Below are positions 1-64,000 of a stretch of 64,000 nucleotides of DNA, piece after piece. The stretch is from Mesaphorura yosii (lineage: Eukaryota; Arthropoda; Collembola; Poduromorpha; Tullbergiidae), in contig WIXG01000009.1 in NCBI GenBank assembly GCA_009869945.1, positions 372,001 through 436,000 of the forward strand, read 5' to 3'. Numbering within the stretch: position 1 is the stretch's first letter; each line of letters opens with the position of its first letter. The notes under the pieces were generated by a model that ran no database searches, was not told where the DNA came from, and saw only the letters and a list, made by a program, of their open reading frames with translations. Position numbers and translations under genes: made by a program.

Positions 1-92
1 AATGCAGAGCGCATCGTGTTTTTCTGAGAATTAAAAAATCAATAAGAATTGCAATAATGTTGTAGTATCCAAGGCCCACACCCAAAACTTAC

Positions 93-3000
93 CAACGGTC
101 ATTGAAGGGCCAACTTTATGGAATAAACACTTAGTCATTCTTGGAAAAATGCGAATCATGGGATCCACACGATTGTGTTCATCCTCTTCTGAAAGACGTA
201 AGACCTCAAGTCCAAAGGTGAGGAACTCACCGTCGAAGAACTTGTCCATTAGGAACATCTGACCTGCAAAGGCAATCCAACAATTTGGGAATTTGCACCA
301 CTCTCGGCTAATTTTGCGTGCGTTCATCGTCCAATTTCCTTACCTACAACGTTTCCTAGCGCTAGCACTTCACAAAAGAAGTATCGGTACGCCCACCTGT
401 AACAAGAAGAGTTCTGTAATATTAAAACTGTAGTAAACTTAACATAATGACTGCGGACAGCAATAAATTTAGGTGCGGTGATGAACTGTAGAGAATTATT
501 CGAAGTTATGTCCATATATGATCATACAGCGTCGGCGGGCGCTGATTGGCTGAGGAACGCAATTGTTTGTTTGTTTGGTTGCGACCAAACAATTTCAATT
601 CAAATTGTTTATTATGCAAAATTGCTGGTGCGAAAGATCCTTCAAGTGAATTTCAGCATAAAATTGTCGTGAAAAGTACGTTTTGAGTGAATTCGTGTTT
701 AAAGTGGATCTTCGAAGTATTTTGGGTATTCTGGTTGTCAGCACAGCGTTGTACTGGTAGCCGAGTAGTCAAAGAAGAAATGACTAGTCACAAGGAAGCA
801 CTGAAGAGAGTATTCTCTGGTTTACTAGGAGGATAGAGTGACAGCAGTGAAGACGAAACCCAACCGAAGGAAGAAAGTTGTGCTGAAGAAATTCCTGCAG
901 GAAGTTCATGTCTTGGCTTCACTCACCAGTTGTGGTGCTTGAGATTTTCGTAGAGGTAATCAACTAAAAGCTTCTTTTTCTGCTTCTTCTCCATCTCTGG
1001 GCAGATTCCCACATCCAGGTCCATCATGAGGGCTTGGATCTTGCCACCTTCCCAGTTCTTCCAAAGCCAACGAGGAATGTAGAATAAAATTGCCTGAAAT
1101 AAGTGCGAGAATCCGATTCAATCAAGATAAAGTTGATGGTTGATGGCGCGAGAGCCAAGACAAGACAGGACGGGCGGCTGATTTACGAGGCTTCAACTCT
1201 CGCGCCATTAGACGCGAAAATGGATCTCTCTGAGTATCTGCAATCCCTAATTGCTCTAGATTAATCTAATTCTCCCTGGCAAAAGCTGGTCATTGTGTGC
1301 GAGATGAACCATTACTCCCATTTTTCTTGGAAGCAGGCAAATTACGATCAAATAAATAAAAACGTGCTGCGGACGAAAAGACAATAGCCAAGATGCAAGA
1401 TGCGAAATCACTCTCGCGACTCGCCGCGTTCGCTTTTTAGGGCCCGTGCCAAATTTTTCGACTCGACTTGAAATGGGAGTCGACACGAATTCTTTCGCAC
1501 TAAATTCGCAAACATCGGATTGAATACGTGTTCTGGTGCTTTATAACAGGAAATTTGCATGCTCAGTTAAAATTTAATGAAGTCGTGAATGTAAAACGAG
1601 TTCTATTAATGGGTTGGTATTAACGCAAAGGCAACAGATGAGTTGATGTTGCGAGGCGGCAGTTGATGTGATGCGGCTTCGGCTGTATGCAATCCATGTC
1701 AATCAACATTAATCGTTTTATCCACTTTTAATGTGCTTTGTCGGCCAAATCTACGAAAGTACTGCGAAAACCGAAAGCCACAGCCACCCGAGGGACCTTC
1801 ATTGTGAGTTCCATTCCTTCCTGGTCCTAACATTTGGCGGACGGTGTTGGTGTCACAAAAATGTTTGACAATTCCTTCGTGTAATGAAACGAAATCGGGC
1901 AAAATAAGAAAAATGACGCCTTAATGTATAATGGCCCATGTTGGCGTTCGAGTGAAGTGGAGTGGAGGAGAATGGGACCAGAAGGAATATAACTTAATCG
2001 AAGTCAAGCCAAAGTCAGCCAAAGCCAAGCTGAGTCTCTTCTTTTCTTCGCAGCAGTGATTTATAACTATTTACTTTTTCATTGACTCGTATCGCGAATC
2101 ACGAATCGCGAATCCAAAGAAATTCACTTAAGGCCTGTTGAAGTTGATGATGATTATTTCTGCCAAACTCCTTGCTTGAGCCGAGACAGCAAACAAAGCG
2201 AACAGCGAACAGGAAAAATTGTTTACAAATTGTGTGCGTGGTATTCAGCGGAAAGCTTAAGTAGTAATTGCCCCACTTTCGACTGAATCGAGTCGCGAAT
2301 AAGCTCCAGAGTAATTCATTCTCGTGCCGTGTCTTGCGTCGTCGTAATTGATGTTATTAAAATGTGAGCCAGCTCATGGAACGGCAGGGCACGACAAGGC
2401 GAAAATTGTGATCATTTTCGTAATGATTACGCCCAGAGCCAGACACAAAGAACAAACAGACACAAAGACTGATTGCCCGACGCATTCCTGGGCCGAATTC
2501 AAGTCCGACAGATTGAGATAAGAACGATGTGATGACTGCCTGATTGTCCGCCTGTCTGCCTGCTTCGAGAATTTGAATCATTTCTTCATGACGGAGAATT
2601 TGAAAACCGAGCCTTGCATTTTAACCGAGAAAATGAGCAAAAGGCGACAGAAGATTTACATTCATTTTCATTTGCTTTGCGTCTGCAATCAGGAAATGGC
2701 TGAGTACCGACAGAAAATCACGTCAGCCTGACGCAGAGAAGAAAGGCAAGTGGAGTCAAATACCAAAAAATTTGTGATAAGCGTACACAACGAACGCATG
2801 GTCGATCAGGAGGCAAGCCAAGCTCCGATGTCCTAATAATAAAACGCCAGCACACGGCAATGGTTGAATAGTTTAGTTTTGCAAATTGTTATTATTAAAA
2901 TAAATTCTGTGCAACGCGCGTGTATTCGCGAAGCAGGCAGACAGGCTGAAGCTCGGCATGGCACGGAACAGTAATGTTATGAATCAGAATCGAGCCGTCG

Positions 3001-4737
3001 TGGAGAAGAATATAAGAAAATCCATTGTGAATTGTGAAACGGGGCCCAGCCGATCTTGTATGAATGGAACGTTGCCAAAAGGTTAGCCAACTCTCATGAC
3101 CCATATGCGTCGTGCTTTATTTTGGTATTTTTGTCTGCCACGCTACGCGCAGGCCAACGCAGTGCACACTCGCCTTCGTACTCGTACTCGCGGGATCGGC
3201 GTGCCGTGCCGAGCGATGGCAGGAGGCAAGATAATAGACGAAGAATTAAATGTGTTAGTAGTGAAAAGTGAAATGGGAAGCTCCGTTCGAGCTTGGATGC
3301 TGAAGCTGATCGGACACAATCGAATTACTGCCTGCTTGCTTTGCCTTTGCAGAATTCCGTCTCATCGGACTCATGCTCGCCTTCATCATCAGAATAATGC
3401 TAAAGACCTCAATTTGGATGGTATTTAGTCTTCGCCTTTCGGATCGCAGGAATTCGTCATCAACCACCAACGCAATGCGATTAAGAATTCCGTCCCCATT
3501 CATCGAAACAGGAATCGGTATCTGAGCGGAGCATTGAACATTGAGCATGGATCCAGTTAATTAAGCGTTCTCAGTAGTCACAAGCATTGCGCATCGGCAT
3601 TGCAAGTACAAAACGGAGTCGGATGCTGTTCCGTGGCACGCGGCCATGTGCATTCGCAATGCCCTGCCGTTGCTTTCACTTTCAGTATAGACAAACCATA
3701 AATACCTCCACTGGCAGTGGCGTGGCGGCCATGCGCCATGTGTGCGCACGAGGCGCTCGCGTTTGGCGTTTGGCCTTTTCATTTCACTCCGTTCCGTAAA
3801 TTGTATATATAAACTCTCTCGCATCAGGTGTTCAACTCAGTTCGAAAGCATTGTACGTGGAATGGAACGGAAAGAGGCACACGGCACAGCTCTGATGGAT
3901 TTCGCTTTCGCGTGGTGTACTGACACGTAATTTTTAAGTAAACAAACTTTACCCTGAGCAGATGTAAGTTAACCTATATTATCAAGGTTAGCTGCAGAGT
4001 GCGAGAAACCACACAAATTAAATGCTGGATGAAATGCAACGTGTGTGGATGGCGAATAATTGACAATTCTTTCACCAGGAAATGAGTCTCGTTCTGTCTT
4101 GTCTTGCCTGGACTAGAAAATTCCTTGGGACTCGCGATTGGCGAATTCTGATTCGCATGAGCAAACTCCCTTTTTGTTTTTACATTTTCGGATTTTGGCA
4201 AACGACGTGGCAAGGCAGGCAAGAAATGGGCGAGTTAATCTCAAGAAATTTCGCGTTGGAATTTGGAAAATGTGTGTCGTACCTGAAAGAATAGACAAAA
4301 GCAGACCCACTGATAATATTTATACACTTTGAGCTCCGACTCGTCCCCGTGTCGATCCACTCCGAAGTGCGGCACCTAATCAGGGCGAAAGAGACGAAAT
4401 TAGGCGGGAGGGTGCAAACTTACCAATTCGACTTCGAATTTCCGGGTGACTCGTCTTTCCACGTTCGACTTACGTCTTTGCCGACTTTCTTGAGGAAGGA
4501 CGACCTGACGAGATATGTGTGCATGATCCAGCAGTACGTATTGAGAACATCTTCTGGAATATCCTTCGTGTGGATGCAGTCGATGGGGTTGCCCACGTAT
4601 TGCCGCGTCGTCACGATGAGAGAGAAGGCGAGGAGAATCATCACCGTGAGACTGTAGTGCAGGCGAAATATCGTCGAATCAATTCGCACATGGCTGACTT
4701 TCACCAAATTCTTCAGACCACGAAAAATGTCCAACAT
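93..4737 (-). CDS. shakB: shaking-B-type innexin (partial, C-terminal part beyond left edge)
   Basis: This gene encodes a gap-junction channel subunit, an integral membrane protein of cell contacts. Exons in order of transcription are 4737-4474, 4375-4283, 1093-927, 396-344 and 263-93; all join in frame with GT-AG sites and give the first 249 residues. The start [15 protein letters not shown] and the stretch [24 protein letters not shown] match the insect ShakB neural form as I recall it. The first extracellular loop has cysteines 54 and 69; the innexin signature YYQWV is at 108-112; KNWEGGK, HNWWAYRYF and [14 protein letters not shown] follow. The last visible exon ends after the second-loop motif FPRMTKC with donor GTAAGT at 92, so the fourth membrane span and tail lie outside the window. 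An in-frame ATG at 4878 is rejected because family members start at MLDIFRG. Exon 1 could use a donor at 4423, but only 4473 keeps the frame. Confidence 0.93.
1094..4282 (-). other. large intron of the shakB-type gene
   Basis: This 3.2 kb intron separates the exon ending in CFCLFFQ from the exon starting AILFYIP. No coding exon on the minus strand is seen in it. It carries an antisense core promoter near 3804-3839 (listed separately). In insects shakB is known for alternative first exons, so an intron this size could hold another promoter, but I see no second innexin start here. Confidence 0.6.
3804..3839 (+). promoter_or_regulatory. TATA box plus arthropod initiator, antisense in shakB intron
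   Basis: TATATATAAA at 3804-3813 is followed by TCAGTT with its A at 3839. Counting that A as +1 places TATAAA at -31 to -26, the spacing known for arthropod TATA/Inr promoters. A consensus donor, AGAT then GTAAGT, lies at 3964, so a first exon of about 125 nt (3839-3963) is possible. It contains only a 22-codon ORF (3862-3930). No gene on the plus strand is recognised before the inx7-like gene at 15072, which is one possible target. Confidence 0.5.
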
Positions 4738-6949
4738 TTTTAAGGATTTGTCGCTACATGGTACACGAGCGAGCAAATATTTACACGACCGGCGAGAAGA
4801 AGAGCAGAAACAGAGCGAAAATGAGAAAATGATGACTGTCGGACTCTTTGACCACGTGCACGAAACTCGGCGGCTCACTGCTCCACATTTTTACTGACAA
4901 AATTTTAAGACCCACGACTGGTGAATTGGCGAATCGGCGAATTAGCAAGGTAGATTACGTAAGGCAGTTGAGGTTGCGTTGCACTTGGTCCACTTTCTGA
5001 TTATGCGATACGTTTGCGATACTCAAATCAAGGCAGCAGAATCAAAGGCAGTTGAACAAGACTAAAGTTATCAATGAGCAAATACTTTCTTCGGTCTGTA
5101 ACTTATGTTTGAACACATCGTTTGAATTTCTTGGAAAGTGAAAACGACTTCAACCTTTCGGCGCTCCTGCGCTGACTCACTCATCCATTCTCGTGAAACG
5201 CGTACGCGCTCCTGCTCGTTAGCTCCATTTTCACAGCCACGCGGACACAGACGTCAAATCAACAGATCCACCACACACCGTCACCAGCCAAGCCAAGCCA
5301 CCAGCAGAGCAGCAGACCGACACGCGCTTGTTCCTGTTTTGAAGACTTTTCTCACTCTAAACTACGACTATGATAATTTTTTGCAACTGCTCCTGAATCT
5401 TCTTTTCCGTCTTGGTACATGTTCCGGGAGTTTTTTATAGTTTGGTTACTCTGACTGTGCCAGTGCCAGTGCTCATCTTTAGAATTTGGGTTGTGAGGTA
5501 TTGTACTTGTATTTAGTTTTGGGAGGTGGGACGTACGCGAATCATTACATCAGACAACTCAGACTCCGAGTTCGGTGCCTGGCTTCTGATAGAGGCAATG
5601 AGTAACAGTAACTAGTTACTAGCAAGTAAATAGGATGTATTACGTCTAAGAAAACGGGCATCATCTCATCATTAGTATTTTCTTCTTGTTTCTCGTTTCT
5701 CGGGACTTTACACCTCCTTAAATCTCTGCCGCACGCACGACTGTGCCTCGCCTCGCTTGCAGCACAGAATAAATGCTGAGGCGGGCGGCGGACGACTATG
5801 ATTACGGCAATTTATGCTCCTCATTCCCGAATAAATCTGGTGAAAGATTTGCGATTGGCGATAACGATAAAATACTTCTTTTTATTAGCAAGTACTCAAG
5901 TTCAGAATGTATATGCACGTGCACGTCTAAAATGTAATCAAACAAAGCACAAATCAGTGAAGGAACAAACGTAGGCTAAACTAAAGACATCAAGTTAATG
6001 AACATCAGCATTCAATTTATTGCCTTAAAATTCCATTCCATGTCACACATAAAACAAGTTAACTAACTTATACAATAAAATAAGTTGCTGTTGCTGGTGA
6101 AAGTGAGCAAAGCTTAGGCTTAGTTATTATTGTAACAATGAACTCGATAAATGCAGCTAGCTCAGCGTACAGCGCTAATCTTATCAACAGAATGTACAAC
6201 AATCCCGACTTAGGCTTTGGCTTCTGTCATATCATAAATAATCTGTCGTAGACTTGTTTGAGTTGAGTTTCATTATTGCAAATTGCAATTGCATTAAGAA
6301 CATGAGCATAAATACGTACAAGTTGGCAGAGCTATAATTAACTAGACTATGCAGAATAATGCAGAATTGTGCGTGTCTGACAAATGCTAAATGCATAGAA
6401 TTCAAAGAATTCAAGCTTTCCGCTTCAATTAATTACCCTTTTTATCCAGGCCTCCTCGCTGTCGCTACGCTAGTCTTAATTAATATTGCTAATGCTCTGA
6501 TACACAATTTACGTATCCTTTTCCAAGATAAATGATAAGTGAATCTATTTGAACAGGTTATTGTCTCCAAAGTCTTTCAAGTTTCATTTTCTGCTTCAGA
6601 ATCTTTCGTTCCGTATCGAAAGAGATTCGCCATTCGCAAATCGCTTGCGTGTAAGATCCTAATTTCCAACTCGGCCTTATAAAAATAGTTCGTCATCACT
6701 AAAACGTCTCGTTATCATAAAAGATATGGTCAATCTGAATGGATTCAACTAATTGCAAGAGGAAGACAAAGACAACTTTCAATTTCTTGGACCCTTTCGC
6801 CCGGGCAGCTTGCAATCAGCAATCTGAGTATCAATTATTGCAGAAGTAAACTTAAATACGGTCGTCGGTCGCGGAACCATGTGCTTAGTTTAGTTTAGAT
6901 GCTGCCTTAAAGTAGAGTAGTTAAAATAAACAATCAGCTGACGTCCGCG
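4738..6949. other. intergenic, shakB 5' flank and ogre 3' flank
   Basis: This 2.2 kb between the shakB start and the ogre stop holds no supportable gene. It should contain the shakB promoter and leader and the 3' UTR of ogre. ORFs here are short and lack coding character. Confidence 0.6.
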
Positions 6950-8959
6950 TTACGCCAGTTTAGGGTTGTTTGATATTACTGTGTCGTTTTTCTTCGCAAA
7001 CTCTCCTATCACGTCCCTGTAAATCTGCGGGTCGATGTTCCGCCCAAGCATGTAAAGGAGCCACCAATCTGAAATTGAATACAGACGAAGGATAAAGAAG
7101 CCGGCCAAAGGGTGACAAAAGATGGGTTAGGGCTAGATGGGCCTTACCTCCTACGGACAGCTTTCTCGAGACTGACTCGACGGCATCTTCGGGCACCATC
7201 CGATTGCGAGCGTGCATGAGGCGTGGTCGCAGTCTTGGGCACAGGATGACCGTGATTCTGAACACAAGCACGATTCCGCAGAGGAAGGCCATGATGATGA
7301 ACCAGAACCAGAGGAAGATGTATGTCTTCTCATTCACAATGTTGAGGGGCAGAATACAAATGGCGTCGTGAGTCTCGATTGTTGACGAGGGACCGAATCT
7401 GAGGGAAAAGACAAAGGAATTAAAGGTTATGAATTTGAGTCGATATGTCTCGCAAATGCTAATAAAAGCTAGTCGCTAGAAGGAAATGAATGAGTCTCGT
7501 TCAGGTTTGGCGAATGTACGAGCTTGCGCTCTGAAAGCGTGGGCAGTACGGCGCTACGCGCAAGAGTCCGAAAAACCATGTTTCGGTCTCAGTTTGAAGT
7601 GGAACGAGAAAGGGAGCAGTAATTCTCATATTCTTATCAGTTTAGGTTCTCTAATGCCAGGAACGTTAAATTCAACAGATTTGAGTACTCAATTTTTAGT
7701 TCTGACGCAGATTGCCATTGCCATCCAGGTCACACTTACTTTCTGAACGTGCACTTGGTGACTCGTGGAAAGACATAATTCATGTGATCGTATCTCGCTT
7801 CCTGGTCAATATCATCCAGCGTGAACATTACGTTGAGTCCGTACTTGTGGAAGTCGCCGTCAAAGAACCAATCCATGACAAACATCTGGAAGATGATGTT
7901 CACGAAGCAGAGGGCCTCGCAGAACCAGTAACGAAAGGCGTACGTGTTGTGTTGCTATAAAATGAGGAAGAAATTGACGTCAATCACCTGCATTGCACCT
8001 TCCACGCCACGCTGCATCTAAAGAGCATGGATGGAGCAGACCAGGCGAATTAAGGCGTGACGTGCCGAGTCGAAGGAACTTACGTTCATGTGTTTAATTA
8101 AATACTCAATCAGTATCGACTTCTTCTGGTTTTTTTCCTCTTCTGATCTCAACCCAATGTTAAGGCCGCAGACAATCGTTTTCATCAGACTGTGCTCCCA
8201 AGACTCCCATAGCCACTTGGGGAAGTAGCACATGATTGCCTGGAAGAAGAGTACGAAGCACACCCACTGATAGTACGTGTAGTGCTTCTCCTGATTGGGG
8301 TCGTTGAAATTGTTGGCAACACCAGGATGGGCCACACTCCCGTACGGGCGCTTGAAGGCATCTGCGGATACCCGAAAAGCAACCCATCAGCATCGATCGA
8401 CATAGCACCAACCTAGATTCTCCTTCTGCGCTGTACACTGGCAACAGACTAGCGCTCGAATTCAAGATTCGTCAACTCGTGGAACTTACCTGGCATCGTG
8501 AAAGTTGTCATAATCCAGCTGTGGATTAAATAAGAATATTTATTTAGTTATTCTGGATATTATATATTATCTACTAAATATTAGGAATAAATAATAGTAT
8601 CAGGTATAAATATTGTAATATAAATATAAAGTTATGAGCAATGGACTGTAATTCTGCTGTAATTCACATTACAGCAAAATTAATTAATTAATTATTAGAA
8701 TACGATTATTATTAAGATAATATACGTATACACGTATATATAATTAATATACGTACCAGTACGTATTCACGACATGCTGCGGCACTCCGTCGACAATACA
8801 TCGAATTGGCTGACCCACAAATTGCGTCCATGTGATGATCATAGAGAACGTGATCAAGAGGACCGTCGTGAACGTACAGTGAATACGGAAGATTGGATTG
8901 TCGACGATGATCTCCTGGCGCTTGAAGTAGTCCTTGAGTCCCGAGAGTAAATTAAACAT
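6950..8959 (-). CDS. ogre: innexin 1 / ogre-type innexin
   Basis: This is a complete innexin of 364 residues, a four-pass gap-junction subunit. Exons are 8959-8757, 8518-8490, 8361-8084, 7954-7740, 7398-7148 and 7068-6950, all GT-AG and in frame. The second exon is only 29 nt and encodes WIMTTFTMP. First-loop cysteines are 54 and 68; [12 protein letters not shown] is at 107-118; the second loop has VFPRVTKCTF and [13 protein letters not shown]; the C-terminal hallmark DWWLLYMLGRNIDP is present. Residues such as QFVGQPI, VDGVPQHVVNTYCW and AHPGVANNF resemble Drosophila Ogre (innexin 1) most closely. Length agrees with the family (about 360). It lies on the same strand as shakB, 2.2 kb upstream of that gene's start, and diverges from the inx7-like gene. 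Confidence 0.95.
8519..8756 (-). other. very AT-rich first intron of the ogre gene
   Basis: The intron between coding exons 1 and 2 is almost pure A/T over 8520-8750, with repeated TTAATTAAT and TATA-like runs. The flanking exons are mixed composition. I see no gene or repeat family in it. Confidence 0.7.
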
Positions 8960-11900
8960 TTTGGAGCTGTTGGTTGGATCGACGTCCGGATGAACACAAT
9001 TAAGAGGTTAAAAATTAAAATTAAAAGCTGGAAAAGCTCTTAAAAATCGACCATGCACGGATTCACAGATTTTCACTGCTGGAAAATCGAGGCAAGGGAC
9101 AAACCCACGGAGAATGCAACAATCAGATCGGATTAAGTCACTACGCGCTGCAATAATGAGACTCAAAAGTGGGCGAAGGCAAAAGACTATTGCGTTGAAG
9201 AGATTTAGTCAGAGTCAGATTCCGTCGTCGTCGTCGATCTTCGTGCGTAACTCGCGCAGTACAACTAAAAATTCCAGTTAAGGAAAGGAGTTCATCTCTT
9301 AACTCAATATTCTTGTGCCTTGTTATAAAGGTTTAGGGTAGAAGCCAGTTAAGGCACGACTGGCTCGATGGCTGTGCTGCTGCTGCTGTGGGGAAAATGT
9401 AACCTAACTCTTAACCATTGTACTATTGTCATTCTTCCCTCTTCCACATTCTAGTCTAGCATTAAGCATTTAAGCTTTCAGGCATCTCTAGCAGTCGCAG
9501 AAACAACAAACCCCTCGCTGGCCGAGGCTTCAGTGTTGTCAGATTCAACTGCCAGTGCTTCTGCGGTTACTTGCATTGTGTACTTTAAATGAAATTCACC
9601 CCCTTGCTCAAAATGCGCCTTTACCATAGCCGTAGCCGTAGACGTCTGACGCAGCTAAGCATACAACTTCATAGCTTAGCGAAGTATACAGCAAATGAAG
9701 AAGAAACTGGGTTCGGGATTTCGAATTCTTTTCCTCCCTTATACAGACAACTCAAAGGCAAAAGCAAAAGAAATGTAAAGAAAAACGAAGCTAAGTTAAG
9801 GCCGAGTCGAATTTTACTATCGTTCAAATCGTTCACATGCCACATGCCTAAGTCAAGTCTAGGTTTAAGCTAACTAGCATCTATGTATTGGTATAATCAC
9901 TATCATACCATCACCATCACCGCATTCAACAAGTTGATCGTCGTCACCATCGCATGCATGCTTTGAAGAAGAAACGCAAACGCATGAAGCACGCAGCTCG
10001 GGGAATCTCAGCCAAGCAAGAGGCGCGGCAGCAGCAACAATAAGCTGAGGCTTCATTTCATCCATTGTTGGAGAAATTAAAACCTCCCGAGTCTTATGAC
10101 TGAGACTGTGACTGCGACTTCCTTCGGGCAATCCGCATAACTTATCTGTTTCGTGGTGCGTTCTACGCGTTGTTGCGTTATTGCGTGCTGCGTGGAGGAA
10201 AGCCGAGATTTTTCCCATGAAAGCAAGACGCAACAACTTTGCATTGTTGCAGCATGCCGGCCAAGCGACTACGCACTCTTCGTCGGTTCTCCGCTAAATA
10301 AAGCTAATCTAAGCCAAGCCACTGCAGCCACCGCCTTGCTTGCCTTGCAGTCTACCTCGATAAAATACAAACAATAAACGAACGGAAATGTTAACGAGCA
10401 ATGCAGTTACCTTCGCTGCGCTGCGTAATGGAGTAATGTGACAGCGGATTCACAGATTCGCATTACAGGTCATTCCCTTCGCACTTTTCGCACCGCGTGA
10501 AGTTAGCATACGTTGCGTTTTGCGACTGCGTATTTTGAATCACGGAAGCTAGATCCTCCCAACGCAGGTGAATTGGCAACTGAGTTTGGCCGATTCTCAG
10601 CTTGGTCACACACAGCCATTTTGCTTTGCTTTACTATTTGCTTCACTTCGTGATTATAATCATCAATCCACTCTACTGCTAATCGCTTCGCGATCGAGTG
10701 CATAGTTAATTAGATCGCGATCGGTTGTTGCTCTCATCTCTCGTCGAGTTAGCACAGGTATAGTGTAGTAGTTTTGGCCCACGAATCACGAATCGCGTGA
10801 ATGAAGCGAAAAGCACTTGAGTGAATCTCTTCAGAAGACATTGAACTTTATTTTGAGCTTTACTGCTTTCTGTTTCTTCTAAAAATACAACCAATTTCAG
10901 ATTTTGAACATTCTCTCGGCCCATTTCGATTAATTTCTTCATAAGCCAATGTCTAGTCAAGGCAATGCTTCTTGTCAACCTTGCTGGCTTTTTTTTATTG
11001 TTAACGCAGACGCGTTAAATGCAATTGCAAATGCGACTACAATCCACGCCAGTGAGTCAGGCGACATCCTAAATATTGTTCCATGCGCGTTCCGTGCGCT
11101 TCCATGCTTCGCCATGGCTGGCCGTCATATCAGGAAAATAACATGCTGACGAATTTCCTGCCACTGCGCAAGGCACATGGGCTGCATATACGCACGCGTC
11201 AAGTCCATAAAACGCCTGTTAAAGCAGTAAACATTGCTTTGCCTTGTCACTTGCCACGTTGTTGTTTGCTGTCACACTTTCTGAAGCTAGGCAGACAGGG
11301 CGCTGAAGCTGCTGCGTTAGAAGATAACCACAGAAGGATATGCAAGTTGATGTGAACGTTCTTAAATTAGTCAGCAACGAGTACAAAAGAAATGGCAGAC
11401 GTGAGTAATTTGTTTACTGCTGCTGCACTGAACCGCAGTCAGTTAAGTCTGCATGCGTTCGCTTTGCTTCACTAAATTAATTTTAATAACTACTAATTTA
11501 GTTGCAATTCCGGTGGTTAAAGGATGTTGCCCCGTGCAGAGAATCTGGAGCAAATTGCAAGGCTGTGTTTGCGCTTACGCTGGAATTGAAAATCTTTTAT
11601 TTTGCCGAAGCGTTTTAGGAAATGAGTATAAAAAATCGAAACGGCGCAGCACGGCATTTCCAGATGCAATTTCGTATTTATTTTGAGACTGTGACTCGCA
11701 TCCTTCGAACTTTGAACCAACTTTATTTTGCAAATGAGACGTTTTGTTTTACGTGACTGAGGTCAAGTTCCATAAAATCATAAGTTTACGAGTTTGCAAG
11801 GAAATAGAAAAACTCGTAAACATAAACAGCATGTTGGTTGAAAGTCACGTTTTCCATTGAACGTTGAACTTTGCACTTTTTTCATCACAAAAGTGCAATA

Positions 11901-14900
11901 ATGCAAAAGTGTAAATACACAACAAAGCAATGCAATTTCGTCATCTCAGTGTACTGCTTTCGACTCTGGCTTTGGCCCGGTAACGCGAACGGAGAAAGCC
12001 AGAGTGAATAAATGTCACGTCGCCTGCGTGTGCTCCACCCTTTGAAAGAGTATTACCGTCTTGCCGTATTTTTACCCTTCTTCCAAATAGAGCCGAATAT
12101 TTTTGAACAAGGCTTCATCATTTCTTACAAGATTACAAACTCAGCGAGTCAAGTTTGACAGCAAAATGATGCACCGAGCCTCAGCAAGCCGTTGTTGGTT
12201 TGGACTGCTTGGACGTATTTTCATGAAACACGCTCATGGATCTTGTTTTCATGCACATTCTTCACACGATCACTCTCCCTTCATAGAGCGAATGCCGAGC
12301 CTTTGCTTAGCCTGGAACGCAAGGGGATACAAAAGATAAATGACTCCAACAAACAAGCACAGCAAAATTCGGCAGGCAAGAAATATTTATCCGAAACATT
12401 TGGAGTTTTAGAGAAAAGAAACAAGAAAGATTTTCAGAACGCGACCCAGACGTCAAACCAGGACAAAAATAGGTTTTTGGACCAGGCTAAGATGAAGGGA
12501 AAGATTGCTAGATTGCTGCTTAGCTTGGATTTTTCCATTTCAGCCCGTGTTCTCAGAAGTGTACGAAGAAAATTCTCCGTGTGAGTTCTGCCTGCCAGTC
12601 CGAGCTTCCAGCAGCTTTCAGTCCAGAATTCAGCATCCAGCGGTCATGGTCAGATGTCAAACATTTTCAGGCACGGCACAGCGCATTTGTTTACTTAATA
12701 TTTGTGGAAAGGGCTGGGCAAAGCAAGGAATGAAGTCAAAAATTGCAATTGTACGTATCCATTCTCCATTTTCAGCGTCAAGCGACAGCAGCAGCAATAG
12801 CAATAAATCTCACGGTCGCGCGCCAGCCAGCGCCTGTGCCTCTTTTCTTTCGAGCTTACATGGTACGGGGATGGCTGATTTAGCACGGGCATGCTCAAAT
12901 CTGGTTTGAAACTAAATTATTCATGAGGTCAATTAAATTAACATAACGAGGCTGGCTGGCTGGCTGGCTGCATCTGTAATTTTTTACTGGTCGAGTGTGA
13001 ACGACGAGTCCAAACTCCAAATCCAAGTCTTGTTGTCAGACGCGAGTGACAGCTTACAAGTAACAAGAAATCTTTTCAATTTACGATCGTACGCCGGAGT
13101 TCTCTCAGTTGTGTCGTCAAGGTACAAGTGCTTGTACAAAATGCTAAATTATATGCTAAAATGCCATCCAATTTGCAAATTGGTTGAATGCAAATGCAGA
13201 GGTGTTAGAAAAATAGCACGTTAGTAAATTGCAAGAGCTGAATGTCGAGTAAGATCATTTGCGACATAAGGAAGCGGGAATCCTTCAAGAGGATTTAAAG
13301 ATTATTCTAGTTCAATTATGTGATCTTGAAATTGCATAATTCTTCTTGCTTTCTTTGTCCTACTGTTCTGTCCGCTATGTCATGGAAGGTCATTTGAAAC
13401 CAAAAAACAAAGTCTATTTTTATGGGGCTCATCGTTCGTCGTTGGATGATAAATTATTTACGTGGTCAGCAAGAGTCGTGTGATGTACCATATGGCTACG
13501 CTACGCTATTCATTTGGCTTGGCCTGGCCTTTGATCTCTCTTGTCATATTATCACCAACCAAGCACGGGACAAGCACAGCAGGGCTGACGGCTGAGATTG
13601 ACCGTATTTGGATTGTTGGAATTAATATTAATGAGTGACTGTTCACGATGACTAGTGACGGTGACTCTGACGGCGGAATCCTCCTTGAAGACGAAGCTGC
13701 TTTCAAAAATTCCTTCACAGGATGGTTTGTGGACTGGACTTGACTGAATACGCTGTTCTAAACAGATTAAGCGATGACCTCATCGTAATCGCGGCCCTCG
13801 GCAGAACACCAGCTCTACGACTTGCGACTCCGTACCGTGCCCTGCCAGTGTATAGCAGCGATGAAAATAAGGTCAAATACAAGCATAAATCATAACACAT
13901 GCTTGAGCTGGATAAATTCTAAATTCTTTGCCGCCGCAGCAGTTCTAATTATACGTTCCACTCGAGTATATCCGATTATGTAACCGAAAAGATGAAATAA
14001 TGATTTAATCGCCACGCCAGGCCTGGCATGGCCTGATGAATTATTGCTGGAGCGGAGCGAGAAACGCAATGTGACGCAAAGGCAAAGAAATTCAATTCCA
14101 GTCCAAGGCTGAGGCTGTGGCCGGCCGTAATTCATGCCTACAATCCACAATTTAGGTGTTGGGCAATTCGTCATTGCGTTGCCACCGTTCTGCTACCTTT
14201 TTTGTACGACTACTCCCTCACCAGCAATAGAAAGAACAACCGCAGTTTGTAGTTTTAATCAAGCACATGGATGCGCCAAGCCAAATGCTAATATGTACTC
14301 AAAACAGACTCAGACGCAGACGCGAGCGTGGACTGAACTCGCCTCACAGCTCACAAGGACGAATCTTATTGTTCTCTTTTTAATAGGTTACACAACTGTT
14401 CCATTATAAATTGGCATGGAGAGAGAGACGTGAATGCAAAAAAATGCAAATGTGCGAATGTGAGAGTGCGCGTACGCGAGAACGCGTACAGGCACTTGGG
14501 ACTGATTGAGTGCTGAACAATTTTGCATTCATCATTCAGGGTCTATTCTTGGCGTATTATGCTTCGTCCTTATTTGGTTCTATTTAAAGAGGCTGAAATT
14601 AATAGTCATTTGCTATTATCGAAGCAGGTTCATTAATTACGCTGTGCAATACAATGAACACTGCAGTCGTAATGCTGAACTCAAGTTAATTTCACCCAAT
14701 TTGGGCGTTGAGAGACTGAAAGCAAATTCTAACCGTCAGATTTACGCGTCTACGTCTGATTTTAACCTGCGCTTGAATGTTTCATGCATTTTACCGTTGC
14801 AGTCAGGAAAATGCAGAATATTTATAATGAATCATTAAACAGTACAGAAATGAAAACAAAATCACGATCGCAGACGCAATTCTCATCAGTTTTGTTGACT

Positions 14901-15071
14901 TATGAAATGATGCGATGACAGATTGAAACCGTTCACACACCAAAAAACAGAAAACGCTGTTAATTAATTAATATTTTCGTCCACGTTATCAGTTCTGATC
15001 TTGCCCGGTTCCTGCTCGATTGTAAATCAAAAAATTGTCTTTGATTGCGGTGAAACGACGCGAAATTCAAA
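8960..15071. other. intergenic region between divergent ogre and inx7-like genes
   Basis: This 6.1 kb holds no supportable coding exon. It must contain the promoters of two divergent innexin genes. It has many short GC-rich words (GGCAAGGC, TGCC repeats) and a (GGCT)5 run at 12950-12970. ORFs over 100 codons at 12192-12909 overlap one another in different frames and show no domain or codon pattern of a real protein. Confidence 0.6.
12950..12970. repeat. (GGCT)5 microsatellite
   Basis: Five uninterrupted copies of GGCT lie between ogre and the inx7-like gene. Similar short runs of TGCC/GGCA recur through the window. Confidence 0.9.
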
Positions 15072-16692
15072 ATGTCGGCCATCTACGGCTCAATCGCGAC
15101 AATTCTCAAGCCTTTCGTTCTGTCCAAGAAGGCTGCCAAAATCCGGATTGAAGAGTGGACATTTCGCCTTCACTTCCGGCTGACGACCGCCATTCTGCTG
15201 ACTTTCTCAGCGCTGCTCTGCATGAAAGAATATCTCGGAAACAACATCACGTGTGCTCCGACACACGACGACGAGTCGAACGACCCGGTTGTTCCTCGCA
15301 AGACAATCGAGAAGTATTGCTTCATACAAACAACGTTCACAGTAAGATGTTTTTGCTTTCCTCTTGTCTGTGCCTCTGATAATTGATCTTAATTCTACGT
15401 TTGTCCAGGTTCCATGGGATTACCAAGCGCACAGTCTGCGCAATTACTACGAGGACAGGCAGCTGGGTGGTCCGCCGTACATTCCCGATGAGTCGGCGCA
15501 AGTGCATCACGCCTACTACCAATGGGTGTCATTCTTCCTCTTCTTTCAGGCTCTCACGTTTTACGCACCGCACGTGATTTGGAAATCCTTTGAGAATAAT
15601 CGAATCCGAAAGTTGGTCATTGGAATAAGTGTAAGTTATTTCGCGCATAATGAGAATTTCAATAAATTTCTCAAGCGCGGAAGCAAAACGAAATCGCAGC
15701 CGCAAGATTAAAGTAAACAATTCCGTAATTATTTTCCACTTGCAATTGTGCCATAAAAAGTAAATTAAAGCGAGGAAAGCTGCAAACCGAAAAGAAATGA
15801 CCGCAAGAAAACGTGAATTGGTTCACTACTCAATATTTTGCATATTGCGGCTTGAGTTTTCGAACTTTTCAGTCAACAATCGCTAATGGCTAATTAGATT
15901 GTGTGTGTTTTGGCTTTATCCTTTCTTTCTCAAGTGTCAAACTCTCTCTTTTGTTTTTGACTCTTTTTTCGTCTCAGGCGCGTGATCTGACCGTTGAGCC
16001 AGAAAAGAGGAAATCCACAATCACGTCGGTGGCCTCGTACATTCTGCAAGCGAAGGGCACTCTTGGGTTTTGGACTTTCGTCTACGTCGCCTGTGAATTC
16101 CTCAACTTGCTCTTTGTCCTGCTCAACGTCTACGTGACAGACTTATTTTTAGGCGCCTTTTCGACGTACGGGCTCAAAGTTCTTGCGTACATGGACCAAG
16201 ACTCGGAACTCCGCACCGATCCACTCGCGACCGTCTTTCCAAAAATGACAAAATGCATTTTTCATTTGTTTGGACCTTCCGGGAACGTCATGCGGTTTGA
16301 TGCTCTTTGTATCATGCCCCTGAATATTCTGAACGAAAAGATATTCGTATTCTTGTATTTCTGGTACGTGCTCAGGCTCAGACCCTTCAACATTTCGGCG
16401 GGCCAGCGCCCAGCCCAGCCTTGATATTCAATGCACGTGCGTATTTTGCAGGTACATCATACTGACCGTCATTTCCATCTACGCCGTCGTTCGCCGAATT
16501 GCCACGCTTCTGTCCGCGAAATTTCGGCTCTCCGAACTCCAAATTCGAGTTTACTCAATCAAAACTCGGGCGATGACGGTCCTTCATAAAGTGGGCGTTG
16601 GCGAGTGGCTTCTCCTGCATTTCCTGCGTATCAACTTGGACCACGGATCATTCTACTCCATAATTGAAGAAATGTACCAAGAGCTAAAGTAG
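15072..16692 (+). CDS. inx7-like divergent innexin
   Basis: This is a complete innexin of 372 residues. Exons are 15072-15341, 15409-15630, 15978-16363 and 16452-16692, all GT-AG and in frame. First-loop cysteines are at 61 and 83, a gap of 21 residues against 14 in its inx2 neighbour, with an acidic insert (HDDESND). AYYQWVSFFLFFQALTFY is at 125-142. The second loop has VFPKMTKCIF and CIMPLNILNEKI. The C-terminal motif is GEWLLLHFLRINLD in place of the usual DWFxLYxLGxNxDP; the FLRxNL form recalls insect innexin 7, as does YCFIQTTFT. The cytoplasmic tail is very short, ending EMYQELK. It is the only plus-strand innexin here. Innexin identity is certain; the inx7 assignment is an inference from motifs. 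Confidence 0.9.
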
Positions 16693-19600
16693 ACGTAGAA
16701 GTAGATTAAATTCATTCATTTATTTCATTCATTGGCTTGGATTGATTAAATTCACAAGTTCCCAGCGCGTCTCAAATTTCGTGCCTGTATCTTCCATACT
16801 TCATTAAATCTGTTATTGCTTTGCTTGAAATTACATTGTAATTATTGACGTTAATCTTCCAGAACGAATTACAATTACAAAAGTTCACTTGTTCTTAACT
16901 TCTTAATAGTAAACATCAGGACATAAACATAAAAACATGCATGCAATAAGCATTGGCAGAGGATTACAACTTGTAAGAGGAGGAAGAACAATGCAAAAAA
17001 TTGAACGCGTTCGTTTCTGTGCTGCACTGAGCCTGCAAAAAAAAAACTCCATTACGCATTATGAGCAATACAGCAGTATAATGATGGCTTGAGATCTCAA
17101 TTCCAAGCACAAAATTCACGAGAATATGACGTACGTGCAATAAAGTCAAGAGTTAGTCATACTTTCTTGTTGTTGATGATTAGCTTCGACGCGATGAGGA
17201 GCAATAATACAGGTAAGTGCTGATGCTGATGCAGTAATGAGATGCAATGAAACCGGTGCAATTCATTCATCGGGAATCGTTTATGACGTGACTCAAAATA
17301 AACACGAACGCGCACGCATTGTGTGCAAATTGCTTGCATATCTGAATTCAGATTAAGATTAACTCATTCCCGCATATGACACAATCAAAGTAATATGCAA
17401 ATCGCGACGCGACAGAGTTTAAAAATTAATGCGTGGCTGCGAATTACGACCCGCAAAGCAAAGTAGGTTTACTACCACTGCCTCTGGCACACTGACTTGA
17501 CTGCTCCTGCGTTGACTGTTTAAGCAGGCGCAGGTGGTATTTTCCCAACGTTTCAGCTTCGCTTTGCACAAAAAACCACAGGAATCACGAGATTGCAATT
17601 CCATTCCACGAGAGTGTAAGGCGAATCATTGCTCTCTTAATTAAGCAAAGTTCCTTGCGTCAAGTTCCTAATTCCTAACCCGCCTAAGAACTAAACTTAC
17701 TCACGGTCCAAGAATTTATCAGCAGGCTGTGTTGAAATCTCTCCACCACAGCTCTTGAAAATATCTTTAAATGCATTGCTTTGCTTTTGCTTAACAAAAG
17801 ATGCGACTCGCACTCCTCGCGGAGAGCACTTGCTTGATACACCCACAAATTAAATATTGACGAGCATTGCCGCAGTCGCAGTGTGTTTTAGAGACGAGAC
17901 AAGAGTGTTGACAAATACTCGCCTTCGCCTATCGCCTTCTTCCGTTTCATCTAACTACAACTTTGGTCATTATGCACACAAATCCAAGCTTGCTTTCAGT
18001 GATTGAATTTCTTGTTTACTCTTTAGGCATGTGATAATGATAAGGCCACGAAGCCACGATAAGCCGATGAAGGTTCCAGTCTGCATTTCAGCACCTATTT
18101 TCTGGATGCTGAAATGTACTTGACAAATCTTGCCAATTGCGATTGTTGGTAGCAAACAGTTCCTAAACAAAGCGGATATTTCTACAGGTTCAAATACAAC
18201 AGTAGTTTAAGTTATTTTGGGTGCGTGACTGATAACGATAACAGTGCCCTTTGAACGTTGCATGTGGCAATGACGCAGTCGCAGTCACTCTGTTTGAAGG
18301 AATCGTACGTAATCGGAGGACAACGATAAAGGGCGCTGCTTCATTTCCAAGGAATCTGTTGGAAGGCTCGCTCATGTGTCATGTGGAGAAATTCCATTCA
18401 GGTTCCTGTCATGATGAAATACACTCAGACTCCTGACAGACAAGCTGCATGGATGCATGAAGGCATGCGTAAATATTAATTATTGACTGGGGTTCGTTCG
18501 TGGGAGTGCGATTCTTGCTAAATGCAAACCAGGAAATGTGCATTCCGTAATTAAAATGATGAATCCACGTGCAGCATTGCAGCATTGGCAAACGGAAAAT
18601 CACCTCGACTCGAGTGTGAATGACATTGAGCACGTCGAATGATGCAATTCACACCTGCTCAACTTTGGATTTTTCAATGTGCAATCCGCTAATCAGGTGA
18701 TTGGTGATTTACATTCTCAGAATCAAAATCAAATTCCGCGATGACGACGTGACGCGACTCGACCATGAATCAAAAGTGATCGAATGAAATGACACGAAGC
18801 AGACTCGAATTCCAATCAAGTCTTAGCAATAATTGAGACATATGAAGATTGATACTGAACAGATCGAGCTTCGTGAAATGAAGTCTAATCTCAGAGACTC
18901 AGGCTCGAAAAACATCTCGGTAGTTATAAATGCAAAAGTATTATTTCATGGCATGATTTAAAACAACCAAATGAATGAATTAGCATACGTGAGGTATGAA
19001 GCATGTGACTGATTTGAAATACTACGACCAAATGACGTCAGTTTGGAAATTATACCTGCTAATTGCCAAATGAGGTAAAAATACATTAACAAGCAGGTAG
19101 CATAGCGGTAGTAGGCACTCTGAGGCTTGGATGCTTTGCTAGGCTCGGCCAAGTCCGGCGAGAAGGCAAAATCAATGCTGGTGCTAATTTGGTGTAAATC
19201 AAAATCATTTTACGCTTGTAATGCACGATGCATCAGATCAAATGCTTACGTGAAGGCTTGCCACTTGAGACTGCATCAGAATTCTGTATTCTGTCTAGAG
19301 TGCAGCCGGCACTCAGCAGTTTCGCACTTTTTGAGATAAGAATCCACATTTTTGATGAAATCACAGTTCGCAGTCGAGTAATTTAAATGGCAATTTTAGG
19401 TTAGTTGTCAATTTGAGCTATGGAGTTCGAATTAAAGCTCAATGAAAGTGCTCTAGACGAACCCAACGTTCTAGCGTTTGCTGATAAGAAAAAGATAACT
19501 GCTTAATTCAGCCAGCGAGACTCGACTCCAGCCGACTATTTCACACTTCAAAATTTCACAGACCGCAATCCATTGATACGTATGCAAATTGCGATGCATT

Positions 19601-20854
19601 TATGTATTCGAAGCTTACTGGAACTTTAAACATGGCTTTAAAGTCAAGTGGTCTAGTGACACAGTTCCATGTAGCTGCAGTTAATACGCGATATCACTGT
19701 GTCTCAGGCCAGGGTCACCACAATCATTCAATATCCAAACCCTAAGCAGAGCAGGGCAGGACAGAATCGTCAATCGTGGCATTTTAGCATTTTAACGATT
19801 TTATTTTAATTCAGTCGCAGTCAGCAGCATGATAAAGTTAATAGCACTGATATGGCGAAATCCATCCAGCCGCCATGTTCGCGTGCTCTCGTTCCTCAAT
19901 GCGAAAGACTCATCCAGTTGAATTAAATCTCAATTTATTTCATGCAACATGAACAGTATACACATTTTTATTTCTTCATGGCAAATCTGAGTACAAATGA
20001 CAAATGAGTTCTAGCTTGCAACTGTACCATGAACGAAAACGTAAAGAACACATAACAATTCCATATAAGGCTAATAGCAATCATCAGCATATCATTAAGA
20101 TAATTTCATATAATTACTCATTACATCACTACGCAAATATAAACAGAACACTGCAGGTTTTCAAAAATAGTGTTTTACACCCGAAATTGGAAAATGGCAA
20201 TTGTCTTTAAAGTCTTTAGAGTGCAGAAAATAGAAATGGAATGGATTGAGGAGGCACTTGAAATGGTCCGAACGGAAAGGAATGACAGGCCAGTCTGTGG
20301 TCTTCAACTTCTTGAAAGTTTAAGGCACGAATGTAATTTCTGGAAATGGTCAAGTAGCTGCAGTCTGGTTCTTTGGTCCTGAGTGAGCCTAAATTATATT
20401 CTCAGAAAATTGAGCATAGTTAAGTCCCTTCTAAATGGTCCCTCTCAGCAAGCGAAGCATGCATTGCATCGTTCATCGTCCTCAGCTTAACCACAAAATT
20501 AATGAACCCGATGATTGAGGAGGCTGTCGAATGTCAAGATTAATCCTAACTTTTGGCTGCCATTTTATTGAGGTCAAACTTAGGCTAGATTAGGACTCAA
20601 GCGGAAACGTTAACACTAAAATTGTAATTGCAATGCCGCAGAGCAAATGGGCGTATTACGATTTAACTACGCTAAAACTAAAATAAATGCAAATGCTTGG
20701 CTTTGCCTTGCCTGCTTGCTAGTATTGCTTTTCGCACGAAAAACATAAATAAGATTATTAACATGTGTGCAGTTTGACAATTGAGTTTTGAAGCCCATTC
20801 TTCTTTTCGCTCGCGCAAATTGCGTACCTGCTACGTTTAACAAGGAGAGACGGG
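16693..20854. other. intergenic region between convergent inx7-like and inx2 genes
   Basis: This 4.2 kb separates two convergent genes and should hold both 3' UTRs. ATTAAA near 16705 is a possible variant poly(A) signal for the inx7-like gene. I see no gene, RNA or mobile element; all ORFs are short. Confidence 0.6.
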
Positions 20855-23800
20855 TTATACTGTGTCTCGACCTTCCAGCCGTCTTGCCAAATCACTAATG
20901 AGCTCTCTGTATATTAGCGGGTCCATGTTCTTGCCCAGCTGGTAGAGTACGAACCAATCTCCAATCTGACATTTCTGTGATATGCTGTCAACTTGCTGCG
21001 GGTCAGAAAGCCTCGATTTTGATCTGAGTAAGTACATCCGGACTTGAGGAAGGAAAATTGTGAATAGTCTGTACACAAGAGCGACTCCAGAAATTGCAGA
21101 CACGATAATGAACCAGAACCTGTGGAGTGGAACGGAAAAGCTCTAATTATCGACGGCCAGTTCGAAATGAAGATGCGCACGCGTATGGCGGACATTTGGC
21201 AAATTAAACCCGTTCCGCTCTAGATGATTAAGAAAATGAACAAGACTGAAATAGGAATCTTACCACAAGAAAACGTAGATCTTCTCGTTGACAATGTTCA
21301 GTGGCAGAACACAAAGCCCATCGTAGTTCACAATATTCCCGGAAGGTCCGTATTTATTGAATGTGCATTTTGTCACTTTCGGGAACACTGTGTAAGCATA
21401 AGAAATATAAAAATATATAAGCTACGGCAATTTTTTTTCGTCTCAAGTCAAGCCTGTTAAAAATTTTGAGTGATGAAGAATTCAAATTCATCGTAACTAG
21501 AAGCGAGAGTGCACCGAGAATAATTTTTCTTCAATTAGTGTTGTTCTGTAAACAGGACACAGTGTACGAGAAGTTTTCATTTCTCGAAATTAGTAGCAAC
21601 AGCATTAATTTTACTTCCTTTCTGAATTCACAGTGCTGATTGTACATCTTAAATGCGACAATGGATGCTTTTGACAAGGTGAGGAAGATAAATATTCTTT
21701 GTAAATTAAGCTGAAGTAGTTTTAAGGGAATCCTGTTTTAGGGTCACAAAATACCGAAGGCAGGTGTTCACTTCGTGGAGACATTGTCAAGAAGGTTCAA
21801 GTGCAAAAATTGTCGTTATGTGGTGGACATAGTTCTTTCAAAGACAAGGGGGAAGGCAAGAAATTCAATCAAAGCTCACTGGGAAAAGTGTAACCCGATC
21901 TTGCGTCAGGCAGCCAGTGCTCGATCTCTGGAGTCAAGGACGAAGAAGCCGGCGAAGTATAGAAACATTAGAAATAAAAGTTGGGCGAAACGCAAGAATG
22001 AAATTGAATTGAAAGTGAGACCAGAACATCAGGAGCTGAATTGAATTAAATGAATTTAGCTTAAGCAATTCTGGTTCCAGTTGATTAGTGCTTGCCATAA
22101 AACCGTAATGAAGTCATTAGCAAGACCATAATGGGTTATCTTGAATAAGAAAGTAGAAGCTTCAAATGCCCACAAGTTGTTAAGACTAAAGGATGTACAT
22201 GCTGCCTGTACACTTGCCAAACGAAATCATGAATTGATGTGCGTGGAAAAGAACTCCACGAAAGCCCATAACACTTTGAACAGACGCTTCTTTGGCCTAT
22301 TTCACTGCAAGTAGGAAGATATTAAACTGCTTGATGTTGACAGCATCGAAGAAGACGAGCTATCAGGTACGGAATTGGATTAATCACATGTGCTCCGTAA
22401 TGCAACTATTCTTAATGCAAACTACAAACTAGGCTTAATACATGTAATTCAATGTTCAATGTTTCCTGGTTATGATTCCTGTTAACTTAATGTACTAAAA
22501 TAAAAGGGAACTCACCTTTCGCCATCGGATCAACTCTTGTGTACGGGTCTTGTTCGGTGAAAGCCAACACTTCGCTTCCGTAAGTTGTGAACTCGTAACC
22601 CAAGAACATGTCCATGAAGAAGATTTGACCCACAACGTTTATAAAGTTCAACACTTCACAAAGGAAGAACCGAAACGCGTAAAAGTTGTGATTCTTGATG
22701 TTTGAGATGAAGTAGTCAAGAATGAGCTTCTTTCTGCTACATTTGTTGTCTTCATCAACGATTGGACATGTAAGGTCCATAACCAGCATCTTTATCCTGC
22801 CACCTTCCCAAGTTTTCCACAAATATCGCGGGATGTAGAAGAGCATCGCTTGGAAGAAGAGCACGAAGCAAACCCACTGGTAGTATTTGTGATACTTGAC
22901 TTTATCTGTCTTACTCTTCAACCCAATCACACCAGGATGAGGAACGACGGAGCCTAGTTTAAAGATAAGGAATGGTGTGTTAAGTGTTAATAATTTCGGC
23001 AAGCAAAGATAACAGAATCCGAATCCAAGAAAAGCAAGTGCCTCGCCCATCTCCCTTGCCCCAGATAATTTGAGTTTAAAATTTAATGACTCTTACCGAT
23101 TTTTTCTCCGTACTTGTCTGGAACGGTGTAAGTGGAGTGAATCCAGCAGTATGTGTCCATGATGTCTCCTCCGATAGAATTATCCACTATGCAGTCGATA
23201 GGGTCACCTAAGATCAAGTTCCATCGTTAATATGCAACCATATGATCAGCTCGACGATTGAAAGCAACGCACAAAATCTGATGCAATCTTAGACATTGAC
23301 ATTAGCCATCACCAATGACTTTGGATGACATCTGGAAACTATGCTCTGAGATGGGAAACCGGAAGAATGCTCGAAACGCAATTCAGCACATCTCCAAGCA
23401 TGTATGCAATAAGAGTCGCTACGCCAGCGTCCATTAAGCTTTCTAGATAATTCGAACTATTCTTTTGCTTTATACGATGCGAACCTCCAATTCCCGAACG
23501 CAGTTCAAACTGTGTCTTTCCTGGTAAAGTGTCAGAAGCGCAAGTGCAGAGAAAGTTAGCTAGCTAGTGATGTAAAAGATGAATCTACCAACAACTACAT
23601 ACAGACAGTGCCAACTTGTGAACTGCATAACTACCAATTCATTGCTAAACTGCTCAATATAAGCCAAATCGACTAGGAATATCTCTCAACTCTTAAGGTG
23701 TCTATTTTAACAACTAGTTCTAGTTAGCAACTGTAGTTAGTACAATTAAATAAAATAGACTTACCGATATATTGTCTGGAGGTGACAAGAAGTGAAAAGG

Positions 23801-23909
23801 CGACCAAAATGATGACCGACACCTTGTAATGGAGTCGAAAGACATTGTTGTCGATGCACACACTGTCGAGTTTGAGCAGTTGCTTAACTGAACCGAATAC
23901 ATCAAACAT
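20855..23909 (-). CDS. inx2: innexin 2
   Basis: This is a complete innexin of 360 residues, a gap-junction channel subunit. Exons are 23909-23765, 23207-23097, 22953-22516, 21387-21264 and 21119-20855, all GT-AG and in frame. The start [20 protein letters not shown], then SRQYIG and DPIDCIVD, is close to Drosophila Innexin 2. Loop-1 cysteines are 54 and 69; [14 protein letters not shown] is at 107-120; [27 protein letters not shown] and [11 protein letters not shown] follow; loop 2 has [10 protein letters not shown] and [17 protein letters not shown]; the tail contains [20 protein letters not shown]. Length fits the family. The intron 21388-22515 carries an antisense candidate gene. Confidence 0.96.
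21661..22314 (+). CDS. small BED-finger-like protein nested antisense in inx2 intron (candidate)
   Basis: I do not recognise this gene by name. A three-exon model (21661-21678, 21742-22014, 22150-22314) gives 151 residues. The first exon encodes MDAFDK, followed by GTGAGG and an acceptor TTTTAG. Exon 2 reads [19 protein letters not shown] and then a zinc-binding pattern C-x2-C-x21-H-x3-C (KCKNC ... AHWEKC), the arrangement of BED-type fingers found in hAT-transposase-derived proteins. A very basic stretch follows. Exon 3, by a weaker acceptor, encodes [17 protein letters not shown] and ends FHCK at a TAG (22312-22314). The frame stays open for 22 more codons after that stop, with an acidic tail. 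If exon 2 is not spliced out at 22014 the protein ends at 22044 with 106 residues. The gene may be a domesticated transposase fragment; exon 3 is the least certain part. Confidence 0.45.
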
Positions 23910-24480
23910 TTTGGCAGTATTTGATGTTCAAATTGGCCACGAAAATAAAGATAAGTTACTTAATTAGTTAAATGCACTTCACTGATGCTGAACAGTTGAA
24001 TTCACTTCCGAGCAGTCCTTCGGAATCGCAGCGGGAGCGGAGTTTTCAACCAGTAACGGAATTATTCTGATCCAATTTCGTAATAATCTTGTCAGTTAAC
24101 TAATTCACGTCCCAAATTATTAAACTACAAAGTTCGTTTTACTGAACACCATTGTCGCGTAGCGTTGCAACTTTGACTTGTACGTGTAGAGACGTTTATT
24201 CTGAACTAAACACTAACTGCATTAAAAGCTGGAGATGGAATTTGGATCGTCGTCATTCGCTAAGGGTTGGTCTGGTCTTGGTGTTGGTTTCTCCCCACGG
24301 ACGAGGATGCTGTACGTTGTACTTTGTTGCCGATTCTCTTTTAACAGGCTTTATAACTTGTGCACGGGCGAGTGCTGACGGAGATGAGTTTCACCCCCTC
24401 GCCAAAAATGGGGTTTGGCCTGCCAGCACCAGCAATGGGAAGCAGTTACAGTACAGTAACTAAGCGGTAGACTCGTAGAC

Positions 24481-24501
24481 TGAATACTGAATACTGAATA
24501 C
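24481..24501. repeat. TGAATAC x3 tandem repeat
   Basis: Three perfect copies of a 7-base unit occur in the region upstream of inx2. Confidence 0.85.
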
Positions 24502-27500
24502 AGGCCAAACCACAAGCAAATAAGCGAGATAAGTCTGTGTAAATAGCAAGTGCGCGACGACACCACTGCTAATTCTGTGTAAGAAAATGATGGTACTTTT
24601 AATACTAACTGCAAGCTAATGGTGATACATGAAACAAAACAATTCGAGGAAGAGAAGAGATGTTCCCAACGCGATAGAAGAAGATAGCAACGATGATGCA
24701 ACTCCAAGGCTGGTGGGGCGGCTGTGTAACTCATTTGGCTTGGCGTTGGCATCTCTGACTCTGGCTTGGATAGCTCAACACCTATTTCAATTAGACAGAC
24801 GAGATTTTAACTTAACAGACACCCTCCTCGTTACGTAAATGAGGATTGCCAATTACGAACGTACGTATGGATCTGAATTTAATGGCACACCATTTTATTC
24901 GTTTTCACGTGTAACGTGCACACTGGGCTTGGACAGCTGGCACTGCGACGCGCTGGTATGATTTACGATTAACAGACGGCCATTAGCGACAGCACAAGGA
25001 CAAATCAGCAGCAGGGCATAGGGTACAGACATGACACATGACAGACGATGCCTTTGCTCGGTTCACCAACTCGATTCTGCCATGATGGCTGATCAATTTA
25101 GCTGCATTGCACTGCAATCATCTGACTGGTCGAAATCGAATTAAGTTCATGCTCTGATGAGAATACGACGCCGACGAGCTCGATATGTCCAAATTCGCCA
25201 AATCCAACCTGATATAATGTCAGTGAAAGCTTGGGGCTGAGAATTTGCGTGAAGAGGTTCGAATTATTCTCTCAATGCAGGCATAAAATAAATTCGCGAG
25301 GACAATAGCTGACATGTCATGGCAGACTCAGATAACTGGGTCATTCGTCAATACATGCATGGAATGTGTCTGCAGGCGCATCACCTCACCGATCAACGTA
25401 CAACAGGTCTGATCAGTATCCGTATCAGGTTCATTCTGTTGCAGCAGACATCTGGTGTGTAGGAACCCATTCAGCTGGGATTGATTCTTTGTTCAGCATA
25501 TATGCTGACACTAGTTGGTGTCTGGGGTAGAAACTGCTGCAAAAATGTGGGAAAGCACATCATTTAAATGACATGTGTAACACTGCGGCTGGAGAGGAGA
25601 TAGTAAAAGCCGCAATAATTACATAATTGAGTTGCACTGTCTGCATCAACACGCGCTCGAGCGACTGGAGGTTTATCAGCAACATAATCGCACGAAGTTT
25701 GATTATGTGAAGTGGCTTTGATTGCACAATTATGAAGGTCATTTGCAGACGACTGGCGGGGTTTCGCAACTGGAAATCGTGACCTTTGGTGACAACTAGT
25801 GCAGTATTCACTTAGAATTGAAACCAGGTTGAAGTAATTGCACCCCAAAGCCCATTTTATTAGGTACATCAGGCCTCCTAATTGAATTTTTTTTTGTCCA
25901 CTACATAGTCTGTAAAAATCAAGACACAAACGACACATGATGAATAAGATCAATTGATCAGCGCCGCACGCCAAGGTAAAGTACTTCAGGATTCAAATAA
26001 TTCTAGCCTGCTGATACTGAAATGTCTTGGCCTCATTTGGCCTCTGCAGATTGTAGAAGATTCTTCGCCAATCACCAGCGTCGTCGAGTTGCGCCTGACC
26101 AGCAATACTCTAAGCAATTTCTGGGGTCGAACCCTTTGCGGCCCTTCCTACGACAGATACAAAACGACCAACAAGCGCCACTGATAAAGCCAAGTCCTTC
26201 TAGTCTCCTGACAAGGTAGGCACCACAATTAATTATTACTGGACGCAGGACAAGTATGGACGAAATTCTGCAATTCAATGGACATCGACACCGGACTAAT
26301 CGGGCAAATGACAGACAGACGGATCAGATCACACAAGATGCATGTTGATGTTGACGTTGTTCTTCTTTCTCCCGATCACAGCAATTAATATCTGAGTTAA
26401 TTATGAACGAATACGGTTTTCGGCCTATCAAAGTTGGTTCCTAGTTCCTGACTCACGAAACACACGATAAGTTGTCAATGAATTGAGGTTACATCAACCT
26501 AAAACCATTAATTAATTTAAATTAGTTAGTCGCTATACTCAGGCTCATCAGCACATCAGACAAAAACTAGAAGAAGTCACGACCGTTTGAGCAAACGATT
26601 TTAACCGAACGAATGACATGATTCAGGCAAGTTGAGTTGTTGCATTGCTTTACATCAGAGAACTTGAAACCCTTTACAAGATTTCTCATTTTGATGCTTT
26701 ATGAAAGCACTGGGAATGGCTGGAATTACTGTGTTTAATTAATTGCATTAATTAAATACTCTTCCCTTGTCACACTGACTGAGTGTTATTCGTGCTCGTT
26801 CTCTCATAAACGAGAGAAAGCACCCATTGTAAAGAATGTACGGGTATTCCAGACAAGAGGTGGGATTTTCCGCTGCCAGATGACACGACCGCAGTTCGTC
26901 CAGAAAATTGAGCGTGCGCGCGCGTGCGGCTGGAATGCAATGATCGTTTTGTAGTATCCTGATCCTCGTCATTGTTCGATTAGTTTATGGTACCTACAGA
27001 ATTTCCCGTATCTGAGACTGTAATGGCGACAACCAATGCCTAATCTGCCTGAAAATATCGTCATTTGCTTTTGCAATTCGGTGATTTATCGCTGTTATTG
27101 AGAATTGACGTGTTTTGCGGTAGTAATGCAGTGGTTTCACATCGGTCGACCTGCCACAGCAATTTCTGCTGTTATACAGCATTCGGTCTGCAAACCTTTC
27201 GAAACACTGCTTAATTTCAGACATTTCTGAATTCAAAGAACGAATTCTTCTGATGAATCCTTTGTTCAATCTTGCGAATTTGCAAATTAAGATTGAGACC
27301 TTGAAGAAATCCAATTTCCGTCGCTTGTCGCATGATGTCCAGTATTCTCGTTCGTCGTTCCAGAATTTCAATGGAAAGTTCACGATTCAAGTCATACATT
27401 TACGATTCACATTTTTTACATGAAAAAGGAGCAGGGGCAAAGAAATGAAAGAGGTCCTCATTTGGGATGCCATAAATAATTGGCGAGGCTCGACATTCGA

Positions 27501-27771
27501 CATTTACAAGTTATGAATCGAGGACTCAACGTCCGCAATCGGACGGCAGGAGAGCGTACGCAATAATTCAGGATATTCGGGGAAGCACTTTATTATTGGC
27601 TTGGATTGCGCATTGCGAAGCGATTAGTTCAAAGTGCCGTGCCGTCGTTTGATTGCTGGGTTCATATTTCATATTTCAATTCAGGTACCTGGATTCTCTT
27701 TCGCTTTTGCTCCTTTCTCCGTTCTCCATTCAAACTTTAGAATAATATTTCCTTGAGTGAGTCGCGTAGTT

Positions 27772-27797
27772 GAGTCGAGTCGAGTCGAGTTGAGTTG
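27772..27797. repeat. GAGTC/GAGTT short tandem repeat
   Basis: Five-base units GAGTC (three copies) followed by GAGTT (two copies) form a small imperfect microsatellite in the gene-poor stretch. Confidence 0.8.
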
Positions 27798-29115
27798 AAA
27801 AACACTGGAACATTAATGAATCGAAAGGTACCACTTCAATTCCAATCACATCGACGAGTATGCAAAGGAACCAAGCAAAGACAATCGGTCTCCGCAGTGC
27901 AACCACCGCACGGCACAGCACTGCTCCGGGGACAGGAAACGATGATGCGTGATGTGATTTCGCATTCGCTGGGGTGACAAAACAAAAACGTTCGTTTTTC
28001 TCGTCTATCCCAAAAATATCTTGAATAATTAATTGAAAAGTGGAGAGTGGAAGGTGGACGACGGCAATACTCGCGTATCACGTATTGCCATTGCCTGGGA
28101 TCAATATGAAATCGATTTCTGCATGCTAAATGCTCCCGCTACCGTTTTGAGCCGTAAGCGACTGACAAACACATAAATGCGTTATTATTTTGTCCGTAGC
28201 GTTCGTTCATTCTTAGACTTGGGTCGTGTAAGGCTTTATTTGACTCTCTACACTTGACTTGAGTAAGCTGCAATTTAAACAGCGTAAAAGTAAAATCAAA
28301 GGTTTGGCTCGAAAAATTTTGCAATTTGGTCTGTCGTCCGCGTTTCGTATTGTGAAATCAAGTCGCAACTCGCAATTCGCAACACAACAAGCGATTAACC
28401 GATGACAATGTCCTGTGGCCGAATGGATGACGAAAGATGCTCTAATTTAATTGTATTAACAATAAATCACGTGTTTATTGGTCTCGTTCCATGTATTGTG
28501 TGTCTGGACAAGGTACACGACATAGAATGCTACAATCGTAGTGCTTTGGTGTGTTTTCTAATGGTAACTTAGCGTGAACTTACTTGATACGAATTAATTG
28601 CAAAAACAAAAGGTAACAATGCAATGACCGCTGGCCAGGCTTAGGCTTTGGTGCTCGGTGCTCAACCATTGAATAACGGGAGTATAAAAGCGTAACTAAA
28701 TCTTAGGTCTTAATGTGTGCGTGCATCAGGTTATCACTCGATTTGGACTTCGACTTTAGGCTTGGGAATTTGTATTTGGTGGGTGAGAAATCTTGAGCAA
28801 GTGATCTTAAAGCTCGCTGGACTGAGAGTGGTTCTGGTAATTGCTGGTCATGCACTACCTTCTCTTACTTTACTCTCCTGGTTCAGAAAACTGAAAACTC
28901 CGATTCGTCTTTGTCTTAAGGCACTTTGGGCATTAGCATCAGGTGTCCAGTACAAGCTTCGATTTCAAGCAGCAGGCAGGCTTTGCATATGTCGCGGGTG
29001 CGTTTTGTGCAATTTAGTCCAGTTAGTAGCAGTTACGTGACTCGTAGCTCGCGACTATCATTTTACGTGTGAGGTGTGAGATTCTTCTTCCGCACGAGAC
29101 TGGCCGGGCGAGGGT

Positions 29116-30444
<1,329 letters not shown>

Positions 30445-33400
30445 ACTTTGGTTGAGCGTCTTCTTGGAATAACAATTAGAAGCCAAGCGACACGCGTTGC
30501 AAAAACACAAACACAGGCTCACTTTGCGGCGCTGAGAGAGAAAATGTTCACGGCGATGCGATGGTAAAGGCTGAAAGGAAAGCATTCGTTTAACGTTTAT
30601 CGCTTTAGCAGGCAGAATTGTCACTTTTGTTTATTTACGGAGGATTTGAATGAAGAGCTCCGTCTCACTTAAAATTAATCACTGGCTTGGCTTGGTTCTG
30701 GCCGTTCTGGCAAGTGTCGTGTCTCACTAGTGACTGAAGCCAGTCAGCAGCAGCATCAACACCTGAATCGGACTACGACGACTCAGCACGGGCACAGGGC
30801 ACAGGTAACTTGTTATTATAAACTGCCCGCCTGCCTGCATGGTTATTTGTCTCACTCGAACGGTAAAGGGAAAGTTATGTGTCGAAATGTCGTCTCTCGG
30901 TTCATGAATGCGGTTTTACATATTCACCAATTCACCTCACCGTCGTCGGATTTGAGGCGTCTTCAGTGTTTAGTTCCAGCAGTACGAGCACGACAAAGCA
31001 ACAACAACCCGAAGAAGCAGAGAATGAATTGAATTGAGCGAGACAGCCGGTGGATTGGAGTTGGAGTGTGCCTAGCCGAGCTGTAGCTTTGGCTGTGAGG
31101 GAGGCGAGCCGGGCCAGACCAGGCGAATTGCGAGCCAGAACGCAAGCAGGTGATGCGGTACTTGATTGGAATGGATGAGACTTTCAAACGCTCAGACGGT
31201 AGTACGGCAGTAGCACGACAGAAGAATGTTTACTATTTAGAAAACCTGAACGCTACGCTGAGCCGCTCGGTGCCCACTTCAAACTCGGGAACTCCCCACC
31301 TACGCTACGATTGCGGGATTAGCATTTGCATGGCGATGACGATGAGCCGCATTTCGTTGCGTTGCATTGCTGTTGCGGGTTATCTGTTGAGCCGCCGTGC
31401 CGTGATGAGTTCATATCTCCAGCTCTGGTCCGGTTAGTTTCAGTTGCGATTTCTGATGCCGTGCCGTGTTTAAGTTGAGACAGTTGAGAGGGTGGGTCTA
31501 ATAACAACATACTGTCCTGGAACCGAAATGAAATGAAATTATTATGCTTTCCTTTCCGAGACTGAGAGACTGCGGCTTGACGACTCGACGACGAGGTTTC
31601 GTGTCACGATTAAGAAGAAGAGTACAAGAGCTGGAAGTGACTAATTGCATTACAAAGCAGCTCTGTTGAATTCAGAACTGAATTTAGCAAGGCGATTCTT
31701 GAATCCACTCATTCTGGGCTTGAAGTTTCCGAAATTAGCCGCTCATCCCACTGTTCTAGAGCAGCAGTGTTTGCAAATATTAATTACGACCAAGAATTCG
31801 GGCGGTTTGTGCATAAATTCCGTTTCGCTCGTCGCTTTTTCGCTTTTGTCCGTCGTAGTCGTTTAAATCCCACTTCAGGTGTTCAGGTAAACATGCATAC
31901 ATTCTACGCAGTTGAACGTTGAACTTTTGTGCGTACGCGTACAAATTTTAGTCACCCCTTGTTTCGTGTAACTTGTTACGTTGCTCAACGTACGCGTACG
32001 CTACGCAGGCTGATGGTCCAACTCGAATTATAAATAATGCCAACGCCAGCGCGAGGAGCTTCCCGATTGACACCTGACGCTGAAAGTATTTCTTTCCCCT
32101 TCACTTCACTATTACCAAATTCTCTCTGTACGGTCCTGCTAGCTTGAAGTGACCCCATACGAAGGCTGCTCCTGCTGCTGCCAGCAGCATGAAAAAGTAA
32201 CAGATGATACTTTTAATGAGGCGGCAGTGGTTAGAAAATGATTCTTTTGTCTGCCCATTGTAGCAGTATTACAAATGTACTGTGAGCGTGCATCGCATGC
32301 GAGGGATGAGTAAGGAAGGTACAGACGAGCAAAAAACGTGTCCTGTCGTGTGCCGTGTGTGTGTATCGAAATTTTAATAGCAGGCGCGTGCCGTCCACAC
32401 ACCCGTACCCGTTAACGTTTGTTAACCCTTCTGACTCCTGCTCCTGCGACTCCTGCCTGCCTGCCTGCCGAGTTATGTAATCCTTCCTTACGCTGCGCGG
32501 TGCGTAGATTGGATACCAGATTACGATTATTGCATTGTTATTGCCGGCCGGCGAGGTTTAACGACGGCTGACTCTTCAGAAATATGCCGTATGCTTTAAC
32601 AATCGAAACCCGAAACTCAAATTTCGAGAATTGATTCACCTGCCCGTCTTTTCTTCAAAACGGCCTGCAGCCTGCCTGCGACGGCTACGACGACAACGAG
32701 AGTTTTTGAGTATTTTGTTCGCTGCGCTTGTGCCGAAGCAAAACCGGGCAAAGGCCAAGCCTGTCGTTAGATTTTTCCAGATTTCACGTGTACGATTACG
32801 ATTTCAAGCAACTTCACACCGCAGGCAAGGCAAAGCTTGCGGTGTGAACACATGCTGAATGGGGAATAATTTATGTCAAGCCATTGCCATCGATGCCACT
32901 TTGATGTTGGACAATGAATTGAGCTTCGTTTTTCTGTGTTGTTTCATTACAACCGCGGTTACAACAAATTGTCATTTAACATCTGCAGCCATGATTTATT
33001 TTCTCATACACTTTACGGCGATGGCGATGCTGCTGCTACGGGCTCTATGAAGTGCCAAGCTGCATCCATCTTACTTCAAATCCTGCAGGCCTGTACCAAA
33101 CCCAAGCGCCAAGCCAGCCTTGTCTGTCCGTCTGTGATTTATTCCACTTGATGATGCTATTGGAAATTACTCGACACGTCCTCACTTGCGTTAATACCTT
33201 TAAGCCAGGGTTTTTCTGTTTTCGAGTGCCGTGCCATGCCTGACCAGATAAGCAAGCACGGCTTTGGCTTTGGCTTTAGCTTTAGTTTTGGGATTGCACG
33301 TCCTTAGCCAGTGCCAACGCACTTGAACATGTCGGATATTAATTGCCGTTGCAGATTGCGAATTATGAATTAAATCTGGAGAGTCGCAACGTGACACGAT

Positions 33401-36400
33401 TTAACTGTCAATTTCTTGTTGTGTTGTTCTGATTTGACTGATGTTGACGTTGACCTGCGTCGGGTTGAGAGTCCGGCTCGGACGGACGGAGAATCCAATC
33501 ACATCATCGCGGGGGTCTATTTTAAAGTTCAAGAGTCTGGGAACGTGGGTTTTACCCAAATAATTCCCTGTAAAACCGAACTGTGAAGATTCATGCAGGT
33601 CCGACACATGAAATAAAGGCAGATAGGTCATTGTTGTCTGTTTTCATTGTTTTCGGGCTGAAACGAAGCAGAAAAGACAGTCAGTTACGGTTACGAGTTT
33701 ACGGGGCAGATGCTTCACCGAGCGTGGTGCGATTACGCGGAGCAAACGCAAAATTAATAATAGAACTCACCTGCACTGGTTGAAAGTTCCGTCATACGGA
33801 GAACGTGCCTGCCTCCCTGACCCACTCCACACAATTCGTTCACTCCATTAACCTGCAGAACCTGATTACTTTGCTCTTGCTCTTCCTTTACGCGTTATGC
33901 ATCAACCACCAGCAGCAGCAAGCATTCGGCAAGGCAGGCAGGGCGAACCCTTATTTTTCCACTTATTGTTGATGAACTTTTGGCACGTGCCGCGTACACG
34001 CCACGGCAAGGAAGAAAGGGTAAAAGTAAAAAGGTACCACTACAATAATAAAAACATGCGTTTTTTGTTAGAAAAATAACTGAGACTCGACTGGGCTGGG
34101 GTCGGTCGAGCCATGCCATGCCATCATGCCATGTGTTATGCTCGCGGGATTCAACCTCTGCTTTGCCAGCACGCCAGCACTGAATTACACGGAAACCGAT
34201 CGCCTATCATGCCATACCATAAACCTGAACCCTATCAAGACGGTCATGAGTCGTGATGATGACGATGATGATGGTCCCGCAACGCTAACGCAATGGGCAA
34301 TGAATGCTTTCGTGCAACAGTTATTTATATTATTAGGCACGGCCACCGCCACGACTGATTTCACGTTCACGTCGACGTCGCCTTTGCGCTTTGTCTCACC
34401 ATCTGACATTTGAATCAAAAATTGCTGTACTGCGTACGGCTACTATGCAATCGAATGAAACGTAATGCGAGCATTTCGACGCGGGCACGGGGACGGGCGG
34501 GTCAACCGAATCTTTCATAAACTCGATTGCTCTTTCTGGAAATGAAATCTTTTGCTTCCTGCGTCAAACGCCATAAAAATCATGCATTTAAATCAGCTGC
34601 TTCTGCTTGAGAAAGAAGGCAGGCAGGCAGCGAAAAAGCCTGCGCCGTTGGTTTGGTTTGGCTTGAGAGCAGTCATCGTCGCCGTCGCTGCCGCATTGCG
34701 TTGTGCGTCTCGGCGAAATGAAAGGACGAGATGGCCTAGCAGGCAGAAAATTGAGAAATCTTGGGACAAAACAGGTGTTTTGTCTCTCACATAAAAGAAG
34801 ACAGCAGCAAGAGCGAAGAAATGCCAAAGAGGAAAAGAATGATTTTGTTACGCGTGTGGTCTTTTTGGTTTAATCTTTTCTCTATTTCTATTGCTCTCTG
34901 CTTTCCGCTTTCTCTTTTGGTTTCCACTTTCCTCGACGCGGCGCGGGCAGTGAGAGACGTAATAATGATCGTGAACGATGAAACCTAAACCGCGGAAAGT
35001 AATACGTCTTGTTTCATAAATACGGTAGTGCGAGGCAGGGCAAAAAGATCAGATCAGCTCCAGCGCAGCACAGCGCCTAGATGAACCTGGCTGGAAATGG
35101 GTGTGGAAGGATTTGAGGATTGTTTCCACGCTACGCTGCGAATCTTTTTCATCTGCTTGGATGATCTTTCCCACTACAAATCTATTTTCTAATCTGTAGA
35201 ATTGCCTGAATTGCTCCGCTGTTCGAGGGACCAAAGATCATTGCATTCTTCTCGCCATTCACTCTTCTCTACCTTCTCCGGCTCTCCTCTCCTCTCGGGT
35301 GTTGATGTTATTACTTTCGTCACTTGTTAATGACTGCCGTCGCGTATTGTGTCGGGGAAGAACCGTGAATAATAAGCATTGTCATTTACGAGGGATTATT
35401 ATTACATTAATACCACACTTTGTCATACTGCGAGTAAATTATTGCTTTTAAAGCCCCGATCCGTGGAAAGTTGCCCTTTTGTTCGCTTTCATAGCCTTAA
35501 TTAGTGTGAAGGGTCAAAAATTGACAAAATCCTTCCAAAATATGGAGTTCATGTATGAATTCGACGTCTGTTCTGAAATGCTATGAGATTACTCTGAGAG
35601 ATTCTAATTTACGACGTCATTCAGGAAACAACGACCGACTCCTGCAGGCAATCCAATTCCAAAAGGTCGATAAAATTTGAATTTCGAAGGTAGAAACTAA
35701 ATTTACAGGCAGAAAAGCTGAACGCTGACGCTGGAGTGGAAGTGGAGATGGGAGTCGATGAATAATTCATGAACTGCTCCCGTTTGCCGCTCTGTTCTTC
35801 AGATCTCGAATCATTTCTTGAAATTGCGCCACGCTGGAGTAAGATTCTTCCTGACTCACAACTCGTAACTCACTCAGGCAGCCTCAGGTTTTATAACACG
35901 GCAATGGAGCCATGATTGAGAGAATTGAACTGCGACTGGAAAAGGCCTCGTCGTTTAAATTCAACCCGGCAGCGGAGGGAAACATTCTTCTTTCGTTTAT
36001 GCTCCAGCATTTGCATCCCTTTGATCTTCATTTAATCACATGTGGTTTCGCCTTTTGCTTTGCTAGCGATTCGCCTTTCGCTTTGCTAGCGATTCGCCTT
36101 TCGCTCGTAGATCGCCCCCTTCCACTGAAAATTGAAAATGAAGACGTATTACGACGTTATTATTGTATTACGCGCCTGTGAGCGCCGGGCGTGAGCGGTG
36201 CATACGTTGAAATTTTCCAGTTTCATGTCTCAATGATTCCGCTTTAACGTTTAACCTTTGCGGTGCGCCGCCGCGGTAATCTTTTCCAACAGCTTTTTAA
36301 TCCAATCCATGCAGCCGTATGCGTAGTTTTTTACAATGTCAAAGGAAATTCGTGCTCGTGCTTCGTGCACGCAGCGAAAGGGAAAATAAGAAAATTCTTG

Positions 36401-37793
36401 CACTCTGCACTGCTGAATTGAATGCTATGCAGCATATTTCGAAATAATTCGGCATTCGACGCTGTGACCATAAAAGCGAGTTTGTGGCTTTTACATGGGA
36501 AAATTCTTGCTCGTGCCAGCCACTCCCGGTTTCTGATTGAGTCGGTCGTGACTTGTGATCTTCGCCGCAGGCCTCAAGCAGTGAATTTTTGCGCTGTGCA
36601 GCGAAAAGCGAAACGCGATCGCGAAAGTATTCAGGATTTGGGGTCGAGGCTCTTGATGTTATAGCAAATCAGAAGACAAGGCAAGGCAGTAATGCCATTG
36701 CGGATTCGGATTTTTAGGCGAGATTCAAACACGACGGCGAATGAACAGTGGAACCCTTTGCAGTTTCCGAGCGCAGCGCGCAACATAGGAATGTGAAAAG
36801 TGGAAAATAAAGTGGAGTTTTATTTGAGTGTCTGTACCGTGCGGTCGTGCCAAGAACTGGCCGACCGACCGACCATCTCAGACGAGATCAGGGCGAGTCT
36901 TGTCCACAAATTACAACGTGCGCGTAGTTATTTTGTACTTGGTCGGTTTGTTTCACTTGCCGCAATCCGAATGATTATTAGTACCAAGGGCTCTACCGAG
37001 CCACGCCGCTTTGCTGTGGTTTTGTTCGGAGTGCAATAATGTGAGAGGAAAGGCTTTTATTTCCCAGAGTGCGAGCAGTCTGATTGCGCTGCAGTGGCAC
37101 GTTGCCTTTGCCTGTGCGTTTGCCGGAGTCGAAGAAGAGATGAGGGATAGGATGAGACGACGAGAGCAAAAAAGCGAAATCAAAGGAAGGCGGAGTCACA
37201 AGTCTGGGATTGGGATTTTCTTATCCGCAGCATCCACCCAGTCAGCCGGATTTCTGCTGCGCAGAGCCCATGCACGGCTCGGTGAAATCGGTGAAAGGCA
37301 ACTGCAACTGCGAGTACGGCTGCAGGATTTTTTAAAGCCCTGCTTCTGCCTGCTCTGCGCTTCTGTGAAAGCACACCCACTCGTCGTTCACTCGCCGCGT
37401 AATCCTGCCAGCCACACTCCGACTCTGCTTTCTCTGCTCTGTGGCCCGTCGTCGTGCTCGTTGTTCGTACGCTCGCTCTGCTTTGTTCGCCCCGGCCAAC
37501 ACGAGCTTGATTGCGCGCGTCTAATATTCTGAAAACTCTCGGTTTATTAACTTTCATTCTTTTTTACGAACCACACTTTTTGACTTGACTTGTTCATTGT
37601 TCGTCGCAGTCCGTGTCTTTGCGAGTCCGTGCTCAGATTGGCTTCAGTCTCGTCAGAGTCGGACGAAGGATGGCAGAGTTTTTAAGTCTCGATCCCTGGA
37701 GCCGATTTTAGTAAACTAGATTCCTGAATCGTGAAGGTTGATTTGAAGATTGAGTTTGGTTCGGTTCGGTTCTGTGATGGTGACAGCTTGAGA
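30445..37793. other. shared upstream region of two divergent Sens/Gfi genes
   Basis: This 7.3 kb separates the start codons of the two paralogues and presumably carries regulatory DNA for both. I can support no coding exon. ORFs such as 34126-34413 and 37011-37532 lack coding character. The region has short tandem repeats, including a perfect 23-base duplication at 36057-36102, and many GCAGGCAG/TGCCTGCC words. Confidence 0.55.
36057..36102. repeat. perfect 23-bp tandem duplication
   Basis: Two identical 23-base copies (36057-36079 and 36080-36102) lie head to tail, and the next few bases begin a third copy. Each copy contains the palindrome GCTAGC. It is noncoding and in the region between the two Sens/Gfi genes. 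Confidence 0.9.
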
Positions 37794-42226
<4,433 letters not shown>

Positions 42227-42465
42227 ACCACACTTTAGTCATCATCGTCTTCATTCCACACTTTACTTCACTTCACTCACAATCATCAACAATTACTTGC
42301 TACTTGACTTGCTACTCGTGTCTACACATTAAACATATCCTCTTGTTGTGAATACATTAACATTACTCGTACTCCATTAATTACGTAATTACGTAAATTT
42401 AGTTTGACAAGTTTTCGATTTTTGCCTCACGTCGATCCCAAGCAAAGCATTTTACAATCCAACTC

Positions 42466-42471
42466 AATAAA
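42466..42471 (+). terminator. poly(A) signal of six-finger Sens/Gfi gene
   Basis: AATAAA lies 240 bp after the stop codon. An ATTAAA at about 42327 is a possible weaker earlier site. Confidence 0.5.
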
Positions 42472-43831
42472 AATGATAAATCACTCGTTCGAGATATTCC
42501 GGGTACCGGGCTTGATTTCTTTTTGCCAGGCAGGCATGGAAATTTTTTAGCGCAGGCATCGTGCATTGAGCATTCTGCGTCGAAAGGGTGATCTGGGCCG
42601 GGCGGCTGAGCGCTGAGGGAAGGAAGCTGATGATATTATGCTTCAATTCTTTTGAAATTCAATACTTTATAATGCGTAATGCGGTTTACGCGTGCACGCT
42701 TGTACGCTCGCGGGTGAGGTTTGAGTTTTTCCAATCTAGTAAATGCCCTGATCTGGTTTGTATCTGAGAGATCACTCTCACATTAAATATTAACGCGCGT
42801 TACGGGCGCGCGTGTACGCGTGTGGTGCTTTCACAAATCATTACGAAGACTCGTCTCGTCAGCCTGTCTCTGCTTTTCTCTCGGGCTCGGTTTCAACTTG
42901 ATTCTCCCACTTCTCACTACATTCTGCATTGCGTTGGTAGCCTGCGGACGCGGACGACGACGGACGCTGGACTTTGACTGAAACCTGTTTGTTACCCAGC
43001 ACCGGCAGTGGCAGTGAAAGAGATGATATGAAGAAAGTTAACCGTCTCATATTTCAGAGCACTTAAACCAAATTTGGAAGCTCCAACCCTTAAAGCACTA
43101 TTACTCAGCCACAGCTACAGCCGTGCTTGTTTAGTATTCCGCAAACGTTGCACACTGTAGTCGTGGACTGCACGTTGTCGGCCGGATTTTCGGATTGAAA
43201 GCGAGAAGTAAAGACAGCGCGTAATGCGAAAAGCTTTCTCGCGCCGTGCCGTATCATTTTACACCTTCTCCAGCCGCCGGCCACCGGCCGTGAAGTTTTC
43301 TAAGAAAAGAAAGTTTCGCGTTACGTCCGTTTATTGTATTTCCAAGAATGGACGTGGACGCACGGATACGCATGCATGCTGGGCTCGCCCCAATCAGGCC
43401 AATCGCTGCCAAGAACAGCGTATTTAGAAAAACAACAGCAGTGCAGGAGGAGAACGATTGATTAAGAAGGTGCTCAGCCGCTAAATCGGACCGAGCGTCA
43501 TAAAATGCGTTGATGAGCTTGCCTTTTAGTTTTTATTACGAAAGCGAGCAAATATTTAAGTGAATGACAACGACTGTACTGCACTGCAGCTTGGCTGGAA
43601 GGGCTGCTTGGCGTTAATTTTAATTTGGAAAATGAAATGATAAGATAAAACTCGAATGCGAGCACTTCTTTGATGAACTTTCATAATGGTGCATTATCTT
43701 TCGCTGCTGCACTTGCAGGCAGGCAGACGAGGAGAAACACAGAGAAACCTTTTTCCGTTAAAATATTCATCATCTCATTAGCGCTGAGTAAAAAAATCTA
43801 CAAAGGAGAAATTAGTGCACCACGCCACGGA

Positions 43832-43849
43832 ATGGCATGGCATGGCATG
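43832..43849. repeat. ATGGC short tandem repeat
   Basis: Three to four copies of ATGGC in a row, noncoding. Confidence 0.8.
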
Positions 43850-46800
43850 AAATAATCAGTTGAAGTAGGCAGGCAGACGTCGGACGCGTCGGCCGGGCCG
43901 GGCGAATAATTCTGACTAAATGATTACGAGCTCCGAGGCGCGATGCAGCAGCAGCGGAAGGATTATTAGCTTACTACCCGTGAGAGTGAATGAGAACGAA
44001 GATTGAGCCAAAAAACATATTTTTTCAAATACTGTGTGCTCCGCCCGCCTCGCCTCGCCATAAACTGATGCAGTCATAAATATAATCACCAAAAATTAAA
44101 AATTGCATTATTAATAAAGACTGCTGGAAAAACGCTGGCAGACTGAGGCTCGTGTTTCGGAACATTCTTTCAAAGTTAACGTCATCAGACGAAACGACGG
44201 CCGACGCGACGGCGGACGGCCGCGGTTCGAAAAATGTAATTTAATTATATGCGTGCCGTGTGCTGTGCTGAAGAATGAAATCCACGTCGGGCTGCTGGCG
44301 TGGCGTGGCAGGCAAATGAGTAAAGCACAAATACGAAAACCGTGGGACAAATGAGCAATGAGTAACGCTTGCGTTCCGCTGTGAGTTGCTTTGCTATGGT
44401 GCTCGAATTCTCATTTAGAAAACGTGAACGCGTCACTTTCGTTGTCACTCTTTGTTAATTACACGTGTTTGGATGAAACATCCTTGCATTTATGGCTTGG
44501 GAAGATGAAGTTCTGAATCTTTTATTTTTGAAGCCACGATTTTAAAAATTTGCAAAGAGCTAAGGGAATTTCGACTTATTTCGATTAGTTTCTGAGTGAA
44601 AATCGCCAACAGAGTTTAAAAACAAGTTAGAAAAGAACAAGCGAAAGAGAGTTGGAAGTGCGATGGAAAGCAGGCTATGAAATCCGAAAGTTCTGAGTTC
44701 TGATCGTGTTACTCTACGACGGTACAAACCTCGGTCGGGTTGTATTTAAGATTTCGTAATAATGCCACGCCACTACTGGGCTGCGTTGCGTTGGAGGTTA
44801 TTTATGGGATGGCCCTGGCATGCAATTATGTGAAAGAATGTGCAGCTATTATCATCTAAATATCTGTGTACTCCACTGCAGCGGCAGAGCGGCAGGGCAG
44901 AGGGAAATCGGAACCCACGTCCACAACGCAACGATCTGCAGGAGCAGATTCTCATCCCGTCCTCGCTCCGGCAGGAATCAGAGACAAGTATTTAGAGTCA
45001 TTCACTCACTATTATTTAGGATCTCTGCCTGCACTGCACTGCAAAAATGCACGCACAGTGTGGCGGAGCGGAGAAGAGCGTAAGCATAAGCAGCAACGTT
45101 CCGACGACTCCCTCGAAATTTGGCATCATTAAACCTTGGAATCACGCAGAAACTACAGAATCTGATTAAAATAATTGCCTTCATCACGAGTGTGAGTATG
45201 CACAGCAATACTTTCATCGTCCTTTCTCTCGACTCGATTTCTGCTCTTTTCTTCGCTCGGGTACGTGAGTTCCTCGACTGGCAGTGGCTCCCTTTCGGTA
45301 GGCAGCAGGCGGCAAGCAACTAGTTGACGACGATTGATGGTCTTTAATCAAAACCAATTTTGTACTGTTTAGTCACTTGGCTGGTATGCCGAGTGCCGTG
45401 CCGTGCTGCGTCGGATAATGTGACAATGCCTTCAGCGCGCTTGCTGTTCGTACTAAATAGATTGCTGGCCCACCATAACCCTGTGCTGTACTTTGCTGAT
45501 CTAGTAAGCATAAATATTGATTATCTTGCCGGTCGAGTATCAGTAATTTCTTCAAACAGATTAAAACGAGGCGGCGATGGGTGATGGGCTCGAATGAGAA
45601 TTGAGGAAATTGAATTACTTTAATAGCTCGCCGCTGATTGCGAAGGCCCACGACGATCGACGGATTTTATGACGGTGGCGATGTTTACACTTTCAAATTA
45701 CCATCCCACGCCTTCTTCTCAAACACACGTGAGTGGCGAGGCTCGAGAGTGATTGACTTGTACACAATGCGAAATGAATGAGGTGGAGTGCTTAGTGCTC
45801 AGGTTTTATTGTTCGATGGTAATCACGCATCGCAGCGCAGGTAAAAGAAGAGTAAAGTGGAAGTGGGAAACTCGTGGAGATGACGAGACGAGACGACAAA
45901 CACACTCATCTTAATAAGTTTGGGACTCGCGATTGAGCTTTCATGAAACTCGACTCGTTCTGTTTACTCTCGACAAGCACTTTGCAATTACACGGCGATT
46001 TCTGAACGTAATCTTCTGAAATCGTCAATCGCTTCGCCTGGGCCGACCGTGGCTTGGCTCAGGCTTTGGCGTTGGCGAAAGCGATTTGTTTTCATATTTT
46101 ATTTATATCAAATTCCAATTCCTATTTCCCTTCCTTTCCTTTTCTGTCCCTTCCTTCTGTATGGCGTGGTGGTGTCCTGGTCAAGTCTTTTCGTGATCTG
46201 GCGTGTGGCGTAGCGTGCTTGATGAAAATCGAAGCCAAAATCAATTTTAAATCCCCAACTACCTAGCGTCGTAGTGTAGGCAGTCTGGACATGAAAGTGG
46301 AATCAAAATGAAAGAATCTTCTTTACTTTACGTTGCGTTGGGTTTACGTTTACAGTCACTCGAATCCCGATTATCGCGTTTCGGGTTTCGCGTCCACATC
46401 CAACAAGTTTCAGACAAGACGAGACAGCAGGATGGAGATTCAACAACCAATGCGAATGCGAGCTTGGCAAGGCATGGCAAGGCACGGCGCAAACTTCACG
46501 TTAACATGCTAAAAGAATTCTCCTGGGGCTCACTGCTCTCTATAACAAACATTGTACATGGCTTTGGCTTGGCTTGGTTTGGCTATGACCGACCGAACAA
46601 TCTTTCAAATCGCCTTCACTCGACTTAAGAGATCAGTCTTCCGTTTTCACTCACTTTCTTCTCCGTCCCAATCTCGTGCTTCGTGTTTCGTATGTCAGGT
46701 TTTTCGTTCTTTTATCTATATGCGTAGGATTTCCAGTTCCCTAGAATTCGAGCCGGCCAGTTAATAGCCATGAACTGTGTGTTTAGTGTAATAACACTCA

Positions 46801-48758
46801 ACTCATCGCCACACAACGAAGTATTGATAGCAGCATTACTTATTGTACTCGTGAGGGTAGCAACTAAACTAACAAGGCGAAAGGCAAATATTTCTTTCAT
46901 TGTGAGAATCGCTGTCGCTTCCTTTCATGATGGTTGTCGATTGATTATTTGAAGATTATTATAATAGATGTGCGATCCTGAAGTTACTGTGTGATTTCAA
47001 GGTTTTACTTTGATTGCTTGATTCCGCTTACGAAAATGTAAAAGAAAATGCTTGATTCTCTTGAGATTTTGATCATTTTGATGTCCAGCTTGTCAAAATG
47101 TCCCGCCACCTGTCACGACGTTGATGTGAAAGCTTTTTTTTGGAAAAGCAGTCAATAAAAGTGTTGCCTGTCGCACAAAATGTGAAAATCATTATGGCAG
47201 AATCTGAGGTTGATGCTTCATCCACGAATGTTGTACATTGGGCGTCTTTAATCTAAGATTAGAGCCAAATTTTGACGATGAGGCCCTTGCATGTGCTACG
47301 TAGAAAAATCGGAAAATTTCCACTCAAACTGCTGCGTGCTTCTTCGAGACGCTTTTGGAACATGGCGAAGGTCTGAATCGTAAGTAAGACAAGCTCAAGC
47401 GGAGGCATAAACAAAAGAGAAAAGAGCTTGCCTGTGAAATTGATAGACAAATTGAATTGGAGCAGTAAAAGCACGAGGGAGACGAGATGCTAAAATGAAA
47501 AGTTAAATTCGTTTTGGATTTTTGTTTCTCCACTCTCGCTCTGAACTGCGCTGTGCTGTGTTCTGCCTTGACTCTTGGCTCTGGAAGCTCTGATCTGACT
47601 GTGCTTTTTGAGCATCTTTCTCCGCTGTATCACGTCACATCACGAGCTACGATAGGCAAATATTGTACCAAGGCTATTGCTATGAGAGAAATTCTAGTGA
47701 AACGAATGAGAACATTTTACAGTTGTCTTTCAGTGTCCCATGAGATCAAGATTTTAACGCCAATTTTCGCTCCTTCCTGCCTTTTCATTGTCGTGTAGTC
47801 GTGCACTCAAGCGAAAGTGAACTTCATCATCATCTGTGAGGTCTCGCTTTTATAAATTAGCAAAACCAGAACATATGATCATTGCTTTCTGCTTTGTGCA
47901 ATGATTTTGGTACTAATTGAGTGGTCAAGGCCCATAGATTTTTGAATCACGTGGAGCATAATCTTGTAAGTTGCCCCAAGAAGGCATCCAAATCCATTAG
48001 AATGCAGGGGCAAAGGGTTAGAGTTATGAGCAAGGGTTAAAAGCCAGCACAATTTTGGTAGCAATTTGTAACTTGCGTGGGGAAGGATTTTTTCGGGAGT
48101 CGGAAATTGTGATCAGTGTTTATTACGCCTTGCGGAGAGCCCGCAGTCAATTTCTCGCCTGGAAATCATTCTTACTTGTTCGTGCATCTCGTCGAGTAAG
48201 TAACGAAAGGCTGGTTCGCTGTCGGATGATTTGATCCTTTTATTTGGGGTCTTGGATGATTAGGATTCATTGGAAAATTCAATTGAGAACGAGACGGTGC
48301 GATGTGCGATGCGGCGTAGCATTGCATGGCAAGTGAGAAGACAAAAAGTCACGAAACGACTCCCAGTAGATTAATACAGATAATCCGGCTGCAGAACCAA
48401 CTTGTGACTGATATTACATACATAATACATATTGGTATTTGCCATTTGGCCCGCGTCGAGTCGAATGTATTCAGAATCCGTCTCCTCTGGGACATTTTTC
48501 ATTCATACGATTCCTTCACTCTTTCGCCGTGTTTCGCTCTGTGCTGTGTTGCAGTGCAGTAAAGCGAGCCCCAGAATATAAATATGCTTCAGACTCCGGG
48601 CGGGGCGGCCTCCTAACAAATTCAATTTTAAAGATGAAGTGAACCCAAGTCAGTCAAGTCATGCCCACGAAGTGCACCCCGAACACATTTGTCATGCAAA
48701 AGAGAAACTCTTTTTCCTGGCTCCTCGAATTAAGTAACGAATCGTTTTCTTTTTTCGG

Positions 48759-48779
48759 GTGAAATGTGAAATGTGAAAT
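48759..48779. repeat. GTGAAAT x3 tandem repeat
   Basis: Three perfect copies of a 7-base unit in the intergenic region before the SH2 adaptor gene. Confidence 0.85.
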
Positions 48780-49371
48780 GCAATAATAAAAAGAACTTGT
48801 TACGACCATTACGACTTGGAGCGACGCCTGCGACCTTTGTCATACACTCCGCGTCCGTGTCGTGAGAATTTAACTTCCTCCGGCCTGTCTGTCTGTCTGC
48901 AGACTCAATTTTTCAATGTGTGTTTTATCCAGAATAATATTTTCACATTCGCTTGAGTTCTGTCAAGGCAAAATTAAGTTGGTCTGTCTTCTTGTTCTTG
49001 CCGTAATGATATTGCTACACTTTCAGTACCGAGCCATCTGTTAACAACTCGTTCATCTGTTTCGCTGTGTCTGAACGAGGAAAGGATCGTTATTATTTTG
49101 TCAATGTACTATGGTGCCTGCTTTCAGAAATGACAAGCAGAAAGCGAGAAATGCGATTCGAGATTGTCCCACCCTCTTCCTCATCGCGTTTCGACTGCGT
49201 GATCAAATCTTTCACCCTCAAAATCGATAAATGCGGGGAGAACTGTCGACGTCGACTGTACGATTTCGTCCGGCATTCTGGCTGTAATTTTTCAATACAC
49301 CCGACTTTTCCGTCGTCCGTGCAATTTAGGGGCTAAAATTGTAGTAGATAAGAATTGTAAGTGAGAAAACA

Positions 49372-51175
49372 ATGAATCTGCACACAACGAAGGAGAAGGG
49401 CGTGGACGATCTCTTAAAGTTGGAGCTTTCATTAGACGCGAGTGACCTTCTTGCTCACGCGTGGTACCACGGCCCCTTAAGCAGACCGGAAGCTGAGGAA
49501 TTCCTCCAGTGCGATGGCGACTTCCTCGTGAGAGACTGCAGCAGCTCAGCGCATTCTGGGGACTTTGTTCTTTCTTGCCGTTGGCAAGCCCGAAATCTGC
49601 ACTTCATCGTTCAAAGAGTAACAGTTTGTTAATAATGTTTAGTATGCAGTACGGTATTTTCTGCAAATGCCAATCTTGAATTACCGTGTTTGTCATAGGT
49701 CATTCTTCAACCGGACACAATTTACGAAAAGTTTGGGTACCGATTCGACGGCGAGGGATTTGATACTGTACCCGATTTAATTACGTACTACGTCGGAAGT
49801 GAGAAGCCTATTTCGATTGACTCTGGCGCATTAATCAGCAGGCCAAAGTAATTTTGTATTCGTATCAATAGGTCTTACTTTGCAAAATAAATTGAAGGCG
49901 GATTCTTTATAGACCCAGACAGTCGCCCGTTGTGATAAATCCAATTTCAACTGCAATTTCTCAGCGTCGAGAAAACGTAAGTGTGTCCGCGTCTGGCGTT
50001 CAGTTAGTCGTGGACAAACTTGCACCCGCGTCTTATAAAATTGACACTTTACAACGACTCGCACCTCGCAAAAGAGAACAATCGCTGAATCTCGAGCCTC
50101 CGCCTGGGCTTCTGGAAAGCTTGACGGAAATTCCAGCATACATTTCCACTTGTTCTCGCACAAACGCAGATGAAAACGAAAGCGAAAGCGCCACTCTGAA
50201 GAAAAGTTCGTTAAATATCCAAGAAAGCTTTCTTGCTCGTTCAACTCTTTGCGAAAATGCAAGTGCTAAGCCTTTGCCTGAGGTAAATCGTTAAATGATG
50301 CTCGAATTATGGTGCTTGACTAAATATTGGGTCGATACAATTTTGCAGGCAATGGTTGCCAGTTTCTTGGAAATACACGAAAGATTGATTGCATTGTACT
50401 TGACGAAATTGGACTGGGAGATTTTATCTCGGAATTCGGGCGATTCTCACCTATATGAAGCGTGTCTTCACGATAGCGTCCACAGATGGACGAACATAAT
50501 CGAAAGATCGCTGTCACTGTCTCAATTCGTTGTGAAAACCGTCTTGCATTCATTCGACACGAATCCCGAACTAATTTTTGACAAATGGGCGCGAGTTGCC
50601 GGTGAATTAAAAACGAGGCTTGGGAACTTCTTCTCCTTCTTTGCGGTTATGCGTGGGCTTTTGATGTCACAGCTCTCCGATGGGGTTGGAAAACTTGACT
50701 GGTTTAAGCTGCGCAGCGAGTTCACAGAGTCAATGCTGGTTTTTGAGACAGCTTATCGAATGTCTTATCAAAATCTGGTCAAAGGTAAAGTCTTGCACGT
50801 CTTGACCCAAGATATGATGAAAGTAAATGTGAACTGCTTTGCGCAGGAGTTGAGCCGTACTCTCCAAATCTGACGATTCCGGAACTTTCGGTCCCTGCAC
50901 TGATTCTAGAAGATGCCACCGACTTGGACTTGACTTCGATGTCGGGCACAAGCACAACGACAACGGCTCCGATAAGTCAAGAGGGCCAAATGCAATTCGT
51001 AATGGATCACTTAAACACGCTTCGAGCTGCGAGGCAGTGGGAGAAAGCACAAGCAGCAAATATGGCGCGGAATTTGTCCGAATTGAATTCGGCGGAGGTA
51101 CCTTTGGGTCTGGGCCTAGCTGAAATGTTCAGAATTTCGGTGCAATCATTAACCTGGAGACAATATAACGTCTGA
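49372..51175 (+). CDS. BCAR3/SH2D3-type (NSP family) SH2 adaptor with Ras-GEF-like domain
   Basis: Exons are 49372-49617, 49699-49847, 49913-50282, 50349-50784 and 50847-51175, in frame for 509 residues. The SH2 domain spans about 29-131: AWYHGPLSR, then FLVRDCSSS with the phosphotyrosine-binding Arg54, DFVLSCRW, QPDTIYEKFGYRF and FDTVPDLITYYVG. This set, especially the 'WYHGPLSR ... GDFLVRD' and 'FDTVPxLxxYYVG' features, is that of the NSP family (BCAR3, SH2D3A/C). A Ser/Pro-rich linker follows. Residues 256-509 form the Cdc25-like Ras-GEF fold, with DWEILSRNSGDSHLYE and MRGLLMSQLSDGVGKLDW. In the mammalian family this domain is catalytically inactive and binds p130Cas, linking receptor signalling to adhesion. 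The protein starts just before the SH2 domain; longer N-terminal isoforms would need an upstream exon, not seen. Confidence 0.9.
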
Positions 51176-51276
51176 CACGCAAATGTCGTTCATGGAGACG
51201 CTTGACAGCTGGAAATGCCTACGCCTCAACTCCGACTATAAAAAGAATCTTTCTATTGTATACATGCGGTTGATGT

Positions 51277-51282
51277 AATAAA
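51277..51282 (+). terminator. poly(A) signal of the SH2 adaptor gene
   Basis: AATAAA lies 102 bp after the stop codon and 154 bp before the FOXRED1 start, so the two genes on this strand are tightly packed. Confidence 0.65.
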
Positions 51283-51435
51283 AGCTATACTTTTTGCTTT
51301 TCTGGTTATTGAAGCAAAGCTGACATACGACTTAACACTGACAATTAATTTATTGACATTTGAACAGCTGATTCTCAAATTCGACGAATTGATCACCTTT
51401 GCCTGTATTTTTGTAGGATATAAGCAATACTGAGA

Positions 51436-53691
51436 ATGCACTCGGTCAAGGCCTTTGCGAGATTAAGTCCACTGCAATTGCAGCAGCCATCGTCCAGAAG
51501 GCAGTTACTCCGAAGTATATCAGTGTCATCCACACGGTTTAAGGTGACAAATGCACTTGCTTGACTCAATAACTTCAAAATGTCCAGGCGTTGATCGTGA
51601 TTATACTTGCAGAGAGATAAAAAGGAGGAATTCATCGAAGTAAAGCCCCCGCCGAAGATGCACCCGTTTAACCGCGCTGTCAAAGTGCTCTCCCACGATT
51701 TCAAGTCGATTGTAAACAAAAACTTGCCCCCACTGTTGGAGTTTTCCAGTCACGTCGACCTTTGCATCATCGGAGGAGGAATCATGGGTAAGTTTCGGCA
51801 TTTCAACCACGGAGACGTAGACAAAAGCGTAGGAGGAACGAAACAGATTTGTTTGCCCAGGTTCGGCAATTGCGTATTGGATAGCGCAACGCGTGGGGAG
51901 AAACATTTTGAAGATCATGGTCATCGAGAAGGATCCTGCTGTAAGAACAATTTGATTGATTAGGAGAAAGTAGTAAATCTAAAATACGGACTTAATTAAT
52001 ACCTCCACAAATTCTTGTTCTTGCAGTACACGCGATGTTCAACGGTTCTGTCGGCGGGAGGTCTCCGACAGCAGTTCTCCTTGAAAGAAAATATCGAGAT
52101 GTCGATGTTTTCAGCCCAATTTTTGCGGGAGGTGCCAACACTTCTGAGAGTGGACGACTTGGACGCTCCTGATGTCCAGTTCAATCCTCAGGGGTATCTG
52201 CTTATGGCTTCTGAGAGCGGAGCAGAGCAATTACAACAGAATTACCTCCTTCAAAAGTGAGTTGCACTCGTTTCAGTTGTTTGACTCTCGCTAAAAATGT
52301 ACTGAAGCTAAAGAAGGTATGTTTTCCTCTGAAACAGGGAGTTGGGCGCGAAAGTGGAACTACTAACTCGTGCCAAGCTGAAGGAGAAATTTCCGTGGAT
52401 TAATTGCGATGACATCGAACTGGCTAGTCATGGAATTGAGAATGAAGGCTGGTGAGTTGGGAATTCGTCATTCTTCGAAGCTTAAAGTTTACTAAAACAA
52501 GGAACCGCCGTTTCAGGTTCGACCCGTGGGCGCTTCTGTTCGCCTTCAAGCAGAAAGCGATGCATCTTGGCGTGGAGTACGTAAAGGCTGACGTGGTGGG
52601 GTTTGAATTCGAAGACTCAACCTATCAATTAGCTGGCATGGATCCGGGGCACACTCACTCCGATGTTGTGGGAGTTATTGTCAAAACCGACAAGGGGGAA
52701 CTGAAGACCGTCAAGTATGCGTACTGTGTTGTGGCTGCTGGTCACGAATCGGGGAAGATTGCAGACATGGCCAGAATTGGAAGGGGCGAAGGAATGCTGA
52801 GTGTGCCTCTTCCGGTTGAGCCAAGGTACGATGACTTTGTTTAATCTCATGATACGTTGACTCTGGAACTAATGAACTATGACCTTCTGCAGGAAGCGAT
52901 ACGTTTACTGCTTCCACGCGCCTGAGGGGCCAGGGTAAGTTCAATTTTCGGTTAGTGTAAAATTTTCGTTTAATTTCGATTCTAATTTTTTAATTCACAG
53001 GCTGGACTGTCCTCTAGTCATTGACAACACCGGGGCTTATTTCAGGTACTCACCAGTTTACTCTTTCGGTTCATACGTTAACGAAACTAAATTGTCGATT
53101 ATTTGTTCATGATTCGTGCAGGAGAGAAGGATTTGCGGGTCATTATATTGGTGGGCAGTCTCCGCCTTTAGAAGACGAGCCGAACCCTGAAACGCTTGAC
53201 GTTGACTACACGTACTTCGACAATGTTGTGTGGCCTAATTTGGCTCATCGCGTTCCTTCGCTTCAAAATCTAAAGGTATCGTTAAGCGAAATAATCAAAT
53301 ACCTCAAATAAATTGCGTCTCATGCAATGTAAACGTACGTTGGAACAGGTGAAATCTGCGTGGGCCGGATACTACGATTACAACAGCTTTGACCAGAATG
53401 GCATCATAGGCCCTCATCCGTACTATCCAAAACTTTATTTCGCCACTGGCTTCAGCGGCCACGGTAAGTAAATTAGACATTTGACAGCCAGCGCTAAATT
53501 GAAAAAAGCACGTTTTAATGAGTGCACAACAATTCGGCTTAACTCTTTCAGGAATTCAACAAGCGCCCGCAGTTGGAAGAGCCGTAATGGAGCTTATTCT
53601 GGATGGCGAGTATCAGACGATAGATTTATACAAATTCGGGTTCGAGCGACTTATTGTTGGTAAAGAAGTTAGAGAAAAGAATATATTTTAG
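51436..53691 (+). CDS. FOXRED1: FOXRED1, mitochondrial FAD-dependent oxidoreductase (complex I assembly)
   Basis: Exons are 51436-51543, 51613-51787, 51861-51940, 52027-52256, 52338-52451, 52517-52825, 52893-52934, 53001-53045, 53122-53275, 53349-53463 and 53552-53691, in frame for 503 residues (human about 486). The first exon is Arg-rich and free of acidic residues ([23 protein letters not shown]), as for a mitochondrial targeting peptide. Residues 84-100 form the FAD-binding Rossmann start [18 protein letters not shown]. Later motifs match FOXRED1: [94 protein letters not shown] and [15 protein letters not shown]. The protein is known to help assemble respiratory complex I. The enzyme's substrate is not shown by sequence. 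Exons of 42 and 45 nt are unusually short. Confidence 0.97.
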
Positions 53692-53718
53692 TAGATTGGC
53701 TAATTATTCTGTTGTGTT

Positions 53719-53724
53719 AATAAA
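53719..53724 (+). terminator. FOXRED1 poly(A) signal
   Basis: AATAAA lies 28 bp after the FOXRED1 stop codon. The TMCO1 signal on the other strand begins 10 bases further on. Confidence 0.75.
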
Positions 53725-53733
53725 ATTTCTGAC

Positions 53734-53739
53734 TTTATT
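53734..53739 (-). terminator. TMCO1 poly(A) signal
   Basis: TTTATT on the plus strand reads as AATAAA on the minus strand, 66 bp past the TMCO1 stop codon. Confidence 0.7.
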
Positions 53740-53804
53740 TCATGCGATACGCACTCAATTCAATGATGGACAAGCTTAGAAAGACTTTAGCTTTGGCTTG
53801 GTGT

Positions 53805-54809
53805 TCATTTATTTGGCGGTTGACCAAACATTCCTCCACTTTGTTTAGAGACGGCTCTGCTGGGAGAGAATCCGAGGAGCTTCTGCACATTCTGCAGGAA
53901 GGCAACACGACAATTGTAAATAATAACGGTTACTTTGCCTCGTCGGCTGGTGAAGATTTCTTACCTGTCGAATCGCCATTGTGCATAAAATGTACAAGAA
54001 TATGAAACTGCAGTCGGTGTAATCATTTCCTGGAAGATTTCTATGCGAAATTCCCAAGATGAAAGAAATTGGATGAAATGGAATCTTTGCCACGATTCTC
54101 CCATCAAATCTAAAATATCGACCGAATCGTCAGAATGTGCTAAAGCATACGCATGCTCATTTAAAGTAAATTGCTACTGCAAAGAATATAAGATGGCTTA
54201 CATGGAGTTAAAGATGCTTAGCAGCGCAGTAAACGCGAGACCAATGGCAAACATGGACTTCATCTTGACAAGAGAGAGATCTCTGGTATTTGTCTTGAGC
54301 TTCTCCTCTTCACGGTCCAGTTTCTTTTTCTGATTCTTGATTATTGACTCTCCAGTGGTTTCTTTCCTTTTTTCCACTGCCAACAAATCAGAACAGGAGG
54401 ATTATAAGTTCGTATCAACTTTGCTATTGGAGCTGATTTCAAGGCGGACTTACATTTTTTACACTGGCGCTCAACCTCCGTCTTCAGTTTTTGGTATTTC
54501 TCAGTTCTGTAGACGAGCAGCCAAGTTAATCCTGCAAGATCAGAATGAATTAGACCCAAAGCATCAGTCATCTGCGGCAGGTAGATAATCTAATAAGCAC
54601 AAAGCCGGCATTTGGCTGAGACGTACGAGGCATTCAACATAAAAAAGGAGTGTCATGAACAGCGTTGTATCGAATCACTATTTGAAATCTAATCTAATCT
54701 TAACTTGCTCGACTTGCTGCAATGGACGAGATTAATTAATTGACTTACCTTCACCGAAGAAAGCGGTGATGATAGAAATCAGGAGGATTAAAATTGTATC
54801 TCCCCACAT
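53805..54809 (-). CDS. TMCO1: TMCO1, ER membrane coiled-coil protein
   Basis: Exons are 54809-54749, 54531-54454, 54376-54202, 54109-53965 and 53891-53805, in frame for 181 residues (human 188). TMCO1 is a three-pass endoplasmic reticulum protein of the Oxa1/Get1/EMC3 superfamily, described both as a calcium-load-activated channel and as part of a ribosome-associated translocon. The sequence shows an N-terminal membrane span (MWGDTILILLISIITAFFGE), TWLLVYRTEKYQKLKTEVE, a charged coiled coil (EKRKETTGES, KKKLDREEEKLKTNTRDLS), VKMKSMFAIGLAFTALLSIF as the second span, FDGRIVAKIPF, LSHRN-like GISHRNLPGNDYTDCSFIF and LYILCTMAIRQ. The tail reads LLGFSPSRAVSKQSGG. It is convergent with FOXRED1, 113 bp between stop codons. 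Confidence 0.97.
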
Positions 54810-55569
54810 TGCTGTTTATTTGTGACGTGGCGTTGACGGGAACTTCGGAAATGTTCAAGCAGTACAAATTTTATCGCTGTCCTGCTGAGGTGTCAGGTAT
54901 TGTCCAAAATAACTGTATTTCCAACTAGATTCTAATCAGTAATTAACAAGAAAGACGAAATATATTTGAAGTGAAAATCATGTTCACGGCAAAAGCGAGA
55001 GCAGATTTTAAATTGTTTCCGCATAATCAAATGTCTCAACACTACTGACTTTGTTCTTTTCTGTTACGCTCCGCAGAATCATTCAAGGTTCGCAATCATA
55101 TTGATTTCGCAACGAACGGAAAAGCTTGGAAAGTCTGAGTCCATAATGAGTCGATGCAATCTTAGGATGTGGTCATGATCATGGAAGACAAAGTGACGCA
55201 AAATTCAATTGAATGATTTTTAATCATGTGATTCGGTATGATTCATAAAGCAATGATTCGGATTTTTTTGTGATTTGGTTAAATTGACTCTGATCTGAGC
55301 CTGTCCATTCAAATTATTGGGTAATATCAGATTTCATGCAGCTTAACAAAAAACTTAGTAGAATCCCAAGCATTCCCAAGCGGGAACTTCTGGCCAGCTT
55401 AAGAAATGTTGACATAAGGCACAATTTTTTGATTCCCGGTTCTTACAAACACAGGAGTCTTTCTCATGCTTACAGAACATCAATCAATAATTAACTTAAT
55501 TCTCGTCCTAAATAAATAAGTGATACATATTTGAAAATACAGACCAATACAAATCAATGAAACTTCGTA
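54810..55569. other. spacer between PKN 3' end and TMCO1
   Basis: This 760 bp holds the PKN 3' UTR and the TMCO1 promoter side. No coding exon is seen. Confidence 0.6.
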
Positions 55570-62659
<7,090 letters not shown>

Positions 62660-63750
62660 CCTCCCTGAGTAACTTTAAGGCACCACACCCACCAAATGAG
62701 TCAATCAGGCACCCAGATTCCAGTAATACCTAAATGGACGTTGCTAGAAACCCAAACAATACTAAGGCACTTCGCTTTGCCTTCAGTTCTGTTGCACCGT
62801 TGCATTTAATCTACCCGTCATTTGTCAAAATTCGGGACACCGCCACTAATTTCTCGTGCTTCCACCGTACTCTATGAGTAATAATTATGATTAATTCAAC
62901 TTCTAACTAATGCACTAATCACAGGATATGATACGTGTACAGATAAGGCCGATAACACTAACACACTTGGCGACTGGGCATTGCAATTGGCTTGGCAGTT
63001 ATTACCTCCGCTTGAATTCTTGTTTTGTTATAACTGTACCTGTCTGCGTATGCCTCTTTGTCGCCTGTTGATCTTCCCATTCATCGTACCGTACCTTACC
63101 TCGCTCGCTCGCTCTCATCCCGCATCATTCCCAATCCCATCTCGTCTCTGCTTGATACGATACAAGAATACAACGAATCACTGACTGTGAAGGAATGTAG
63201 TACAAGTACAACTAAACATAACTGACAGCACAACTGTGGTCGTGGTCTCTGGTCACAAATGAAGGGAGAACAGAAACAATGAATGTTTAGTCGTATTGTC
63301 ACTGCCCTGCACAAATACCGCAACGGCTGATGTTCTCGATTGTGTACCTGTGCCTCTGCCCGTGTTGGGCCTTCGTCTGTTGGGATTACGCTGGCGGACG
63401 CGTACCGGCGTAATTAATCAAGAGAGACTCTAGACTCAGACTCTGCAGCGCGAAGCGATCGGTGACATTAATGAAATATGACAATTAACTAAACTTGTGT
63501 TGTGCGCGTAAAGTATCAAAGTCGATAATGGCGTCTTTTATTAATCTACGAGTGAATTAGAAAGGAATGACAAAGCGTATTAACTACAAGAGTACAAGAC
63601 TGCAGCTGCAACGGCTTCGTATTCGTTGTCATTGTCATTGTCATTGCCAAAATGGAAGGATGTTTATTGTTCTTCTGTGCCAGAATCCCGAACTCATCTG
63701 ATTGTGCGTGTAGATATCGTTGTCCCTTGCCTGGCTGGCTGCTTACTCAC
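62660..63750. other. PKN 5' flank
   Basis: This 1.1 kb upstream of the first PKN coding exon holds no clear coding exon. It should contain a PKN leader or promoter. TGTCAT hexanucleotide repeats occur near 63626-63648. Confidence 0.5.
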
Positions 63751-64000
63751 TGCGATGGACTTCAAGGCCCACACCCGGCCCACTTTGAGCTTGAGCCCTT
63801 TGTTTCCGAGCCGCCTTCATGCCCTTCAGCGATCGTTTACGCCGCCGGCGCACGGACCGGACCCATCTGTAGCTTGGATGCTGACTTGGCTTGCATCTGT
63901 GCAGAGAAAAGTTGAATTAGTATACGCGCTTTAGTAGAGTAAAGTCAATAAATGGCCCACTTACTGTGCGGGTTCAGTTTGCGGAGCCCATTCTCCACGG
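63751..64000 (-). CDS. possible spliced exons at right edge (partial)
   Basis: On the minus strand an exon running in from the right edge ends at 63966/63965 with donor GTAAGT. The next candidate exon is 63896-63751, with acceptor TTCTCTGCACAG and donor GTGAGTAA. Exactly one frame is open through both; it gives WAPQTEPAQ followed by KPSQHPSYRWVRSVRRRRK and a basic, Ala/Gln-rich stretch. I recognise no domain. The exons could be an upstream, possibly noncoding, part of PKN, or the end of another gene. Splice sites are the main evidence, and the coding call is weak. Confidence 0.3.

Follow-up and report, generated by a model that had tools for sequence, protein, structure and literature searches.

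A cluster of four innexin genes in a springtail genome, with shakB and ogre orthologues and an inx2-type gene, as a probable old tandem array

In Drosophila, shakB serves the electrical synapses of the giant-fibre system and lies elsewhere on the X chromosome than ogre and inx2, both of which are needed in glia. The fly genes inx2, inx1 (ogre) and inx7 sit next to one another at 6E4 (PMC8580445), and the innexins of the fly were described in two small clusters on the X chromosome, for which an origin by local duplication was proposed (PMC6193117). Ranz et al. 2022 count an Innexin cluster among the ancestral developmental clusters, three of its four contiguities being kept in Danaus plexippus and one of the four in D. 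melanogaster (PMC8767184). Among the titles and abstract openings that were covered, with few subscription papers, no published description of shakB beside ogre and inx2 was found. Here we describe such a group in the springtail Mesaphorura yosii. The window, which means the whole stretch of 64,000 nucleotides that was analysed, is C9:372001-436000 of a genome of 93.0 Mb in 1127 contigs.

Layout of the innexin group

The genes were found from matches of the Pfam Innexin family (PF00876), taken exon by exon, and their models were obtained by spliced alignment in which only GT-AG introns were accepted and stops were penalised, the terminal stops being read from the sequence. The matches on C9 resolve into four genes, all with open models, within about 24.4 kb and in the orientation - - + - (Table 1). 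These data are in agreement with the sequence-only reading made earlier of the same DNA, which had announced four innexin genes in about 24 kb, with gene 3 as the sole inverted member. The cut-off of PF00876 is passed by exon matches of all four genes, and for gene 3 also in a separate search. Two cysteines in each extracellular loop are the rule in innexins, and the four proteins all carry the four loop cysteines together with the YYQWV motif, so that the hallmark motifs reported before are indeed present in each of them. YYQWV at TM2 is an innexin signature (PMC5096308).

Table 1. Positions of the four innexin genes, numbered along the window (negative numbers are left of its first base)
Feature	Position	Strand	Assignment	Basis or remark
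Gene 1	4737 to about -507	-	assigned shakB orthologue, eight exons	spliced alignment and stop
Gene 1, exons inside the window	4737-4474, 4375-4283, 1093-927, 396-344, 263-93	-		
Gene 1, sixth exon	23 to -117	-		split by the window edge
Gene 1, last two exons	-196..-335, -448..-507			left of the window
Gene 2	8959-6950	-	assigned ogre (inx1) orthologue, six exons	spliced alignment and stop
Gene 3	15072-16692	+	divergent innexin, four exons in the chosen model	spliced alignment, Pfam match
Gene 4	23909-20855	-	inx2-type gene, five exons	spliced alignment and stop

The left gene of the cluster had been given a limit at position 93; the gene itself is real, whereas this limit is only the edge of the fifth exon of gene 1, whose end is found about 507 bases beyond the left edge of the window. 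An intron of 3,189 nt (window 1094-4282) interrupts gene 1 between FCLFFQ and AILFY, near the end of TM2. The isoforms of fly shakB become identical near the end of TM2 (PMC5412853), and tblastn searches of the 3.2-kb intron and of the upstream region gave no alternative 5' exons of shakB. For gene 3, three guides led to three different borders of the cytoplasmic-loop exon, and the model chosen is the one in which RDLT follows the border, as in the innexin gene of C81.

When C9:354101-436000 was searched by tblastn with 20 innexin proteins (E 0.01), no fifth innexin was detected. Between the genes, Pfam domains were looked for at 9.1-14.0 kb and at 16.75-20.65 kb and none was recognised; a positive control around gene 3 came up in two of three frames. 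The scanned flanks are also poor in recognised domains, with none in C9:364001-371502 and a single zinc finger in window 24100-33701. Repeats of at least 40 nt that would mark the inversion of gene 3 were absent, except for one pair: genes 3 and 4 resemble each other along 127 nt (72%) of conserved coding sequence. No intron position is shared among the four genes, a point that counts against the tandem-array reading given below.

Several other features of the window were recorded. To the right of the cluster, a RasGEF domain is located at 50295-50870 (+) and C2H2 zinc-finger stretches at 38319-39401 (+) and 29543-29611 (-), and HR1 repeats with a protein kinase domain at 56186-62291 (-) belong to a likely PKN gene.

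Orthology of the four genes and other innexins of the genome

The springtail proteins were compared by global identity with five Drosophila innexins, whose sequences were typed in and not drawn from a database record, and trees of 20, 18, 13 and 9 rows were computed. The 18-row tree was made without the genes of C181 and C203, which have very long branches, the 13- and 9-row sets were chosen, and a decayed gene on C353 was included in none. Relative to these typed fly sequences, gene 1 reaches 69% identity with ShakB, gene 2 reaches 62% with Ogre and gene 4 reaches 68% with Inx2, compared with at most 51% for the three genes against the remaining fly proteins (41-49% in the case of gene 4). 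Gene 1 with fly ShakB and gene 2 with fly Ogre form sister pairs at 100/99 each in the three larger trees, and at 100/99 and 100/100, respectively, with 9 rows. As judged from these sequences, gene 1 is the shakB orthologue and gene 2 the ogre orthologue, and the earlier claim that shakB, ogre and an inx2-type gene adjoin is borne out. The shakB and ogre pairs tend in turn to group as sisters (85/73, 89/88, 94/92 and 84/91, none of them a starred branch), as would be expected of neighbours that arose by tandem duplication.

The position of gene 4 is more dependent on the set of rows. Its nearest row was fly Inx2 in the trees where nearest rows were listed, and the pair of both is found at 83/87 with 9 rows and stays acceptable with 18 rows (p 0.159). 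With 13 rows, an exclusive pair of gene 4 and fly Inx2 is rejected (p 0.013), and the innexin of C215 joins gene 4 at 92/92. C215 and gene 4 have two intron positions in common, one of which is also present in four further innexins of the genome, and these shared positions suggest that C215 may be a later inx2 copy that left the cluster. We propose that gene 4 is probably an inx2 orthologue in a one-to-many relationship, in which later copies of gene 4 may include C215 and perhaps further inx2-type genes. Another two inx2-type innexins are found about 4 kb apart at C430:16638-22105 (L011) and are mutual sisters (96/93, 97/91). Among the PDB matches of a gene 4 fragment, the sole innexin was C. 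elegans INX-6. In public viral contigs, the same fragment gave 10 pattern stretches and no relatives, and the YYQWV pattern had no matches either there or in public genome contigs.

Gene 3 shows 34-39% identity to each of the five fly innexins, Inx7 being at the top by one point. In the spliced alignments, the score was highest with Inx2 (588), followed by Inx3 (578) and ShakB (571), and was lowest with Inx7 (458). Its sister is the innexin of C81, at 100/98, 100/98 and 96/95 with 20, 18 and 13 rows, the last value being flagged as a meeting of two long branches, and both genes have introns at alignment columns 191 and 354 in the same phase. Both the 18-row set (p 0.020) and the 13-row set (p 0.034) reject a pair of gene 3 and fly Inx7 alone, and a pair of gene 3 and fly Inx3 alone is a borderline case, narrowly rejected by the AU test with 18 rows (p 0.048). 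Once C81 is added, neither the grouping with Inx7 (p 0.346) nor that with Inx3 (p 0.319) is rejected. The former appears at 72/88 in the free tree of 13 rows; the latter, with 13 rows, exceeds the free tree by 1.20 log units (p 0.55). In the 20-row tree, Inx7 stands beside gene 3, C81, C85 and C249 at 78/80. Since the identities to all fly innexins are in the same low range and, with C81, the inx7 and inx3 groupings both fit, the name inx7 given to gene 3 by the sequence-only reading is kept only as a candidate. The gene is best described as a divergent innexin of uncertain orthology whose sister lies dispersed, on C81, and for which an inx7-like identity is one of at least two possible readings, kinship with inx3 being another.

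Over the whole genome, at least 50 Pfam matches, counted by exon, correspond in our grouping to at least 16 innexin genes: the four of the window, two on C430, and ten that each lie alone on a further contig, the decayed one of C353 among them. The 12 innexins found away from the window are thus spread over 11 other contigs, and only the window's four exceed a group of two. The decayed innexin of C353 (L016, C353:26637-27504) has internal stops and, on visual inspection, resembles that of C138. Besides the innexins, Hemocyanin_M matches were seen on 14 contigs of the genome, the best being on C68, C487 and C553. The PDB kin of two of these matches are mixed, with prophenoloxidases and hemocyanins in the lower rows of both. 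The top rows of one hold 'TK receptor' entries and a hemocyanin chain, which we take to be scorpion-type; the other has AGAP004976-PA at the top, along with these 'TK receptor' entries. An arginine kinase exon had as its top PDB row 4wo8, a taurocyamine kinase of two domains (247 bits overall, 124 for the best domain), followed by the shrimp entry 4bg4 with 202 bits, the horseshoe crab entry 1m15 with 184 and the Daphnia entry 6ky2 with 178. Searches for COX1 and for an 18S pattern gave no match, and neither did one for 7tm_6, which had no positive control. By themselves, these markers fit an arthropod that may be a crustacean and is perhaps no winged insect.

The proposed old array and alternative explanations

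The family, the open models, the order and orientation of the four genes and the exclusion of a recent single origin are established directly. Taken together with the phylogenetic data, they make it likely that the cluster is an old tandem array that predates the split from flies and consists of shakB, ogre, inx2 (probably one-to-many) and the divergent gene 3. Local duplication would have built a tandem innexin array before the lineages of springtails and flies separated, its members would still be close together in the springtail, and shakB would have moved out of it in the lineage leading to flies. Like other innexins, the four proteins are predicted to form gap-junction channels or hemichannels. 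From this one genome, the gene order observed is plausible as the ancestral one, and the idea fits because ogre and inx2 adjoin in flies too and because an ancestral innexin cluster is already in print (PMC8767184).

A more extensive proposal would be that the complete ancestral arthropod innexin array is kept here, with gene 3 as a co-orthologue of inx7 beside shakB, ogre and inx2, that putative shared regulatory DNA binds it, and that the exit of shakB broke it in flies. We regard this proposal as unlikely; if it were true, the sets of innexins expressed together in non-insect arthropods would be predictable from gene order. Its regulatory part, in which putative shared regulation holds the cluster together and the subunits of mixed channels are co-expressed, also appears doubtful when taken as an explanation by itself. 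The study of Holcroft et al. 2013 reportedly deals, by its title, with ogre and inx2 in fly glia. The action of both genes in glia (PMC8580445) would fit shared regulation, as would the few domains recognised in the scanned flanks. In the fly antenna, however, shakB occurs in sensory neurons only, ogre broadly in non-neuronal cells and inx2 mainly in glia (PMC11424723), a split that speaks against one common expression domain, and mere inertia is allowed by Ranz et al. 2022 as a cause of such clusters (PMC8767184).

A secondary gathering, in which shakB joined an ogre-inx2 pair by a chance rearrangement in the springtail lineage and the arrangement is not ancestral, is quite improbable. It could draw on the fact that one genome only is considered and that the dispersal of the 12 further innexins over 11 other contigs shows that the family does move. 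Against it, none of 200,000 random draws, with 15 genes placed on 93 Mb, brought four of them into 24.4 kb; the sister tendency of shakB and ogre, although on no starred branch, and the published ancestral cluster (PMC8767184) argue in the same direction. An origin of the four by recent tandem copying of one innexin within this lineage, as the adjacency of four genes of one family and the conserved coding stretch common to genes 3 and 4 could suggest, is practically dismissed, since a clade of all four genes is rejected (AU test, p 2.6e-5), an outcome opposite to the one by which the earlier reading would have been refuted, and since genes 1, 2 and 4 each resemble a different fly protein.

Comparison with known innexin clusters

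If the linkage seen here is ancestral, shakB, ogre and inx2 originated as neighbours, and the fly arrangement, with shakB apart, is the derived one. Position as well as sequence would then help to name the innexins of other arthropods, and the existing knowledge of innexin function would be unchanged by the cluster.

The ogre-inx2-inx7 group of Drosophila (X, 6E4) resembles the springtail group in that ogre and inx2 are close to each other and are accompanied by a third innexin. In contrast with the fly group, the one described here includes shakB, and its gene 3 is of uncertain orthology. The cluster of Ranz et al. 2022, compared here by its contiguity counts, is likewise an old innexin group, better kept in a butterfly than in Drosophila. 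The springtail cluster is a well-kept case of a known kind, the decay in flies of an ancestral innexin cluster having already been published.
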